Positions 1-64,000 of a DNA stretch of 64,000 nucleotides are shown piece after piece. The notes beneath the pieces are model-generated. The model saw nothing but the letters and a program-made list of their open reading frames with translations, was not told where the DNA came from and ran no database searches. Within the stretch, counting starts at the first letter, position 1; each line of letters begins with the position of its first letter. The stretch lies in NCBI RefSeq assembly GCF_024138125.1, contig NZ_CP099993.1, forward strand, positions 372,001-436,000, in the 5' to 3' direction. The translations under genes and the position numbers were made by a program. The stretch is from Halorussus salilacus. GTDB lineage: Archaea > Halobacteriota > Halobacteria > Halobacteriales > Haladaptataceae.

Positions 1-2
1 AC

Positions 3-1277
3 GGGACCCTCTCGGTCCACTTCATCAACGTCGGGCAGGGAACGAGCGTGCTCGTGGTCGGCCCGACCGGCGAGACCCTGCTGTACGACACGGGCAACTG
101 GAACGACGACGGCGAGCACGTCCTCGAGTACCTCCGCGAGCGCGGCGTCGAGCGAATCGACGGCCTCGTCACCTCCCACGCCGACGCCGACCACATCGGC
201 GGCCACGCCGCGGTCATCGAGTACTACGAGACCGAGGCCGACGGCGTCGGCGCGGTGTACGACCCCGGCGTCGCGGCCGCCACGGCGACCTACGACCGGT
301 ACCTCGACGCGGTCGAGACCCACGACGTGACCCTCTACCGGACGCAGGCTGGCGACGAGATTCCGATGGCGGGGGCCGACATCGACGTGCTCGCCCCGCC
401 CGAGGGCGGATTCTCCGGCGAGGACCGCAACGAGAACAGCGTCGCCCTCCGGGTCGCACACGGGAACGCCAGCGTCCTGCTGACCGGCGACGCCGAGCGG
501 ACCGGCGAGCGCTACCTCCGGGAGACGTACGGGTCGGGACTGAACGCCTCGGTGCTCGCGGCGGGCCACCACGGGAGCAACACCAGCACCGGGCCGGGCC
601 TGCTCGACGCGAGCGATCCCCGGGCGGTCGTCGTGCAGAGCGCCTACGACTCCCGGTACGGTCACCCACACGACGAACTCCTCGCGCGCCTCGCCGACCG
701 CGGGGTCCCGACCTACTGGACCGGGGTCCACGGCACGGTCGCGTTCGAGACCGACGGCGAGCGGTTCGCGGTCGCCACCCAGCGCGAGGCCCCGACCCGG
801 CCGCTCGACCTCCGGGACGCGCCGGGCGTAGAACCCGGCGCGGGCGGCCCGCTCGAACTCCGGGCGCGGTTCCCGGTCGGGGGCGGGGACCGCCCGCGAG
901 CCGCGCCCGACGGCGGCGAGCCGACGGAATCGCGGGACTCGACCGACCTCCGAGTCGCCGAGGTCCACGCCGACGCGGCGGGGGACGACTGGGAGAACCT
1001 CGACGACGAGTACGTCGTCTTCCGGAACGGGGGCGACCGGACGCTCGACCTCTCGGGGTGGACCGTCGCCGACGAGGCGGGCCATGCCTACGCGTTCCCG
1101 GAGGGGACCGCCCTCGCCCCCGGCGAGGCCCTGACGCTCCACACCGGTGAGGGGCGAGACGGCGAGGGCCGCCTCTACTGGGGCTCGGACGCCCCGGTCT
1201 GGAACAACGACGGCGACACCGTTTTCGTCCGGACCGACGAAGGCGAACTCGTCGCGGAGGAGAGCTATGGTTCCTGA
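3..1277 (+). CDS. ComEC-like metallo-beta-lactamase protein with lamin-tail domain (5' partial)
   Basis: The reading frame is open from base 3, so the gene starts before the window; the visible part is 424 codons. The first residues read as a ComEC-type MBL entry (FINVGQGTS), followed by the metal motif HADADHIGG near residue 60 and a later GHHGSNTS motif, both typical of the extracellular MBL domain of ComEC/Rec2-like proteins. The last 110 residues, ending in WNNDGDTVFV, look like a lamin-tail (LTD) beta-sandwich domain. The family acts outside the cell or in the envelope, probably as a nuclease or phosphodiesterase; the substrate is unknown. It overlaps the DUF3006 gene by 11 bases, so the two are co-transcribed. 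A signal peptide would lie upstream and is not visible. Confidence 0.85.
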   Translation, partial: GTLSVHFINVGQGTSVLVVGPTGETLLYDTGNWNDDGEHVLEYLRERGVERIDGLVTSHADADHIGGHAAVIEYYETEADGVGAVYDPGVAAATATYDRYLDAVETHDVTLYRTQAGDEIPMAGADIDVLAPPEGGFSGEDRNENSVALRVAHGNASVLLTGDAERTGERYLRETYGSGLNASVLAAGHHGSNTSTGPGLLDASDPRAVVVQSAYDSRYGHPHDELLARLADRGVPTYWTGVHGTVAFETDGERFAVATQREAPTRPLDLRDAPGVEPGAGGPLELRARFPVGGGDRPRAAPDGGEPTESRDSTDLRVAEVHADAAGDDWENLDDEYVVFRNGGDRTLDLSGWTVADEAGHAYAFPEGTALAPGEALTLHTGEGRDGEGRLYWGSDAPVWNNDGDTVFVRTDEGELVAEESYGS

Positions 1278-1587
1278 CGGACGCTACACCGCGGTCGTCG
1301 ACCGCTTCGAGACCGGACGCCCGGGGGGTCGGGGGGACGGAGAGCGCGCCGTCCTGCTCGTCGAAGACGACGAGGACCTCGCGGGCGAACTCGCGGTCCG
1401 ACCGGGCCGACTGCCCGCCGAGGCCCGCGAGCAGGACGCCGTCCTCCGGGTGACGGTCCGGAACGGCATCCTCGTCTCGGCACGCCGCGACCCCGACGAG
1501 ACCGAGCGACGGAGCGAGGAGGCACAGTCGCGGTTCGACCGACTGGCCGAGCGCCCGGACGATTCGGGGTCCGAGCGAACTGGGTGA
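1267..1587 (+). CDS. DUF3006-like small acidic protein
   Basis: This 106-residue acidic protein starts at the ATG inside the end of the MBL gene. It opens with DGRYTAVVDRFE, a beta-strand start typical of DUF3006, and has a hydrophobic strand AVLLVEDD in the middle. DUF3006 proteins often sit directly after ComEC-like MBL proteins in prokaryotes, and the 11-base overlap here suggests translational coupling. The function is unknown; the pairing suggests a partner or accessory of the MBL hydrolase. A longer reading with the upstream in-frame codons was not chosen, because that part lies fully inside the MBL gene and does not look like protein. Confidence 0.7.
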   Translation: MVPDGRYTAVVDRFETGRPGGRGDGERAVLLVEDDEDLAGELAVRPGRLPAEAREQDAVLRVTVRNGILVSARRDPDETERRSEEAQSRFDRLAERPDDSGSERTG

Positions 1588-1627
1588 CGTCTTCCACGAG
1601 ATATCGCCCGGTGACGCAGACCACGGG

Positions 1628-1860
1628 GTGGGAATGAAAGGGGCCGCCCGCTCGCGCTTGCTTGGTCGTCTCGGCGACCCCTATCCGAGCGAGCGAAGCG
1701 AGCGAGGATATGTCGCCGAGCGGCCTCCTCGTGAGCGGAGCGAACGAGGGCTCGGCAGAGCTCCGCTCTGCAGGTGGCGAGCGGGCGGGGGCTTTCTGGG
1801 TGTTCGTCGTTCCGTCTCGTGAGACGGTTCGTAGCGAGCGGGCGGGGGCATTCGAGGCCC
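1628..1860. repeat. MITE-like intergenic repeat, copy 1
   Basis: One end reads GAAAGGGGCCGCCCGCTCGC. The other end, read on the opposite strand, is GAAAGCCCCCGCCCGCTCGC, so the ends form near-perfect inverted repeats of about 20 bases. The inside holds GC-rich runs of GAGCGAGCGAAGCGAGCGA type. A further half-copy of the right end lies at 1831-1853. Related copies, inverted, are at 4951-5284 and 49209-49328. No protein is encoded; the stretch fills the 372-base gap before queD. Confidence 0.7.
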
Positions 1861-1930
1861 ACGTATCCACATCTGCTCTCGCATTCATACGTGACTTCCG
1901 TCTCCTACTCCGCGACCCCGTTTGCGCGAA

Positions 1931-1936
1931 TTTAAG
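1931..1936 (+). promoter_or_regulatory. TATA-like box for queD
   Basis: TTTAAG lies 24-29 bases before the queD ATG at 1960, the distance expected for a leaderless haloarchaeal transcript. This also supports the ATG at 1960 over an in-frame GTG at 1936. Confidence 0.55.
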
Positions 1937-1959
1937 TGCGGCCGGGAGAATCTCCTGAT

Positions 1960-2412
1960 ATGCCTGAACGAGTACTTCAATCACCTTCGTTCGACGCCGA
2001 CGAGCGGACCCTCTACGTCGGCCGGGACCGCCCGATTCGAATCAGCGCGGGCCACCGAATCCTCCACCACGACGGCAAGTGTAGTCGCCCGCACGGACAC
2101 AACTACGAGATATCGGTGAAGGTCGTCGGCGACCTCCGCGAGGAAGGGTGGGTCGTCGACAAGGGCGATATTACGTCGATACTCTCCGAGTGGGACCACA
2201 GGTTCCTGCTGGAGTCCCGCGACCCCCTCGTCGAGGCCTTCGAGGAGACCGGCGACGGCGACGCGCTGGTGGTGCTGGACGCCCCGCCGACCGCGGAGGT
2301 GATGAGCGCGGTGCTGGAGGCCCGCCTCGAATCGGAACTGCCCGAGACGGTCTCGGAGGTCGCGGTGCAGGTCAGCGAGACCGCAGAGCTCTGTGGCGGC
2401 GCGGAGTTCTGA
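1960..2412 (+). CDS. queD: 6-carboxytetrahydropterin synthase QueD
   Basis: A 150-residue member of the PTPS/QueD family. It converts dihydroneopterin triphosphate to 6-carboxy-tetrahydropterin, the first QueD-QueE-QueC step toward preQ0, which archaea use for archaeosine in tRNA. The zinc-site histidines are visible in SAGHRI and in SRPHGHNYE near residues 28-50, and the Cys of GKCSRPHGH is the usual catalytic one. The length is normal for the family. The gene ends two bases before queE, so queD and queE form an operon; queC follows on the same strand after an inverted membrane gene. The same preQ0 could feed the DNA-modifying enzymes in the nearby element. Confidence 0.9.
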   Translation: MPERVLQSPSFDADERTLYVGRDRPIRISAGHRILHHDGKCSRPHGHNYEISVKVVGDLREEGWVVDKGDITSILSEWDHRFLLESRDPLVEAFEETGDGDALVVLDAPPTAEVMSAVLEARLESELPETVSEVAVQVSETAELCGGAEF

Positions 2413-2414
2413 CC

Positions 2415-3212
2415 ATGCCGGTGACCAGCGACGTGGGTGACGACGAGAGCGGGCGCGGCGGCGAGCGGAGCGAGACGACCGCGGCGTCCGACGACGCGCT
2501 CCCGATAAACGAACTCTTCGAGTCCCTGCAGGGCGAGGGCCGACTCGCTGGCGTGCCGAGCGTCTTCGTCCGGACCTCGGGATGTAACCTCCGGTGTTGG
2601 TTCTGTGACTCCTATCACACCTCGTGGGAGCCGACCCACGCGACGATGAGCGTCGAGGAGATACTCGGGGAGGTCGAGTCGTTCGGGGCCGACCACGTAG
2701 TCGTCACGGGCGGCGAACCCATGATCCACGACGCGGTCGAGACCCTGCTCGACGAACTCGACGCGCGGGGGTACCACACCACCGTCGAGACCAACGGCAC
2801 CGTCTTCCGGGACGCTCCCATCGACCTCGCGAGCGTCAGCCCGAAGCTCGCGTCCAGCTCGCCGACGCCCGAGCGCGACCCGAAGGGCGAGGGCGAGTGG
2901 GAAGCGCGCCACGAGGAGCGCCGCGTCGACCTCGATTCGCTCGCCGCGCTGGTCGAGTCCTACGACTTCCAGCTCAAGTTCGTCGTCTCCGACCGCGGAG
3001 ATATGGACGAGGTCACCGACCTCGTCGAGCGGATTCGCGGGACTGCCGACGTTCCGGTCCCCGACGAGAACGTCCTCCTGATGCCCGAGGGCGCGACTCG
3101 CGAGCGTCTGGCCGAGACCCGCCCCGTGACCGCGGAACTCGCCCGCGAGTTCGGCTTCCGGTACACCCCCCGGCTCCACGTCACCCTCTGGAACGACGCA
3201 CCGGGGACGTAG
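2415..3212 (+). CDS. queE: 7-carboxy-7-deazaguanine synthase QueE (radical SAM)
   Basis: A 265-residue radical SAM enzyme that rearranges 6-carboxy-tetrahydropterin to 7-carboxy-7-deazaguanine. The N-terminus INELFESLQGEG is diagnostic for QueE. The cluster motif is C-x3-C-x2-C in SGCNLRCWFCD near residues 62-69, followed by the SAM-binding VVTGGEPM. The first 30 residues are an acidic, disordered haloarchaeal extension. It starts two bases after the queD stop, so translation is probably coupled. QueC, needed for the next step, lies 1 kb downstream on the same strand. Confidence 0.92.
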   Translation: MPVTSDVGDDESGRGGERSETTAASDDALPINELFESLQGEGRLAGVPSVFVRTSGCNLRCWFCDSYHTSWEPTHATMSVEEILGEVESFGADHVVVTGGEPMIHDAVETLLDELDARGYHTTVETNGTVFRDAPIDLASVSPKLASSSPTPERDPKGEGEWEARHEERRVDLDSLAALVESYDFQLKFVVSDRGDMDEVTDLVERIRGTADVPVPDENVLLMPEGATRERLAETRPVTAELAREFGFRYTPRLHVTLWNDAPGT

Positions 3213-3265
3213 GCGAGCGCAGGTCGCGGTTCGTGACGGCTTCCGCGGGCCGACTCGCTCGCCGT

Positions 3266-4099
3266 TCAGGCGAGCGAGTCGAGGCGGTCGGTGTAGAACG
3301 CGACCTGATAAACCACGCCGAACGCCGAGACGAGCGTCGTGACGACCACCGTCAGGACCGCCGCGGCCGCGACGACCCCGAGACCGACCTCGGGTACCGC
3401 CGCGCCGGTCGTGGTCGTGTCCCCGTACGTCCCCCCGAGCAGCGAGGCGACGACGCCCGCGACGCCCGCCGCGCTACCGGCGAGTCCGGCAATCGCGCTG
3501 TAGCCGAGCGTGGACGCGAGGTTCCGACGGACGAGGCCCGCGCTCCGCTGGAAGGACTCGACCACGCCGAGGTCCGACACGACGATTGCCGGGGCGTAGA
3601 ACTGGAGGAAGAACGGCGGAATCATCAGGACGAGCAAGCCGACCAGTGCGAGCAACGCCATCGTGATGACGCTCGCGTTCGCCGCCGCGAGCGAACTCCC
3701 CGCCCCGGTCGCGTTCACGCCGACCACGAAGATGCCGACAACCGCGAGACCCAGCATAACCACGAACGCGAGGATTCCGAACACGACGCCGAACAGCAAC
3801 ATCGACGCCAGCAGGCGGAGGTAGTTCGACTTCCCGCCTGCCGCGAACGCGCCGAGTCCGCCGACGCCGTCGAGTCCCTCCTCGGCCATCGCGAGCATGC
3901 CGCCGACGAAGAACGGCAGGACGAGGTACGTGATTCCGGTCAGCGGGAGCGACACGAGACCGGCCATCGGTTCGGGGAACGTCGCCGGAACCGCCGCGAG
4001 ACCGAGGTTCGCCGCCGAGGCGAGGAGGGCCACGCCGAGGAGTGCGCGACTCCTGGCCAGAACGCCGACCGCGGTCGAGAACGACGAGATTGCACCCAT
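3266..4099 (-). CDS. Multi-pass membrane protein, haloarchaeal, function unknown
   Basis: A 277-residue hydrophobic protein with about six membrane segments rich in Ala, Val, Gly and Leu, and an amphipathic stretch VVSDLGVVESFQRSAGLVRR near the middle. That stretch resembles the conserved cytoplasmic helix of DUF7847/DUF975-like membrane proteins. The start at 4099 was chosen over an upstream in-frame codon because an AT-rich TATA-like run sits 19-30 bases before it. The gene lies between queE and queC on the opposite strand and splits the preQ0 set. I see no motif that gives a substrate; a transporter-like or envelope role is only a guess. Confidence 0.7.
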   Translation of the reverse strand: MGAISSFSTAVGVLARSRALLGVALLASAANLGLAAVPATFPEPMAGLVSLPLTGITYLVLPFFVGGMLAMAEEGLDGVGGLGAFAAGGKSNYLRLLASMLLFGVVFGILAFVVMLGLAVVGIFVVGVNATGAGSSLAAANASVITMALLALVGLLVLMIPPFFLQFYAPAIVVSDLGVVESFQRSAGLVRRNLASTLGYSAIAGLAGSAAGVAGVVASLLGGTYGDTTTTGAAVPEVGLGVVAAAAVLTVVVTTLVSAFGVVYQVAFYTDRLDSLA

Positions 4100-4117
4100 G
4101 GCGGACACATCAGACGG

Positions 4118-4129
4118 ATTTATTTTATT
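4118..4129 (-). promoter_or_regulatory. TATA-like promoter of the membrane gene
   Basis: On the minus strand this reads AATAAAATAAAT, centred about 25 bases before the ATG at 4099. It fits a leaderless transcript. Confidence 0.5.
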
Positions 4130-4194
4130 CCTGTCGATGTCCCCGCTCGCGCCGGACCGCACGACTCATGGGCCTGCTCGATTACCCTTCGCAC

Positions 4195-4902
4195 ATGAGT
4201 GACGCCACCGACGAGCGCGCGGTCGTCCTCGCCTCCGGCGGGATGGACAGCGCCACCGCCGCCTACGAGGCGAAGGCGCAGGGCTACGACCTCTACCTCC
4301 TCCACACCTCTTACGGACAGGAGACCGAGGACAAGGAACGCGAGTGCGCCCGCCGACTCGCCGACGAGACCGACGCCGCCGACTTCCTCCACGTCGAGAC
4401 CGGCCACCTCGCCCGCATCGGGGGGTCGAGCCTGACCGACGACGAGATGGACGTGGCCGACGCCGACCTCGACGCCGATGAGGTCCCCACGTCCTACGTC
4501 CCGTTCCGGAACGCCAACCTCCTCGCGATGGCGGTCTCCTACGCCGAGGCCAACGACTGCTCGGCGGTCTTCATCGGCGCGCACACCGAGGACTTCTCGG
4601 GCTACCCCGACTGCAGGCCCGCGTTCTTCGAGGCGTTCCAGCGGGTCGTCGACACCGGCACGAGAGACGACACCGACATCGAGATTCGTGCCCCCTTCGC
4701 CGACCTGTCGAAGACCGACATCGCCGCGCGCGGCCTCGAACTCAGCGTCCCCTACGAGCACACTTGGAGTTGCTACCGCGCGGAGGCCCCGGCCTGCGGC
4801 ACCTGCGACGCCTGTGCGTTCCGGCTTCAGGCGTTCCAGAACCTCGGCGAGCGCGACCCCATCGACTACGAGGAGCGCCCGGAATACGCGGAATCAGAGT
4901 AA
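4195..4902 (+). CDS. queC: 7-cyano-7-deazaguanine synthase QueC
   Basis: A 235-residue ATP-dependent ligase that turns 7-carboxy-7-deazaguanine and ammonia into preQ0. The PP-loop SGGMDSATA is at residues 14-22. The zinc site shows as four cysteines in SCYRAEAPACGTCDAC near residues 195-215. In archaea preQ0 is put into tRNA by TgtA and then converted to archaeosine. The ATG at 4195 lies just before the conserved ERAVVLASGG strand; longer readings run into the neighbouring membrane gene's promoter. It has its own promoter space, about 95 bases from the divergent membrane gene. Confidence 0.92.
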   Translation: MSDATDERAVVLASGGMDSATAAYEAKAQGYDLYLLHTSYGQETEDKERECARRLADETDAADFLHVETGHLARIGGSSLTDDEMDVADADLDADEVPTSYVPFRNANLLAMAVSYAEANDCSAVFIGAHTEDFSGYPDCRPAFFEAFQRVVDTGTRDDTDIEIRAPFADLSKTDIAARGLELSVPYEHTWSCYRAEAPACGTCDACAFRLQAFQNLGERDPIDYEERPEYAESE

Positions 4903-4950
4903 TCGGTCGGCGAACAGTAACCAACCGTCGGCATAAACGCCGCGAACCGC

Positions 4951-5284
4951 CAGAAAGCCCCCGCCCGCTCGCTACGAACTGCGACTTTCAAAACCGAGAA
5001 CGCCCAGAAAGCCCCCGCCCGCTCGCTACGAAAAACAGAATCCGTGAACGAGCCCGCCCAGAAAGCCCCCGCCCGCTCGCCACCGGAAGACAAACGCCGT
5101 CTTCCGAGCCCTCGTTCGCTCCGCTCACGAGGAGGCCGCTCAGCGACATATCCTCGCTCGCTTCGCTCGCTCGGATAGGGGTCGCTGAGACGACCACGTA
5201 AACGCCGGGAGACAAACCGCGTCTCCCGAGGTCACACTCGCTTCCCTCGCGTGACCGCGAGCGGGCGGCCCCTTTCATTCCCAC
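4951..5284. repeat. MITE-like intergenic repeat, copy 2 with triplicated end
   Basis: An inverted copy of the 1628-1860 repeat. The end motif AGAAAGCCCCCGCCCGCTCG occurs three times, at about 4951, 5005 and 5059, separated by unrelated spacers. The far end at 5257-5280 reads GCGGCCCCTTTCATTC. The inside again carries the GAGCGAAGCGAGCGA-type run. The stretch holds no gene. Confidence 0.7.
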
Positions 5285-5287
5285 CCC

Positions 5288-5345
5288 GGTGGAATGTGTC
5301 ACCGGCCGATTCCCGGTGGAATGTGTCACCGGCCGATTCCCGGTG
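5288..5345. repeat. 27-base tandem repeat, two copies plus a stub
   Basis: The unit begins GGTGGAATGTGTCACCGGCC and recurs at 5288 and 5315, with a partial third start at 5342. It directly follows the MITE-like repeat and precedes the end of the surface-protein gene. A related GTGTCACCGGCCGA lies after the third repeat copy at about 49336. Confidence 0.7.
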
Positions 5346-5360
5346 GTTTGAGTCGCCGAG

Positions 5361-8300
5361 CTACGTCGACTTCGACCCCCGGAGTCGCGCGAGCAGGGTC
5401 GCCGCCAGCAGGGCGGCGACCGCCGCGCCGACGCCGAATCCGGGCACGCCGGGCGTGTCGATGTCGCCGTCTCCGTCGCTGTCGCTCTCGCCGTTGCCGT
5501 CGCTCCCGCCCTCGACCTCCAGTTCGGCGCTCCTGTCGCCGACCGCGGGCTCGTAGCTCCCGGGGGCGTCGATGCGCTGGACGAAGGTGACCTCGGTCGT
5601 CTCGCCCGCGTCGAGTTCGACCGTCTCGGTGTCCAGTCGCTCGCCGAACAGCGTCAGGCCGACCTCGCGCTCGCCCGCCGCAGTGCCGGAGTTCTCGACG
5701 GTCGCGGTGATCTCGACCTGCTGGCCCTCCTCGATGGTCGAGTCGCTCAGCGAGAGGTCGGCGACCCCGATGTCGGGTTCGGGGTCGGCGACCGTCACCG
5801 ACCCGACGCGCTCGCCCCCGACTCCGACCTCGTGAGTGCCGGGGTCGAGCTGGCGCTCGAACTCGACCTCCGCGGTCTCCCCGCCCGGCACCTCGACGGT
5901 CTTCTCGTCGACGACCTCGCCGTCGACGGTGAGTTCGGTCGTGAACTCCCGGGCCTCCTCGGCCTCGTTCTCGACGGTCGCGGTGACCTCGACCGGGTCG
6001 GTGGCCCCGACCTCCTCCTCGGCGAGCGCGGCGTCGGTCAGTGTCGTGGTGTGGTCGGCCCCGACCGCCACGTCGGCCAGCGCCGAGGCGTTCGCTCGCA
6101 CGAGGACCGTCCCGTCGCGCTCCTCGATTTCGGCGTCGACCTGCCGCCACTCGCCGTCGGTCCGCTCGAAGGCGGTCAGGTCGGCCGCCGCGAGTCCGGC
6201 GTCGTCGAGCCGGGAACGCTCGACCGCCGCCTCGTAGGTGACCGACGACACGTCGTCGGCGTCGATGTACCGGGAGTCGACCGCGAGCGACCCGAGCGCG
6301 ACGTCGCTGGGGATGTCGGTCGCGTTCTCGTCGTCGCGGGCGGTCTCGACCGCGAAGTGGGGGTCGTCGTCAGCGAGGTCCACCCGCACCGAGTCGAACT
6401 CGACGCCGGTCTCGGCGGCGGCGTCGGTTTCGGGGAGGCTCAGGGCCACCGGTTCGTCGCTCCGGGCGTTCCGAACGTCCACGAGCGCGGCGTTCGCGCC
6501 GCGCTCTTCGGTGTCGGTGAGCACCGCCGGGGGTCCACCGCCGCCACCCCCACCGTCGCCAGAACTACTTCCCGAGTCGCTGCCCGAGTTCCCGTCGTCG
6601 CCCCGATGGGCCTTCTCCTCGGCCTCGACGGTCACGTTGACGGTCGCGGTATCGGTGTTGTCGCCGCCGTCGACGACGGTCACGCTCGCGTCGAAGGTGT
6701 CGACCTCCTCGTAGGCGTGGTCCACGCTGGCGTCCTCGGTTGTCTCGTCGGTCTCGCCGTCGCCGTCGAAGTCCCAGCGGTACGATTCGATCCCGGTCTC
6801 GTTGTCGGCGGAATCGCTCGCGTCGAAGGTGACCTCGTCGTCGACCGTCGTCTCGTTCTCGTCGACCGAGAGGCCCGCGGTCGGCGGCGTCGTGTCCGGC
6901 TCTTCGACCGTGACAGTCTCGGTGGTCCGGTTGGCGTGGCCGCCGCGGTCGGTGGCGGTGAGCGTCACGGTGTAGTTGCCCGCCTCCTCGTAGGTGTGGG
7001 TGGCCGCCTCGCCCTCGGCCGTGGTCCCGTCACCGAACTCCCACTCGTAGCCAGCCACCGCACCGTTGTCGTCGGCCGACCCCTCGACCTCCATCTCCTC
7101 GCCGAATCGGAGGGTCTCCGGGACCGACGCAGAGACGTTCGGCGGGCGGGCCTCGAACACCTCGACGGTGACGTTCGCGGTGTCGGTGTTGTCGTTGCCG
7201 TCGGTGACCGTCACGGTCGCGTCGTACGTCCCCGACTCGTCGTACGCGTGGGTGACCCGCTCGCCCTCGGCGGTCTCGCCGTCGTCGAACTCCCACTCGT
7301 AGCTCGATATCTCGCGGTTGTCGGTGGAGCCGCCCGCGTCGAAGGTCACGTTGGCGTCGGCTTCGACCTCGTCGCGGTCGGCGCTCGCGTCGGCTTCTGG
7401 CGGGGTGTCGTCCGGAGCCAGGACTTCGACGTCGGCTGTTTCGGTCGCGGAGTTGTTGCCCTCGTCGACGACTTCGAGCGTGACCTCGAAGGTGCCGTTG
7501 CCGTCGTAGGTGTGCGTAACCGTCTCACCCGTCGCGGTCTCGTCGTCGCCGAAGTCCCAGCGGTACTCCTCGATTCCGGTGTCGTCGGTGCTGTCGCTCG
7601 CGTCGAAGGAGACCTGCTCGCCCTCGACCGGGTCGTCAGGCGCGGTCACTTCGATTTCGGGCTCGGGCGGTTCGTCGGCCCCGACCTCGACGCTCGCGGT
7701 CGCGGTGTCGTTCTGGTCGCTCCCGTCGACCACCGTCACCGAGGCGTCGTAGGTCCCGGTCTCGTTGTAGACGTGGCCCGCGCTGGGGTCGCTCGTGGTC
7801 CGGTCGACCTCGCCGTCACCGTCGAAGTCCCACCGGTACTCCTCGATGCCCACGTCGTCGCTCGACCCGCCCGCGTCGAGGTCCACCCGGAAGCCCTCTG
7901 TCGGCGACTCGGTCGCCACGTCGAGCGCGGCGCTCGGCGGGTCGTCTGGTTCGACCGTGACGCTCGCGGTCGCGGTGTCGTTCTGGTCGCTCCCGTCGAC
8001 CACCGTCACCGAGGCGTCGTAGGTCCCGGTCTCGTTGTAGACGTGACCGACCTCGGGTCCGTCGGTTGTCTCGTCGGTCTCGCCGTCGCCGTCGAAGTCC
8101 CAGCGGTACTCCTCGACGCCCACGTCGTCGCTCGACCCGCCCGCGTCGAGACTCACCCGGAACCCCTCGGTCGGCGACTCGGTCGCCACGTCGAGCGCGG
8201 CGCTGGGCGGGTCGTCGGGTTCGACCGTGACGTTGGTTGCCGCGGTGTCGGCGTTGTCGCCGCCGTCGACGACCGTCACCTCCGGCCGGTACTCGCCGGA

Positions 8301-9161
8301 CTCCTCGTAGACGTGGCCGACGGTCGCAGTGTCGGTGGTCTGCTCGACCTCGCCGTCGCCGTCGAAGTCCCAGCGGTACTCCTCGATGCCGCGGTTGTCG
8401 CTCGACCCGCTGGCGTCGAGGGTGACCTCGTGGCCAGCGACGCCGCCGTCGGCCGCGAGCGCGGCCGACGGCGGCGTCTCGTCGGTGCAGTGGCCGGTCC
8501 GAATCGTGACGGGGCGGCTCATGTCGAGGCGCTCGGCGTCGGGGTTCCCGAGGTCGCCCGAGAGGAACCGCCACGCGTCCATGGTGCCCGTGCGGTCGAA
8601 CTCCTCGTAGAGCGCGGCGTCCTCGTTGAAGCTCGGCGTGACGGTTATCTCGGTACCTTCGCTGTCGAGGCCGCGGAACGCACCGCCGTCGGTCCGGTCG
8701 TTCCGGAGCGTCCAGTCGATGCGGTCGCGCGAGTACTCGTCGTCCGGGTCGGAGTAATCGTCGTCGACGACGGCCCACTCGCCGCCGCTCGGCAGGCCCC
8801 CGAACTCGAAGGTGACGGCGTGACCGTCGCCCGAGCCGCCCCGTTCGTTGTGAACCATCACGAGGCTCACGCCGTCCGAGCCCTCGTAGAGGAACAGCCG
8901 ACTCTCGTCGTCCTCGGTGAGGTGGTCGGGCATGTAGGAGCTGTAGGTGTACTCGTCGCTGTTCTCCGGGTTGCGGTAGTCGTAGAACTCTTCGGCGGTC
9001 TCGTCGCCCTGTAGCGGCGACACCTCGATACAGCGGTCGCCCTGCTCGACGACGAAGGAGTTCTCCGCCGCCGAGGCGGTCTGTATCGGGGGCGGCGCGA
9101 CCGACGCGACCAGCAGGAGGGCGATGCCGACGTACGCGAGTTGAGTTCGTGTCTGAGTCAT
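5361..9161 (-). CDS. Secreted surface protein with seven PKD domains and PGF-CTERM anchor
   Basis: A 1266-residue exported protein. From the ATG at 9161 it has a signal peptide (hydrophobic core AYVGIALLLVASVAPPP), a unique N-terminal region to about residue 230, then seven PKD-type beta domains with the YRWDFDGDGE or YEWEFDDGE motif. A Gly/Ser-rich linker, a PGF-pre-PGF-like region and two CARDB-like domains follow. It ends in PGFGVGAAVAAL, a hydrophobic stretch and Arg, the signal for archaeosortase processing and lipid anchoring. PKD2 and PKD3 are almost identical in DNA, a recent duplication. It is probably an S-layer-associated protein or adhesin; the ligand is unknown. An upstream in-frame ATG at 9326 was rejected because it would bury the signal peptide. 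Confidence 0.88.
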   Translation of the reverse strand: MTQTRTQLAYVGIALLLVASVAPPPIQTASAAENSFVVEQGDRCIEVSPLQGDETAEEFYDYRNPENSDEYTYSSYMPDHLTEDDESRLFLYEGSDGVSLVMVHNERGGSGDGHAVTFEFGGLPSGGEWAVVDDDYSDPDDEYSRDRIDWTLRNDRTDGGAFRGLDSEGTEITVTPSFNEDAALYEEFDRTGTMDAWRFLSGDLGNPDAERLDMSRPVTIRTGHCTDETPPSAALAADGGVAGHEVTLDASGSSDNRGIEEYRWDFDGDGEVEQTTDTATVGHVYEESGEYRPEVTVVDGGDNADTAATNVTVEPDDPPSAALDVATESPTEGFRVSLDAGGSSDDVGVEEYRWDFDGDGETDETTDGPEVGHVYNETGTYDASVTVVDGSDQNDTATASVTVEPDDPPSAALDVATESPTEGFRVDLDAGGSSDDVGIEEYRWDFDGDGEVDRTTSDPSAGHVYNETGTYDASVTVVDGSDQNDTATASVEVGADEPPEPEIEVTAPDDPVEGEQVSFDASDSTDDTGIEEYRWDFGDDETATGETVTHTYDGNGTFEVTLEVVDEGNNSATETADVEVLAPDDTPPEADASADRDEVEADANVTFDAGGSTDNREISSYEWEFDDGETAEGERVTHAYDESGTYDATVTVTDGNDNTDTANVTVEVFEARPPNVSASVPETLRFGEEMEVEGSADDNGAVAGYEWEFGDGTTAEGEAATHTYEEAGNYTVTLTATDRGGHANRTTETVTVEEPDTTPPTAGLSVDENETTVDDEVTFDASDSADNETGIESYRWDFDGDGETDETTEDASVDHAYEEVDTFDASVTVVDGGDNTDTATVNVTVEAEEKAHRGDDGNSGSDSGSSSGDGGGGGGGPPAVLTDTEERGANAALVDVRNARSDEPVALSLPETDAAAETGVEFDSVRVDLADDDPHFAVETARDDENATDIPSDVALGSLAVDSRYIDADDVSSVTYEAAVERSRLDDAGLAAADLTAFERTDGEWRQVDAEIEERDGTVLVRANASALADVAVGADHTTTLTDAALAEEEVGATDPVEVTATVENEAEEAREFTTELTVDGEVVDEKTVEVPGGETAEVEFERQLDPGTHEVGVGGERVGSVTVADPEPDIGVADLSLSDSTIEEGQQVEITATVENSGTAAGEREVGLTLFGERLDTETVELDAGETTEVTFVQRIDAPGSYEPAVGDRSAELEVEGGSDGNGESDSDGDGDIDTPGVPGFGVGAAVAALLAATLLARLRGSKST

Positions 9162-9521
9162 CTGTGGCGGTGTCGAAGTCGTTCGTAGCGGGGCCGGAAC
9201 CGACGGGCGGCCGACGCACGGACGCTCCGAGCGTTCCGGCCTCCGGGGGCGTTCGCGGTCTAACGCCCGGGCCGTTCGCGAGGTGTCCGACCGTTCGGGA
9301 GCGCTCCGGGACGGTCCCGACCGCATCGGGCGGCGGCTTATCCCCGGATTTGCGGTGAATCGGCCTTTGTTATTGGTCGTCTGTCGCGGAGTAGCCCGCG
9401 CCAGACGCCCGATATCGGCGGGGCTTATCCCTCGATAGCCCGCGCCTACACTGGCGTCGGCGGCGGAGGACGGAGGTGCGAGAAAAGGAAAGTCCGAGAT
9501 CGGCGCGGCGTCGTCGTCAGT
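9162..9521. other. Gene-free stretch upstream of the surface protein
   Basis: I see no gene here. A minus-strand AT-rich run near 9365-9375 could be the TATA box of the surface-protein gene, giving a long leader. The motif GGCTTATCCC occurs near 9337 and again near 9421, possibly a shared regulatory site. Confidence 0.4.
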
Positions 9522-9680
9522 TCAGGCGGCGGGCGAGCAACCCGGCGGCCGCGAGCGCGGTCAGCGCCGCACCGACGCCGAAGCCGGGCACGTCGGCACC
9601 CTCGTCGGTGCCCTCGGTCTCGGTCGTCTCGCGGTCCACCTCGGTCGTCGTCTCGGTCGTGGTCGTCTCGACGCCCTCGA
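9522..9680 (-). pseudogene. Orphan PGF-CTERM tail, remnant of a lost surface protein
   Basis: On the minus strand a Thr-rich linker (ETTTTETTTEVDRETTETEG) runs into DVPGFGVGAALTALAAAGLL, then RR and a stop at 9522. That is a complete PGF-CTERM sorting tail, strikingly like the tail of the neighbouring surface protein. Upstream in this frame there is no start codon before a stop next to the EamA gene, and the preceding codons look random. The rest of the gene has therefore been lost. The archaeosortase signal itself is intact. Confidence 0.6.
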
Positions 9681-9777
9681 CCGCGGTCGGGGCTCGTCGT
9701 CGAACGCGTCGAATCGGCCTGTCGGCTCCTCGTCCGTCGCCTACTCGCGAGTAAACGGAGCCTGTCGCCGACGAGCA

Positions 9778-10692
9778 CTACCCCTCATTGGGTCGGCTTC
9801 TCGCCGTAACGGAGATGCCCGCGAGCACGACCGCGCCGCCAGCGACGGTGAAGGCGTCGGGTACCTCGCCGAGGAGGGCGAGCGCGAGCAGGGTCGAGCC
9901 GACCGGTTCGCCCAGCAGGGTGACGCTGACCACGCTCGACTCGACGTACTTCAGCGCCCAGTTGATGACCGTGTGGCCGAAGATGCCCGGCCCGACCGCC
10001 ATTCCGAGGAAGAGAAGCCACTCGACCGGCGGATAGGCGGTCAGCGCCACGGTCTCGCCCTGTCCCAGCGCGACTCCCAGCAGGGCGAGCGCGCAGACCG
10101 AGTAGACCACGGTGACGTAGGGGACGAGCGCGATTCGCTGGCGGAGCGACCGCCCGGCCAGCACGTAGCCCGCCGCCATGACCGCGCCGACGAGCGCGAG
10201 CGAGTTGCCGAACAGCGGGCGCTCCCCGGCGAGGGCGGCCCCCGAGAGCAGGCCGCCCAGCGACATGACCGCGATTCCGCCGACCGCGACGAGGATACCG
10301 CCGACCATCCGACCGTTTATCCGCTCGTCGAGCAACACCGCCGCACCGACCGCGACGAACAGCGGTTGGGACTGGACCAGCGTGACGCTCGCGGCGACCG
10401 TGGTCCACTCCAGACTCTCGAACCACGTCGCGAAGTGGGCCGCGAGCGCGACGCCCGTGACCGCCGCGATGAGGAGGTCCCGGCCCGACAGCCGCCGGAG
10501 GTCCTCGCGGTAGTGAGTCGCCGCGAACGGCGCGAGCAACAGCGTCGTGAAAAACACTCGGTAGAACGCCTTGACGACGCTGGGCGCCTGACTGAATCGG
10601 ACCAGGATTGCGCTGGTGCTGACCGCCACGACGGCGACCGAGAGGGCGGCCATCGGCGGGGTTCGTGCTTCGAGGCGCGCCAACGTACTCAT
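9778..10692 (-). CDS. EamA/DMT-family transporter
   Basis: A 304-residue membrane protein with the ten-helix, two-repeat layout of the drug/metabolite transporter superfamily. Signature stretches are AILVRFSQAPSVVKAFYRVF in the first repeat and LLGEPVGSTLLALALLGEVP in the second. The family exports amino acids or other small metabolites; the substrate cannot be read from sequence. The start at 10692 was preferred over 10704 because a TATA-like element near 10719-10722 on the minus strand sits about 27 bases upstream. It ends right next to the orphan PGF-CTERM tail. Confidence 0.82.
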   Translation of the reverse strand: MSTLARLEARTPPMAALSVAVVAVSTSAILVRFSQAPSVVKAFYRVFFTTLLLAPFAATHYREDLRRLSGRDLLIAAVTGVALAAHFATWFESLEWTTVAASVTLVQSQPLFVAVGAAVLLDERINGRMVGGILVAVGGIAVMSLGGLLSGAALAGERPLFGNSLALVGAVMAAGYVLAGRSLRQRIALVPYVTVVYSVCALALLGVALGQGETVALTAYPPVEWLLFLGMAVGPGIFGHTVINWALKYVESSVVSVTLLGEPVGSTLLALALLGEVPDAFTVAGGAVVLAGISVTARSRPNEG

Positions 10693-10934
10693 CGTGGCCC
10701 ACATCGGCGGGGGCGGAGTTTAGTCGAATCGGTTTCGTGCGCTCCCCGAGCCCCGTCGGTCGCCCGCGCCGGTCGCGCGCGGTGGCGCGCAGGTGTCGTC
10801 AGGACTCGTTCGACCGTATCGGCTCTTGGTTCCGATGGGCGAGGACTCTCGGACCGACTCCCGCGAGGTCCGGTGAAGACTTAGGACGACTACGAGGGCA
10901 CCACGGCTCGAAATTGGGAGATTGCGGAAGGAAT

Positions 10935-10958
10935 AGTGCTCCGTCAGGGATTTGAACC
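10935..10958. repeat. Short extra copy of the tRNA-Glu 3' end (old att remnant)
   Basis: Twenty-four bases, containing CTCCGTCAGGGATTTGAACC, match the 3' end of the tRNA-Glu gene at 46576-46650 and the att copy at 11093. After this point the sequence leaves the tRNA. It probably marks an earlier integration or an imprecise excision. Confidence 0.6.
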
Positions 10959-10980
10959 ACGCCGAGACGGTCCGAGCGTG

Positions 10981-11017
10981 CGGTGGGAGCGAGGCGCAAC
11001 GCGCCTCGCTCCCACCG
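10981..11017. repeat. Perfect 17-bp inverted repeat with 3-base loop
   Basis: CGGTGGGAGCGAGGCGC is followed by AAC and its exact reverse complement. It lies between the two left-hand tRNA fragments. Flanking it, GGGATTTGAA at 10948 and TTCAAATCCC at 11041 are also inverted, so the whole 10946-11051 stretch is a large imperfect palindrome. Confidence 0.75.
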
Positions 11018-11092
11018 TTCCGGGCGTGCGACTCGTCTACTTCAAATCCCGTCCGTGCGCTTCCTTCTTCACTCACTACGTTCGCTCAGAAG

Positions 11093-11136
11093 AGTGCTCC
11101 GTCAGGGATTTGAACCCTGGTCCTTGCCGTGAGAGG
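11093..11136. other. attL: 44-base direct repeat of the tRNA-Glu 3' end
   Basis: All 44 bases are identical to 46574-46617, the 3' half of the tRNA-Glu(CTC) gene including T-arm and anticodon stem. Identity stops at 11137. The duplicate marks the left junction of the integrated element, with the intact tRNA kept at the right junction. Confidence 0.85.
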
Positions 11137-11607
11137 ACACGCCCCGAACCAGGACCATTCCTCCCCATCCTGCCTCCCAAGTCGCGGTCAAACCGGGTGT
11201 TTCCCCGGTTTCACCCCGAATTACGGCTGACTCCTATATAAACACCTGGGACGTTGCCCTTGCGGCAACACTACCTTCCTGAGATAATAGTACATAAAAT
11301 AAAGGATGGAATCAGGTATAAAAATACTTCCGAAAGTACGAACTACACGGGAGAAGGGCTTCCGCAGTCGCCTATTTCACGGTGGTTCTATCCCAAAATT
11401 CCACCCCTGGCTTCGCTCGAACCCCGCATCACTCAACCGTATAAACCCCTATTGCTACCCTTTACGGAATGAACGGTCTCCGTAGCCAGTTCGTGTAATC
11501 CGGAACGATATAGATTCTATGTAGTAGTCAAGAGCAACGGGAGAAGAATGAATATCTACTACCGATCAACCATGGAAGCCATTAGTATTCACGGAAGACC
11601 TCGTTAG
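11137..11607. other. Gene-free AT-rich left end of the element
   Basis: A small hairpin (AAACCGGG at 11190-11197 with CCCGGTTT at 11204-11211) lies near the att site. The rest is AT-rich with no convincing gene; a 72-codon open frame at 11254 has no recognisable features. Confidence 0.4.
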
Positions 11608-13830
11608 TTAATCACCTTGCCCAACTTGAGCCTGCGCCTGGTTGAAGGCGTTCGCGATTTCGAGCTTTTCAACCAAGTGCTCTTCCAACTGTTCGTCGTC
11701 TGAAACAATGTCATCTGGCACATCCGCCAACAAGTCGTCATGCCGCCGATAGAACTCAACGAGCGTCATGCGGTCCGAGTTGGTTTCTTCGGATGTGGAC
11801 CCATCCACTTCTTCTTCGTACTCCTGTAGAGATGTCGTCGTCTGTTCGACTGTACCGACCTCTTCATCCTGTTCATAATCTGAATCAGCTTCCCCACCCC
11901 GCTCATCAGTCTCATTGACCGAGTCATCGATACTCGACTGGTTTGTGGTAACTGTCTCTGACTCGTCAGTCTGTTCGTTCTCAGTAGCCGTGGGCGTCTC
12001 TTCCTCTGCTATTATCGGTTCGGCAATGTCCTCAAGCTCATCGAACGACAGGTCATCGTTCGTCTCTTGGAGTGCTTTTTTGAGTTCTGCCTCGTATCGC
12101 GGAACTCGCCACGCCTCACCCTCCGTTCGGTATTCGGCCGTCGTAGCACTCTCATCAGCGGCCGCCTGCAGGCGGGTCAACGCTGAACCGAGATTCTCGT
12201 CAGATTGTACCGTCGGATTACTCATTGGCGGCACTGTGCCCACCGAAGTCAGGTTTTGGGCGATACGTGCCCACTCTTTCGCGTCTGCGACATCAGACAT
12301 GAATGCCTCGGGAGTATCAACTTGGAGAAGCGCTTTTCCAACCGGGTTTGAGAACTCTCGATCCGAAACCTCGTAGAAGGCCTCTACAAACTCTCTCCCG
12401 ACGGCATCCTCGTACGTCGGCCGTGCCCACTCATCATACTGGATGTCCGACATTGACTCAGCAACGACACCTAGTCGGGCGTGCGCCGTTGCTATCTTTC
12501 CAAGCGTGTCAACCGTAGTGTAGTCTGTGCCGGGTTTCTGGGAAATTCGAATGTGATCGACTTCGCCGCGCCGGAGTCGGCGTTGCTTATCACCCACGTC
12601 TACGACTTCAATCTCTCCATCGTTGGCAGCGGATTCATTTTCCGACCCATACGGCTCAAACACCGACTTCGTTTCGATGTGGTCGAAGTTCCCGTATCGG
12701 CCAGCCTTCATGTGTCGGTCGGCCATGCGGCGAAGCCACCAGTAGACCCCTTTTTCTGGAGAGGGAGTGAGGACTTTGTGCGACGGCCGAAGACGGCTTT
12801 TGTCGGCGCTCCATGGGAGATCGTTCGCATCACCGAATAACTCGATTTCAATCCGAAGCCGTTTAATCTGTGAGGTCTTAAACTTGGGCAATCCGCCGCT
12901 GAGTCCATAACCCCCCTTTTCATCCGTGAGGTTGCCCTCTACAAGTCGGTTCTGACAGAAGATGAAGGTGCCAGTCCGGCGTTTAGCGCCCTCGCGGAGG
13001 AGACCAACTGTTACCTTCACCTGAACTTGGTCGTTCCAGTTTTCGTCCTGGAAGACGAGTCCTTCGAAGGTCCGGGGATGGAGGCCACCGAACCACGGAG
13101 CGAAACTCCACTCAACCGGTTCCGGCGTTTCGACCTCGTCGCCTTCAAGTTCGAGAGCGAGGTCGAGGTCAACATCGCTCTCTTCCTGGAGGAACTTCTG
13201 ATAGGTCTTGCTGAACCAGTCCTCAATTTTCTCCTTACGATTATCCCAATTGAAGTTCAGATTCCGGACACGGATTTCAGTGACCCCTTGGCCGAGGTCT
13301 ACAGCATCCATCTCAAACTGCCACTGGTTGGGATTGTCCTCTTCCGGGTCTATGTCGAACCACTCCGGTGAGACGGTGTACTTCCAGCCAGTGTCGGCAG
13401 TTTTGTAGTGGCTGGCAATCGTGAACTCATCACCGAGTCGCTTGAGGGCCCGCTTTGCTCCCATCCCGAACGTGCCGACGTTTTGGCCGCCCGCGCGTTC
13501 ATTCTTACTGCGGCCGAGACCCATGAACACGCCCATCTCGTCTTCCTTGACGCCACCACTTTCATCACGGTAGACTAACTCCATCGTCCCGTCGTCCGTT
13601 TCTTCGATGTTGATTGTAATCTCGACGGGATTGATGCCGTGGAGAGCGGCGGAGTCCAGCGAATTATCTACGAGTTCCCCGAGTGCGGATTCAACGGAGA
13701 TGTCGGAGGCGACCGAATTGTATGTTTTCCGACTCGGCGTCGCGTATGCAACGGAGGCGCCATCGCGGCTTTTTGAGTTACCTTCGCTAACTTCTGAGTT
13801 AGGGGTTGGGTTCGCCATCGTTCTATTCAT
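11608..13830 (-). CDS. MORC-like GHKL ATPase
   Basis: A 740-residue protein with an N-terminal Hsp90/MutL/histidine-kinase (GHKL) ATPase domain: N-box ELVDNSLDSA (residues 52-61), a DESGGV motif near 89-94, and the ATP lid VGTFGMGAKRAL near 118-129. The layout resembles prokaryotic MORC-like proteins, which in bacteria often sit beside restriction-modification or other conflict genes. The C-terminal 200 residues are acidic and disordered, ending in a short helical region. ATP-driven dimer clamping of DNA is the family theme; the exact role is unknown. The start at 13830 has a TTTAAG box about 25 bases upstream. It is alone on its strand at the left end of the element. Confidence 0.7.
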   Translation of the reverse strand: MNRTMANPTPNSEVSEGNSKSRDGASVAYATPSRKTYNSVASDISVESALGELVDNSLDSAALHGINPVEITINIEETDDGTMELVYRDESGGVKEDEMGVFMGLGRSKNERAGGQNVGTFGMGAKRALKRLGDEFTIASHYKTADTGWKYTVSPEWFDIDPEEDNPNQWQFEMDAVDLGQGVTEIRVRNLNFNWDNRKEKIEDWFSKTYQKFLQEESDVDLDLALELEGDEVETPEPVEWSFAPWFGGLHPRTFEGLVFQDENWNDQVQVKVTVGLLREGAKRRTGTFIFCQNRLVEGNLTDEKGGYGLSGGLPKFKTSQIKRLRIEIELFGDANDLPWSADKSRLRPSHKVLTPSPEKGVYWWLRRMADRHMKAGRYGNFDHIETKSVFEPYGSENESAANDGEIEVVDVGDKQRRLRRGEVDHIRISQKPGTDYTTVDTLGKIATAHARLGVVAESMSDIQYDEWARPTYEDAVGREFVEAFYEVSDREFSNPVGKALLQVDTPEAFMSDVADAKEWARIAQNLTSVGTVPPMSNPTVQSDENLGSALTRLQAAADESATTAEYRTEGEAWRVPRYEAELKKALQETNDDLSFDELEDIAEPIIAEEETPTATENEQTDESETVTTNQSSIDDSVNETDERGGEADSDYEQDEEVGTVEQTTTSLQEYEEEVDGSTSEETNSDRMTLVEFYRRHDDLLADVPDDIVSDDEQLEEHLVEKLEIANAFNQAQAQVGQGD

Positions 13831-14277
13831 CACTAGTGAGGCACCCTACTTAAATCGCAATATCTAACTCCTGAATTAGATCTGTAATTCGGTCCTCTCC
13901 TATCGCACAATCACGGAAAGTGAATAGACGGTCGAACAGTAAGACACGCCAAAAATAGGGAAAGAAAAGAACGCCGAACAACGACTTCAACTAGTCCTTG
14001 TCCAGAAGCACTGCCAACGACCGACGTGATTCACCTCCTGTAAGGGCCCGATAGGTGTACCGTCGAGACATTCGTTACGGCAAAACACTTATTCCATATC
14101 AGAACGCTGGGTCAAATCGTGATGTCGAACAACACTTGCAATAATGAGCTCAAAACACGTGAATTTGAGGTGATAAAGTATTAAGAAACGACATGTTGAG
14201 GTCCATAACGTAACTCACCACATGGAAGGGGCGGGATTGTTGTTTAAGTAGGCGGGAAAGCTAGTTACAGGTAGAAC
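13831..14277. other. Gene-free region upstream of tfb
   Basis: No gene found. It holds the promoter of the MORC-like gene (TTTAAG on the minus strand near 13849-13854) and a TATA-like GTTTAAG near 14240 before tfb. GTAATTCGGTCCT at 13883-13895 recurs at 15224-15236 on the other side of tfb. Confidence 0.4.
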
Positions 14278-15210
14278 ATGAACGGTGAATATCCCGGAGC
14301 CCCAAATGGGCGCAACGATGACATCAACTACACTGCAGAGTATCCGTACTGTCCCGAATGTGACGTTGCCTCACGGCCTGATAATGGTGAACTCGTCTGC
14401 CCCGAATGCATGGCCGTCGTACAGGACAACTACTTAGACATTTCGCGTACGCGTTACACCCGCGTGAACGCGGAAGGAGATGGGTCGAAGGCCCGATCCA
14501 CGACGACGTGGACTCGCCACGACCGTGGGCTCGGTTCGTCAATTGCCCCCGCGTACGAAGCACCCCAAGGTACAGTGGACCCCGATCTCGAACGCGCCCA
14601 GCAATGGTGGTCGACGAACAGTCAGGACGAGTCCCTACAACTCGGAAACAGCGAGATTAGACGGGTGACGGCGGCCCTCGACCTTCCGAAGTGCACCCGA
14701 GAAGAAGCGAGTCGGCTCTTCTACGTCGCTACAGTTGAGGAGAACCACCTTCACGGTCGAAGCATCGAACTGGTCGTTGCAGGTTCCGTCTACACCGCGG
14801 CCTACCTCAATAGCATACCGCAAACTCCCCGCGAGGTGGCGAACGAGGTCGGTTGTAACACGAATGATGTACACAAGGGCCACAGGCTCGTCGTCGGACA
14901 GACGTACGTCACTAAGTTCCGTCCCGACGCGGTCGACTATCTCCCGCGGTTCGCTCAGGCCCTCCACGCTGAAACTGGCCTTGACTACCAGCACACCGCC
15001 AACCTCCAGTCGATGGCCCACCACCTCATCGACAAGACGTTTAGCCAGAAACCGAATACGAGTGCACGCGTGCTGGCGGCGAGCGCACTGTACGCCGCGT
15101 CACATGTTGAAGAGGTTTCGATTACGCAGAGTGATGTGGCTACTGCAACCGATGTCGACGAAGCCACCATCTCTCGCCACTACAAGACGTTTCTGAACAG
15201 GGGTTCGTAA
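14278..15210 (+). CDS. tfb: Transcription initiation factor TFB (TFIIB homologue)
   Basis: A 310-residue TFB, the factor that bridges TBP-bound promoters and RNA polymerase. The N-terminal zinc ribbon is visible as CPEC and, 16 residues later, CPEC (residues 25-43), followed by a B-reader/linker region (WTRHDRGLGSSI). Two cyclin-like repeats follow from about residue 110; the second, beginning FAQALHAETGL, ends in a helix-turn-helix (SQSD-like: SITQSDVATATDVDEATISR). Haloarchaea carry several TFBs; this one is element-borne and diverged, so it may direct polymerase to element promoters or rewire host genes. It stands alone, flanked by a 13-base direct repeat. Confidence 0.88.
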   Translation: MNGEYPGAPNGRNDDINYTAEYPYCPECDVASRPDNGELVCPECMAVVQDNYLDISRTRYTRVNAEGDGSKARSTTTWTRHDRGLGSSIAPAYEAPQGTVDPDLERAQQWWSTNSQDESLQLGNSEIRRVTAALDLPKCTREEASRLFYVATVEENHLHGRSIELVVAGSVYTAAYLNSIPQTPREVANEVGCNTNDVHKGHRLVVGQTYVTKFRPDAVDYLPRFAQALHAETGLDYQHTANLQSMAHHLIDKTFSQKPNTSARVLAASALYAASHVEEVSITQSDVATATDVDEATISRHYKTFLNRGS

Positions 15211-15258
15211 AAGGGAGGACTCAGTAATTCGGTCCTAGAAGGGCGTACGAATACTGTA

Positions 15259-16422
15259 CTATACCGACTCGATAACGTCCTCTGCCACCGCAACCCCGAT
15301 TGTTTTCTGCTCCTGCCTCAGAGCAGCATCTAAAATACGGCTACAGATAGCGAGTACCTGCCGTATATTCCCCTGTGACTGTTGCAGGACGAACTCAAGG
15401 GTCTCCTTCGTAAATGGGGCAATCCCCTGCTTCCCGCTGTTCCGTACTGGGTTTAGGTACTGCTCGACCAATTCGTACACCTGCTCGGCCGTCAAGGGCT
15501 GAAGTGCGACTTCCCGACCGATGCGCTCACTAAAGGCGTGATATTCGCTCATCACGTCTTGCCAGACCTCGGGGGCGCATCCGAAGAGGAGACAGAGTCC
15601 GGAGTTATTCTGGTCCATGAGGTGGCGAAGGCTGTTCAGAGTCGTCTGTTCGTCCTTGGTCGAGAGGCGCGCGATGCTCTCGAACTCGTCGATGAAGACG
15701 AACACGGCATCGTAGCCGAGTTCGATGAGGAGATTCTTCATCGAGGTGAACGCTCGAACGGCCATCGTGTCGTCATCGAGCGCGCTATGGATTTCGAGCT
15801 CCTTTCGCTGTTCGTAGCGAATTCCTTCTGCGGTCAACCACTGCCATGCGTAGAGGTTCGTGTCCTCGTAAACTAAGTGAACGACCGCCCGTGCGAAGTC
15901 CGCAAATTTTGCGGTTTCACTCAGTCGCTTGATGGCCGGTGGGACGAGTTCGGAGAGAAGTATCTCGCCCTCATCGATGAGCGACTTGATTGCCGCGCTG
16001 CCGATCGGGTTGTATTCAGTTTCGTTACGGGCAACATCGGCTAGGAGTTCGTAGGCGACCTGTTGGACATAATCGAACCCGAGATCGGCCATGAACTCGT
16101 GGTAGATATCGAGAAAGCCGGTGCCCGGCTGTGCTACGTAGCCGACGACGACATCCTCTCGATCACGCAGTAGCGACCGGGTGTACTTCAGCGTGTGCGA
16201 CTTTCCATTGCCGTACTTGCCGGTGACGACGAGATGCTTTGATTTTCCCGTCGAAAGGACCGTTGAGACTGTATCGCTCACGGCTTCCGTGACGTGCTCC
16301 TGGCCACAGTAGATGTCCGGCTCATCGTCTGGGACGGGACTGTACGGGAACGGGTTCTCTTCGAGGCCGAATCGTGAGTAGTCGCGTTTCTGGTCGCTAA
16401 TCGTGAAACCGTGTTGAGTCAT
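15259..16422 (-). CDS. AAA+ ATPase, ORC/TniB-like, in the TGT operon
   Basis: A 387-residue AAA+ ATPase. Walker A is GKYGNGKS at residues 68-75 and Walker B is VFVFIDEFE at about 241-248; an arginine-rich sensor region follows. The N-terminal FGLEENPFPYSP is common in ORC1/Cdc6- and ExeA/TniB-like ATPases that act on DNA. It is the last gene of a three-gene operon: its ATG overlaps the stop of the winged-helix gene (ATGA), which in turn overlaps the TGT-family gene. It could load or position the DNA-modifying TGT enzyme, much as ATPases serve in bacterial dpd clusters, but I cannot assign it to a named Dpd family. Confidence 0.72.
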   Translation of the reverse strand: MTQHGFTISDQKRDYSRFGLEENPFPYSPVPDDEPDIYCGQEHVTEAVSDTVSTVLSTGKSKHLVVTGKYGNGKSHTLKYTRSLLRDREDVVVGYVAQPGTGFLDIYHEFMADLGFDYVQQVAYELLADVARNETEYNPIGSAAIKSLIDEGEILLSELVPPAIKRLSETAKFADFARAVVHLVYEDTNLYAWQWLTAEGIRYEQRKELEIHSALDDDTMAVRAFTSMKNLLIELGYDAVFVFIDEFESIARLSTKDEQTTLNSLRHLMDQNNSGLCLLFGCAPEVWQDVMSEYHAFSERIGREVALQPLTAEQVYELVEQYLNPVRNSGKQGIAPFTKETLEFVLQQSQGNIRQVLAICSRILDAALRQEQKTIGVAVAEDVIESV

Positions 16423-17306
16423 TGTTCTTCGGACGTGAACGTGAGTTTGTGATCGTGAACCGCGAGGTAGTAGTACTGTTTATCGAACTGTTCTATCCCT
16501 TGCATGACTCGCTCCGTCGACTGGGAGGTTGAGACGAGTCGCGGACCCTCTATGAGTTGAATCTGCTTGATTCCCAACGCAGCGTCCTTCGCAGTTGTAT
16601 CGAGCGGTGCGCCCGACAATTCGAGTTTCCCAACGTTCTGCCGACAGAGCGACAAAAGTCCCGCATCGAACGCCGTGCGCGTACAGCGGAGCCGTTCACA
16701 CCCCTGCTCGCGGAGTTGCGGAATCGAAAGATAGCGCTGTCGAAGATTCACACCGGTCGTCTCTTCGAGCCGGTCGTACTCCTCAAGCAGGACCTGTTGA
16801 AAGTTCGTGGGGACCGTATCGTGTTCGACGCGGTAGTAATCGCCCGTAAATGCATGTCGCTGAACCGCCCCGAGACGCTCGGCCCAGTCACCGACCACCT
16901 CGACGCTAGCTTGGTTATACGTGTACGGCGTTTCATCTGCTGATTCTGCAAGATGAGCGAGGAGATTATTTAACGATACGGAACCCTGTTCGTCGAGTAC
17001 GTCGAGAAAGGCCCCATAGTGGGGGCTTTGTGTCTCGAGGACCTGGCTCACGTCACTCCACGATTCACTGCGTACGGCATCAAGCAACTGCCGACCGCTG
17101 GTCGATGTTTCGTACGTATCCTCGTCAGATTCCACTATGAGGTTGATACGGAGACCTTCAAGAATTGTCTCCCGCGCCCGCCGATGAGTCACATCGAGTG
17201 CCTCCTCGATATCTGCGGTTTGCTGGCAGGTCCCGTCGCAGAGGTACACGAGTTCGACGAGTCGTGGGAGCGTCACCGGTCGAATCGTGGGTCGTTCGTC
17301 GGTCAT
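16419..17306 (-). CDS. Winged-helix protein of the TGT operon
   Basis: A 295-residue protein with an N-terminal winged-helix region (residues 10-75: LPRLVELVYLCDGTCQQTAD, then ALDVTHRRARETI as the likely recognition part). The remainder is mostly helical with no named domain. Both ends overlap the neighbours by four bases, so the three genes must be made together. It may be the DNA-binding subunit that couples the AAA+ ATPase to the TGT-like enzyme. No catalytic motif is seen, and no family name is offered. Confidence 0.6.
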   Translation of the reverse strand: MTDERPTIRPVTLPRLVELVYLCDGTCQQTADIEEALDVTHRRARETILEGLRINLIVESDEDTYETSTSGRQLLDAVRSESWSDVSQVLETQSPHYGAFLDVLDEQGSVSLNNLLAHLAESADETPYTYNQASVEVVGDWAERLGAVQRHAFTGDYYRVEHDTVPTNFQQVLLEEYDRLEETTGVNLRQRYLSIPQLREQGCERLRCTRTAFDAGLLSLCRQNVGKLELSGAPLDTTAKDAALGIKQIQLIEGPRLVSTSQSTERVMQGIEQFDKQYYYLAVHDHKLTFTSEEQ

Positions 17307-18343
17307 ACGAGGCGTCTCACCTGCTGTTTTGCGGCGCGATACGCCCGCTGTGTTACTTCGTTATCCTGGAACCGAAGATCAAGGTACGCTTCAACGTCTT
17401 TGTCAGAAGCGGCAATGTATCGGAACCGGCGGAGTTCGGTCACCATCGACCAGAGGTTATGTCGCACCAGGAGATTGCGGTCTACCCGTATCTCATCGAG
17501 CGTTCGCGTCCCACAGACGGGGCACGGACATGGGAGATAGTCGAGGTGATCGATGTTGTGAAGCTCTTTTCCTCCAAACCCGGGTAACAGATAGTTCCGA
17601 TTCCCTGCGTTCCGGATGAAGGCTGACGAATCAAAGCTATCGACACCGAGATATAACAGAAGTGGGAGATAGGTGATGCCCCCGAGTCCGTACACATGTA
17701 GGTGTTTGTCCGTCGCCCGCCGGGCCGCGAGAATCAACCTCGTGGTCTTTTTGTAGTCGGTGCGAATAAGTGAGAGGCTCCCGAGGGCATACCCGTCAAA
17801 GTCCCCTCGCTGTTCTAAGTGCTGGATGTTGTTGCGAACTGTTTCAGGGTCGTAACCGTGGACACTCGCAAACAGCAGGCTGGCATCGTCTTCGCGGTGC
17901 TTCTCGCTCGTCTGAATTGCGTATTCGATATTTTGGCGTACCCGTCGGTGATTCTCTTCTACCCAGTTTTCACGCGAAAGCGGAATATCAATTGTGCCGT
18001 AAATATCTGCATCCAAATGTCTCTGAATCGACAGCATCTCTGCCGGTGTGATGTCGGGACCGGTTGGGTCGAAATCGAGACCACCGCTATCCGCGAACAC
18101 GATAGTATCCTCTGGGACCTCCATCTCCTCGCGGAGTGTCACCCCCTCTTGAAGTCGCTCCCACATCGGTGCTCGTTGGTAAATCGACCGGGCGTTGATC
18201 ATTGCAGTCGGAAGATCCGGGATGGTTCCGACGTACTCCGGGGTGTTGTCGCTCGACCGTTTCCCCACGTTCCGGACCGGGAGTAAAATCGGCGTCTCTA
18301 CATCCCCATGTGGGAGGTCGAGTGTTCGTTGTCTGTACAGCAT
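17303..18343 (-). CDS. TGT-family enzyme (second transglycosylase), probably DNA-directed
   Basis: A 346-residue member of the tRNA-guanine transglycosylase fold. The base-binding FADSGG has Asp85, the nucleophile region DSFDSSAFIRNAGNR has Asp235/Asp238, and the zinc site is CPCPVC (272-277) with His295 in VRHNLW. All catalytic elements are therefore present. It lacks the C-terminal PUA-type domains of archaeal tRNA enzyme TgtA. It heads an operon with a winged-helix protein and an AAA+ ATPase, which argues for DNA rather than tRNA as substrate. The likely reaction is exchange of guanine for preQ0 or a derivative. A DpdA-like enzyme lies 4.4 kb away. A tRNA role cannot be excluded from sequence alone. 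Confidence 0.75.
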   Translation of the reverse strand: MLYRQRTLDLPHGDVETPILLPVRNVGKRSSDNTPEYVGTIPDLPTAMINARSIYQRAPMWERLQEGVTLREEMEVPEDTIVFADSGGLDFDPTGPDITPAEMLSIQRHLDADIYGTIDIPLSRENWVEENHRRVRQNIEYAIQTSEKHREDDASLLFASVHGYDPETVRNNIQHLEQRGDFDGYALGSLSLIRTDYKKTTRLILAARRATDKHLHVYGLGGITYLPLLLYLGVDSFDSSAFIRNAGNRNYLLPGFGGKELHNIDHLDYLPCPCPVCGTRTLDEIRVDRNLLVRHNLWSMVTELRRFRYIAASDKDVEAYLDLRFQDNEVTQRAYRAAKQQVRRLV

Positions 18344-18558
18344 AGCCTCCCGCTCGGGTTCGGTCGCCGCCTATTTGAGTGCTATTGACACGCAATGATA
18401 TGTGTGATATCGTCTGTTTTGGAACTACGGGATGACGGCCCATTCGTGAAGAACCGTGGCAAAATGGATACTGGATAGTACGAGAGGCCTTAGCACCATT
18501 ACGGTACATATTTCAGGTATGAATACTATCCCAGTTACACATAACCAATAGCTCAAAT

Positions 18559-20268
18559 ATGGGTAGTAATCTTAACATATCTGCAACGGAAAGCACCGTA
18601 GACAGCGTTCTCATCGATAATAACCGATACGAGGTACCGGATTATCAGCGCCGGTACTCGTGGGATGAAGACCAATGGGAGGCCTTCTGGAGCGACTTGA
18701 ACAGTCTAGAAGAGGGTGACACTCACTTTTTGGGTTCAATCGTCGTTATTCAGCACTCTCCGATTGACAGTCTCAATTGGCGCGAACTCGTCGACGGCCA
18801 ACAGCGCCTGACCACGATCACAATTCTGCTGAGCGTGATGCGCGAGCGGTACCTAGAGGAGGGCGACCAAAATAATCATGCTGAAACAATCAAAGACGAT
18901 TACTTGGCCGAGCGAGATCTGGATAACAACCAGTTCCCCAAACTGACCCTCAGTAAGTTCGATAACGAGGATTACCAAGCCATCCTCGAAGGCCGTACCT
19001 CCGGTGTCGATAACGAACAACTGGAGAATGCTGTCGAATTCTTCCGAAAGAAAATAGCGGACTGTGACTTAGAAGAAGTCGACGAACTCCGCAAGCGACT
19101 CTTGAGTTCGATGACGCTCGTCATCATCGACTGTGATAGCGAGCAGTCCGCTTTCCGGTTGTTCGAGACGCTGAACAACCGCGGCCTCGAATTGTCTGCG
19201 GTCGATCTCATGAAGAATTTCCTGCTTCAAGTCGCCTCGGATTCCGGGTCTGCCGACTACGACTACATCAAAGGACAATGGGAGACGATTCTCGAAACGG
19301 TCGTCCGTGAGATTAACGACCCGGATCGGTTCTTCCGGGACTACATCATGGCGGCTCCGGAACCCGACTACGATTCTTCCGTCAGTTCGTACAAATTGTA
19401 CGATATCTTCCGGGAGATCGTTACCGAGAAGCTTCCTACGGAGAACACCTCGTTAAGTGACTACATCGATGGGATGGTCGACAAGGCGACTCTGTACGTC
19501 GAGTTGACGCAGGGACAGGTGGACAGCGTGGGGAGCGCAAAGACGCAACGCCAGATTAATCAGCGTCTGGAGAACCTCGATGCAATCAATTCGATAAACA
19601 CCCGTCCACTCCTGCTCCGATCCTTCGACGAACTCGACGCCAATGATATTCTGGAGGTGTTGCGCATTGTCGAGAAGTTCATGCTCCGCTGGCAAGTCGC
19701 AGGGTACGTAAGCGGGTCGCGGTTGGACAAAATCTTCTCCTCGCTCTGCTCGAACGCCTTCGATGAAGACGACCCGGTCGGAGAAATTCGGGACACACTC
19801 GCCAGCGAGGGACCGACCGACGCCGAATTCCGGTCCAGTTTGGTCAGCAAAGATCTGCCTCGAAACGCACGTACCAAGTACCTTCTCGATACGCTCGAAC
19901 GCCGCCACTTCATGCCCTCCGGTGAGGGGAAACAAGTGGCGGACCGTTCTATCGTGGATATCGAGCATATCGCCCCGGACAAAGCCTTCTCCGCGAAGAA
20001 GTACACTTCGTGGGAAACCTACCTCGATGCAGACGAAAGTACCTTCGAGCAGTACAAAGACAGACTCGGGAATCTGACGCTCTTGGAGAGTCGGCACAAC
20101 GCCCGAGCTGGAACGAATCCGTTCGAGGAAAAGAAGCGTGAATACCGGACCTCAGACTTCGAGATGACGCAGGCAATCTGCGACTACGAGAGCTGGTCTA
20201 CCGAAAAGATAGAGGAGCGCACCGAGGAGCTTGCGGATATCGCTGTCAAAATCTGGGCTATCAAATAA
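18559..20268 (+). CDS. GmrSD-type restriction protein (DUF262 + DUF1524)
   Basis: A 569-residue fusion. The N-terminal DUF262 (ParB-like NTPase) shows VPDYQRRYSWDE and the hallmark DGQQR (residues 79-83). The C-terminal DUF1524 His-Me nuclease shows DIEHIAP near residue 473 and, about 45 residues on, RLGNLTLL with HNARAGTNPF. This is the single-chain form of GmrSD/BrxU, NTP-driven type IV enzymes that cut modified DNA. Here it sits between two TGT-family operons, so it must tolerate whatever base those make, or be checked by it. It is divergent from the TGT operon, with about 215 bases between. Confidence 0.82.
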   Translation: MGSNLNISATESTVDSVLIDNNRYEVPDYQRRYSWDEDQWEAFWSDLNSLEEGDTHFLGSIVVIQHSPIDSLNWRELVDGQQRLTTITILLSVMRERYLEEGDQNNHAETIKDDYLAERDLDNNQFPKLTLSKFDNEDYQAILEGRTSGVDNEQLENAVEFFRKKIADCDLEEVDELRKRLLSSMTLVIIDCDSEQSAFRLFETLNNRGLELSAVDLMKNFLLQVASDSGSADYDYIKGQWETILETVVREINDPDRFFRDYIMAAPEPDYDSSVSSYKLYDIFREIVTEKLPTENTSLSDYIDGMVDKATLYVELTQGQVDSVGSAKTQRQINQRLENLDAINSINTRPLLLRSFDELDANDILEVLRIVEKFMLRWQVAGYVSGSRLDKIFSSLCSNAFDEDDPVGEIRDTLASEGPTDAEFRSSLVSKDLPRNARTKYLLDTLERRHFMPSGEGKQVADRSIVDIEHIAPDKAFSAKKYTSWETYLDADESTFEQYKDRLGNLTLLESRHNARAGTNPFEEKKREYRTSDFEMTQAICDYESWSTEKIEERTEELADIAVKIWAIK

Positions 20269-20347
20269 GGGGATTGTGGAATGTCTGGTCTCCGAACTTT
20301 GCTCTCCAATGAATGGTTTTATGTACTAAGTATATCGTGATTCATCT

Positions 20348-21025
20348 ATGCCTATACCGGATCCAACTAGTCCTTCTTCCCCTCATATTGATAGTATTCA
20401 ACCAACTTGGAGAGATTTACCATATGCTTGCGAGTTAGTTCGTTTCACCTACAATCATCCGAGGGAATCCTTCCCCGACATTCGTGAGGGGCTCATCCAA
20501 CGGAGTACAAAAACCAAAGTCAAGCAAACCCTCAATTTTCTAGGAAAAATAGAAGTTCTCGATAAAAAGACTGGCTTACTTCCCTTGGGAGAATGGTTAG
20601 CAGAAAAATACAGCACACCGCATCAAATGACCATTGGTGATTCGGCCTCAGTAGGAATAAAACAGGATCTCTCAGGTAGCGAGGCCAGAGTCTGGAAATA
20701 TCTTCTTTTTAATAATGACTGGGTCCCAATGCTTGGAGCGATAAATCAGTTAGCAACCACCTCTGTTTCGACCAAAGAGACAGAATCGCGGGCAGAAGAA
20801 TTCTATACTCGGCTTAGCCACCTCACAGAGTATAAGAAATATAATAGTATTAGCACTAAGAAAAAGAAGGCACAGGTTCATTTTCAATGGCTCCAAAAGG
20901 TCGGTTTAGCAAAGATTGACAAACATGAGAAAATGTCCCTTACGAAGAAAGGGGAGTTCCTTCATGAGCAACTCCGGCCTCACTATCACCCTAATTGGCC
21001 TTCTTCTCAAAATGAGTCGAACTAG
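20348..21025 (+). CDS. AT-rich orphan protein, winged-helix-like, unknown
   Basis: A 225-residue basic protein with Lys-rich composition quite unlike haloarchaeal host proteins. The C-terminal third (VGLAKIDKHEKMSLTKKGEF) reads like the wing and last helix of a winged-helix domain, and the N-terminal half repeats a similar pattern (IEVLDKKTGLLPLGEWLAEK). DUF6834-like or restriction-associated specificity proteins look similar, but I do not recognise it. A promoter-like AT-rich stretch precedes the ATG. It lies between the GmrSD and methyltransferase genes on the same strand and was probably acquired separately. Confidence 0.5.
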   Translation: MPIPDPTSPSSPHIDSIQPTWRDLPYACELVRFTYNHPRESFPDIREGLIQRSTKTKVKQTLNFLGKIEVLDKKTGLLPLGEWLAEKYSTPHQMTIGDSASVGIKQDLSGSEARVWKYLLFNNDWVPMLGAINQLATTSVSTKETESRAEEFYTRLSHLTEYKKYNSISTKKKKAQVHFQWLQKVGLAKIDKHEKMSLTKKGEFLHEQLRPHYHPNWPSSQNESN

Positions 21026-21149
21026 CTGACTGTTTTGCCGAAGTGGGATGATGAGAATTAGCCAAAACAGCGTGTGATTAATACAGAGAAGCACAAGATT
21101 CAGGTATGAACCCTGAAGATGGTCTTACAATCGCATCTAATTACGATAT

Positions 21150-21944
21150 ATGACCGATAAGAATCGTAACGTTCATAATATTGGGTCTGGCCGCCGGTAT
21201 ATCATCGGCGATGCAGTTGAAGAGCTTCGAAATATAGAATCACCTGCTGATCTCATTTGTCTTGACGATGCATGGGCAAGACCGCAACGGGCTAATCAAT
21301 TCGGTGTTATGTATCCTACCCATCGATTTTCAGAATCGGAGAGCCAACGGGCATCAGACGAATCAACAACGACAATTGAGATTCTTGACGCTTGTTGGGA
21401 GGCCCTTACAGAAGGCGGCTGGTTAATAGCAGATGCTGACGACTGGCTCTTGCCTCGACTTATTGAGTATCTTGTCAGAGAGTGGGGAGACGTAGTAGAA
21501 GATTACAAAGGGGGTGGATATCGGCGAATTGGTGGAGTTACGTACATTGCAAAAAGTACCAAAAGACCGGATAGAAGTACTGCAGGAGAATATTTTACTA
21601 ACGGTGGGTATCCTGTTGTTTTTGCACACAAAGGAAGTACAGACCGGAAGTCCTCAACATCTGCTCGGCAAATAGCCCACAGGCAACATGATAAATTCGG
21701 CTGGGGGAGTGTAAAACCAATAAAGCCATATAAGAAATGGATTGAAGGTCTTCTCACTGAAGGAGACCATCTCGTCGTCCCTTGTGCAGGGACTGCACCC
21801 GCTGCTATAGCGGCAGAGCGCGTTTTTGGCACAGCGGCTCGGTACACATGCATTGACATTGAGAAAGAGGCATTTGAGGCCTTTCAGATCCGGCGTCAGG
21901 AACAGTTGGATAGCATCCAAGAGAATATTAAGCCTAAATTTTAG
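21150..21944 (+). CDS. DNA methyltransferase-like protein with altered catalytic motif
   Basis: A 264-residue Rossmann-fold protein with the layout of the N4/N6 DNA methylases found in phages. Motif order: RYIIGDAVEELRNI at the N-terminus, LICLDDAWARP where the catalytic DPPY would sit, then a long target region, and VVPCAGTAPAAIAAERVFG as the SAM-binding FxGxG-like loop near the C-terminus with a WGSVKPIKPYKKWIEGLL helix before it. The catalytic tetrad therefore reads DDAW, not D/N/S-PP-Y/F/W. It may be a divergent methylase or have changed chemistry. The composition is AT-rich, like the gene before it; no restriction partner is adjacent except GmrSD. Confidence 0.62.
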   Translation: MTDKNRNVHNIGSGRRYIIGDAVEELRNIESPADLICLDDAWARPQRANQFGVMYPTHRFSESESQRASDESTTTIEILDACWEALTEGGWLIADADDWLLPRLIEYLVREWGDVVEDYKGGGYRRIGGVTYIAKSTKRPDRSTAGEYFTNGGYPVVFAHKGSTDRKSSTSARQIAHRQHDKFGWGSVKPIKPYKKWIEGLLTEGDHLVVPCAGTAPAAIAAERVFGTAARYTCIDIEKEAFEAFQIRRQEQLDSIQENIKPKF

Positions 21945-21984
21945 TACTTAAAAAACAAGAGTTGAAATTAAATTCGTGTAGCCT

Positions 21985-22695
21985 CTACTCATTGAAGTTC
22001 GTAAATCCGACTTGAGATGACTTTTTAGAAGTGCAGTAATCAACTATCTCACTTTTATTTGGCACGGGTTGGGATCTAGCTAGACTACGTGCTAGATTCT
22101 TTAGATACTCTCCCTTCAACGCAACCACTATTGTTTCGAACTGCTTCGCCTCCTCATTCCTCGCCGATAACGACACGACGTTCGAGAATTGCTCTACGTC
22201 ATCGTCTTGATTGAAGACAAGCCCAATCGACTCGTCGGGCACTCGTCGGAGCGTCGCTTCGAGATTGATACTGCGGTAATAGTCCTTTCCAAGCGCGAAA
22301 TACACTATATCGTAGGGTAGTTCCGTTTCGAGGAATGCCTGCACATCGTCGGCAATTCCGAGTTGCTCGGCTCGCTCGTCAATCTCTGCGTCAGACATCT
22401 CCGCGAATGTCACGTCGTACGGCGGGAGGCGTTCGGTGTCTTCAACAAATCCGAATCCGGCACTGATGAAGTACCGCTCGACTTCGTGACCCCCCTGCTC
22501 CAGCATCCGTATCCCCTCGGTGATCTTCCGCTGTTGCCGTCCCGTGTAGAGTTCACGAGCTTCGATAGCAGGTGTATCATCACGAGCCTGGAGTTCGTCC
22601 AACGAGTGGGCATCGAGAACGTCGGTCCCGAGTGGCGACACGTTGTCGGGGTACTCCTTTTGCTTCGAACATTGGTCGATGACGAGTATCCGCAT
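21985..22695 (-). CDS. DUF6884/YaaA-like protein partnered with DpdA
   Basis: A 236-residue protein. The N-terminus MRILVIDQCSKQK and the later FISAGFGFVEDTERLPPYD match the C-S-K-x-K and SA-x-(Y/F)G-x-V...PYD pattern of DUF6884/YaaA-type proteins. It starts two bases after the DpdA-like stop, so the pair is one operon. In bacterial dpd clusters a companion enzyme converts the nitrile of DNA-borne preQ0 to an amide; this protein could play that part, but I infer this only from context. The C-terminal 60 residues are less conserved-looking. Confidence 0.65.
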   Translation of the reverse strand: MRILVIDQCSKQKEYPDNVSPLGTDVLDAHSLDELQARDDTPAIEARELYTGRQQRKITEGIRMLEQGGHEVERYFISAGFGFVEDTERLPPYDVTFAEMSDAEIDERAEQLGIADDVQAFLETELPYDIVYFALGKDYYRSINLEATLRRVPDESIGLVFNQDDDVEQFSNVVSLSARNEEAKQFETIVVALKGEYLKNLARSLARSQPVPNKSEIVDYCTSKKSSQVGFTNFNE

Positions 22696-22697
22696 CG

Positions 22698-24896
22698 TTA
22701 GAAGTCTCCCAGTTCGATTTGGACGGGGCGTTTCGGGACGAACTCGTTATCGTAGTCCAGCCGGTCGAGAACGGCCGCTCGAACGTCGTCACCGGAGTCG
22801 TAGATATGAACCGTGCAATTCGCGTCTTCGATTTCCTGGACTGTCTGCTGGGACACGTCACCGTCTGGATCGTATAGGTAGAGGTCATCGTACCGGACGC
22901 AGAACTCAGAGACGGGGCCTGCCATTGCGTCAGTCGCCACGGCGGAGGGAGCATCGGTCCACCATTCGTAGAGTCCGCCGTTATCAAGCGTCCCAATTTC
23001 GGCCACAGGGAGATCATAAATCTGCTCCCAGAGGTCTGGACATTCACCACCGAGGTAGTCCTCAACGGTTTCGACCTGTGTGAGTTCTTCAGTCGCCGGT
23101 GTTGCAACGAGGAGTTTCGGGAGGTCTTCCTCGAATTCATCATAGAATCGCCTCATGTTGTGGAATCCACGTCGCCGATTCCGGTTGTTGGCCCGGAACA
23201 CCGCAACTTCGATACCTAAGTCCTCGCAGATTGGGCAGTCGCACTCTCGCCACGGTTTGACGCGGAGAAGGTCTTCGTAGGCTTCGAGATACTCTTCATC
23301 GTCGATTACGTCGGCCGTCACGTAGTCTTCGACGACCCGTTGAATCTGGGCGAAGGTAGCGACTTCGTCCTCGCGGTCTTCGAGTGCTTCGACCGCGTCG
23401 AGGGTCTGTGGGAACTTGGTTTCGAAGATATTTCGTGCAGTTTCAACGAGTGATTCGTACTCGTCAAGCGTCGCGTCTGTGCCGTTGTCGCGGAGATGTT
23501 TGACGACTTGTCGCCGGAACGTTCGACTGAAATTGGCACGGAGCGCTCGGCTGTACTCGTAATCGTCCCGAAACTGTTGCTCGACGTCCCTAAGGAGTCG
23601 CTGGTCGTACTTCTCATCGAGGTGGTTGGCTTCTAAGTATGGGGGGAGGCCATCAAGCGCAACTGTGGCAGTTGCATACCACTCGCGTATCGCGTCAGCA
23701 ATTGATTCGCCATTATCGAATGCCCGTAGCGCGTGAAGCAATTCTTGACCGTGAAGTGCCTTCTCGATGCTCTCTTCGAGCGTATCCCTGGTCGTCCCGA
23801 ACCGGACCCGAATCGCGTCGTACCGCCGGTCACTACTGAGGTGATAGTTGTCGCCGCCGGTCCATGCTGCACGGAGCATACTCGCACTATCGAAGCTCGC
23901 CATTCCGGCCTGGCCCACGGTATCGAACGCGTCCGTCTTGGCGAACCCGAAGACGTGTGTATCGACTCGCATTGTCTCTGCCCGTTCGTGCGTCTTGACC
24001 GTATTTCCGACAGCCGTAACGATGTCACGTACGTCATCGACCGGACTTCCCGCAACGCCACCGATTCCGAGGTACTGATAGCCATGGTCGAGCACGTCCT
24101 GTGTCGCCCGTGCATAGGAATCCGCATCCCAGCCTTGGACGGCGACCATCAACCGGAACGAATAGTCCTTCGCATCGTACAACGCCTTCATCTCTGCAGC
24201 ATTCTCCAACGTCAAGTCGTACCGGAACTGGGTGTCGTTCTCGCGGTAGACCGCACGCGGATCATCAGCGAATCGGGTAAGTACCCCAGATAGTGATCCC
24301 TCGAAATCAGCTCGCTCGAATGGAATCGGTGAAGTCTCCCCATAAATCGTTTCGTCATACTCCGTGACGTATTCTGGCCAGTCCGTGGGCCACTCATCGA
24401 CCATGACATCGACGTTGTCAGCTATCGTCTCGGGGATGTCCGATGGGGTAAACCCACTCCGCTTGAACGCTCGCTTGTCGAGGTAGAGGCGACCTTCTTG
24501 GCCGGAGCCAAGTACGAGATGGTCGATCGTGACGCCTACCGTCACATCCATCTGCTCGTAGAAGTCGAGCATCTCCTGATTTCCGTACGGCGGAAACGGG
24601 AGAGACTTGTACCCCCACGCACCACAGTCGCTGATCGTTGGCAACCAATCCGGCAGATGCAAGCGTGACTCAGGATGGTAGACACCATAGGTCGTGAGGT
24701 TGTCAAGCTTGGTGTTGCTTTCTTCGACCTGTTCGCGGGAGATGAGGACTCCATCAATCGGCGTCGTGTCGTAGTCAAAGATGTCCCAGATGTACTGGAG
24801 CTCCCGCTCTGTTTTCGCTAACGTAGAGTGTTCGTCATGCAGAAAATCGTAATTCGCATCGACGTTATCATCCCACTCAGGAACATAGAAGCGCAC
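22698..24896 (-). CDS. dpdA: DpdA-like DNA transglycosylase
   Basis: A 732-residue TGT-superfamily protein. Asp90 lies in ISDCGAWGY, the nucleophile region is FDSASM (Asp336) after VFGFAKTDAFD, and the zinc ligands are CDCPIC (552-557) with His579. This set, the large size and the extra C-terminal 150 residues match DpdA, which swaps guanine in DNA for preQ0. The last 150 residues hold acidic domains of unknown role. A GTG at 24896 starts the gene; an earlier ATG is absent. It is co-transcribed with the DUF6884-like gene. Its preQ0 could come from host QueD, QueE and QueC. I am confident of the family and fairly confident of the DNA substrate. Confidence 0.82.
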   Translation of the reverse strand: MRFYVPEWDDNVDANYDFLHDEHSTLAKTERELQYIWDIFDYDTTPIDGVLISREQVEESNTKLDNLTTYGVYHPESRLHLPDWLPTISDCGAWGYKSLPFPPYGNQEMLDFYEQMDVTVGVTIDHLVLGSGQEGRLYLDKRAFKRSGFTPSDIPETIADNVDVMVDEWPTDWPEYVTEYDETIYGETSPIPFERADFEGSLSGVLTRFADDPRAVYRENDTQFRYDLTLENAAEMKALYDAKDYSFRLMVAVQGWDADSYARATQDVLDHGYQYLGIGGVAGSPVDDVRDIVTAVGNTVKTHERAETMRVDTHVFGFAKTDAFDTVGQAGMASFDSASMLRAAWTGGDNYHLSSDRRYDAIRVRFGTTRDTLEESIEKALHGQELLHALRAFDNGESIADAIREWYATATVALDGLPPYLEANHLDEKYDQRLLRDVEQQFRDDYEYSRALRANFSRTFRRQVVKHLRDNGTDATLDEYESLVETARNIFETKFPQTLDAVEALEDREDEVATFAQIQRVVEDYVTADVIDDEEYLEAYEDLLRVKPWRECDCPICEDLGIEVAVFRANNRNRRRGFHNMRRFYDEFEEDLPKLLVATPATEELTQVETVEDYLGGECPDLWEQIYDLPVAEIGTLDNGGLYEWWTDAPSAVATDAMAGPVSEFCVRYDDLYLYDPDGDVSQQTVQEIEDANCTVHIYDSGDDVRAAVLDRLDYDNEFVPKRPVQIELGDF

Positions 24897-25011
24897 GTAT
24901 ATCGATCACCACATCGGGGTAACGCGTTCTCCTATATCAATATCAAGGTCTGCGCTGTCCACAGACGTTGGTACCGTTACACATATTGTCGCTGATGGCC
25001 GTCTCTTTCAC

Positions 25012-25287
25012 ATGGAACGAGTTTCACCTGGGACGACACTCACCAACGTCGAACGGATTCTGGGGAGCGATTCTGGTGTATTGGATTTTGAAATTGCTGA
25101 CGACGACACCTACTACGTGTGGGACGGTGATGACCGAGAAGACGCTGACTGGACCGTCGAGGATGTCGACCGCGTAGAGAACCACACGGAGGATCGCTTT
25201 ATCATGTTTCCCGAAGGAGATGGGTTCACATGCAAAATCGATGTGAATGACGACGGCTGGGAACGAGCACGATGTTGGTGCGAGTAA
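25012..25287 (+). CDS. Small acidic protein, unknown
   Basis: A 91-residue, very acidic protein that starts at an ATG 115 bases from the divergent dpdA-like gene. It ends in a Cys pair (CWCE) and has a single other Cys (FTCKIDV). The codon use and acidity look haloarchaeal. No domain is recognised. It sits directly before a decayed insertion sequence. Confidence 0.45.
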   Translation: MERVSPGTTLTNVERILGSDSGVLDFEIADDDTYYVWDGDDREDADWTVEDVDRVENHTEDRFIMFPEGDGFTCKIDVNDDGWERARCWCE

Positions 25288-25343
25288 ACCCGCTTCCAGA
25301 GAATACAATAGCCGTTCCCTTTTGATACGTCCCAGTAACGAAC

Positions 25344-25798
25344 GGCACTGTTCAGATAAGCGTTGAAGGATGATGCGGTAGAATTCGTAGTGTTCTATGC
25401 CCGAATTCGACCGCCTCAACGAATGTAGTGACTGGATCGAGTTAGAGTTTGTGGAGCGAGAAGCGACACCGGAGCCACTGATGAAGCTCGGTATCCACCT
25501 GCATGCGGCGGGATTATCACTCGCCGATACTGTTTCGGTCTTAGAGAAATTCGGTGTCGAACGGTGTCGCACCACTATCCATAATTGGGTGCAGAAAGCC
25601 GATTTACAGCCGAGAGCAAAATCTCCAATTTCAGCATATCACTCATGGACACCGGAATAGCGTTGAACGTGTCTTCAAAGAGTTAAAACGCCGCACCAAT
25701 CAGTTCGCCAATCATTTCCGCCACGCAACGCACCGCTCCGCCGAAAACTGGTTGCAAACCTTCGCCTTCGCATGGAATCAGCTAATCTGAACAATGCC
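25344..25798. mobile_element. Internally deleted IS6-type insertion sequence
   Basis: The left end reads GGCACTGTTCAGATAAGCG and the right end, on the other strand, GGCATTGTTCAGATTAGCT: terminal inverted repeats. Only about 455 bases remain between them. The flanks show no clear target duplication, so the copy is old or was rearranged. Confidence 0.75.
25397..25790 (+). pseudogene. IS6-type transposase remnant (ends joined, out of frame)
   Basis: The first frame (25397-25660) gives the IS6 N-terminal part with LGIHLHAAGLSLADTVSVLE and RTTIHNWVQKADLQP. The C-terminal part, NSVERVFKELKRRTNQFANH to the stop at 25790, continues in another frame. The catalytic DDE core between them has been deleted, so the protein is dead. 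The right frame ends inside the terminal repeat, as in intact copies. Confidence 0.8.
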
Positions 25799-25811
25799 AG
25801 CAATCCGGTCT

Positions 25812-26264
25812 ATGAGCGAAGATGACCCGGCGGACATCCACATGTCGACGGACGACCTCGTTGCAACCCTATGCCGTGGAGTAGCTCATCCTCACAGAAT
25901 GGCAATTCTTCGAGGCATCAACCAGAACTACGCGTTGACCAGGGTGGCGACGGTCCTCAACCTGTCCCGGAGCGGCGTCCAGACCCACGTTGATACCCTG
26001 GTCGATACCGACCTTGTTGTCCGGACCGGCGACCAGCAGGACCCGTACCATGTCACGGTACTCGGTGAACTGGCACTCCACCTCGTAGAACACGTCCAGA
26101 ACTCGGTCGAGGTCATTGAGGACGCCCGGCAGACAGCAGCGGCCCAGGCCAACGACGAACTCGGCGAGACGCCGTTGCCGGACGTCGAACGCGACCGCGC
26201 AATCCACCGTCGAACGTGGGAGTTGGTTGATGATGCAATTGACGATGCTGATTTAAAATTTTAA
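25812..26264 (+). CDS. ArsR-like winged-helix regulator
   Basis: A 150-residue single-domain regulator. The helix-turn-helix is in NYALTRVATVLNLSRSGVQT (about residues 38-57), followed by a wing and a long C-terminal helix with acidic ends. It shares its layout with the regulator at 34943-35530 in the same element. No Cys-based metal site is seen. The ATG at 25812 was chosen over one at 25794, which lies in the IS terminal repeat. It may control the TrlF-like gene that follows or an operon elsewhere in the element. Confidence 0.65.
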   Translation: MSEDDPADIHMSTDDLVATLCRGVAHPHRMAILRGINQNYALTRVATVLNLSRSGVQTHVDTLVDTDLVVRTGDQQDPYHVTVLGELALHLVEHVQNSVEVIEDARQTAAAQANDELGETPLPDVERDRAIHRRTWELVDDAIDDADLKF

Positions 26265-26426
26265 TAGATACTTCTGTAAGATTATGGACTATCGGTCGTC
26301 CAGCGGACATTCGGTCGCCTAATCAGGAACTATCTTATTCAATAATAGTGAATCCTCTTATCAATAAGTAAAAGATAAGACGAGAATCGGTAGAAATATA
26401 ATACGTTTCTTCTTGTGCCGAATCAT

Positions 26427-29231
26427 ATGAGCCTTAGCAAAGGAGCGACGTGGAATCGGTGGGATTTACACGTTCATACTCCAGAGTCATTTGACCATCA
26501 GTTCTCGACGGATGCTGATGGGGAGTACGATGAGGTATGGGAAAGATACATCGATGAATTATCAGAAATTGACGATGTATCTTGTCTCGGTATCACTGAC
26601 TACTTCAGCATTGATGGATATGAACGAGTTCGTAAAGCGAAAGTGGAGGGACGACTCGAAAACCTGGATTTGGTCATCCCGAATATCGAATTGCGTATTG
26701 ACAACGTGGTTGTCGAACGTGGCAAAGAAAATAAAAGCGGGGCCTCACGCAGCATCGATCTCCACGTTCTATTCAGCGAAGATTTAGACCCAGACACGAT
26801 CCGCAAAAACTTCTTACACCGTGTGGACGCATTGAAGCCCAACGGAGAGGAAATCAGCCTCGCTCGTGAAAACATTGAGCGGCTTGGACGAGAACGCGGT
26901 ATCGAACACCTCGACGAACGCTCCGGCGATGATTTCCAAGTCGGATGTGAGCGCCTGAACGTCAAACGAGAGTCGGTATTCGATGCCCTCGACAAGGAAG
27001 TATTTGAGGGGAAGTATCTCATTGTTCTTGACGATACGACGTGGGATGATATCCCTTGGAAGACCCGAGCAGGCACGATGAGAGCCAATCTAGCCAGCCA
27101 AGCAGACGCATTTTTCAGTTCGAACGAGAACACACGCAATTTCCTTTTGGGCCAACATCCATCAAATACGCCGAAGGAAGTCATCGAGACGTTCGGCAGT
27201 CTCAAACCATGCATTCACGGCTCGGATGCGCATGATTTTGCCTCGCTGTGTGCCCCCGATGAGGACCGATACTGCTGGATTAAAGCTGAAACCACCTTTG
27301 AAGGCCTCAAACAAATAAAATACGAACCCGATGAGAGAGTGCGGATACAACCAGAAGATCCCCAAGGGCACGTACCTGGATACACCCCAGAACGGGTCGA
27401 AATCCGTGATGGGGAAGTTGAAGATGTGCTCACGGTTACAGATACTGATCTCCCCCTCAATCCCAACCTAGTAACAGTGATTGGAGGGAAGGGTGCCGGA
27501 AAAACAACACTTCTTGACCTGATTGCCAATTGTTTCGAAGACCGATGCCGCCGTGACAAGAGCGTGCCCATTGATGAAAACTCGTTCATTCAGCGCATCG
27601 AAGACGAAAACCCGGAGATACTGACTCGTCTAGAGTTTAATAGTGACAGTATTGACGGATTCCATAAACGAGTTCGTGATAAGGAAACCATCGAATCAGC
27701 ACAAGTAGAGTACCTTCCTCAAGGGAAAATATCCGAGTACTGCCGCAAGAAAGAAAAGTTGCACGAACAGATCATCAACCTCATAAAAAGCAGTGTCCGG
27801 CAATCGGATCGTAACCTGATGAACCGGTTCGACGAAAAGCTAGACGAGATCTCCGCAATTGAAGATGAGTTAGAGGACCTGACGAGGTCTCTTTACCAGT
27901 TTGAACCAGAGACAATCAACTCACGGATTCAGGATGCACGCGAGGAAGTGAAGACCGCAAAGGCCAAACTCGAAGATAAGAAGACGGAGATTGAGGAATA
28001 TCGGGAACAGCACGGAGACGAGCTACAGAATAACTCAGCGACAGACCTCCAAAATGAGATCGATTCTTTGGAAGGGGCCATTGAGTCACTCGAATCCTAC
28101 AAGGCCGAGATCGAAGACGTACTCAACGAGATTGACGGGTTGGAAGAGGTGAACGAAAGTCTTGCAAGTATCTCAATAGAGGCGGAAGAACGGGAACTCG
28201 GAAACTCCGTTTCCCCCATCGAGTATCGCCAACAACTCCGAAGCCTCCAAGAAATCAAAAACACGATCGACAAGCGGATTGATACGAGGGAAACAGAAAA
28301 AGAAGCAGTCGAAGCCGAACTCGAAAACCTCACCGACGCTGAAGAGAGACTTTCTGAACTACTGACTGAGAAACGTGATATCGAGTCCGACCTTGAGAAA
28401 AAGCATACGAGATTAGAGACTCTTCGAGAAAACAAGCAACAGATAACTAAACTACGAAAAAAGCGACGTGAACAGTTCAAACAATACGTTAGCGGGTTTG
28501 TAGCCCTAGAAAACGTCTACCAGCTAGTGATAGAGGAATTCAATCGAAATCAGGTCACGATTCTAGACGATGTTGATTTCTCCCCTCAAGTGACTTCTGA
28601 CGAATCACTATCTGAGCGTCTTCACGATTGTCTTGACGGTCGGCAGGTTAACGTTCAGCGGTTACAAGAGGCTCTCGCCAATCTTGACCAAGCTCTTGAG
28701 AAAGACTCCCCCGAGCGGGGAGAATACGTCGAGCGGTTCCTCGACAAGGTTGAGGGACTGAAACAATACCTCGTTTCAGATGTTGATGAACGGAAATTCG
28801 ATGAACTTCTGTATGATTCTTATCTCTCTTTGACTGAGGAGATTTACTTCCAAGGAACGAAGATGGAGGGTCTTTCCTTGGGACAGAAGGGAACGGTTCT
28901 TCTAAAAATCCTGCTTGCAGAAGGGTCAACGCCGCTGATAATTGATCAGCCTGAAGAGAATCTTGACAACCGGTTCATCTACAAAACGCTCAAAGACACG
29001 TTCCGCGAGGCGAAAAAACAGCGGCAGGTCATCATTGCAACCCATAATGCAAATCTCGTGGTGAACACCGATGCAGAACAAGTAGTCATTGCAAACTACG
29101 AGGAGAGCGAGATCAATTTCACTGCGGGCCCTCTTGAAAACCCCCAAATCCGTGATGAAGTCACCACCCTTCTTGAAGGCGGAAAGAAAGCATTCCGGTA
29201 TCGTGAGCAAAAGTACGGACTAACAGACTGA
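26427..29231 (+). CDS. TrlF-like defence protein: PHP phosphoesterase fused to SMC/ABC ATPase
   Basis: A 934-residue protein. The N-terminal PHP domain begins WDLHVHTPES (His15, His17), continues with GITDYFS, and has HGSDAHD near residue 265. Then comes an SMC-type ATPase split by a long coiled coil: Walker A GGKGAGKTT near 352, coiled coil about 440-700, signature LSLGQKG near 815, Walker B PLIIDQPEENLDN near 836, and the H-loop IIATHNAN. This is the TrlF architecture, linked to phage defence, where the ATPase is thought to sense nucleic acid and the PHP part to act as the hydrolase. An AATATAATAC box lies about 28 bases before the ATG. It stands alone. Confidence 0.82.
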   Translation: MSLSKGATWNRWDLHVHTPESFDHQFSTDADGEYDEVWERYIDELSEIDDVSCLGITDYFSIDGYERVRKAKVEGRLENLDLVIPNIELRIDNVVVERGKENKSGASRSIDLHVLFSEDLDPDTIRKNFLHRVDALKPNGEEISLARENIERLGRERGIEHLDERSGDDFQVGCERLNVKRESVFDALDKEVFEGKYLIVLDDTTWDDIPWKTRAGTMRANLASQADAFFSSNENTRNFLLGQHPSNTPKEVIETFGSLKPCIHGSDAHDFASLCAPDEDRYCWIKAETTFEGLKQIKYEPDERVRIQPEDPQGHVPGYTPERVEIRDGEVEDVLTVTDTDLPLNPNLVTVIGGKGAGKTTLLDLIANCFEDRCRRDKSVPIDENSFIQRIEDENPEILTRLEFNSDSIDGFHKRVRDKETIESAQVEYLPQGKISEYCRKKEKLHEQIINLIKSSVRQSDRNLMNRFDEKLDEISAIEDELEDLTRSLYQFEPETINSRIQDAREEVKTAKAKLEDKKTEIEEYREQHGDELQNNSATDLQNEIDSLEGAIESLESYKAEIEDVLNEIDGLEEVNESLASISIEAEERELGNSVSPIEYRQQLRSLQEIKNTIDKRIDTRETEKEAVEAELENLTDAEERLSELLTEKRDIESDLEKKHTRLETLRENKQQITKLRKKRREQFKQYVSGFVALENVYQLVIEEFNRNQVTILDDVDFSPQVTSDESLSERLHDCLDGRQVNVQRLQEALANLDQALEKDSPERGEYVERFLDKVEGLKQYLVSDVDERKFDELLYDSYLSLTEEIYFQGTKMEGLSLGQKGTVLLKILLAEGSTPLIIDQPEENLDNRFIYKTLKDTFREAKKQRQVIIATHNANLVVNTDAEQVVIANYEESEINFTAGPLENPQIRDEVTTLLEGGKKAFRYREQKYGLTD

Positions 29232-29303
29232 CTTCCCTCTCTTCGCCATCTAATCAAGCTCGGCCACGACTTCCGGTTCTGGAGGGTACGGGGATATCGA
29301 CGT

Positions 29304-30185
29304 TTACGATGATTCCTCCCCCTTCCTTCCGTCGTAGAACGCCGAACAGTGCCGGATGGCGTTCCGAATCGTGCGCTTCCGGTAGTCCGGCCGGTCCCGC
29401 CACTTGTCACGAGTAAGCCCGCTCTGATCGAACAGCCGCTCAATCCGCTGCGGGTCCCCGCCCGTCCAGAACGCGAGCAACGTACACAAAGCTTGGTCCG
29501 CCTCCGAATGGCTATCGTACCCCAACGTATCGCCCTCCCACAGCGCCCGGAACTTCTCGCCGTTCGCCGCATTCTGCGCCTTCTCGAGTAACGCCTCGTC
29601 CGACAAGGACAGCGGTTCCGACGGTGGTGCTCCCTCCACGTCGGAGGTGGGCTCCTCCGACCCAATGTACTCCTCGTGGACCGCCTGTAGTGCGTCGTTC
29701 CGTTGCTCGACCTCTGTCGGGGCTCCCGGGACGCGGTCGCCCGTCACGGTGAAGTACCGATTCTCGTCGTACAGTTCCAACTGGTCCGCCCGGTTGCCCC
29801 CGGACGGCACGGTACCTTCGACGATGACGTGGAACCCGGTGCCGCTGGGGCTGTACTCCGTGTACGAATCGAGGGCCCGCAGGACCTCGATGGCCCAGTC
29901 CTCGACCTCGCCCGTTGCCGGCTCCCGGCAGGCATCGAGATCGACGCCCGCGTACGGATCGTCCGCGGTGAACACGAACCCGATGCCGTCGACACCGGCC
30001 GTGGCCCGGGCATACGCCTGCGCGGTGGCGTAGTCGCTCCACGTGTCCGTGTCGCGTACACTGGCGTAGCCACCACCGGCAGGATCGACGGGCACCTTCG
30101 TCGCCTCGCCGTCCCGGTCCTCGGTGCGCCAGCACACCCACTGGGGTCTTCGTTGCAAGACCGCGGGAATCTGCGTGTCAGCCAT
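29304..30185 (-). CDS. PrimPol-type replication protein (NrS-1-like)
   Basis: A 293-residue primase-polymerase-like protein, as in archaeal plasmids and phage NrS-1. The N-terminal core shows a VPVDPAGGGYASVRDTDTWS strand, GFVFTADDPYAGVDLDACRE with the metal-binding acidic pair, and YSPSGTGFHVIVEG with the His motif. A helical-bundle tail follows (HSEADQALCTLLAFWTGGDP, then RKRTIRNAI). It probably primes or starts replication of the excised element. It is last in a run of minus-strand genes that begins with the Ubl system. A 10-bp inverted repeat (GCCATCACGA at 30181-30190 and its complement at 30212-30221) covers the start codon and may regulate translation. Confidence 0.75.
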   Translation of the reverse strand: MADTQIPAVLQRRPQWVCWRTEDRDGEATKVPVDPAGGGYASVRDTDTWSDYATAQAYARATAGVDGIGFVFTADDPYAGVDLDACREPATGEVEDWAIEVLRALDSYTEYSPSGTGFHVIVEGTVPSGGNRADQLELYDENRYFTVTGDRVPGAPTEVEQRNDALQAVHEEYIGSEEPTSDVEGAPPSEPLSLSDEALLEKAQNAANGEKFRALWEGDTLGYDSHSEADQALCTLLAFWTGGDPQRIERLFDQSGLTRDKWRDRPDYRKRTIRNAIRHCSAFYDGRKGEESS

Positions 30186-30351
30186 CACGAACCACCACCC
30201 ACCCCTGGGGGTCGTGATGGCGACCGCGCAGTCTTAGCGGTCGGCCAAGACCCCGGTTCGAATGAGGCGCACCACGCAAAGGCCGCACCTGCACAACGTC
30301 GGTGGAGCGCTGCACGTCTCGTCCGGCGGCTGTACCACTCACAGTCGGACG

Positions 30352-30675
30352 TCAGTCCTCCCGGCGGCGCTCACGGTCCGCAAAGAGGTCTTCCATCAGG
30401 TGGGCGTGGACCTGCAACCGGGTCGCATCCTCGTCACGGACGCCACTGAGGCCAGCCAGCGCAACCCGGAGGCCGAGGCCGATGAGGATGAGCACTGTTG
30501 CGAGGAACAGGCTCGCGCCAAAGACGGCGACGACTTGCCAGATGATAGCCAACACCGTCGCGGCAAGCACCACGTCGGCGTACGTCTCCGTCAGCACCGC
30601 GAGAATCGCCAGAAAGACGAGTCCCGTGAACCCCAGCTTGAGCAACAGTGCGGCGTCGACCGGGTCGGCGGTCAT
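30352..30675 (-). CDS. Small membrane protein of the Ubl operon
   Basis: A 107-residue protein with two to three membrane segments (about residues 9-30, 32-50 and 53-75) and a charged C-terminal tail ending RERRRED. No motif is seen. It lies 25 bases downstream of the RING-like gene, so it belongs to the same transcript. It could anchor a complex to the membrane; this is inference from position. Confidence 0.6.
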   Translation of the reverse strand: MTADPVDAALLLKLGFTGLVFLAILAVLTETYADVVLAATVLAIIWQVVAVFGASLFLATVLILIGLGLRVALAGLSGVRDEDATRLQVHAHLMEDLFADRERRRED

Positions 30676-30700
30676 TGCGGCTCCCCACCGGACACGGCCA

Positions 30701-31264
30701 TCATCGCTTCTGCTCCGCGACCGCTTTCACCCGCAACTGGTCCAGCACCGATTGGACGTCGGTGTCCGCACCGTAGAGTTGGTGGCCGACGTGAAGCGCC
30801 TCTCGGCCCCGATCGGAGAGGGTGCCGTCATCGGCAAGGTAGCCCTGCTTGACCACGGTATTCGCTACGGCATCGATGTCGACGGCGGTGATCTCCCCGG
30901 CCTGGGTCGTCACGTCAAACAGGTCGGCAAACGTCATCGTCTCATGCTGGAGGAACACGAGCGTCAGGAACGTCCGCTTGTCCATGTCGAACCGGCGGCG
31001 GGCGCACAGCGGACAGACATGCTGCCGGCTCAACCGGATTTCGCACCGCGTACAACAGATGAGTTCACAGTCACAGCACCGGTAAACGTCCCCACTTCCG
31101 CTGATCGGGGCGCCACAGGTGCAGAAGGGCACCGCGGTCTGTTCGACGCGTTCGGTCAGGTCGTCGAGGTCGGTCGTCTTTTCCTCCTGTTCGAAGACGG
31201 GACTCCCCCGTGGTCCGAACGTTCGGACCGTCGTTTTCGTAAAGTCAGTATGTTCGTCGGTCAT
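30701..31264 (-). CDS. RING-like zinc protein with winged-helix tail (candidate E3)
   Basis: A 187-residue protein. Residues 48-87 hold four Cys pairs: C48/C50, C63/C66, C71/C74 and C84/C87, the last as HVCPLC. That is the spacing logic of a binuclear treble-clef (RING-type) finger. The C-terminal half (residues 95-180) is a winged-helix-like region with MTFADLFDVT, then GYLADDGTLSDRGREALH. In ubiquitin systems RING fingers bring E2 and target together. The gene shares a transcript with E2- and E1-like genes, so an E3-like role is attractive but unproven. A plain zinc-ribbon DNA-binding protein is the main alternative. Confidence 0.6.
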   Translation of the reverse strand: MTDEHTDFTKTTVRTFGPRGSPVFEQEEKTTDLDDLTERVEQTAVPFCTCGAPISGSGDVYRCCDCELICCTRCEIRLSRQHVCPLCARRRFDMDKRTFLTLVFLQHETMTFADLFDVTTQAGEITAVDIDAVANTVVKQGYLADDGTLSDRGREALHVGHQLYGADTDVQSVLDQLRVKAVAEQKR

Positions 31265-31327
31265 TGTCTCAGAGTCGGTCTCGGTGTCGCGGTTCGGTCT
31301 ATGTGTGCATGGTCTGTCGGCAGCGGG

Positions 31328-31630
31328 TTACCGGTCCTCCCGGCGGGTCGACGTCGAGCACCAGCCGCGGACGAGGTGCCGGACCAGCTGTGCCCCCAAG
31401 TAGGGCCGCGTATCAGCCGGGCAGAACACCTTCTGGCCGTTCGCGACCCAGACTTGGTGGCCCCGGCAGATCACCCGGCCACACAGCTGGCACGTGGCGA
31501 GGCAGTCGGCACAGAGGCGGGTTGCACAGCCCTGGTACTGGCAGACCCCGGCGAACTCGCCGACATGCCCACAGTCCAGTAACCGCCCCTCAGGGTCCGC
31601 GGTCGTGCGCATCGGTGGTTGGTCTGGCAT
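31328..31630 (-). CDS. Small Cys/His-rich zinc protein (B-box/RING-like)
   Basis: A 100-residue protein with C20/H22, C30/C35, C40/C43, C47/C50, C55/H58 and C70, enough ligands for two or more zinc ions. The order DCGHVG, LCADCLATCQLCG, ICRGH is close to a B-box or other treble-clef finger. It starts nine bases after the small membrane gene's stop, within the Ubl run. It may act with the RING-like protein that follows. I do not recognise a named family. Confidence 0.55.
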   Translation of the reverse strand: MPDQPPMRTTADPEGRLLDCGHVGEFAGVCQYQGCATRLCADCLATCQLCGRVICRGHQVWVANGQKVFCPADTRPYLGAQLVRHLVRGWCSTSTRREDR

Positions 31631-31639
31631 GACTTGGGA

Positions 31640-31933
31640 TCACCGTCGATAGTCCTCGATCGATCCGGTATCCAGATCCATGTCCAGGTCCGTCCGGCGT
31701 GGTTGCGTCCGGGACGGGCGACTATCATCAGGACTGTGCGACTGCTGACCCTCGCTCCCGATCAGGGCTGTCAGCAATCCGACCACCGCGAGTCCGAGCA
31801 GTCGCACCAGCACACCTCCAATCGTGAGCAGGCCCAGTTGGATGAGCAACAGGCCCAGTGGTTCAACCAACCCGACCACGAGCACGCCACACAGCACTGC
31901 CAGGACCCCGATAAGCAAGACGCCGATGGTCAC
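31640..31933 (-). CDS. Small membrane protein after the JAB-E1 gene
   Basis: A 97-residue protein with a long hydrophobic region (residues 3-60, two membrane segments) and a disordered, polar C-terminal tail ending in TGSIEDYRR. Translation starts at a GTG at 31933, 37 bases downstream of the JAB-E1 stop. No family is recognised; its position puts it in the Ubl operon. Confidence 0.5.
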   Translation of the reverse strand: MTIGVLLIGVLAVLCGVLVVGLVEPLGLLLIQLGLLTIGGVLVRLLGLAVVGLLTALIGSEGQQSHSPDDSRPSRTQPRRTDLDMDLDTGSIEDYRR

Positions 31934-31970
31934 CCACCTCCCGTTACCGTACCGGCGATGTCGCCAGGAG

Positions 31971-33470
31971 TCATGGCCGCACCTGCTGGCTTATCCGGGT
32001 GAGCCACTGTACGAGGCGCTGACCTGGACGACGGGTCCCGGCCACTGGAGTCCCGCCATCGGTCGCCGTATCACCTCCGGAGATGGCCAGGTCGAGATCG
32101 CTGTCGGCCGGGTCACCCAGGTCACGGTCCGCGGCAGGGTCCCGGTCGCCCTGGCCCAGCAAGCCCTCCTCGCCGCAGGTCGGACAGCTCGAATCCCGGT
32201 GCGTCACCAGTTCCTGCAACTGCGTGTCCAGTTCCTCGTACCGCACCATGTCCGGCGGCGATGCGTACCCGGCCGCGAGCCGGGCGAAGACGGCCGCCGC
32301 CTGGCTTGCAATCGTACCGTTGAGCGTGACGACCGCGGGGTCCGGTGCCAGCGCCGACTCCTCGATGTAGCCCTCCGCGACCTCGGCATCCAGTTGAGCG
32401 GTCGAGAGCTGTTCACGCCGAGCCCGCTCGGGATCCGCCCGGTCGAGACACGCATAACACGCGCTTGCACCGGGCGCGACCAGTTGGACGATCCCCTCGA
32501 TGGCGGTAACCTGCTCCTCGTCGGCGGTCCGGATAACGGTGCCCGCATCGATGTAGTACCGCAGGTGCCGGACACAGTACTGGTTCAGGACCGACCGGGT
32601 CGAGACCTGATCGACGGTGCCGACCACCACGTCACAGTCCGTCAAGGCGTCTGTCGCGTCCTCAACGGGGTCGGGCACCGTCTCCACCGTCAAATCCAAC
32701 CCGGTGTCGTGAAGCTGTTGGGCCAGGACGGTCACTTTCTGCCGCCCCACGTCCCAGACCGTTGCCCCGGTCAACCGGTTGAGGTTCGACCGTTCAACCG
32801 TGTCCGGGTCGATGAGAACCAGGTGCTGGACCCCGAGCCGCGCCAACTGTTTCGTGAGGCTGAAGCCGAGCCCACCGGTCCCGACCACGGCCACGGTCGT
32901 GGCCGCGAGCCGTTGCTGGCCCGGCTCAGTCAACAGCCGGAGCGACCGATCGTGGAGGTCGGCATCGATCGCCGCCGTGTCGGTCGCCGTCGCCACCGGC
33001 GGGTCAAGCCGCCAGTTCCCCACCACGTCGACTGGGACCGGATGAAACTGTTCGGCCGCCGCCTCGAACACGGTGGTCTCGACCTCCCGGCGGCCCACCA
33101 CGCTGAACCCGAAATCGGTCTCTGGATACAGGCCGTGCAACCAGTTCGTGTACCGATTGATTGCCGTGATGTCCTGCCCGGAGAACCCCGCCGTGTCGCT
33201 GAACGGATGGGAATGCATGAGCAACGGGCGGTAGCCGTGACGCACACAGGTCCCGAGCTGGTCCCGTTCAAAGGCCGGGGCCGGCCGACAGGCCGTCCGG
33301 CGCTGGGTCCGCATCGCCTCGTCCGGCACCGCCACGATATCTGCCACCACCCAGCGGTCCCCCGACCGTGTGCAGAACCCGTACGCACACCGTTCCTGGG
33401 CATCCTCCTGGAGCAGGTGCTCGCGGAGCGTCTGCATCTGCCCGGCCGACACGACGAGTCGGTCAGGCAT
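31971..33470 (-). CDS. JAB peptidase fused to E1-like (ThiF) activating enzyme
   Basis: A 499-residue two-domain protein. Residues 1-160 form a JAB/MPN metalloprotease: a Glu in the VADIVAVPDE region, then MHSHPFSDTAGFSGQD supplying H-x-H and S-x-x-D, with one extra residue in the spacer. Residues 185-420 are an E1/ThiF adenylation domain with VVGTGGLGFS (nucleotide loop), LIDPDTVERSNLNR, and paired CYAC and CPTC for zinc. It would both trim the Ubl tail and activate its Gly-Gly end with ATP. The gene overlaps the upstream E2-like gene by eight bases, so the proteins are made together. The C-terminal 60 residues are a disordered linker and a helix. Confidence 0.88.
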   Translation of the reverse strand: MPDRLVVSAGQMQTLREHLLQEDAQERCAYGFCTRSGDRWVVADIVAVPDEAMRTQRRTACRPAPAFERDQLGTCVRHGYRPLLMHSHPFSDTAGFSGQDITAINRYTNWLHGLYPETDFGFSVVGRREVETTVFEAAAEQFHPVPVDVVGNWRLDPPVATATDTAAIDADLHDRSLRLLTEPGQQRLAATTVAVVGTGGLGFSLTKQLARLGVQHLVLIDPDTVERSNLNRLTGATVWDVGRQKVTVLAQQLHDTGLDLTVETVPDPVEDATDALTDCDVVVGTVDQVSTRSVLNQYCVRHLRYYIDAGTVIRTADEEQVTAIEGIVQLVAPGASACYACLDRADPERARREQLSTAQLDAEVAEGYIEESALAPDPAVVTLNGTIASQAAAVFARLAAGYASPPDMVRYEELDTQLQELVTHRDSSCPTCGEEGLLGQGDRDPAADRDLGDPADSDLDLAISGGDTATDGGTPVAGTRRPGQRLVQWLTRISQQVRP

Positions 33471-33882
33471 CCGACGCCTCCCTGCCGGGTGCGTCCGCGG
33501 TCAGCAGATCGGCTAGCATGACGTCGGTCTCCTGCCGCAAACTCGACCGGGCCGGATCCCAGTCGGTCGGCCAGTAGATGATCGGGTCCCCTAACTGCCC
33601 GCGGGCCAACCAGTGGCCGGACGACAGGATGTGCCGCGGGACACGCCCGTTCAGCCGGAGCTCCCCGGGCAACACCCATTTCGGCGGATTCCGTGGGTGA
33701 TGCTCCGAGAGCTCGATCCGGATATCGATGGTCCGTGGCTCCCATCCCTCCGGCAGTTCGACGGCGTCCAAGACGATGGTCTGCTCGTCGGCCGCGGGCC
33801 GTACGTCGTACTCGCGCTGCAGGGCGCGGTGCTCGCGGTGCAACAACGCCCGGAGCACCCGGTGCATCCGGCGGTCGGTCAT
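33463..33882 (-). CDS. E2-like protein lacking the catalytic cysteine (UEV-like)
   Basis: A 139-residue UBC-fold-like protein. It has the E2 landmarks YP/HP..PP in SEHHPRNPPKWVLPG, an NG.v..H turn (LNGRVPRHILSSGHW), and the W-x-P before the C-terminal helix (WPTDWDPARSSL). There is no Cys anywhere in the protein, and PIIYWP takes the place where the Cys would be. It therefore looks like an inactive E2 variant, comparable to eukaryotic UEV partners. It overlaps both neighbours (ATGA with the other E2, eight bases with JAB-E1). It may pair with the Cys-bearing E2. Confidence 0.68.
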   Translation of the reverse strand: MTDRRMHRVLRALLHREHRALQREYDVRPAADEQTIVLDAVELPEGWEPRTIDIRIELSEHHPRNPPKWVLPGELRLNGRVPRHILSSGHWLARGQLGDPIIYWPTDWDPARSSLRQETDVMLADLLTADAPGREASDA

Positions 33883-34262
33883 CGGTCCTCGGGCTCCTGC
33901 CCGATCCGGAATTTGGCCGGGTCGCTCAGCGATTCCATCATCTGCCGGGTCGTCGAGACCAGGGTGTGCCGCCGGGGTTCCCACCCGAACCGGACACACC
34001 ACCGGTCCCAGCCATCGAACCGACTGGGTTTCTTGCGCGTGATGTCCTGCTCACCCTGGTAGGCCATCTGCGCCGGGACGTGGACCGCCGGTGCCGACGC
34101 CGGATAATCCGGCGGCAGCTCGTACCGCAAGGTGCTGACCTGTGGTGTCCAGTCCGACGGATACGTGAACCGGACCAGGTCAACAAGCCGGTCCGACCGG
34201 CGACGGACCGTGTACGCCTCGGTGAGCGCGGCCAGCTCCTTGTGCAGGCGGTGGTCGTTCAT
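33879..34262 (-). CDS. E2-like conjugating protein with Cys89
   Basis: A 127-residue UBC-fold-like protein. After LPPDYPASAPAVHVP (the E2 YP..P strand) come a variable loop and GWDRWCVRFGWEPRRHTL, where Cys89 lies five residues before the W-x-P, as in E2 active sites. Length and order fit prokaryotic E2-like families. It would take the Ubl from the E1 domain as a thioester. ATGA overlaps on both sides (with Ubl upstream and the Cys-free E2 downstream) show tight co-translation. Without a structure the fold call rests on these landmarks and the operon. Confidence 0.72.
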   Translation of the reverse strand: MNDHRLHKELAALTEAYTVRRRSDRLVDLVRFTYPSDWTPQVSTLRYELPPDYPASAPAVHVPAQMAYQGEQDITRKKPSRFDGWDRWCVRFGWEPRRHTLVSTTRQMMESLSDPAKFRIGQEPEDR

Positions 34263-34495
34263 TGCCCGGCCGCTCCCCCGAAGTAGGTGTCCTTCGGCAT
34301 GAACGCGACCCGGGCGTCCTCCGGGACGTGTTTGATCTCGTCGCGGTCACTCAGCGTCACGATACTCCCATCCTCGTCCGCATAGGTCGCCAGGTCGTTC
34401 TCGGCCGCGCCCACCTGCGCCTTCACTTCCGCGATGGTGGTGTCCTCATCCAGTTCGTAGGTCTCGCCGTCCGCCTCGATGTGTGTTTGCCCCAT
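34259..34495 (-). CDS. Ubiquitin-like modifier with processable Gly-Gly tail
   Basis: A 78-residue beta-grasp-like protein: HIEADGETYELDEDTTIAEV resembles the first hairpin and helix, and SDRDEIKHVPEDARVAFMP the last strands. It ends YFGGAAGQ: a Gly-Gly followed by four residues, as in ubiquitin precursors that need a peptidase, and the JAB domain for that is in the same operon. The ATG at 34495 was chosen because a GGAG-type ribosome site lies about ten bases before it. A GTG at 34642 would add a disordered 49-residue tail, and remains possible because it would close the gap to the gene before. The stop overlaps the next start (ATGA). Confidence 0.75.
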   Translation of the reverse strand: MGQTHIEADGETYELDEDTTIAEVKAQVGAAENDLATYADEDGSIVTLSDRDEIKHVPEDARVAFMPKDTYFGGAAGQ

Positions 34496-34678
34496 TGCTG
34501 GTTCTCCCCCCGATTGGGTTTCGTTCCCCGCCACAGGAACATCGTCAGGGCCCTGTGCACTCCCCTCGGTGCTGGCTGGGCCGACCCCACGGTCACCGCG
34601 GTCCGGAATCCCTTCGTCCACCAGCGGTGATTCCGAAACCACAGAGACTGGATCTCTGCGGTCGGTCAGCGACCGATT

Positions 34679-34813
34679 CTACCACCAGTAGTGCCCGGGA
34701 AGCTCGACCGGTGCCGTGAACGCCGTTGAGGCGTACGGGTTCTCCGTGTCCCACTCCCCCCACCCGGTCGTCGGGTACGGATCTTGCTCCCGTGGGCTGT
34801 GTGTGCCTGTCAT
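34679..34813 (-). CDS. 44-residue small protein at the head of the Ubl operon
   Basis: A short frame from the ATG at 34813, rich in Pro, Thr, Gly and aromatic residues, beginning MTGTHSPREQDPYPTTG and ending LPGHYWW. The codon use is haloarchaeal-like. A TATA-like GGTTTATG (minus strand, 34843-34850) lies about 33 bases before the ATG. It could be a leader peptide or a tiny operon protein. No family is recognised. Confidence 0.4.
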   Translation of the reverse strand: MTGTHSPREQDPYPTTGWGEWDTENPYASTAFTAPVELPGHYWW

Positions 34814-34854
34814 AGGCAACTTGAGGCTACACCGGGCTAGGTCATAAACCTATG

Positions 34855-34877
34855 GTTAACTAATACTCTTTGTTAAC
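34855..34877. promoter_or_regulatory. Paired GTTAAC sites between divergent operons
   Basis: Two palindromic GTTAAC hexamers (34855-34860 and 34872-34877) sit 11 bases apart in the gap between the Ubl operon and the divergent winged-helix gene, next to the TATA-like boxes of both. They are a good candidate operator for that regulator. Confidence 0.45.
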
Positions 34878-34942
34878 ACTAATAGAACGTATATTTTCAC
34901 CCTTTATTACGATGGAAGCCGTAGAGAGACCGACCGAGACTT

Positions 34943-35530
34943 ATGGAGCCGGATCAGACGGAACCACTCGATTGGCTTGCCACAGTTATCAGCGGATGCG
35001 CGAACCTGCCCCGGTTAGCACTGCTACTTGGCTTCTCGCAGGGCTACACAGCACAGGAAGTCACAGATATACTCGAGATCTCGCGGCCCGGCGTCCAAAA
35101 GAACATCGAGCGGATGATCGAAGCCGACCTCGTCTATCGACCCGCAGCCGATGATGCACCAACATACGCATTAACCCCGATTGGGGAATTCTTTGCCAGC
35201 TTTATCGATGACCACGGACCCGTCCTCCTGACCGCCCTCACCATCCTGCGCGACTCTGAGGCGACCATCCAGCAACAACTGGAGGACAGCCCCGTCGCCG
35301 ACGGAATGAGCCAGACAGAGCAAGACCGATTGGTCCACACCCGGAAATGGCAGGAAACAAACAACCAAATCCACGACCTACTTGAACGACACACCCACGA
35401 CCGTCCCGGTGCGGCCGAGAGCTCGATAGACCGGGCCTTCGCGACCCGCTCCCCTTTCTCCCGTGAGGAATTCGGTGACATCCTCGATGAAGTCAAGGAG
35501 GACGACGTGGACGAGACGAACGAGGAATGA
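34943..35530 (+). CDS. Winged-helix regulator divergent from the Ubl operon
   Basis: A 195-residue protein with an ArsR/MarR-like helix-turn-helix at about residues 20-60: GYTAQEVTDILEISRPGVQK then NIERMIEADLVYR. A long helical C-terminal part follows. It resembles the regulator at 25812-26264. It is transcribed away from the Ubl operon across a 130-base gap that carries paired GTTAAC sites, so it probably controls both directions. Its stop overlaps the next start (ATGA), tying it to the 508-residue protein. Confidence 0.7.
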   Translation: MEPDQTEPLDWLATVISGCANLPRLALLLGFSQGYTAQEVTDILEISRPGVQKNIERMIEADLVYRPAADDAPTYALTPIGEFFASFIDDHGPVLLTALTILRDSEATIQQQLEDSPVADGMSQTEQDRLVHTRKWQETNNQIHDLLERHTHDRPGAAESSIDRAFATRSPFSREEFGDILDEVKEDDVDETNEE

Positions 35531-37053
35531 CCGTGGAACACGCTCGGGCGTTCACACCCGACACCGATGTTGCACGCCTAAACCCAAGCCAAAGTACCCT
35601 CTCCATCACGCCATCCGCCTATACGGGCACAGGCGCCGTCTCCTTCCCCCTGTACGGGTTGGTCGAGGAGATCATACACGGCAGTGAGGCGATGAACGGC
35701 CACATCCGAACGATGCACCTCCTCGAACGAGACAACCAACACGCACTCACCAATCTCATCGACGGCCGCACCGACGTCGCCACCGCGAAGGAACGGATCA
35801 TACAGAACGAACTGGCGTGCACCCGACTCTACAACGAGTGTGCCGCGTTCGTCGAGACCCTCGACCAGTACGCACTCCAAGCGCGTTCCCACAAGATTGC
35901 CGCCATGGATACAACCGGTCTCCGGACCCAAATCCAACGTCTCCAAAACACCTTCTCCATTCCTACAGAGGGCCAACTTTACGCCCACCCCGACCAGTTC
36001 CGAGATGAATTTGCGTATCTCGGCATCGATGCGACCGGAGACACGATGAACGATGGCGTGCCTGACCTGGCCGCCGAAGAGCCGACCATACTCCAACGGT
36101 TCAGCGCCGCTCTCACCGAACAGGCAGTCATCCGCCGAGAGACCCATACGACCGAGCTCTATACGAAACTGGAGCAACTGGAAAACCGATTTGGCTCGTC
36201 GCTCATCGCCCGCCTGGCCGGATTCTTGGCACTGAACATCCCCATTATCGATCTCGAGGAAGACCCGGCAACCCGCACCGAGACCGTGACGGCAATTGAT
36301 ATCACGGCCCGATTCGAGGCGATTTACACCGCCATGATGAACACGACGGACCCCCCGCCAGCCATTCCCGAAGTCCCTGACCGCACCAGGAACGCCGACA
36401 CGAAGCAATCCGTTTTGCCGGACACAGATAAAGTCACCCTACGACAGTGGCTCACCGACATCATCACCGCGGCGGACATCGACGCAACACCCTACCGGCG
36501 TGCTGACCCCCCGCTCCCCCTGCTTGACCTCCCGCTCAGCCAGACCCCCTCCTATTCCACCATTCTGGCCAGCATTCAACAAAGCGACACACTGGCGGCC
36601 TGCCCCTCCCTCGTCGAGGACTTGCTGATTGATGCCTATCTTGCATTCGGCTCCCACGGATGTGTCATCCTCTGCACCCCCGAGATGACCCCCATCGGCT
36701 ACCTGCCGAACGCCTACCTCGCTCAAGCAGAACTGGATTCGGGAAATTACTGGTTCGAACTCTTCGAGTTTCTTGCGGCCAGCGGCACCGTCGCCCAACT
36801 CATCCACCTGAATGAAACGAACACCTCAGCAACCGAGTTACACTGTCCGTTCTGTCGTGTGGTCCATACCCCCTCTGACAGCAACTGCGCCTGGGACGCC
36901 CTCCTCGGCCCAATCGGAAAGACCCTCGCCCGCCCTCATCTTTGGACTGGATACCGGACCCACACTGCTCCGTACGTCGACGACTTCGTGAGCACCACCG
37001 TCCCTGGCGAAGCCCAGTTAGCTTCCGAACGCACCCGCCTCAACCACCCATAA
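35527..37053 (+). CDS. 508-residue protein of unknown function, coupled to the regulator
   Basis: No family recognised. The N-terminal 250 residues are mostly helical and polar (repeated RDNQHAL, RLYNECAAFVETL type helices). A Pro-rich linker lies near residue 275, and a C-terminal region has LHCPFCRVVHTPSDSNC, a possible single-zinc knuckle, and a hydrophobic strand GSHGCVILCTPEMTPIGYLP. It starts inside the stop of the winged-helix gene. Position suggests a partner, target or sensor for the Ubl system across the divergent promoter, but no direct evidence supports that. Codon use matches the Ubl region. Confidence 0.5.
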   Translation: MTVEHARAFTPDTDVARLNPSQSTLSITPSAYTGTGAVSFPLYGLVEEIIHGSEAMNGHIRTMHLLERDNQHALTNLIDGRTDVATAKERIIQNELACTRLYNECAAFVETLDQYALQARSHKIAAMDTTGLRTQIQRLQNTFSIPTEGQLYAHPDQFRDEFAYLGIDATGDTMNDGVPDLAAEEPTILQRFSAALTEQAVIRRETHTTELYTKLEQLENRFGSSLIARLAGFLALNIPIIDLEEDPATRTETVTAIDITARFEAIYTAMMNTTDPPPAIPEVPDRTRNADTKQSVLPDTDKVTLRQWLTDIITAADIDATPYRRADPPLPLLDLPLSQTPSYSTILASIQQSDTLAACPSLVEDLLIDAYLAFGSHGCVILCTPEMTPIGYLPNAYLAQAELDSGNYWFELFEFLAASGTVAQLIHLNETNTSATELHCPFCRVVHTPSDSNCAWDALLGPIGKTLARPHLWTGYRTHTAPYVDDFVSTTVPGEAQLASERTRLNHP

Positions 37054-38044
37054 ACCGACACCTGCAAAAGCTCCGACACAGTAATCATCGCCTGGTCACA
37101 TTTTCAGTCCATTCCCGCACCGCAACCGGTGATACTCCCCTCACCCGCGTTGCCCCCAGGTCCGCCTCGCGCACACACGACCCGGCACGCCGCCAGTCCT
37201 CATCCAGATTTGTCCGAGCTACCGCCCAGCAGTCCACTACGCTCCCGAGGTCTTCCTACGGGCAATATCCACCCGGCGTTGCCCCCTAGGTCCCGTTCGA
37301 CTTCGAACAATAGACCGCCTCCCGGGTATCCAGCCCCCACCCCGTGGTCCAGACAGAACAGCCCTTCCGTACCTCAACCAGGGTTCTCCACGCACACAGA
37401 ACCGCCCCTCGCGTGCTGTACTCCCCCATCCTCCGAGCACCATCCGCGGCCCTCACCGATTGACCAAACGCCCGGGGAACGGTGAAGGCCGCCAACACCC
37501 CAGCTGCCCGGCCGCCATCTCCCACCACACCCCGGACACACGCGCATTCCGTGGAACTGCACGACCCCCTTGACGCCACCGTCGTGTGGCCTTCCCCCTT
37601 CCATCGGTTCACGCACCTCGTGCCGTGAACGCATCGCCGTCCCCGTCCCCTCAGCGTGACCGGCCCACCAGCCGCGTCACCCCCGTTCCTAGCGATCGAC
37701 CCCACACGGGCCCGATCGCCCACCCTCCTCTTCTCCCCTCCTTTCCGCTTTCTCTCCCCTTCCCTCTCCTTCCCTCCTCCTTCTCTTTCCCTTCCTCTTT
37801 TTCCACCCCCTTCCTTATTCGGGATGGCAGAAATCACGAGCAGGCGTTAGAGCACCTCTCGGCGATGCTGATCGCGTAGATCTCGAAAATAAATGCTGAG
37901 AAGGAAAATAACGCACGTACTCATTTCGAGCGCATCGATTCGCCGCTCTCGGCTTTTGTTCCGTAGCTGAATAGCTACGATGAGAACGAGTTGATTTTCA
38001 GCCGTGAAAATCAATCATCGCCACTCCACGGCTGCGGAAGTCAC
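37054..38044. other. Gene-free kilobase with polypyrimidine tract
   Basis: No convincing gene. From about 37710 to 37815 the plus strand is nearly all C and T (runs such as CTCCTCTTCTCCCCTCC), an H-DNA-type tract. GCGTTGCCCCC followed by AGGTCC recurs near 37148 and, with one extra T, near 37272. From 37860 the composition turns AT-rich with small hairpins (GTAGCT-GAAT-AGCTAC at 37965-37980). This could hold the element's replication origin, given the PrimPol and HerA genes. Confidence 0.45.
37991..38014 (-). terminator. Perfect 10-bp hairpin after the HerA-type gene
   Basis: TTGATTTTCA, a GCCG loop and TGAAAATCAA. It lies about 30 bases past the stop of the minus-strand ATPase gene, where a transcription end signal would be. 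A role as an origin or protein-binding site is equally possible. Confidence 0.4.
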
Positions 38045-40036
38045 CTAGACGAAGGCCGAAATTGGTTTGAACACGACCCGGTCCGGCACGTGGCCAAACC
38101 GTTCCTGGACCGCTGATTGAATCCGGTCCCTGACAGCGTCCTCGATGGTGACGACCTGCACCGTATCCACCCCGGCGTCCAAACACTTCTCAATATTCGT
38201 GACTTCATGTTCGGGACTGCACGCGACCTCGATGGCAATCGTCTCATCCGCCCGCTCCGCATAGACGTCGATCCGCTGGGACCCGACCGCAAACTCAAGC
38301 TCTGCCGCGAACCCGTGAGCCGCATAATACTCCTTGACCTGGTGTTGCCAGTACCGGTGGACGATGCCCCGGCGACCGGTCTCCGGCACGTCGTAGCCCC
38401 GCTCGTCGAGGACGTCCCGGCCCACAGGGGTCAGTTCCAACAGTGTCGGGTTGCGGCCCGGCCGGCCCGTGGGTACCGTGACTTCTCGCACCAAGCCGAG
38501 TGTCACCAACTCGGATTTCGCCGCCGTCCCGTTCTTCGAGCCGACCCCGATTGCCTCGTACCGCTTCGATATCGAGAGGAACGGCATCTCGGTCACGCTA
38601 GCGAGCAACGCTTCTGCGATCTCCCCGACCGGTGTGGTCTCGTCCGCCGTCTCCGCCTCACTTGTGATCCCGAGGTACTCGTTGAACCGGTCCGGCCGGA
38701 CGCGGTCCTGAACGGGCAAGGCCTCGAGTTCCGGTGCCATCCGGGCTCGAATCTCCGCCTCGGTCATCGCCTTGTCCAACTCGTAGTCCGGCAACCGGAT
38801 CGGGACCGGTTCCCGGTCGGCCAATTTGAACAGGCCTTCCCCCTTCTGCATGGTCCGGGTGAACTCCGTCTCCTCCGGGTCCAACCCGAAGGTCTGGGCC
38901 ATCTCCTGGATGTCGGTGCCACTGCCCAGGGTCAACCAGAGTTTCGCGGTCGTGTTCGCTTTCAGGCTGTCCGAGAGTTTGGATGGTTCGTGGTCTGCAA
39001 CGACCAATCCCTCTCCGAACTCGCGGATCTTCCCGACGAGGTCGTCGATCGGTGGATACCCCGAGGCCGGTTGGCGGCTCCGGTTCACATCGAAGACGCG
39101 CTTGGCCTCATCGAACATGATGAGATGGCGCAATTTTTGGCGCTGACCCATCGCATCCCGGTAGTAGAAGATCCAGGTCAGGAGGGCCTCGACGACGAAG
39201 TTGGTCACGTACTGGTTCGGCTCTTTCAACTCTAAGACCACGTTCCGGTCGAGCAACGCGTCGATGGGATACCCCTGGCTGCAATCGAAGATGGCGCCGG
39301 AGAACCCGGTCATCATGGACAGCCGACTGTGGACCCGTTCCTTGTACTTGAACCGGGGCGAGGCCGGCCGAATCTCATCAGCCGCCACCAGGTCCCGCAA
39401 CTCAAACAGTGACGGATACTGGTCGGTTGCGGCGGTGTCGTACAACTCGTAAATCCGCCGGAGCTGGTCGAGGAAGTAGCTTTCCGACCCGATCAGCAGG
39501 TCGGTTGCATGCGCGAACGTGTCCGCGAGGATTTCGCCCCACTTGCCGGGTTGAACGTCCGGCGGTGGCTGTAAAGGGTTGAACTTGAAATCCCGCCAGT
39601 TGACCACGAGCAGGTCCTGGTGCTGGACGAGGTGCCGATAATCGTTCTTGAAGTCGAAGACCAGGAACGGGACGTCATGACCCACGGCCGTCGCCATCAG
39701 GTTGTAGAAAAATGTCGTCTTCCCAGCCCCGGTCATGCCGACAAGCAACAGGTGCTCGTTGACCTGGTCGCGGGTCAACCCGATTCGTCGCCCGTCCGGA
39801 TCCGTTCCGATGCCAACCGGCCCGTCCACCACCTCGTACGGATAGAACACGTCTTTGGTCACAGCCCGGGCGGCCTGCTGTTCGTAGAGCTCCCGGAGGT
39901 CCGCATACGTCTCGGCATCCATCGACGCGATCGTCAGCAACTTCGCCATCCGGTCCTCGGATTCGCCGACCCGTTCCATCAAGGCCTGTAACTGTTCGAC
40001 CTCGTGGGGCCGCGGCCGCTCACCGGACTCACTCAT
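38045..40036 (-). CDS. HerA/VirB4-type ATPase with C-terminal nuclease-like domain
   Basis: A 663-residue protein. The RecA-like HerA/FtsK-type ATPase has Walker A GMTGAGKTTFF at 100-110, a VFDFKNDYRH strand, Walker B HLIMFDEAKR near 305, and a sensor region VVADHEPSKL. After a winged-helix linker (residues 490-560) comes a PD-(D/E)XK-like domain: ELEFAVGSQRIDVYAE, then TIAIEVACSPEHE. The D...E-x-A order fits restriction-type folds. The enzyme may pump and cut or bind DNA during transfer, or supply defence as other HerA-nuclease pairs do; here both parts are one chain. The 201-residue protein follows upstream by 21 bases, making a two-gene operon. Confidence 0.78.
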   Translation of the reverse strand: MSESGERPRPHEVEQLQALMERVGESEDRMAKLLTIASMDAETYADLRELYEQQAARAVTKDVFYPYEVVDGPVGIGTDPDGRRIGLTRDQVNEHLLLVGMTGAGKTTFFYNLMATAVGHDVPFLVFDFKNDYRHLVQHQDLLVVNWRDFKFNPLQPPPDVQPGKWGEILADTFAHATDLLIGSESYFLDQLRRIYELYDTAATDQYPSLFELRDLVAADEIRPASPRFKYKERVHSRLSMMTGFSGAIFDCSQGYPIDALLDRNVVLELKEPNQYVTNFVVEALLTWIFYYRDAMGQRQKLRHLIMFDEAKRVFDVNRSRQPASGYPPIDDLVGKIREFGEGLVVADHEPSKLSDSLKANTTAKLWLTLGSGTDIQEMAQTFGLDPEETEFTRTMQKGEGLFKLADREPVPIRLPDYELDKAMTEAEIRARMAPELEALPVQDRVRPDRFNEYLGITSEAETADETTPVGEIAEALLASVTEMPFLSISKRYEAIGVGSKNGTAAKSELVTLGLVREVTVPTGRPGRNPTLLELTPVGRDVLDERGYDVPETGRRGIVHRYWQHQVKEYYAAHGFAAELEFAVGSQRIDVYAERADETIAIEVACSPEHEVTNIEKCLDAGVDTVQVVTIEDAVRDRIQSAVQERFGHVPDRVVFKPISAFV

Positions 40037-40057
40037 CGGAGGCTCATGCTCCTCCGG

Positions 40058-40663
40058 CTAGTCACCGCCACCATCGGAGGTGTCCTCACCGTCAGGCGGC
40101 TGCCGCCCGGCCCGTTGTTCGCGGACCTGTTCATGGGCCTGTTCGAGAGTATCGAAGGTGACGTCGCCGGAGGCCAGGACGGTCTCGGCGATCCACCGTG
40201 CTTCCTCCGGGGTCAACTGGTCCGTCCGCTCGCCGGACATCTTCTCGCGGATGACCGCGGGGTCGATGGGTGCGGTCGCCTCCACGTCGATACTGGCCCG
40301 TACGTGCCGGTCGAAATGCTGGTGTTCAGCCCGCTGGATACCTTCCTTGGCCAGATACTGGAATGGTGGATGGAAGTCGATCGTCGCGCGGTAGAAGAAC
40401 CCGAGCGTATCCTCGATGGCGGTCCGCAGCGGTGCTGCATCATCGGCCCGGGGATCGAACACCTGGGCGAGGTCCCGTGCTTCCATATGATCGAACAGGA
40501 GCGCGAAATCGAAGAGGGCGTGGCGCACCCGGGTCCGGATGGTCGCCCGGATATCGCGTTCGGTCTGTGACCGCGATTCGATCTCCGCTTCCCCAAGGAG
40601 GTAGTGGCGTTCTCGTTCATTGAGAATCCCGCGTGGCCGTGACGGATCGGTAGCCTTGTCCAT
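40058..40663 (-). CDS. Helical plasmid-type protein, unknown
   Basis: A 201-residue, mostly helical protein. The N-terminus GILNERERHYLLGEAEIESR is a pattern I associate with a common haloarchaeal plasmid family of unknown function. The middle (RVRHALFDFALLFDHM) is a hydrophobic helix pair, and the tail is acidic and disordered. It lies 21 bases before the HerA-type gene on the same strand, so both may act in element transfer or maintenance. It is divergent from the integrase at 40759. Confidence 0.6.
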   Translation of the reverse strand: MDKATDPSRPRGILNERERHYLLGEAEIESRSQTERDIRATIRTRVRHALFDFALLFDHMEARDLAQVFDPRADDAAPLRTAIEDTLGFFYRATIDFHPPFQYLAKEGIQRAEHQHFDRHVRASIDVEATAPIDPAVIREKMSGERTDQLTPEEARWIAETVLASGDVTFDTLEQAHEQVREQRAGRQPPDGEDTSDGGGD

Positions 40664-40758
40664 CGGTTATCTCCCCATGGTGTAGGTCAGCACCTCTATG
40701 CTTAAGCGTATCGGCATGTTAGCACACCCCGTGGACAGACGACGTCCATTCACTAGGT

Positions 40759-41967
40759 ATGACGCGACACACGGATTCACCGAAGCCATCACAGACGGTC
40801 CAGCCCACGGCAAGGAGAACGGCGGACGGATGGCCGCTCGAGTACGACATCGAAGATGAATTCAGTGTTGTCCCGGACCCGGCACTCGAGTACCTCAATG
40901 AACGCCAAGCCGACGAGTATCATAGCTACCGGCTCCGGTTATTGACGTGGTTAGTCACGGCGGGGAAATCGCCAGCCGACAATGAGGGCCTCGCGCTCCG
41001 GACGGCAAAGAACTACGCCAGTCGCATGGATCAGTTCTATCGATGGCTCTGGGAGTACCATGGCTATACCACACGAGTTCCACACGAGCGTGCCGACCAG
41101 TATGTGACGAGCCTTGCCCGAGACACCCTCTGCCAGACTACTGGCACCCCGTACAGTGAGTCCTCGAAACGGAAACTCGTCAATGCCGTCTCCAAACTGG
41201 CTGAGTGGCGCCACCTCGAATTTGGGGATGACCGTTGGGAGCCGGACAGAACGTTTAGCGAGACCGCTGCTAACCACGCGGACGTGTTCACCACCGCGGA
41301 ACGGCACCGCCTCCGCGAGGGCGTCCTTGAGTTTGAGACCATCCCGGCATACAACAATCTCTCGCCGCCCGAGCGTGATCGGTGGAAGGCCTATCTGGCT
41401 CAACGGCTTGGCAAGCCCAAAGCCGAGGTCTCCCCTCAAGACTGGACGGTACAGAACACCAGTTGGAAATTCCCTTCCTTGATTCGGACCGCACTTGATG
41501 CCGGACTCCGCCCGTGTGAAGTTGAACGGGCAGAGACGGATTGGGTGCGCGCCGAGAAAGAAACACTGTATATTCCGAAGGAGGATGCCTCGAAGAATCG
41601 GGAGAACTGGGAGGTCGCCTTACGGCCCGATACGGTAATGGCCCTCCAGAAGTGGCTCGAACAACGCACGAACCAGACGAAGTATGACGGCCGGAAAGCA
41701 CTCTGGCTCAACCGACAGGCAAACCCATACACGTCCAACACGTTGAATCACTGGCTCCGGAAACTGTGTGACGACGTCGGCATCGACCGCGCGAACCGGA
41801 ACCTTACATGGTACAGTATCCGGCACAGCGTTGGAACGCTAATGGTGAGCAACGGCACCCTCGCGGAGGCCCGTGACCAACTCCGCCACAAATCTACGGA
41901 ATCAACCATGCAGTACGTCCATACGACACCTGACGACCGGCGAAAGACACTCGAAAAAATGGGCTGA
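40759..41967 (+). CDS. Tyrosine recombinase/integrase (internal copy)
   Basis: A 402-residue phage-type integrase. The N-terminal SAM-like DNA-binding region covers residues 50-150; the catalytic part shows ALDAGLRPCEVERAE (Arg I), WYSIRHSVGTLM (His-x-x-Arg region) and LRHKSTESTMQYVH with the Tyr nucleophile. It is a distant relative of the integrase at 45307-46410, with the same layout and shared phrases such as IPKE and LRHKS. No att-like repeat was noticed beside it. It may belong to an older element that merged with this one, or serve excision. Confidence 0.85.
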   Translation: MTRHTDSPKPSQTVQPTARRTADGWPLEYDIEDEFSVVPDPALEYLNERQADEYHSYRLRLLTWLVTAGKSPADNEGLALRTAKNYASRMDQFYRWLWEYHGYTTRVPHERADQYVTSLARDTLCQTTGTPYSESSKRKLVNAVSKLAEWRHLEFGDDRWEPDRTFSETAANHADVFTTAERHRLREGVLEFETIPAYNNLSPPERDRWKAYLAQRLGKPKAEVSPQDWTVQNTSWKFPSLIRTALDAGLRPCEVERAETDWVRAEKETLYIPKEDASKNRENWEVALRPDTVMALQKWLEQRTNQTKYDGRKALWLNRQANPYTSNTLNHWLRKLCDDVGIDRANRNLTWYSIRHSVGTLMVSNGTLAEARDQLRHKSTESTMQYVHTTPDDRRKTLEKMG

Positions 41968-42188
41968 CAATCCTTGAAATTCTTAAGCGAGAATCCGTTT
42001 TTGGACTCGTGCTGGATACCTGCTCTACATCTACCACTCAGTGACAATCAGTCCTGAGTGCGTTAGAGGCTTAACTCAACAACAATCACCTACCAAATCC
42101 CTGAATAACACAGCAGTGGGTTCTCGGGCATACTTCGGTATATCACGAAGTATTTGCTTCTGTAGTATTGAAATTCAATTAACCAACT

Positions 42189-44930
42189 ATGAGCGATCCA
42201 AGCACTACTATAGGCGGAAAACTACTGGCCAGCGGCATTGCGAAAGGTACTAATACGGCCAACCGTAGGATTGCCAATCGACTCTTTTCCTCGGATTATA
42301 AATCAGAGTTCGCCACTGCGACAACCGCGTTTGACGAGAAATTCCGAACTAAGTTCGATCTATACCTCAAAGAATTACGAGAGACCGGACAACTCGATGA
42401 GGAAGTCGAAACGGATTGGGAGAAACTCTCCAGTCGCTACTCAGTCGACCAGCTTGATTCGCCAGAAGAAGCAGCACGAGATTTTGTTGATATTCTTCTT
42501 AACTTGAATAGGATTGATGTTTCAGAGCATAGTGAGCTTCGGGACATCATTCACCATGAGGCACTCATTGCATTTCAAGAAGGCTATGATGCGTTCCTTG
42601 CAGAACTGAAACCTGAACCAGCCCAGGTCGCCATTTTTGATGGACAACAGACCGTCAAACAAGTAGTGGAAGAGATTAAGGAGGATGTTGAGAAGAAACT
42701 AAAAACCTTACAGAAGCCGACTCGCGCAACGAGATTCGAGATTGGCGACGCGGCGAAGGCTGCGGATCAAGTACTCCAGCAAAGCTTTGCTGAGTGCATA
42801 GAATATGTCTCTCGCGGGGAGTTTGATGATTTCTCTGGTAACACCCAGTGTGTCATTTTTGGGCCGGAGCAATCTGGGAAAACTCGATGTCTGGCGTGGC
42901 TTACTCAGAACGCCTCAACACTATACGACGTAGACGAGATAATCGTCATCGGCAGGGATTATACCCACCAGACAGATTATCCAGCGGTCCGGGAATTAAT
43001 TCAGGGAGATAATGTTCTGGTGGTCTGGGATGACATTACGACTACACCGGGCAGATCATCAGTTGACCTGTTCAGCCATACTGTCAACAAACTCTATAAT
43101 GATGTTCCCGGTACATGCCATGTCATCTGTAGCAGCGAATCAGGCCAAGGGTTGGAGTACAAAGTAAATGAAATATTGTCTAGCAGTGGGGAGGACACAT
43201 GTATCGTGACCCTCAGTATGCCCACATCTTCTCAGTTGCGACAACTGATAGATAGTGTGGCCGACTACTACGACGTTGTCGTCGCAGAGGCTGACCGGGA
43301 CACTGTCGAGAAGGAGATTCGGAGCCGGACGCCACTTCCAGGAGCAGTCGTTGAGCTTGTCGAGACAATTAGTACTGATACCGACCTGCTAACTGCGGAC
43401 GCTATCAAGGACCTACCAGGAGTATCCGAAGTCTGGAAATATCGCTATCGGGATTTGGATACGGTGGACAAGAGTCTGCTCATCGCTTCAAAGTTGTGCC
43501 ACGACTTCGGACTACATCAACGGCGAGATTTTCTAAAGAGAATTTTTATCGACGTATTCGATAATCGACCGCTGGAATTTGCTGATAGCTTGGATAGAAT
43601 AGCAAAGGATGGTTGGATCCAACCGATTGTACCTAACCGCCCGGACAGCAGGCTTCAAAATACGGAATATATCTATATCCCAGCTCAGCGGCTGGATGCC
43701 ATCGCAGGAGCAGTTGATGATTACTACTACCCGTTGAGCAATTGGGTCCAAAACAATTGTACGACAGTTAGCGAAATTCTGTCATCTAAAACAGCTGCTG
43801 ATTTGAACTATAATCTAGCTCTCCGGCTCATGGAAATTGACGCTGAATCAGAACGAATTGTTTACCATCTTGAGAAATCAATCAACTCTGGCATTGATGA
43901 TCCAGATTATCACATCGCATATGGGGTTTACCTCGGGAAAATTCAGGAAGATGCTGAGGAAATCAAAACCCAATTTCAGCAGGCCTATAACTGCGCTCCA
44001 GGGAATTCACGAGCACGGTTCTACTCAGCTCTAGGGTATTTGCTTGATTTGGAATTTAAGCGTGCAGCGGAACAGCTTACAAGCGCTGTGCAAATTGATC
44101 AAGATTGCTTCCATCTCCAACATTTATTACAAAATAGCGGCTTCTCTGATTTTATCCAGAGTACTCTTCCTCTTTTCGAGAAACAACGTGACCACACAGC
44201 ACTCATTGCATTAGCCGTGTATGCGTATTTGGAGCAGGACAAATTGGAGCCTGCTCGGGAACTATCTATAGATGCAGCAAGCACTGCAGAAACTGGCGCT
44301 GAATATCTCATTGCCGCACGGGCACTGGATGCTACCCTTAGCCGCCAAGATGAGGATCAGGATTCAGACCTTATTCGGCGCATCACTAATTGTTACCATT
44401 TCGCACTTGCAGAGCTCGCGTCGCCTACTCTCCAGTCCGAGTTCGGAGCGTTCTGTCTGCGTGTTGAAGCGTACAAACAGGCGGTAACCGAACTTCAAGA
44501 AGCTCTCGAGGGCGGCGATAAGCGCGCAGAAACATGGAGTCGGTTTGCTACCGCTCTCACCTACTCTGACATCGATACGACTGACAGTGAGAACTGGCGT
44601 GAGAATCCGGAAATCGGTTTCCAGATGGCAGTAGATAAACAGCCACAACAGCCCGAATATAGATACTCTTATATCGATTACCTCAAACTACACGGTCGGT
44701 TTAATGATGCCGTCCAGCAATTCGAGTGGATTGAAAAATTAGAGGAGATGGAGCCGAAAGCGCAGATAATGTACGCTGAGACACTGTACAAAGCAGGAGC
44801 TATCGAGGAAGCATTGAAAATTTGTGAGGAGTTCCGGTACAGCGATACGTATTCAGCAGAGGTTCAGATGCTGACCAGCCAGTTACGGCACAATATTAAA
44901 CTAAAGCATGGCCCCGGTTGGGGAATGTAG
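42189..44930 (+). CDS. STAND-like P-loop NTPase with TPR-type repeats (candidate defence)
   Basis: A 913-residue protein. The N-terminal 190 residues are helical with no named domain. Then comes a P-loop: Walker A GPEQSGKTR near residue 225 and Walker B NVLVVWDDI near 275, followed by a winged-helix-like part to about 520. The C-terminal half is a series of helical pairs of TPR type (for example YHIAYGVYLGKIQEDAEEIK and AYKQAVTELQEALEGGDKRA). This NTPase-plus-repeat layout is that of STAND sensors such as Avs-type defence proteins, in which the repeats bind a trigger. No effector nuclease is obvious at the N-terminus. It is AT-rich and sits alone between the two integrases. Confidence 0.65.
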   Translation: MSDPSTTIGGKLLASGIAKGTNTANRRIANRLFSSDYKSEFATATTAFDEKFRTKFDLYLKELRETGQLDEEVETDWEKLSSRYSVDQLDSPEEAARDFVDILLNLNRIDVSEHSELRDIIHHEALIAFQEGYDAFLAELKPEPAQVAIFDGQQTVKQVVEEIKEDVEKKLKTLQKPTRATRFEIGDAAKAADQVLQQSFAECIEYVSRGEFDDFSGNTQCVIFGPEQSGKTRCLAWLTQNASTLYDVDEIIVIGRDYTHQTDYPAVRELIQGDNVLVVWDDITTTPGRSSVDLFSHTVNKLYNDVPGTCHVICSSESGQGLEYKVNEILSSSGEDTCIVTLSMPTSSQLRQLIDSVADYYDVVVAEADRDTVEKEIRSRTPLPGAVVELVETISTDTDLLTADAIKDLPGVSEVWKYRYRDLDTVDKSLLIASKLCHDFGLHQRRDFLKRIFIDVFDNRPLEFADSLDRIAKDGWIQPIVPNRPDSRLQNTEYIYIPAQRLDAIAGAVDDYYYPLSNWVQNNCTTVSEILSSKTAADLNYNLALRLMEIDAESERIVYHLEKSINSGIDDPDYHIAYGVYLGKIQEDAEEIKTQFQQAYNCAPGNSRARFYSALGYLLDLEFKRAAEQLTSAVQIDQDCFHLQHLLQNSGFSDFIQSTLPLFEKQRDHTALIALAVYAYLEQDKLEPARELSIDAASTAETGAEYLIAARALDATLSRQDEDQDSDLIRRITNCYHFALAELASPTLQSEFGAFCLRVEAYKQAVTELQEALEGGDKRAETWSRFATALTYSDIDTTDSENWRENPEIGFQMAVDKQPQQPEYRYSYIDYLKLHGRFNDAVQQFEWIEKLEEMEPKAQIMYAETLYKAGAIEEALKICEEFRYSDTYSAEVQMLTSQLRHNIKLKHGPGWGM

Positions 44931-45306
44931 GCAATGAGAACTACTCCTAACTCAGACGAGTGATCATAGACGAAGTGTTCATCAAACTTCTTCAATTTAC
45001 TGGTGGATAGACGGATGAGTATTCTATCCAAAATGCGACTGACCACCATAATATAAATCCGCACTTGTCGCTTGCTAAATATACGCTCTGTATCTTACAC
45101 GCCAGTGTTGTCGGTCGTTAAGGGTTTTGATAGAGTCGGATATCCACTGCTCACATCGCGGTATCAATACTGAGAGATCGGCTATGGTGCAGTGATTGCG
45201 TCTATTCCCTACGATGAGCGAGTCCAGTACCTCTCACACAAGCCCCGTTTTAGACACCTTGGTTGGCTAAAAAATCGTTCCAGTCAGTAGGCACCGACAG
45301 TGGTCA
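44931..45306. other. Gene-free AT-rich gap
   Basis: No gene or repeat seen between the STAND-like gene and the integrase. Confidence 0.4.
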
Positions 45307-46410
45307 TCATCCGAGTCGATCCAGCGCGTCCTGGCGATCTTCGACGGGCGCTTGGTCGTACTTCATCGTCGTCTCCGGACTCTTGTGCCGGAGTTGTGCC
45401 TGTGCTGCGGCCAGGTCCTCCTCCCGGGTCATATACGTGCCGGTCGAGTGCCGGATCGTGTACCAGCTCATCTGCCGGTGCTCGTAGTCGATGCCAGCAA
45501 TATCGCACAGGTCGTGGAGCAACCGGCGGAGTGGCGTGGACCGGAATGGGTTCGCTTCTCGGGTCAGCCAGAGTTCATCACGCCCGTCGTACAGTTCGTA
45601 GTTCTGGCGCTGGTCCAGCCACCGGTCAAGTGCGTCGAGGGTTTTCGTACTGAGGCCGACCCGCCAGTGCCCCTCGTTTTTCGAGGATTCTTCTTTGGGA
45701 ATCCGCAGGAGTCCGTTCTCAATGTCAACCCACGATGTGACGGCTCGTTTGACTTCGATAGGGCGGAGGCCTGCATCGAGACTGACCCCCACGAGGCTCG
45801 GGATGCGCCAGTTGTTCGCCCGCTCCCAATCGGCCGGTCCGACGTCTGCCTTCGGTTTGTGGAACTTTTGGGCGAGGTAGGCCGTCCACCGGTCACGTTC
45901 CTCGGGCGTGACGTTGTTGTAGTGTGGGATGCTCCCGTATTCTAACGATGCTTCCCGGATCTGCCGCCGCTCCGGTTTCGTGAGGTAGTCGCGCGGTGTC
46001 GTTGTCCCGCTGTTCGACGAAAAGCGGATGGCCGGGTCCCATTCGTCATCGCCCCGTTCATGGGCCCGCCATTTGAACAGCATCTTGACGGCCTTCTGGC
46101 AGCAGTCCCGGTGGGCATCACTGTAATCGGCCATCGCCAACTGTTGCATCCACTCGTCCGCGTGGTCGTGCGTGACCGTGGTCGTATACTGCTCGGTGGA
46201 TTCCCAGACGAACCGGTAGAAGTGGTCCATCCGATAGCTCCGGGCCGTGACCGTGGTCGGCGCATACCCATCTGCCTGGTCGGGATCTTTGCCGAACGCC
46301 AACAACCAGCGGAGGCAGTCTTCGCGTTCGGCCCGGTAGTCGACGCGTTGGCGCGGGCCGAGCCGGTCTGCGGATGGCTGGGGAACGACCGGGAAGTCGC
46401 TCAGGTCCAT
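45307..46410 (-). CDS. Tyrosine recombinase/integrase of the element
   Basis: A 367-residue integrase. Catalytic landmarks: SLDAGLRPIEVKRA (Arg), MSWYTIRHSTGTYM (His-x-x-Arg region), and LRHKSPETTMKYDQ with the Tyr. The gene begins 164 bases from the att site in the tRNA-Glu gene, the usual place for the enzyme that put the element there. The gap holds a 13-base motif repeated at exactly 60-base spacing, possibly its arm-type binding sites. It is a paralogue of the enzyme at 40759-41967. Confidence 0.88.
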   Translation of the reverse strand: MDLSDFPVVPQPSADRLGPRQRVDYRAEREDCLRWLLAFGKDPDQADGYAPTTVTARSYRMDHFYRFVWESTEQYTTTVTHDHADEWMQQLAMADYSDAHRDCCQKAVKMLFKWRAHERGDDEWDPAIRFSSNSGTTTPRDYLTKPERRQIREASLEYGSIPHYNNVTPEERDRWTAYLAQKFHKPKADVGPADWERANNWRIPSLVGVSLDAGLRPIEVKRAVTSWVDIENGLLRIPKEESSKNEGHWRVGLSTKTLDALDRWLDQRQNYELYDGRDELWLTREANPFRSTPLRRLLHDLCDIAGIDYEHRQMSWYTIRHSTGTYMTREEDLAAAQAQLRHKSPETTMKYDQAPVEDRQDALDRLG

Positions 46411-46428
46411 TGCCGCGCCTCCCTGGGA

Positions 46429-46501
46429 ACTATGCGAGTCGTCTTGCCCCGCGAAAACGCGAATCGCCGGACAGCGTGGGGGTATTCGACTATGCGAGTC
46501 G
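46429..46501. repeat. 13-base direct repeats 60 bases apart, candidate integrase arm sites
   Basis: ACTATGCGAGTCG occurs at 46429-46441 and 46489-46501; both are followed by two variable bases and TTGCC. They lie between the integrase start and the att core. Confidence 0.55.
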
Positions 46502-46573
46502 GGTTGCCTGTGGTGTCCATGGTTACGTTGGGTTAGGGCGACCCGGGAATCCGCAGGAAGGAAAGGGGATGGA

Positions 46574-46617
46574 AGTGCTCCGTCAGGGATTTGAACCCTG
46601 GTCCTTGCCGTGAGAGG
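46574..46617. other. attR: 44-base direct repeat within tRNA-Glu
   Basis: Identical to 11093-11136. It covers the 3' end of the tRNA gene up to the anticodon stem; the tRNA therefore stays whole after integration. Confidence 0.85.
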
Positions 46618-46650
46618 GCAAGATGATTGGCCGGACTACACCAACGGAGC
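46576..46650 (-). tRNA. tRNA-Glu (anticodon CTC)
   Basis: Acceptor stem GCTCCGT pairs with ACGGAGC. The anticodon arm is TTGCC, loop CTCTCAC, GGCAA, giving anticodon CTC. The T-arm has the standard GTTCAAATC loop. The discriminator base is A and no CCA is encoded. The gene is the attachment site of the element; its promoter side faces the right chromosomal flank. Confidence 0.92.
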
Positions 46651-46842
46651 ATTCCGTTCGTCGCGTCTGCACTCTCTCGTAGTGCCACGTTACGTTTAAC
46701 AGTTGCGCTTTCGCCCCGCCGTGTGCCGGTTCCACACGTCGGGAGTCCGACCTGAACGGTTCACAAAACCGAAAGCCGGGATTGACGGCTCTCGATTGAC
46801 AGACACTCCCCGTTACCGGTCAGACGCGGAATACGTGAACGG

Positions 46843-48048
46843 TCACTCTTCGAGAGGCGACCCGGCGGCGTCCGGTTCGTGGCCTTCGAGGCTGATGATG
46901 TTCTCGCGGCCGACCCGTAGCTTGCTGATCTCGCCTTCGTCTTCCATCTCCGAGAGGAGCATGCTCACCTTCGACTTCGACCACCCGGTCTCGTCGACGA
47001 TGTTGACCTGCTTCATCCGGCCGCCGTTCTCGTCGAGCAACTTCTTCACGCGGGCCTCGTCGGTCAGTAGTTCCTCGTCGCTGACCGAGGGTTCCGGCGT
47101 TGCAGACTGGGCGCTCGCGGCGGCAGACCCGCCGCCACCGGGGTTGTCGTCGTCGGTCGCCAGCGACCCGAAGTCACCCTGTCGCCACGCGAACGCCGCC
47201 GCGAGGCCGAGCAGGACGAGGACGGCCGCGACGAACAGCATCAGCGGCGACGACCCGTTCCCGGAGGGCGCTTGGCCCGCGCTCGACGACGTGGTCGTCG
47301 CGTTGTCGGCACCGTCACCGCCTCCCTCGCGGGTCGTGGGCTCCTCGGTCGTGGTCTCCTCGGTCGTCGTCTGCTCTACCGGGTCGAACTTCACCCGCGG
47401 GCGCTGGTCGGTGAAGTCGCGTTCGCCCTGCCACGTTATCGACTCGCTGTCGGCCAGTCCGTCGCCGGAGGGCTCGTACCCCTCCGGGGACGCCGACGCG
47501 AATTGGAGGTTGGGTCCGGCGTGGATGACCAGCGACTGGTTCGGACCGAGGTAGAGACCGCCCTGAAACACGTCGCCGATGACGACGTCCTCGCCTTCGC
47601 CCGCCGCGAAGGCAGACCACTGGAACGACATCCTGACGACGCCGCGGTTCTCTTCGAGGATTCCGACGACTTCGGCCCTCTTCGAGAAACTCTCGGCCTT
47701 CATCGTCCGCCCGGTGGCGTTCTGTCCGGCGTCGGCCAACTCGTTCGCCTGCCGCTGGAAGCCCTCGTACAGGTCGGTCGAGTTGTTGTTGAACTCGTCG
47801 GCGAACTCCTCGAACTGCTGGCGCTCGGTGTCGTTCTCCAGGGTTCGCTGGTAGAGGAACGTCCACTCGGCGGTGCCGTTGTCGTAGACATCGATGTGAA
47901 ACTCGACGCTATCGAAGTTCTCCGCAGCACCCAGCGTTTGTGGGGTCGCCTGTGGGCCGCGCATGGGCTGAGTGCCCGAAATCGCCGCCGTAGGCACCGC
48001 CCCGACGAGTAACACGACTACGAGGCCGACCGCCAGCAGCCGTCTCAT
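46843..48048 (-). CDS. Membrane-anchored winged-helix regulator
   Basis: A 401-residue protein with a signal peptide (LLAVGLVVVLLVGAVPTAA), an extracellular beta-rich domain to about residue 210 with Asn-glycosylation sites, a Thr/Glu-rich linker, one membrane segment (LMLFVAAVLVLLGLAAAFAW, about 272-291), and a cytoplasmic winged-helix domain at the end (VNIVDETGWSKSKVSMLLSE). This matches haloarchaeal DUF7345-plus-DUF7343 proteins. It could carry an outside signal to DNA. It is the first chromosomal gene after the tRNA. Confidence 0.82.
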   Translation of the reverse strand: MRRLLAVGLVVVLLVGAVPTAAISGTQPMRGPQATPQTLGAAENFDSVEFHIDVYDNGTAEWTFLYQRTLENDTERQQFEEFADEFNNNSTDLYEGFQRQANELADAGQNATGRTMKAESFSKRAEVVGILEENRGVVRMSFQWSAFAAGEGEDVVIGDVFQGGLYLGPNQSLVIHAGPNLQFASASPEGYEPSGDGLADSESITWQGERDFTDQRPRVKFDPVEQTTTEETTTEEPTTREGGGDGADNATTTSSSAGQAPSGNGSSPLMLFVAAVLVLLGLAAAFAWRQGDFGSLATDDDNPGGGGSAAASAQSATPEPSVSDEELLTDEARVKKLLDENGGRMKQVNIVDETGWSKSKVSMLLSEMEDEGEISKLRVGRENIISLEGHEPDAAGSPLEE

Positions 48049-48099
48049 GTACGTTATTCCTCCATTGCCCGGTATAAAAGACCTTTTGACGTGGGGCTG

Positions 48100-48300
48100 T
48101 CACCGCACCGCGGTTCCGGCCGACACGACCCGTGCTGGCGACCCCCACACCGTCGCGTGGTCGAGCGGATTCCCGTCGAGTACGACGAGGTCGGCCCGGT
48201 AGCCCTCGGCGACTCGGCCGACCTCGTCGCCCTCGATTGCCACGTCGGCTTCTCGTCGGCCGTCGGCGTCCACCACCGTCCCGCCGCGAAGTACGAGCAT
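48100..48300 (-). pseudogene. Amidohydrolase remnant: both ends joined in frame, barrel lost
   Basis: The 66 codons begin MLVLRGGTVVDADGRREADV, the usual start of an imidazolonepropionase-like amidohydrolase, and end VAEGYRADLVVLDGNPLDHA plus a short strand, the usual end. The roughly 300-residue catalytic barrel with its metal-binding His and Asp is missing. The join keeps the frame. The product would be only the small beta-sandwich lobe and cannot be an enzyme. Confidence 0.72.
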
Positions 48301-48417
48301 ACCGAATCGATTGGTTCGGCGGGTCCTAAAGCCCCGGGTCGGGGATGTCCCCGCGAACCGAGCAAACGCGAGCGTTCCGGCGCAAGAACCAACTCGGTCG
48401 GCGTCGCAGGGTCGGCC

Positions 48418-49158
48418 ATGGCAGACGACCCCCTCGACGGACGTGTGGCGCTGGTAACGGGCGCGAGTTCGGGCATCGGAGAGGCGACCGCGATGGCGCT
48501 GGCGCGCGACGGCGCCGACGTGGCGCTGGCGGCCCGCCGCGAGAAGCGCCTGCGCGAAGTCGCGGCGCGGATTCGCGAGGAGCACGGCGCGCAGACGCTC
48601 CCGGTCAGGACAAACGTCCGCGACGAGGACTCGGTGGTCGAGATGGTCGAGACCACCGTCGCGGAGTTCGGCCGACTCGACTGTCTGGTCAACAACGCGG
48701 GACTCGCCCGCGGGGAGTCGGTCGAAGAGATGAGCGCCGACCAGTTCCGGACGATGATGGAGACCAACGTCGACGGCGTGTTCTTCGCCACCCGGGAGGC
48801 CATCCCGCACCTCCGCGAGCGCGACGGTCACCTCATCTTCGTCGGGAGCTTCGCCGGGCAGTACCCCCGACCGTTCAACCCGGTCTACGCCGCCTCGAAG
48901 TGGTGGGTCCGGGGGTTCGCCCACAGCGTCGAGGGGAACGTCGGGGAAGAAGGCGTGGCCGTGACGGTCGTCAACCCCTCGGAGGTCCGGACCGAGTTCG
49001 GGGCGGCCTACGGCGAGTCGTTCGAAGAGCGCTTCGAGGAGGGCGAGGTGACCGAACCCGAGGAGGTCGCCGAGGCCATCGCGTTCGCGGCCCGGCAGGA
49101 GGGCTCGACGGTGAGCGAACTCGACCTCTACCGGCGCGATAAATTCAGTGGGTTCTGA
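48418..49158 (+). CDS. Short-chain dehydrogenase/reductase (SDR)
   Basis: A 246-residue classical SDR. The NAD(P) loop is TGASSGIG (residues 14-21), NNAG follows near 92, and the catalytic Ser and Tyr-x-x-x-Lys are in VGSFAG and YAASK. The substrate is unknown; an Arg pair after the second strand (AARREKR) favours NADPH. It is transcribed away from the amidohydrolase remnant, and a MITE-like repeat follows. Confidence 0.88.
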   Translation: MADDPLDGRVALVTGASSGIGEATAMALARDGADVALAARREKRLREVAARIREEHGAQTLPVRTNVRDEDSVVEMVETTVAEFGRLDCLVNNAGLARGESVEEMSADQFRTMMETNVDGVFFATREAIPHLRERDGHLIFVGSFAGQYPRPFNPVYAASKWWVRGFAHSVEGNVGEEGVAVTVVNPSEVRTEFGAAYGESFEERFEEGEVTEPEEVAEAIAFAARQEGSTVSELDLYRRDKFSGF

Positions 49159-49208
49159 GCGATTCTGTCGGGTTTACGAAGTGGGTGTGCGTGGCTGAGT
49201 CGAGAACG

Positions 49209-49328
49209 CCTCGAAAGCCCCCGCCCGCTCGACCCTCCGGGCCTCGTTGCGCTCCTCGGTCACTTCGCTCCCTGCGGTGCTTACTTCGTCCGGGAGGGAC
49301 CGAGCGGGCGGCCCCTTTCAGTCCCACC
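49209..49328. repeat. MITE-like intergenic repeat, copy 3 (short)
   Basis: Same ends as the copies at 1628 and 4951: GAAAGCCCCCGCCCGCTCGA on the left and CGAGCGGGCGGCCCCTTTCA on the right, with a shorter inside of about 80 bases. It lies between two convergent genes. Confidence 0.65.
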
Positions 49329-49391
49329 CGCGATTGGTGTCACCGGCCGAACCTCGTCGACCGACCCGCTATCGCGTGACGGATACTCCCC

Positions 49392-52300
49392 TCAATCGAG
49401 CGCCTCGGCCACCTTCTCGATGGGATGGTGTGGCTCCTCGTCGCTCTCGTCCCGGTCGCCGAGTTGGCCCCGGCAGGACGCGCCGGGCGCGACCACCTGC
49501 TTGCCCGGACTCGCCTCGACCTGCTCGAACAGAATCTCGCCGATGGCCCTGCTCATCGAGTAGTGTTCGGCCTCGTAGCCGAAGCTCCCGGCCATCCCGC
49601 AACACCCCGAGTCGAGCGCGTCGACCTCGTAGCCCGCCTCCCGGAGGACCGCCGCGGCGTGGGCGTCCTTCTTGGTCGCCTTCTGGTGGCAGTGGCCGTG
49701 GTAGGTCAGCGCCTCGTCTGGCGCGTCGAAGGCGAGGTCGCCGGTCAGGTCGAGCGCGTCGAGGTACTCCATGATTCCGTAGGTGTTGGCGGCGACACGT
49801 TCGACTTCGGTGCCTGAGACCCCGGCGTCGCCCGCGGGCGGTTCCGGGACGCCCCGCGTCCCGGAACCGCCGAGCAGGTCGAGATAGTCCGACTGGAGCA
49901 TCACGGCGTCGGAGGGTTCGACCACGACCACGTCCCAGCCGTCCCGCACTCTCGGCGCGAGCGCCGCGACGTTGGTCGCGGCGCGCTCGCGCGCCACGTC
50001 GAGAAAGCCCTTCGAGAGCGCGGGCCGCCCGCTGGCGGTCACGTCGTCGGGAACCCGGACGTGGACCCCCGCGGCTTCGAGGACGCGGACCGCCGCCCTC
50101 CCCGCGTCGGGGTGGTTGTAGTTGGTGTAGGCGTCCGGAAAGAGCGCGACCGTCCGCGCGGCGTCGGACTCGGGGACGCGGGACCCGCCCCGCGACTCGA
50201 ACCAGTCCTCGAAGCTCTCGCGGTGGAAGGTCGGGAGGCTCCGCTCGCGGGCGATACCGAGGGCCTTCTCCATCGCGGTCCGCGCGCCCGGGAGCCCGCT
50301 CGCCCAGTTCGAGAGGGGCGCGAGCGCCGACCCGACCGTCGAGAGCGCCTCGACGTTGGCGAACAGTCGGTCTCGGAGGCTCGCGCCGTGTCGCCGGTGG
50401 TACTCGTGTTCGACCTCGGCCTTGAGCTTCGCCATGTCGACCTCGCTCGGACAGTCGCGGGCACAGCCCTTGCAACCGATACAGAGGTCCAGCACCTCGG
50501 CCATGAACTCCACGTCGGTGGCGTCACTGTCGAGGTCTCCGCTCATCGCCTGCCGGAGCAGGTTCGCCCGGCCTCGCGTCGCGGTTATCTCCTCGTCGGC
50601 GGCCCGGTAGGTCGGACACATCACCCCGCCGGTCGTCTCCTGCCCGCCGCGACAGCCGCCACAGCCGTGACAGAGCTCGACCATCCCCTGAAAGCCGTTC
50701 TCGTTCTCCCAGTTCAGTTCGGGCGCAAAGCCCGCCGAGAACTCGTAATCGGGGTCGAACCGGAGGTTCTCGGTCATGGCCGCGTCCCCGCAGACCTGCC
50801 CGGGGTTCAGGAGCCAGTCGGGGTCGAACGCGGTCTTCAAATCGCGAAAGACGTTCCAGACGCGCTCGCCGTACAGTTTGCGGTTCCACTGGGTCCGGGC
50901 GCGGCCGTCGCCGTGTTCGCCCGAGACGCTCCCCCCGTACTCGACCACGAGGTCGGTCACGGCGTCGGCGATGGCCTCCATCTGGTTCACCCCCACCGGG
51001 CTCTTGGTGTTGACGAGGGGTCGGACGTGGAGACATCCCGGTCCGGCGTGGGCGTAGAAGCTGGCGTAGGTGTCGTTGTCCGCCAGCACCTCCCGGAAGT
51101 CGGCGACGTAGTCGGGGAGGTTCTCGGGCGGGACCGCGGCGTCCTCGATGAACGAGATGTGCTTTGCGTCGGACGTGCGCGACAGCAGGATGGGAAGCCC
51201 GGACTTCCGGAGCTTCCAGAACCGGGCGCGCTCGGCCTCGTCGTGGGCCTCCAGCGCGGCGAAGGCGCGCGCTCCGTCTCTGTCCGCGAGGAGCGCTTCG
51301 ACCTTCTCGCGGCCCTCCTCGTCGTCCTCGGCGTAGAACTCCACGAGCAGGACCGAGTCGGTGCCCTCGGGCAACATTCCGACCACGTCTTCGAACTCCT
51401 CGGTGTCGCGCGCGAGGTCGACCAGCACGTCGTCGAGCACCTCGACCGCGGAGGGGTCGTGGTCGAGGATGGGGGCCACGTCGGCCATCGCGTCGAGCAG
51501 GTCGTCGTACGCGAGCAGCGCCATCGACTCGGTCTCGGGAATCGGCTCCAACCCCACCTCGGCCTCGGTCACGATGGCGAGGGTGCCCTCGCTCCCCGCG
51601 AGCAGGCGCGCGAGGTTGACGGTGCCCGAGTCGCTCGCGGTTTCGCTTCTGGCGGTTTCACCGCTCGCGCGCGAGGCGCGCCGCGCCTCGCGCGCTTCCT
51701 CGACGAGTCTGTCGAGGTTGTACCCCGAGACGTTGCGTTTGAGCTGGGGGTACGCCTGCTCGATGGCCTCGCTCTCCTCGTCGAGAATCCGGACGACCTC
51801 GGCGTAGATGCGCGCTTCGAGGTCCCCATCGGGGTCGGCGCGCTCGCGGAGTTCTCCGAGCGACATCTCGCCGAAGGTCGTCACGGTCCCGTCGGCGAGG
51901 ACGACCTCGCACTCCTCGACGTAGGCGTCGGTCTTGCCGTACTTCAGGGAGTGCGAGCCGGTGGAGTTGTTGCCGATAGCGCCCCCGAGCGCCGACTTGT
52001 CGCCCCACGCGGGGTCGGGCGCGAACTTCAGGCCGTGGGGTTCGAGTTCCGCGTTCAGGTCGGCCAGCACCGCCCCGGGCTGGGCGCGGGCGGTCCGTCC
52101 CTCGGGGTCCACGTCGAGGACGGCGTCCATGTGGCGGGTGAAGTCGAGCACGACCGCCTCGTTGACCGCCTGCCCCGCGAGGCTGGTGCCGCCGCCCCGC
52201 GGGAGGACGGGAATCTCGCGGTCGGCGCAGTAGCCCATCACCGCCGACACGTCGGCGGTCGAGGTCGGGAAGACCGCGCCGATGGGCGTCACCTCGTAGG

Positions 52301-52469
52301 CGCTGGCGTCGGTCGCGTAGAGCTGTCGGGAGTAGCTGTCGAATCGGACCTCGCCGTCCACGAGCGACTGCAGGTCGGAGACGAGCCCCGGGCGCGCCGT
52401 GTCGTCGGACCCGTAGTCGTAGTCGGCGCGGGCGTCCCGCCGCGGTCCGTCGGCGTCGCGCGTAGCCAT
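49392..52469 (-). CDS. FAD-linked oxidase fused to 4Fe-4S and CCG domains (D-lactate/glycolate type)
   Basis: A 1025-residue flavoenzyme. Residues 40-270 form the FAD-binding domain (LPRGGGTSLAGQA, then GNNSTGSHSLKYG). A FAD-oxidase C-terminal domain continues to about 550 (SGEHGDGRART). Two 4Fe-4S sites follow, CHGCGGCRGG and CIGCKGCARDCP, and the tail is a CCG domain with YHGHCHQKATKK and DSGCCGMAGSFG. The layout is that of GlcD/GlcF- or Dld-type enzymes fused in one chain, which oxidise 2-hydroxy acids such as D-lactate or glycolate and pass electrons to the quinone pool. It is likely at the inner face of the membrane. The gene stands alone. Confidence 0.88.
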   Translation of the reverse strand: MATRDADGPRRDARADYDYGSDDTARPGLVSDLQSLVDGEVRFDSYSRQLYATDASAYEVTPIGAVFPTSTADVSAVMGYCADREIPVLPRGGGTSLAGQAVNEAVVLDFTRHMDAVLDVDPEGRTARAQPGAVLADLNAELEPHGLKFAPDPAWGDKSALGGAIGNNSTGSHSLKYGKTDAYVEECEVVLADGTVTTFGEMSLGELRERADPDGDLEARIYAEVVRILDEESEAIEQAYPQLKRNVSGYNLDRLVEEAREARRASRASGETARSETASDSGTVNLARLLAGSEGTLAIVTEAEVGLEPIPETESMALLAYDDLLDAMADVAPILDHDPSAVEVLDDVLVDLARDTEEFEDVVGMLPEGTDSVLLVEFYAEDDEEGREKVEALLADRDGARAFAALEAHDEAERARFWKLRKSGLPILLSRTSDAKHISFIEDAAVPPENLPDYVADFREVLADNDTYASFYAHAGPGCLHVRPLVNTKSPVGVNQMEAIADAVTDLVVEYGGSVSGEHGDGRARTQWNRKLYGERVWNVFRDLKTAFDPDWLLNPGQVCGDAAMTENLRFDPDYEFSAGFAPELNWENENGFQGMVELCHGCGGCRGGQETTGGVMCPTYRAADEEITATRGRANLLRQAMSGDLDSDATDVEFMAEVLDLCIGCKGCARDCPSEVDMAKLKAEVEHEYHRRHGASLRDRLFANVEALSTVGSALAPLSNWASGLPGARTAMEKALGIARERSLPTFHRESFEDWFESRGGSRVPESDAARTVALFPDAYTNYNHPDAGRAAVRVLEAAGVHVRVPDDVTASGRPALSKGFLDVARERAATNVAALAPRVRDGWDVVVVEPSDAVMLQSDYLDLLGGSGTRGVPEPPAGDAGVSGTEVERVAANTYGIMEYLDALDLTGDLAFDAPDEALTYHGHCHQKATKKDAHAAAVLREAGYEVDALDSGCCGMAGSFGYEAEHYSMSRAIGEILFEQVEASPGKQVVAPGASCRGQLGDRDESDEEPHHPIEKVAEALD

Positions 52470-52814
52470 ACCACCGCATTCGCACGGAGGGCCGAAAAGG
52501 GGTCGGTTCCGTCAAAATGCTCGGTACATCGGTCGGGGGGTCTCCACCGACCCGCCACGAACTGTGTCCGGAGTTCGTCGCTTGCCGTGCGTGCGAACAG
52601 ACGAACGGTTCCGATTCGAGGGTTCGGTGGACTGGAGACTAGCACTCAACAGAGGAGAGCCACGGACCTCCCCAACCGACTCCTTCGCTCGCTCCCGGCG
52701 GTCGCTCGCTCAGTCATCCCTCGCGCGGATGATGGGCGCGGCGCAACACAGCCGCGCCGCGCCAGCGCGCGCCGAGTGGATGGTGCGGCTTCGCGTTCCT
52801 TCGAGGTGGCCCCA
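52470..52814. other. Gene-free gap with GC hairpin
   Basis: No gene found. GCGCGGCG and its complement CGCCGCGC near 52738-52765 form a hairpin with an 11-base loop, downstream of the EamA gene and possibly its terminator. Confidence 0.4.
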
Positions 52815-53798
52815 TCAGTCGTCTGCGGGACCGACATCACCGGACCACGCCTCCTCCCCCGCATCGTCGCCGCACGACCGCAGTCCCGCGACGACCCCGG
52901 CGAGCGCGCGGCGCTTGACCAGCGCGAACCCGAGGAAGATGATCCCGAACCCGGCGACGGTCCCGGCGTCGATGAGGTCGCCGAGCAGGAGCCAACCGAA
53001 CGTTGCCGCCGTGACGGGTTCGAGGTAGCCCACGAGGTTGAGCTGGGTCGGACCCACCCGGTCGAGCAGGAGGAAGTAGACGCCGAACGCGACCACGCCC
53101 GACAACAGCGTGAGGTAGACCAGCGACCACGCCGCGGTGGGCGTCCACGAGACGGTCGCCATCGACTCGCCTCGGAGCGCGCCGACCGCCAGTAGCGCCC
53201 CCGCACCACCGACCATCGCCCAGCCCTGCATCGCCGCGAGCGGGAGGTCAGACCGGAACGGCCGGGTGAGGACGCCTCCCAGCGCGAACGAGGCGGTCGC
53301 CAGCAGGACGAGTCCGACGCCGACCGCGCTCGTCGAGAGCGCGGTCGCGGGGTCGAACCCGGCGACGATTCCGACGCCGAGGACGCCGAGCGCGAACCCG
53401 GTCGCCTGGACGCCGGTGAGGCGCTCGTCGAGCAGGACTGCCGCGAACGCCACGGTCAGGACGGGCGTGAGGCTGACCACGACCGCCGCGATGGCTCCCG
53501 AGACGTACTGCTCGCCGAGGTAGAGGAACGCGTGGTGGCCAGCGATGATGAACGCGCCCACTATCCCGACCGTGAGCCACTCGTCGCGGCCCGCGGGCCG
53601 CCAGCGGTCGGCCGCGACCACGGCGTATCCGAGGATGGCCGCTCCGGCAATCGCGTACCGCAGGCCAGCGAACAGCAACGGCGGGAAGTGATGGAGGCCG
53701 ACCTCGATGGCGACGAACGAGCCGCCCCAGAGGATTGCAAGCAGTACGAACAACACCGGCGTTCGAGAGATGAAATCTCGGATTCTCCCCGAAATCAT
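52815..53798 (-). CDS. EamA/DMT-family transporter
   Basis: A 327-residue protein with about ten membrane segments in two EamA repeats. Landmarks are LFVLLAILWGGSFVAIEVGL at the N-terminus, LTPVLTVAFAAVLLDERLTG in repeat one, and LEPVTAATFGWLLLGDLIDA in repeat two. It probably exports amino acids or related metabolites. An Lrp/AsnC-type regulator is transcribed in the other direction from a shared 219-base gap, which fits control by an amino-acid signal. A charged tail follows the last helix. Confidence 0.85.
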   Translation of the reverse strand: MISGRIRDFISRTPVLFVLLAILWGGSFVAIEVGLHHFPPLLFAGLRYAIAGAAILGYAVVAADRWRPAGRDEWLTVGIVGAFIIAGHHAFLYLGEQYVSGAIAAVVVSLTPVLTVAFAAVLLDERLTGVQATGFALGVLGVGIVAGFDPATALSTSAVGVGLVLLATASFALGGVLTRPFRSDLPLAAMQGWAMVGGAGALLAVGALRGESMATVSWTPTAAWSLVYLTLLSGVVAFGVYFLLLDRVGPTQLNLVGYLEPVTAATFGWLLLGDLIDAGTVAGFGIIFLGFALVKRRALAGVVAGLRSCGDDAGEEAWSGDVGPADD

Positions 53799-54017
53799 GA
53801 TTCTGTTCCAATCGAAGCCACCCGTGGTTGTTAAACCTTTCTACAAAGAACGAAGTTATAGTTGCTATCCATTCAGATTCGGCGGCAGTTTTTGACTCCT
53901 TCCCGCGACAGCCGTCCGTGAGACCGCGGACGGTAGACGGTCTCGGACGACGGCGGACCCCAGCACCCCAAGTCAAACGCCGGTGATTAATTAGTCGGGA
54001 CGCGAAACGCAACCGAC

Positions 54018-54503
54018 ATGGACGAGCGCGACGTCACGATCCTGAAGGCCATCGCCGACCTCGGCACCGGAAGCCCCGAGAAGCTGAGCGAGGAGACCGA
54101 CATCCCCGTCTCGACCATCCACTACCGGGTGAACAATCTCCGCGAGGAGGGCGTCATCGAGAACGACCTCTACGACCTCGACCTCGAAAAAGCGGGCCTC
54201 GGTGTCACTGTCCTCGTGGAGGTGCTCGCCGACTACGAGGGCCCCTACGAGGAGTTCGGCGACAGACTCCTCGAAGTCGAGGGCGTCACGCAGGCGTACT
54301 TCACCATGGGCGAGACCGACTTCATCGTCATCGCTCGCCTGCCGAACAGCGACGCGGTCGAGCGCCTCATCAGCGAGTTCGAGGCCATCGAGGGCGTCGA
54401 GCGCACCAACTCGACGTTCGTCATCTCGGCGCTCCGGGACGGCGAGCGACCCCTCCGGAGTTACGGACTGGAGACGCTGGTCGAGGAACTGGCCGAGGAG
54501 TAG
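54018..54503 (+). CDS. Lrp/AsnC-family transcription regulator
   Basis: A 161-residue regulator: N-terminal helix-turn-helix (SEETDIPVSTIHYRVNNLRE, about residues 22-41), then the RAM-type alpha-beta ligand domain with LEVEGVTQAYFTMGETDFIV. These proteins form dimers or octamers and sense amino acids. The neighbour on the opposite strand is an EamA exporter, a likely target. The promoter shows ATTAATTAGTC about 30 bases before the ATG. Confidence 0.88.
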   Translation: MDERDVTILKAIADLGTGSPEKLSEETDIPVSTIHYRVNNLREEGVIENDLYDLDLEKAGLGVTVLVEVLADYEGPYEEFGDRLLEVEGVTQAYFTMGETDFIVIARLPNSDAVERLISEFEAIEGVERTNSTFVISALRDGERPLRSYGLETLVEELAEE

Positions 54504-54506
54504 CAT

Positions 54507-55562
54507 TCAGTTCGGCGTCTCGTCTAAACGGGAGCGCGTGACGGGAACGTCTACTCCGTGGTCCTGAAGGGTGAGTTCGACCAACGTCCGGAACGACTCG
54601 GAGGTGCCGGGAGCGAGGACCACTCCCGTCACGAGTCGCTCCGTATCGACCGGGACGTACTGCCCCGATTCGGCGACGTGCATCTCCTCGCCGGTGAGCA
54701 ATCCGTGGAGTTGAACCGAATCGTATCCCTCGACCTCGGGCGTCAGGGCGGCGTCGTCTTCGAACACCGCTCGGAATTCACGCTCGTCTTCGAACGCGTT
54801 CCGCTTGTGAAAGTACCGCGAATAGGAGAACGTACTCCCGGGTATCGCGTCCTCGTCGTAATCGAGGTACTCTACCGCGCCGACTTGGAGCTTGGAGAGC
54901 CCGTCGTACATCCGCGCCTGTCGCTCGGCCCGTTCCGGGCCTCTCGACCGGACGTACTCTCGATAGAGCTCCACGTATCCGTCCGAAACGTCCATCTCGA
55001 CGGCCGCTCGAAAGTCGCCGACCGTCGTCTCGACTGCGACTCCGTACTCGTCGCCGATGTAAGCGTTCCAGAAGACCGCGGATTCGTCCTCGCCCAGACG
55101 CCAGCAGTTGATGTACGTCCTGTCGTCGCGCCGTTTCCGCATCCGCTCGTTGTGCTCGGTCTCCGTGGAATCGCGGCCGGACCAGCGCTTCACCGCATCG
55201 CGCAAGTCCGCGTTCGGTTTCGGCAACGTCGCCTCGAACTGGTCGGAGAACCCGTCGATTCGGGAGAACCACAGTCCCGACGCTTCGAGAAGCGACCAGA
55301 AGCGGTCGACGCTGAGATATCGCCGAATCACCGCGTCGTCCGGGGGTACCTCCGGGTCCCACTCGGAGTGAATCGTGAGGCGGCCGCGGTGAGCGTCGAG
55401 GTCGTTTCGGGCCGCGAACACCGCGTTCTCTGCCGTGTCGTTTTTGGGGAACGCACGCCGGAGCAAGTCGCGGTCTTGCTCGTCGAGGAGTTCGTCCGCG
55501 ATAAATCGACCGTACGACCGCTTTAGCGTTCGTTCGAGTTCCGCTTCGGCTTGGTCGTCCAT
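54507..55562 (-). CDS. DUF2971-like protein
   Basis: A 351-residue soluble acidic protein. RYLSVDRFWSLLEASGLWFS, INCWRLGEDESAVFWNAYIG and FHKRNAFEDEREFRAVFEDD match the usual order of DUF2971 proteins (start strand, W...E...W patch, K...F.DE.E.R). The function is unknown; some relatives sit near toxin or stress genes. It converges with the Lrp gene, with only three bases between the stops. Confidence 0.65.
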   Translation of the reverse strand: MDDQAEAELERTLKRSYGRFIADELLDEQDRDLLRRAFPKNDTAENAVFAARNDLDAHRGRLTIHSEWDPEVPPDDAVIRRYLSVDRFWSLLEASGLWFSRIDGFSDQFEATLPKPNADLRDAVKRWSGRDSTETEHNERMRKRRDDRTYINCWRLGEDESAVFWNAYIGDEYGVAVETTVGDFRAAVEMDVSDGYVELYREYVRSRGPERAERQARMYDGLSKLQVGAVEYLDYDEDAIPGSTFSYSRYFHKRNAFEDEREFRAVFEDDAALTPEVEGYDSVQLHGLLTGEEMHVAESGQYVPVDTERLVTGVVLAPGTSESFRTLVELTLQDHGVDVPVTRSRLDETPN

Positions 55563-55579
55563 GAATTACGGAAGCCAGC

Positions 55580-56323
55580 TCAGGGTGCCAGCCGGTTCTT
55601 CCGGTTCTTCATATTCTCGTTATAGTATTTGAAGGTGAGCGGACACCACTCTTCTGCGAAGTCGAGAACGGTTTCGGTTAGCTCACGGATCTCCCACTGG
55701 GCGTCGGCCGCCGCGCGCATGTCGGCGACGTGCATGAGCATTCGCAGATTCATCGACATCACCATGTTGACTTTGGTTCCGATGGGAAGGACGAATCGGG
55801 CGTCTTCCGGCGGGACGCCGAGGTCGAGGAGTTGCTGATACGCATCGACCGATTCGGTGACGGACGCTTCGAACACTCTCCGGCGTTTCTCGACCGTTTC
55901 CTCATCGACTGCACCGCCCTTCTGGTTTCGACCGATCCAGTCCGGGTCGTTCACCGAGTGCGGTATCACGACCATCTCGCCATCGCCCACATCGTCCGGA
56001 TCGACGTCGTCGAACGAGACGTACCGCATGCTCTGGACGTCGAAACTGACGTGCCTGTGTCTGGTGATCTGAGCCATACAGGAGCGACTGATCCCTTTGA
56101 CGGCGAAGACGGCCTTGGGATGTTCGAACGGACCGAAGTGACCGTGTTTGAGGAGGTGACTGATGAGCGTGTACTGTTTCTCCTCGATGGTATCGCCCTC
56201 TACCGTCTCCATGATCTCCTCGAAGCCCTTCTCACCCACCCAGTCACTCATGTAGTCGTTCCGCGCCGCAGTACAGATCGCCTCTTCCGGGTCTTCCGTG
56301 GATTTGAGCAGTGTGACTTCCAT
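55580..56323 (-). CDS. thyX: Flavin-dependent thymidylate synthase ThyX
   Basis: A 247-residue ThyX that makes dTMP from dUMP with methylene-tetrahydrofolate, FAD and NADPH. The ThyX motif R-H-R-x2-S-x4-S-x-R appears as RHRHVSFDVQSMRY. Other marks are HGHFGPFEH near residue 60 and a final EEWCPLTFKYYNE. The start at 56323 gives the normal family length; a longer in-frame reading adds a basic stretch without likeness. A TATA-like CGTAACTA lies about 27 bases upstream. Confidence 0.92.
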   Translation of the reverse strand: MEVTLLKSTEDPEEAICTAARNDYMSDWVGEKGFEEIMETVEGDTIEEKQYTLISHLLKHGHFGPFEHPKAVFAVKGISRSCMAQITRHRHVSFDVQSMRYVSFDDVDPDDVGDGEMVVIPHSVNDPDWIGRNQKGGAVDEETVEKRRRVFEASVTESVDAYQQLLDLGVPPEDARFVLPIGTKVNMVMSMNLRMLMHVADMRAAADAQWEIRELTETVLDFAEEWCPLTFKYYNENMKNRKNRLAP

Positions 56324-56424
56324 AATCTGACTCCCGCGGTCGTCGTGGTAGTTACGAGAACTGGTCCTTCCCTGTTTCGGTCGCCAACGATACTCACAAA
56401 CCACCTCCCCTCTTACCACCGCGC

Positions 56425-57003
56425 ATGATAACCAACGTCGCGCGCGGCGTGCAGGCGTTCACGAGCAACGCCTTCCTCGTGGAGGGCGACCGGACCGTGC
56501 TGGTCGATACCGGAGCGAACTTCGACGCGGAACCCCGAATCCGCGAGCGAGACGCCGACCTCGATGCAGTAATCCTGACTCACACTCACCCGGACCACGT
56601 CGGGAATCTTGAGGCGGTCAAAGAGGCCTTCGGCGTCGAGGCGTGGGGTTTCGACACCGGCCAACCCGGCGTGGACCACGCCATCGCAGACGGGGAGACC
56701 GTTCGAATCGGCGGCGACTCCTACACCGCACTCCACACCCCCGGCCACAAGGACGACCACCTCTGCTTCCACTCGTCGGGGGCTGGCGTCCTGTTCGCGG
56801 GCGACCTCGTCTTCCAGAACGGGAGCTTCGGCCGGACCGACCTCGAAGAGGGCGACCGCGGGAAGCTGATAGAGAGCATCGACCGCGTGCGCGAGCGGGT
56901 GGACGAACACCTCGCGGAGATGCACACCGGCCACGGCCCGAGCGTGACCACGAACCCCTACCACGACATCGAGTTGGCGGGGCGGGCCGCCCGGATGGGG
57001 TAG
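56425..57003 (+). CDS. Metallo-beta-lactamase-fold hydrolase
   Basis: A 192-residue MBL hydrolase with THTHPDHVGN (residues 52-61), HTPGHKDDH, FAGDLVFQNGSFGRTD and a last His in TGHGP. All seven metal ligands of a glyoxalase-II-like two-metal site appear to be there. The substrate is likely a small thioester or similar; it cannot be read from sequence. It is transcribed away from thyX, and the Rieske gene follows on the same strand. Confidence 0.82.
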   Translation: MITNVARGVQAFTSNAFLVEGDRTVLVDTGANFDAEPRIRERDADLDAVILTHTHPDHVGNLEAVKEAFGVEAWGFDTGQPGVDHAIADGETVRIGGDSYTALHTPGHKDDHLCFHSSGAGVLFAGDLVFQNGSFGRTDLEEGDRGKLIESIDRVRERVDEHLAEMHTGHGPSVTTNPYHDIELAGRAARMG

Positions 57004-57050
57004 GCCGACCCGTCGAAAGGATTTACTTTTCGCCCGCCACCATTTCGGCC

Positions 57051-57593
57051 GTGACAGGGAGAACGCGACTCACGACGGTCGAGACGGTCAGGGAGAACCG
57101 CTCGTGGCTGTTCACGGTCCGCGACCCGTACGGCGAACCCGACGAGGTCATCCTCGTCCCCTGCGAGAACGGGGAGGACGAGGGAGGCGAGGAGGACGAG
57201 GGAGGCGAGGAGGACGAGGGAAGCGAGGAGGACGAGGGAGGCGAAGGGAACGAACGAAGCGGGGAGAACGCCGCGGTCGAGGCGTGGGTGAACCGATGCA
57301 CCCACGAGGCCCAGCGCCTCGACCGCGGGTTCGGCGCGGCGATGCGCGACGGCCGGATAATCTGTCCGAAACACGGGTCGATGTTCGACGCGTGTTCGGG
57401 CTACTGCGACAACGGAGACGCCGCCGACACGACGCTGGTCTCGGTCGACGTCGCGGTCGAGGACGGCGAGGTGTATCTCACTGACGGCGGCTACGACTTC
57501 CTCCACGAGGGCGGCATCGAGGACGGCGACGGCGGGGACGAGGGCGATGACGGTGAGGACATGCCCGGCTCAACGTCCCACATCGGATTCTGA
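57051..57593 (+). CDS. Rieske 2Fe-2S protein with acidic minisatellite insert
   Basis: A 180-residue Rieske-fold protein. The 2Fe-2S ligands are C-T-H in NRCTHEAQRL and C-P-K-H-G in IICPKHGSMFD. The GTG at 57051 is preceded at about 25 bases by TTTACTTTT, fitting a leaderless start. Residues 40-65 are an acidic run of repeated EEDEGG encoded by an 18-base tandem repeat, inserted in a loop before the first ligands. It could act as a small electron carrier or oxygenase ferredoxin; no oxygenase partner is next to it. Confidence 0.78.
   Translation: MTGRTRLTTVETVRENRSWLFTVRDPYGEPDEVILVPCENGEDEGGEEDEGGEEDEGSEEDEGGEGNERSGENAAVEAWVNRCTHEAQRLDRGFGAAMRDGRIICPKHGSMFDACSGYCDNGDAADTTLVSVDVAVEDGEVYLTDGGYDFLHEGGIEDGDGGDEGDDGEDMPGSTSHIGF
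57174..57245 (+). repeat. 18-base in-frame minisatellite in the Rieske gene
   Basis: The unit GAGGACGAGGGAGGCGAG is repeated four times with single-base changes. Copy number may vary between strains without a frameshift. Confidence 0.75.
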
Positions 57594-58451
57594 CTATCCG
57601 TCGGCGACCCCGAGCAGGGCGTCGTAGGCGTCGGCGTAGGCCCGCGCGACCGCGGCGGGGTCGCCGCGGTCACGACCAGCGAGCGCGGGCAGGCCGACCG
57701 TGGCCTTCGGGTCGGCGAGGTCGGTCACGTCGCCGGTGTGGACCTCCAGTTCGCCCTCGCGGGGGCTCCGTCCGGCGACCTCGCAGGCCTTCAGGAAGCG
57801 GTCGCCGTCGTAGGCGGCCATTCGGCCGGGTTCGACCACCGCGACCGCGTCGAACGCGAGGTCCCGAATCGGGAGCGCCACGTCGGCGTACGACTCCACG
57901 ACCGCGGTCTCGGTCTCGCGGATGCGGTCGGCGAGGCCGTCGAGCATCGGGAGGTGGAGCTGGCGCGTCACCTCGTCGAGTTCCTCGACGGTCGAGACCG
58001 TCGGGGCGTCGGCGAGCGGGAGGTTCTCGCGCGCCGACTCGGGCACGTCGGCGGTGGCGTTCACGACGAACGACTCGCCGACCCTGTCGAGGACGAACTC
58101 CCGGTGGGCTACGCCGACGAGTCCGGTGTCGGGCCCGGGCGAGGGCCGCCAGAGGCGGTGGATGGGGTTGCAGTCCTCGGGCGCGAACGCGTCCGCGTCG
58201 TCGGGTCGCGCCCGGTCGCTCGCGGAGGCCAGCGCCGCGGCGCTGGCCTCCGCGAGCCGTCTGGCGTCCTTGCCGTACAGCCGCCCGTCGCCGACCGCCC
58301 GGCGGTAGTCGTCGTGGTCGAACCAGAAGTCGTTGCCAGCGCGGGGTTTGAACCCCACCGCGCCGCGGTCGTCGAGGGAGTCCAGCAGGCCCGTGGTGAA
58401 CGTCGTCTTCCCGGCGTCGACGCGGTCGCCGCCGACGACGAGGACCCTCAT
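57594..58451 (-). CDS. Predicted P-loop ATPase
   Basis: A 285-residue protein with VLVVGGDRVDAGKTTFTTGL at the N-terminus, a deviant Walker A like that of dethiobiotin synthetase or CobB-type enzymes, and DAVAVVEPGRMAAY later. Such ATPases often handle cofactor or tRNA modification; the substrate is unknown. Its ATG overlaps the stop of the upstream small gene (ATGA), so the two are translated together. It converges with the Rieske gene with no gap. Confidence 0.72.
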   Translation of the reverse strand: MRVLVVGGDRVDAGKTTFTTGLLDSLDDRGAVGFKPRAGNDFWFDHDDYRRAVGDGRLYGKDARRLAEASAAALASASDRARPDDADAFAPEDCNPIHRLWRPSPGPDTGLVGVAHREFVLDRVGESFVVNATADVPESARENLPLADAPTVSTVEELDEVTRQLHLPMLDGLADRIRETETAVVESYADVALPIRDLAFDAVAVVEPGRMAAYDGDRFLKACEVAGRSPREGELEVHTGDVTDLADPKATVGLPALAGRDRGDPAAVARAYADAYDALLGVADG

Positions 58452-58726
58452 CGCTCGCCGTCGGTCTTCAGGCCGTAGTAGCCGGGTTCCTCGTCGCTCT
58501 CGGGCTCGGCGACGACGAGGTCCTCGGCGTTGAACACCACCCACGGGATGGCCCAGTCGAGCAGGATGTCTTCCGTCTCGCGGTCCAGCTCGGCGTCGGC
58601 CTCGACGCCCTGGAGGAGGCGAGCTATCTCGTAGACGGTGTACATCCGGTCGTCGTCGAGCAGTTCGTCGGGTTCGTAGAAGTCGCAGGGGTACAGCTGG
58701 TCGAAGTCCGACTTGGGTCGGGGCAT
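58448..58726 (-). CDS. Small conserved haloarchaeal protein (DUF5827-like)
   Basis: A 92-residue acidic protein beginning MPRPKSDFDQLYPCDFYEP, with a hydrophobic strand AIPWVVFNAEDLVV near the end. I take it for the haloarchaeal DUF5827 type, though from memory of its start only. It is coupled by ATGA overlap to the P-loop ATPase, suggesting joint action. Function unknown. Confidence 0.62.
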   Translation of the reverse strand: MPRPKSDFDQLYPCDFYEPDELLDDDRMYTVYEIARLLQGVEADAELDRETEDILLDWAIPWVVFNAEDLVVAEPESDEEPGYYGLKTDGER

Positions 58727-58866
58727 GGCGGGGGCTACGCCAGACGCCCGGGTAAATCGTTCGTCTCACGGCCGGTACCCCCTCTGGTCGTCGGCCGCCG
58801 GAACCGTGCGGAACGGGCCGAATCGTTCCTAATTTTTATGTTATTCCTTGCTAGATATCATACGAC

Positions 58867-59295
58867 ATGGGAGCAGACGCTGGCGAGCGCCGGTCCGGAA
58901 AGGCCGCGCTGGTCGAGACCGTCGAGGCGTTCGGGGACGAGGCCCTCCGCGACGTGTGGCTGTTCGACGAGACGGGCCACGAGGCGATGTTCGTCCGAGA
59001 CGACGTGGCGGCCAAGATCGGCGAGATAGACGTCGACCGGTTCGTCGACAACGAGCGGTACGGCTACGTCACCCGCGACACCTACGACGACCTCTACTAC
59101 GCCGACTACGAGTACACGGTCCGCGGATTCGACGGCTTCGAGAAGTTCCGGACGTTCCTCTCGGACGCCGACCGGAAGATTGGAGTGTTCGCGAGCTTCG
59201 ACCGGCGAGAGGGCGGCTACGACTTCGGCGCGCTGTACGAGGAACTGACCGCGGTCGTCGACGACCACCCCGTCGACTCGTTCGCACCGGAGTGA
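58867..59295 (+). CDS. Conserved haloarchaeal protein, unknown
   Basis: A 142-residue acidic protein with no membrane segment or catalytic motif I recognise. It has a regular alpha-beta pattern (LRDVWLFDETGHEAMFVRDD, then YTVRGFDGFEKFRTFLSD), as in halobacterial DUF7522-type proteins. An AT-rich TATTTTTATGTTATT-like promoter lies just before the ATG. It stands alone. Confidence 0.6.
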   Translation: MGADAGERRSGKAALVETVEAFGDEALRDVWLFDETGHEAMFVRDDVAAKIGEIDVDRFVDNERYGYVTRDTYDDLYYADYEYTVRGFDGFEKFRTFLSDADRKIGVFASFDRREGGYDFGALYEELTAVVDDHPVDSFAPE

Positions 59296-59407
59296 ACAGC
59301 GGGACGAAGTCGCGACTGGCGGCGTTCGAACGCCGCCAGTCGCGGCTATCGGGGTCGGGCCGAAAAAAAAAATCGGGTTCGGTACTCGACGCGACGACGG
59401 CGTCGTC

Positions 59408-60019
59408 TTACTCGTGGTTGCCGACGGTCTTCTCGTACTGCTCGGCGACGTTGTCCCAGTCGACGACCTCGAAGAAGTTGTCGACGAAGTCGCCGCGGTC
59501 GGGACCGTAGTCGTAGTAGTAGGAGTGCTCCCACACGTCGAGCGCGAGGATGGGGTGTGCGCCCCAGAGCGCGCCGTTGTCGTGCTTGTCGACCGCGACG
59601 TTACGGAGCTGCTTGGCGACGGGGTCGTAGACCAGAAGCGCCCAGCCACCGGCGGCGCTCGCGGCGGCCTCGAACTCGCCCTTCCAGCCCTCGTAGGAGC
59701 CGAAGTCCTCCTCGATGCGCTCGCGGAGGTCGCCCTCGGGTTCGCCGCCGCCGTTCGGGTCCATGTTCTCCCAGAACAGCGTGTGCAGGTAGTGACCCGA
59801 GCCGTTGTGGGTCACGTCGCCGAGCGCGCCCGCGGTGCCGGAGTAGTCGCCGCTCTCGCGGTTCTCGGCCAGCGTCTGCTCGGCGCTGTCGAGCCCGTTG
59901 ACGTAGCCCTGATGGTGGGTGTCGTGGTGCCACGTCAGCACCTGCTCGGAGATGTGGGGTTCGAGGGCGTCGTAGTCGTACGGGAGCGGTGGCAGTTCGG
60001 GTTCGGATCGCTCGGACAT
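59408..60019 (-). CDS. sod: Superoxide dismutase (Mn/Fe), copy 1
   Basis: A 203-residue Mn/Fe superoxide dismutase. Ligands: His in LTWHHDTHHQGY and in GHYLHTLFWEN, and the signature DVWEHSYYYDY gives the last Asp and His. A good ribosome site (GGAGGA, about eight bases before the ATG) and a TATA-like CTTTAATAC upstream show a leadered transcript. A second copy lies 190 bases upstream on the same strand with a different sequence. Confidence 0.92.
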   Translation of the reverse strand: MSERSEPELPPLPYDYDALEPHISEQVLTWHHDTHHQGYVNGLDSAEQTLAENRESGDYSGTAGALGDVTHNGSGHYLHTLFWENMDPNGGGEPEGDLRERIEEDFGSYEGWKGEFEAAASAAGGWALLVYDPVAKQLRNVAVDKHDNGALWGAHPILALDVWEHSYYYDYGPDRGDFVDNFFEVVDWDNVAEQYEKTVGNHE

Positions 60020-60211
60020 GAATGATTCCTCCGTTTGTCATATGTCACTTGTCGGTATTAAAGGTTGAGAAGGCGTTTGGTAACACGGAACGCGGTGCGT
60101 GCTAAACGAGTGCTTCGGGGCCGCTACCCGCGCTTCAGGTGACGGGTGGTGAAATCGATTACAGTAAGAGAAGTGGTATTTACGTGGTCGCCCGCCGACC
60201 CCCGAGCGCCG

Positions 60212-60844
60212 TCAGTGGGTCCCGGTGTCCACCGGAATCGCGTCGGCCTGCTGGGCCTGCTGGTAGCGCTGTTCCACGTCGGCCCAGCTCACCACGTCCC
60301 AGAAGCTCTCGACGTACTCGCCGCGGTTGTTCTCGTACTGGAGGTAGTAGGCGTGCTCCCACACGTCGAGCACGAGCAGGGGCGTCGCGCCCTGCGGGTG
60401 CTGGTTCTGGTGGTTCTCCGCGGCCGCGACCATCGGCTTGTCGGCGACGTGGTCGTAGACGAACATCCCCCACCCGGACCCCTCGGCGTTCTTCGCGGCG
60501 GCCTCGAAGTCCTGCCGGAAGCCGTCGAAGCCCCCGAAGTGCTCGTCGAGCGCGTCGGCGAGGTCGCCGCCGGGTTCGCCGCCGCCGTCCGGGTGCATGT
60601 TCTGCCAGAAGACGGTGTGGTTGACGTGGCCCGAGAGATTGAACGCGAGGCTCCGCTTGACCGCGCGCACGTCGCCGAAGTCGCCGGACCCCCGCATCTC
60701 CTCCAGCTGGTCGAGCGCGGCGTTCGCGCCGTCGACGTACCCCTGATGGTGCTTGTCGTGGTGCAGTTCCATGATGCGCTCGTCGATGACCGGTTCCAGC
60801 GCGTCGTAGTCGTACGGCAGTTCCGGTAGCTCGTAAGTGGTCAT
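60212..60844 (-). CDS. sod: Superoxide dismutase (Mn/Fe), copy 2
   Basis: A 210-residue paralogue of the dismutase at 59408. The ligand motifs are MELHHDKHHQGY, GHVNHTVFWQN and DVWEHAYYLQY. It differs enough (an Asn in place of the first Leu-His, and a longer tail ending AIPVDTGTH) that the duplication must be old. GGGGGAG precedes the ATG as a ribosome site and CACTTAACC as a TATA-like box. Each copy seems to have its own promoter, so they may respond to different stress. Confidence 0.92.
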   Translation of the reverse strand: MTTYELPELPYDYDALEPVIDERIMELHHDKHHQGYVDGANAALDQLEEMRGSGDFGDVRAVKRSLAFNLSGHVNHTVFWQNMHPDGGGEPGGDLADALDEHFGGFDGFRQDFEAAAKNAEGSGWGMFVYDHVADKPMVAAAENHQNQHPQGATPLLVLDVWEHAYYLQYENNRGEYVESFWDVVSWADVEQRYQQAQQADAIPVDTGTH

Positions 60845-61033
60845 TCTGTCTCCCCCGTTCGTCCCCCAACGGCCACTCGGTTAAGTGTTAAGCGAGTGGT
60901 CGAGAGCGCGTCAGGTCGCCCTCGCCCCGGAACGCGCGGGGCGTCGCGGTCGGCGGCCGTTCTCACGTCGGCGGTCGCGACCGTTCTCGCCCCGGCCGCA
61001 AGTCGCTTTGAAGCGGGGGCCCTCCGTCCGCCC

Positions 61034-61516
61034 ATGTCACTCGAAGGCGAAACCGCACCGGAGTTCGCGCTCGAAAGCACGTCGGGCGGCGAGGTGTCGC
61101 TCGAAGACACACTCGACTCCGGGCCGACGGTCGTGCTGGTCAACCGCGGTCACTGGTGTAGCTTCTGCGCCGAACAGCTCGCGACGTTCAGCCGGGTGTT
61201 CGAGGACCTCCGGTTCAACGACGGCGTCGACGTTCTCCCGGTCGTGACGAGCGAACTGCCGAAACTGGTCGAGATGCGCGACCGGTTCGATTACGACTTC
61301 CAACTGCTCGCCGACCCCGACGGCGAGGTCGCAGAGCGCTACAGCGGCACCGAGGAGACCAGCCACGGCCTGACCGGCGTTGCGGGGACGTACGTCGTCG
61401 ACACCGACGGGGTCGTCCGGTACGAACAGGTCGCCGACCGGCCCGACGACCGGACCTACGGCAACTGGGTCCGGTACTTCATTCGCAACGACTTCGAGGA
61501 CCCCTTCGGGGAGTAG
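61034..61516 (+). CDS. Peroxiredoxin-like (AhpC/TSA, BCP type)
   Basis: A 160-residue thioredoxin-fold protein. VNRGHWCSFCAEQL carries a C-x-x-C where peroxiredoxins have the peroxidatic Cys, followed by LLADPDGEVAERYSG and the GTYVVDTDG strand. It reduces peroxides or alkyl hydroperoxides at the expense of thioredoxin. The ATG at 61034 fits the normal start SLEGETAPEF. It is divergent from the dismutase pair, so superoxide and peroxide removal are neighbours. Confidence 0.85.
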   Translation: MSLEGETAPEFALESTSGGEVSLEDTLDSGPTVVLVNRGHWCSFCAEQLATFSRVFEDLRFNDGVDVLPVVTSELPKLVEMRDRFDYDFQLLADPDGEVAERYSGTEETSHGLTGVAGTYVVDTDGVVRYEQVADRPDDRTYGNWVRYFIRNDFEDPFGE

Positions 61517-61520
61517 AATC

Positions 61521-62954
61521 TCAGTCGTCGCCGCGCGCCTTCTCGAACATCGCGATGGCCTGCTCGCGGCGCTCGGCGTGGTCCACGACGGGCGCGGGGT
61601 AGTCGGGCGCGAGTTCGGCGCGCTCGTCGTCGCTCAGTTCGTGCCACGCGTGAATCTTCTCGGCGGGCACGTCCCGGAGTTCGGGGACGTACTCCCGGAC
61701 GAACTCGGCGTCGGGGTCGTAGCGCTCGCCCTGCGTCATCGGATTGAACACCCGGAAGTACGGCTGGGCGTCCATTCCGGTCGAGGCAGCCCACTGCCAG
61801 CCGCCCGCGTCGTTCCCGGGGTCGTGGTCGACGAGTCTCCGGCGGAACCAGTCGTAGCCCGCCCGCCAGTCGACCATGAGGTCCTTCGTGAGGAACGAGG
61901 CGACCACCATCCGCAGGCGGTTGTGCATCCACGCCTCCTCGCGGAGCTGGCGCATCCCGGCGTCGACGATTGGGTAGCCGGTCCGACCCTCCTTCCACGC
62001 CCGGAGCCCCTTCGGGTCCTCGCGCCACTCGACGGCGTTCTCGTAGCCGCGGTAGTCGCTCGCCACCACGTCGGGGCGGGCGGCGAGGACGTGGGCGTAG
62101 AACTCCCGCCACGCGAGCTGGCGCTGGTACTCGCCGACGGAGGCGGCCTCGCTCCCCTCCTCGTCGGGGCTCCCGTCGGCCCGGGCCATCGCGTCCTCGG
62201 TCGCCCGCCAGACCTCCCGGATTCCGACGGTCCCGTACTTGAGGTGGACCGACAGCCGCGAGGTCCCCTCTCGCGCGGGGTAGTCGCGGTCCTCGGCGTA
62301 CCGGAAGACCGCGTCCCCGCAGAACGCCCGGAGTCGGTCGCGGGCCGACTCGGTGCCGACCGCCGGAACCTCGGCCTCGGGCGCGTCGAATCCGAGGTCG
62401 TCGAGCGTCGGGAGGTCCCCGGCGTCGGAGTCGCCCGCGGCCGGGTCCGTGACGGACCCGGCCGCGGGCGCGTCGAGGGGGTCGTCCTTCTCGCGGTCGC
62501 GCCACTTCTTCCAGAAGTACGAGAACACCGAGTAGTGCTCGCCCGCGTTCGTCCGGATGGAGCCGGGTTCGTGGAGGAGTTCGTCGTGATAGACCGCCCG
62601 CGAGACCCCGGCGTCGTCGAGCGCGAGGCGAACTTCGGCGTCCCGGTCGCGCGCCAGCCCCGAGTAGTCGCGGTTCCACGAGACCGCCTCCGCGCCGTAT
62701 TCGTCGGCGACCCGGGGGAGTTCCTCACGGGGGTCGCCCCGGACGACCAGCAGGTCGCCGCCCAGTTCGCGGTAGTTCGCGCGGAGCGATTCGAGCGCGT
62801 CGAGCAGGGCGGCCGCGCGGGGCGGCGACGCGTGGTCGAGAATCCCGGGGTCGAGGACGAAGACCGGCAGGACCGAGTCGGCCTCCCGGGCGGTCTCCGC
62901 GAGACCGCGGTTGTCGGCGGCCCGGAGGTCCCGGCGGTGCCAGTGAAGATGCAT
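61521..62954 (-). CDS. phr: Deoxyribodipyrimidine photolyase
   Basis: A 477-residue class I-type photolyase that uses light, FADH- and an antenna to repair cyclobutane dimers in DNA. The N-terminal HWHRRDLRAADNRGL starts the antenna domain. The FAD region shows WREFYAHVL, MRQLREEAWMHNRLRMVVAS and DPGNDAGGWQWAASTGMDAQ, all standard. Ends converge with the peroxiredoxin gene. Useful for a sun-exposed halophile. Confidence 0.92.
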   Translation of the reverse strand: MHLHWHRRDLRAADNRGLAETAREADSVLPVFVLDPGILDHASPPRAAALLDALESLRANYRELGGDLLVVRGDPREELPRVADEYGAEAVSWNRDYSGLARDRDAEVRLALDDAGVSRAVYHDELLHEPGSIRTNAGEHYSVFSYFWKKWRDREKDDPLDAPAAGSVTDPAAGDSDAGDLPTLDDLGFDAPEAEVPAVGTESARDRLRAFCGDAVFRYAEDRDYPAREGTSRLSVHLKYGTVGIREVWRATEDAMARADGSPDEEGSEAASVGEYQRQLAWREFYAHVLAARPDVVASDYRGYENAVEWREDPKGLRAWKEGRTGYPIVDAGMRQLREEAWMHNRLRMVVASFLTKDLMVDWRAGYDWFRRRLVDHDPGNDAGGWQWAASTGMDAQPYFRVFNPMTQGERYDPDAEFVREYVPELRDVPAEKIHAWHELSDDERAELAPDYPAPVVDHAERREQAIAMFEKARGDD

Positions 62955-63067
62955 GCGTGGAACGTCGGACCGCCGGATTGTCAAACGCGGTGGTCCGAAC
63001 GCGGTTCCCACGGGAATGATGGGAATCCGGTAATTTTAACGCGGGGGACTGTCTCGAATCGTGTCGT

Positions 63068-63484
63068 ATGACACGAGTTCTCAAAACGTCCGGGTTCCTC
63101 GGACTCGCGGCGATGATGGTCGTCGGACTGTACCAGAACGTGTTGCTGGCGTCGGGGCAGGCCGCCCCCGCCTGGATGATCGGCGGGCACGCCCACCTCG
63201 GCGTGCTGTCCATCCTCGCGATAGTGATGGGATTCGCGGTGGACGCGCTCGGCGTCGTCGGCCGGATTCGGTCGGCGGTCACGGGCCTCTACGTCGTCGG
63301 CCAGTGGTTCCTCCCGCTGACGGTGTGGCTCGCGGGCGGGTTCGGCCTCGGATTCCTCCACCCGACCGCGTTCGTCTGGGGCCTGTGTCTCATCGTCGCG
63401 ATGCTCCTGATGGCGTACCGAACCGCCACCGCGAGCGCCGACGCGGGCGGGCAGGCGCGAGCGAGCGCGCTGGCCGACGACTGA
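63068..63484 (+). CDS. Four-helix membrane protein, haloarchaeal, unknown
   Basis: A 138-residue protein with four membrane segments (about residues 8-28, 38-60, 68-90 and 97-118) and conserved-looking polar residues in GGHAHLGVLSI and HPTAFVWG. The GGHAHLG histidines could hold a metal or haem. No family is recognised with certainty. It is divergent from the photolyase gene. Confidence 0.62.
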   Translation: MTRVLKTSGFLGLAAMMVVGLYQNVLLASGQAAPAWMIGGHAHLGVLSILAIVMGFAVDALGVVGRIRSAVTGLYVVGQWFLPLTVWLAGGFGLGFLHPTAFVWGLCLIVAMLLMAYRTATASADAGGQARASALADD

Positions 63485-63517
63485 CTCGTCCGGATTCGGT
63501 CCCGGCGAGACACCGAT

Positions 63518-64000
63518 TCACGCCGCCGACCCCCCAACTCGCGAGCGTAGCGCCGAGACCGCGATGCCCGCGAAGAACGCGAACCCAACGTTCGTGAGGA
63601 GGCCGAGGACGCCGATACCCACCGTCAGGCCCACCGAGTCGGTCCGGAGGCTCGTCCGGGCCAACTGGGCCGCCACGAGGACGAGCACCACGCCGAGCGC
63701 CGCGAGGGGGAACGCGGCGACCAGTCCGGCCGCGCCGAGCGCCGCCCCGGCGTAGAGGACGCCCAGCACGACGTTCGACCCCGCGGTCCGCGCTCCGAAG
63801 GCGTACTTCCCGGCGACCCCGCCGCTCCCGTGACACATCGGGAACGCGCCGAGCGGGACCGCGACGAGGTTCATCGCGCCCATGCTGGCCGAGAGCTCGT
63901 CGGGCGAGACCTCGGCGTCGAAGAGGTCCGACAGCAGGAGCGAGGTCGCGACCGCGGCGTTGCCCACGGTCATCGCGAGCTGTGCGGCCGTCGCTGAGAG
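63518..64000 (-). CDS. MOT1-like molybdate/sulfate transporter (5' partial)
   Basis: The visible 160 codons run past the window edge. AVPLGAFPMCHGSGGVAGKY followed by FGARTAGSN is the hallmark of MOT1-type (SulP-related) molybdate transporters, and four to five membrane segments follow. The frame is open through 64000, so an apparent ATG at 63973 is internal. It would import molybdate for the molybdenum cofactor. Confidence 0.8.
   Translation of the reverse strand, partial: LSATAAQLAMTVGNAAVATSLLLSDLFDAEVSPDELSASMGAMNLVAVPLGAFPMCHGSGGVAGKYAFGARTAGSNVVLGVLYAGAALGAAGLVAAFPLAALGVVLVLVAAQLARTSLRTDSVGLTVGIGVLGLLTNVGFAFFAGIAVSALRSRVGGSAA

What the first reader, a model, noticed from the sequence alone, without database searches (positions are those of the whole stretch)
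29304..34813. A complete prokaryotic ubiquitin-like conjugation operon in an archaeal integrative element
One minus-strand run holds, in order, a small protein, a Ubl with a Gly-Gly tail, an E2 with a Cys, an E2-like protein without Cys, a JAB-E1 fusion, two small membrane proteins, two Cys-rich zinc proteins and a PrimPol. The core four genes overlap by 4-8 bases. Known bacterial Ubl operons (Bil-type and others described by comparative genomics) have Ubl, E2, E1 and JAB, but adding a paired E2, RING-like zinc proteins and membrane parts in a haloarchaeal element looks unusual and possibly undescribed. A defence or plasmid-control role is inference.
Basis: partly seen in the sequence, partly recalled or inferred. 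Interest (0 to 1): 0.92.

Follow-up and report, generated by a model that had tools for sequence, protein, structure and literature searches.

The report
Haloarchaeal Bub-type ubiquitin-like conjugation cassette
A mobile DNA element in a salt-loving archaeon carries a compact ubiquitin-like protein-tagging kit, related to the recently described bacterial Bub kits but with a cysteine where most of those have a serine, a second inactive E2 and a likely membrane anchor; what it tags, and whether it fights viruses, is unknown.

Summary
Minus-strand genes 34,495-31,971 encode a beta-grasp Ubl, an E2 with one cysteine (Cys89), a Cys-less E2-like paralogue and a JAB-E1 fusion, overlapping by 4, 4 and 8 bases, inside a 35.5-kb element bounded by 44-bp tRNA-Glu repeats. 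The JAB-E1 and E2 profiles best match solved Citrobacter BubCD and BubB, so this is a divergent Bub/Iyer "type 6e" system, not an undescribed class. Ten further haloarchaeal loci form one E1 clade with it (100/100); 8 of 390 other sampled haloarchaeal genomes carry it. Differences from most bacterial Bub loci: the E2 active-site residue is Cys in all 11 haloarchaeal systems, mostly Ser (WxRWSRH) in bacteria; the Ubl signature is P...FG, not GG; four loci add a Cys-less E2; ten of 11 have a membrane protein after E1 or a hydrophobic E1 tail. The zinc proteins and PrimPol are a separable element module, found without close Ubl/E1 genes in two genomes; the PrimPol occurs in 40% of sampled genomes. 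They are not shown to be E3s. Defence is the likeliest role (Dpd-, GmrSD-, BrxD- and Ppl-like neighbours) but untested.

The parts
34679..34813 (-). 44-aa W-rich small protein (SM), first gene of the run; a 62%-identical homologue sits directly upstream of ZN1 in a locus without Ubl genes
   Evidence: L122
34259..34495 (-). Ubl, 78 aa, beta-grasp fold, tail ...PKDTYFG|GAAGQ (bar = inferred JAB cleavage site)
33879..34262 (-). E2 (UBC fold), 127 aa, single cysteine Cys89 at the E2 active-site column
33463..33882 (-). E2-like paralogue without any cysteine (UEV-like), 139 aa
31971..33470 (-). JAB-E1 fusion, 499 aa: JAMM residues E26, H86, H88, S97, D100; E1 adenylation residues GxGGxG 197-202, D221, D223, N229, R232, K245, D287; Zn ligands C338, C341, C429, C432
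31640..31933 (-). small membrane protein TM1 (two predicted TM segments, C-terminal tail ..SIEDYRR)
31328..31630 (-). Cys/His-rich zinc protein ZN1 (11 invariant Cys/His in six homologues)
30701..31264 (-). ZN2: eight invariant Cys (RING/FYVE-like spacing) plus a conserved C-terminal part that looks wHTH-like
30352..30675 (-). second small membrane protein TM2
29304..30188 (-). NrS-1-like PrimPol (HBD domain PF22763); generic haloarchaeal element gene
34943..35530 (+). divergent wHTH regulator sharing the 130-bp AT-rich intergenic region with the operon; homologues next to the Ubl operon in L028, L032, L033, L034
11093..11136 (.). attL: 44-bp direct repeat of the tRNA-Glu 3' part
46574..46617 (.). 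attR: same repeat inside tRNA-Glu(CTC) 46575-46650
45307..46410 (-). tyrosine integrase beside the tRNA

Best explanation
A mobile Ubl conjugation and deconjugation cassette of the Bub / type 6e kind. Inferred steps: (1) the JAB domain trims the Ubl precursor after the conserved Phe-Gly, removing GAAGQ here; (2) the E1 domain adenylates that glycine; (3) because the E1 has no invariant cysteine except four zinc ligands, the Ubl probably passes directly, or through a non-Cys E1 residue, to Cys89 of the E2 as a thioester; (4) the Cys-less E2-like protein acts as a UEV-type partner that orients E2 or acceptor, as Mms2 does for Ubc13; (5) a membrane protein made after E1, or a hydrophobic tail on E1 in relatives, holds the machinery at the membrane, where it tags proteins; (6) JAB can remove the tag; (7) a divergent wHTH protein controls expression. 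The cassette is carried as cargo, most likely for defence, in an integrative element, beside that element's own replication module (ZN1, ZN2, PrimPol). Shown here: the folds of Ubl and E2, the catalytic residues, the homology, gene order and element boundaries. Not shown: any conjugation, the targets, or protection from viruses.
For: Profile hits to solved Citrobacter BubCD over JAB and E1 together (2.9e-41, residues 4-398) and BubB (4e-4). AF2 model of the window E2 (pLDDT 85.5): top Foldseek match BubB 9eae_C (E 6.5e-4, TM 0.68), then many UBC E2s. AF2 Ubl (pLDDT 83): beta-grasp; best TM-score among listed hits 0.70, to an E. coli multi-ubiquitin protein. JAMM and E1 residues invariant in 12 proteins including rhizobial loci. 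P, F, G the only invariant residues of 16 Ubls. E2 column Cys in 11/11 haloarchaeal systems. E1 C-terminal hydrophobic stretch in five loci; separate TM protein after E1 in the window and five others; one (L030) has neither. Element carries DpdA-like, DpdC-like, GmrSD, BrxD-like and Ppl-like genes; the same DpdA-like gene lies near the Ubl operon in L007 and on its contig in G364 (L119).
Against: Most bacterial relatives lack Cys at the E2 site, so Cys89 need not be essential. No E1 nucleophile is identified. Hydrophobic E1 tails in L005, L006, L029 and L031 are only moderately hydrophobic (15-residue Kyte-Doolittle 1.8-2.5). Defence is inferred from neighbours only; [quoted passage not shown] L030 has neither TM gene nor hydrophobic tail and lies among metabolic genes. 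The window's E2L sits on a very long branch (2.1), so its role may differ from the other Cys-less paralogues.
Confidence: 0.66

Rival explanations
1. The whole ten-gene run is one functional unit for the element's own maintenance: the Ubl pathway modifies replication proteins (PrimPol, HerA-like ATPase, ZN2) and so controls element replication or copy number, rather than defending the host.
For: Contiguous same-strand run in the window; ZN2 and the close E1 co-occur in 4 of 391 genomes where 0.14 is expected (hypergeometric 1.9e-6; 5.6e-5 without the window's own genome), and lie about 10-17 kb apart on the same chromosome in G143 and, across the contig ends, G295.
Against: ZN1-ZN2-PrimPol occurs without a close E1 in G132 and G362; six of the 11 Ubl systems have no ZN1, ZN2 or PrimPol hit within the stretch fetched (L005/L006, L007, L028, L029, L030, L031); PrimPol is in 156 of 392 genomes. 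A shared element type explains the co-occurrence. Genomes were not corrected for relatedness.
Confidence: 0.17
2. ZN1 and/or ZN2 are RING-type E3 ligases of the pathway, making it a full E1-E2-E3 system.
For: ZN2 has eight invariant Cys (C-x-C-x12-C-x2-C-x4-C-x2-C-x9-C-x2-C) and sub-threshold PDB matches to TFIIH p44, FYVE and RNF4 RING domains (E 0.02-0.2); adjacent to E1-TM1 in the window; a ZN1 fragment follows E1-TM in L004.
Against: No significant RING match in Pfam or PDB searches; both proteins occur without close Ubl/E1 genes; ZN2 also has a conserved wHTH-like part, suggesting DNA binding.
Confidence: 0.12
3. The pathway works through oxyester or direct chemistry like bacterial Bub, and Cys89 is not the acceptor.
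For: E1 lacks a conserved non-zinc Cys; the homologous column is Ser in Citrobacter BubB (alignment) and in the WSRH group of bacterial relatives. That Bub uses oxyesters is recalled from Ye et al. 2026 (cited in PMC13373217; text not readable here).
Against: Cys is kept in 11 of 11 diverged haloarchaeal E2s and in Saccharopolyspora, while each Cys-less paralogue has something else there.
Confidence: 0.15
4. A sulfur-carrier (ThiS/MoaD-like) system for cofactor or tRNA thiolation.
For: ThiF-family E1 and a beta-grasp partner.
Against: UBC-fold partners, JAB protease fused to E1, no rhodanese or cofactor genes in the element, no conserved GG tail, and a better match to BubCD than to MoeB/ThiF.
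Confidence: 0.03

Closest known systems
Bub (bacterial ubiquitination-like) pathways: Citrobacter BubB and BubCD (PDB 9ea4, 9ea5, 9eae, 9eav); PMC13373217 counts 544 operons in bacteria
   Same: JAB fused N-terminally to E1; separate small E2-fold protein as best structural match; Ubl gene first; plasmid or element location; HTH-type regulator beside the operon
   Different: E2 site Cys instead of Ser; FG Ubl tail instead of the EG-type tail common in the WSRH group; an added Cys-less E2 in some; E1 keeps four Zn cysteines, and C338/C341 are missing in the aligned part of Citrobacter BubCD; membrane protein instead of DUF6527
Iyer, Burroughs and Aravind 2006 operon type 6e (PMC1779556): polyUbl + inactive E2/RWD + JAB-E1 + Zn protein; annotated 'multiubiquitin - E2/UBC - ThiF - DUF6527' in Mesorhizobium, Rhizobium, Deinococcus
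   Same: gene order Ubl-E2-(JAB-E1); Ubl carrying FG in rhizobia and Deinococcus; Prok-E2_E family (PF14462) matches 12 of 17 E2s in the joint alignment, though not the window E2 itself
   Different: haloarchaeal E2 has Cys; single-domain Ubl; no DUF6527 or phosphotransferase seen in the haloarchaeal loci
Saccharopolyspora spinosa locus L037 (JAB-E1, Cys-bearing E2, short Ubl with YG near its end, membrane protein after E1)
   Same: E1 placed as sister to the haloarchaeal clade (92/87); Cys at the E2 site; membrane gene after E1
   Different: about 33% E1 identity; no second E2 seen
Bil (BilABCD) and type II CBASS Cap2/Cap3
   Same: Ubl/E1/E2/JAB logic on mobile DNA
   Different: separate or E1-E2-fused architectures; no JAB-E1 fusion of this kind; only partial E1-domain hits in PADLOC/NCBIfam
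Eukaryotic Ubc13-Mms2 and Vps23 UEV
   Same: active E2 with a Cys-less E2 variant; weak profile match to Vps23 UEV (0.002-0.004)
   Different: no evidence here of heterodimer or chain formation

Membership tests
Bub / type 6e | JAB domain fused to the N-terminus of an E1 domain | tested here: met
   BubCD match over both domains, 2.9e-41; JAMM and adenylation residues invariant
Bub / type 6e | adjacent small E2-fold protein homologous to BubB / Prok-E2_E | tested here: met
   profile 4e-4 to BubB; Foldseek top hit BubB; PF14462 in 12 of 17 members of A3, best 1e-10
Bub / type 6e | beta-grasp Ubl encoded upstream of E2 and E1 | tested here: met
   AF2 pLDDT 83, ubiquitin-like matches
Bub / type 6e | E2-fold protein lacking a catalytic cysteine (Iyer 2006 wording for 6e) | tested here: not met
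   Cys89 present; Cys in 11/11 haloarchaeal systems. The second E2-like protein does lack it. Hence 'variant', not plain member
Bub / type 6e | DUF6527-type Zn protein (C-x3-C-x35-38-H-x2-C) | tested here: not met
   no such gene seen in the inspected haloarchaeal neighbourhoods
Bub / type 6e | oxyester intermediates (recalled from Ye et al. 2026) | not testable with these tools
   biochemistry needed; paper not held
Bil (BilABCD) | two-domain ISG15-like Ubl with separate E1 and JAB genes | tested here: not met
   78-aa single-domain Ubl, JAB-E1 fusion
type II CBASS | E1-E2 fusion (Cap2) with a CD-NTase | tested here: not met
   no E1-E2 fusion and no nucleotidyltransferase among the element genes scanned; PADLOC E1-E2 hits cover the E1 part only
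RING E3 (ZN1/ZN2) | significant RING-domain similarity | tested here: inconclusive
   ZN2 eight-Cys pattern, best PDB E 0.02; ZN1 none
UEV | UBC fold without active-site Cys, partner of an active E2 | tested here: inconclusive
   homology to Cys E2s (E 7e-11 to the L028/L036 E2), no Cys; fold of E2L not modelled; partnership untested
tRNA-targeted integrative element | direct repeat of tRNA 3' end at both ends plus integrase | tested here: met
anti-virus defence system | protection against a virus | not tested
   only gene context

The most novel reading that the evidence does not exclude
Haloarchaea carry a distinct Cys (thioester) branch of the otherwise mostly serine-type Bub pathway in which an active E2 and an inactive UEV-like E2 work as a pair, possibly building Ubl chains, on a membrane-anchored E1, with the zinc protein ZN2 as an E3.
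Probability: 0.13. Interest if true: 0.87.

Novelty: new variant of a known kind. Interest (0 to 1): 0.6.

Why it matters
If Cys89 forms a thioester, the same homologous E2 scaffold would exist in a Cys and a Ser form, making the thioester/oxyester switch in Ubl pathways directly testable by single-residue swaps. [quoted passage not shown] The recurring pairing of an active and a Cys-less E2 gives a simple prokaryotic setting for asking what UEV-type proteins do. It also corrects the search signature: Phe-Gly rather than Gly-Gly.

Tried and rejected
E1 as a single-sequence query in genome contigs found nothing; the profile query used generic ThiF motifs and returned mostly unrelated ThiF/MoeB loci. 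Viral contigs and phage records gave only partial E1-domain matches, so a viral origin is not supported. Pfam, NCBIfam and PADLOC gave no family for the window's Ubl, E2 or E2L alone. The reading that the whole run is one Ubl operon was rejected because ZN1-ZN2-PrimPol occurs alone and PrimPol is widespread. I considered the Cys-less E2s to be one orthologous group: three (L006, L029, L031) are a clade (100/99), but the window's is on a long unresolved branch, so separate origins remain possible. Looking for an empty attachment site in congeners was inconclusive: the right flank and tRNA are conserved, two congeners have an integrase homologue at the same site, and the left flank was not found within the fetched stretch. 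Key Bub papers (Ye 2026, Gong 2025) and Burroughs 2011 are not held, so absence of haloarchaeal members from them could not be checked.
Full report
OBSERVATION. The core four genes overlap by 4, 4 and 8 bases (34259-34262, 33879-33882, 33463-33470). They lie in a 35.5-kb element bounded by a 44-bp repeat of the tRNA-Glu(CTC) 3' part (11093-11136 and 46574-46617), with a tyrosine integrase beside the tRNA at 45307-46410 and a second at 40759-41967. G+C changes near both ends.

WHAT THE PROTEINS ARE. Searched alone, only the JAB-E1 (ThiF, 4e-46) and the PrimPol (NrS-1 HBD, 2e-22) reach Pfam cut-offs. With haloarchaeal relatives aligned, identities become clear. The JAB-E1 profile hits Citrobacter BubCD at 2.9e-41 across JAB and E1, ahead of all eukaryotic E1s, MoeB and ThiF. 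The E2 profile hits Citrobacter BubB (4e-4) and then the Vps23 UEV domain (0.002-0.004); Pfam Prok-E2_E matches 12 of 17 members, though not the window E2 itself. An AlphaFold model of the window E2 (five sequences, pLDDT 85.5) finds BubB first (E 6.5e-4, TM 0.68), then a long list of UBC E2 enzymes. The Ubl model (three sequences, pLDDT 83) is beta-grasp, with FERM-F1, ubiquitin-variant, PB1 and SUMO matches and an E. coli multi-ubiquitin protein at TM 0.70; no Foldseek E-value is below 0.001, so fold rather than family is shown. The Cys-less paralogue was not modelled; it is homologous to the Cys E2s by sequence (7e-11 to the L028/L036 E2).

CATALYTIC RESIDUES. Across 12 JAB-E1 proteins, including two rhizobial ones, the JAMM residues E26, H86, H88 and D100 are invariant and S97 nearly so; G197, G199, G200, G202, D221, D223, N229, R232, K245 and D287 of the adenylation site are invariant; the only invariant cysteines are C338, C341, C429 and C432, which look like a zinc set. 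So no E1 catalytic cysteine is evident. Across 16 Ubls (14 haloarchaeal, two rhizobial) only P67, F72 and G73 are invariant; several Ubls end exactly at FG, others have 1 to 7 more residues. The conserved end is therefore FG, and the second Gly of the window's FGG is outside the signature. Bradyrhizobium and Deinococcus Ubls also carry FG; among the relatives with WSRH-type E2s the end is EG in Oscillatoria, Methylocystis and (before a short extension) Pla86.

THE E2 SITE. In an alignment of 26 E2 proteins the column of window Cys89 is Cys in all 11 haloarchaeal systems and in Saccharopolyspora; Ser in Phenylobacterium, Oscillatoria, Methylocystis, Pontibacter and Citrobacter koseri, within the motif WxRWSRH or close variants of it (also visible in the Pla86 ORF), and in the more divergent Mycolicibacterium and Rhodococcus proteins; His, with WFSWH, in Mesorhizobium, Rhizobium and Deinococcus. 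Four haloarchaeal systems have a second E2 without Cys (window, L006 with its near-copy L005, L029, L031). In the last three the order is Ubl - Cys-less E2 - Ubl - Cys E2 - JAB-E1; in the window it is Ubl - Cys E2 - Cys-less E2 - JAB-E1. In the E2 tree the three form a clade (100/99) while the window's is on a long unresolved branch. I recall, and could not check, that Ye et al. 2026 (cited in PMC13373217) report Bub chemistry through oxyesters; if so, the haloarchaeal Cys marks a chemical difference at a homologous site.

DISTRIBUTION. At E <= 1e-70, nine of 391 haloarchaeal genomes (eight besides the window's own) have a close JAB-E1; seven other same-genus genomes of that sample have none. 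With the Natrinema and Salinigranum plasmids, 11 distinct systems are used here; Natribaculum longum (L005) is a near-copy of N. luteum (L006). Their E1s form one clade (100/100), with Saccharopolyspora as sister (92/87) and the FG-tail rhizobial/Deinococcus group and the WSRH bacterial group outside.

MEMBRANE LINK. After E1 the window, L004, L028, L032, L033 and L034 have a small membrane protein; those of the window, L032 and L033 end in related acidic tails (SIEDYRR, TIDDFRT, AIEDQYRQ). L005, L006, L007, L029 and L031 instead end E1 in a hydrophobic stretch (15-residue Kyte-Doolittle maximum 1.8-3.1 against at most 0.5 in the others). L030 has neither. The near-exclusive pattern suggests the TM protein serves E1; it is suggestive, not proof.

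THE REST OF THE RUN. ZN1, ZN2 and PrimPol form their own module, in that order, in G143, G295, G364, G132 and G362; G132 and G362 have no close E1. In G362 (L122) a homologue of the 44-aa SM (62%) sits just upstream of ZN1 with no Ubl genes between, so in the window the Ubl cassette appears nested in an existing SM-(TM)-ZN1-ZN2-PrimPol run. In L004 a truncated ZN1 follows E1-TM. PrimPol relatives occur in 156 of 392 genomes. ZN2 and close E1 do co-occur more than expected (4 genomes against 0.14; 1.9e-6, or 5.6e-5 without the discovery genome); a shared element type is the simplest cause, and relatedness was not corrected for. ZN2 has eight invariant Cys and sub-threshold RING/FYVE matches; ZN1 has 11 invariant Cys/His and no such match. 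An E3 role is not shown.

CONTEXT AND FUNCTION. The element carries a GHKL ATPase gene, BrxD-like, two DpdA-like, DpdC-like, GmrSD and Ppl-like genes. The DpdA-like gene at 22698-24896 has 54-55% homologues near the Ubl operon in a Salinigranum plasmid (L007) and on the same contig in G364 (L119). Defence cargo is thus likeliest. [quoted passage not shown] A divergent wHTH gene flanks the operon here and in L028, L032, L033 and L034, a plausible regulator, as CapW, CapH+CapP or CapK+CapS are for bacterial Bub (PMC13373217).

LITERATURE. Iyer et al. 2006 (PMC1779556) defined type 6e: JAB fused N-terminally to E1, one to three Ubl repeats, a Cys-less E2/RWD protein and a zinc protein, in bacteria. 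[quoted passage not shown] E2s of Caldiarchaeum came later. I found no paper describing this cassette in haloarchaea, but the main Bub papers and Burroughs 2011 could not be read.

VERDICT. A real, intact, conserved Ubl pathway; a new variant (haloarchaeal, Cys-E2, sometimes with a paired Cys-less E2, probably membrane-linked) of the known Bub / type 6e kind. The core assignment is strong; the chemistry, UEV role and membrane role are inferences; defence is an inference from neighbours only.

Noticed in passing
own genome G000:C3 about 70-73 kb (L002: 3807-1222, minus): A second, distinct Bub-like locus (putative Ubl 109 aa, E2-like 163 aa, JAB-E1 588 aa) on a plasmid of the same strain, near-identical to one on a Haloprofundus halobius plasmid (L011), where it precedes a DEAD/DEAH helicase gene.
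   Followed up: partly
window 15259-24896: Dpd/BREX-like cluster: BrxD-like ATPase, TGT (DpdA-like), DpdC-like DUF6884 protein, 732-aa DpdA-like protein; same set on the contig of G364 (L119 4971-11078).
   Followed up: partly
window 26415-29231: 938-aa protein with an N-terminal 'DLHVHTPES' PHP-like start and an SMC-like ATPase part, Ppl-like in PADLOC (7e-32).
   Followed up: no
window 40759-41967 and 45307-46410; 10935-10958: Two different tyrosine integrases in one element, and a third partial att copy (24 bp) outside the left end: possible composite or tandem integration.
   Followed up: partly
L116 6590-10596, L120 6844-10911, L121 9523-13206: Integrase - small protein - TM - ZN1 - ZN2 - PrimPol blocks look like a compact haloarchaeal integrative element family.
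   Followed up: partly
L035 6652-8583 (G070): A haloarchaeal JAB-E1 with a bacterial-type E2-like partner (FSWH motif, no Cys), separate from the Cys clade.
   Followed up: no
L004 9485-10281: In the Natrinema plasmid the TM gene and ZN1 after E1 look frameshifted or truncated, and the annotation calls the opposite strand there.
   Followed up: no
E1 Tyr368 (window 31971-33470, minus): A Tyr in the putative crossover loop (GYI/PYV) is invariant in all aligned JAB-E1s and present in Citrobacter BubCD (GYIT); role unknown, possible E1 nucleophile or binding residue.
   Followed up: no
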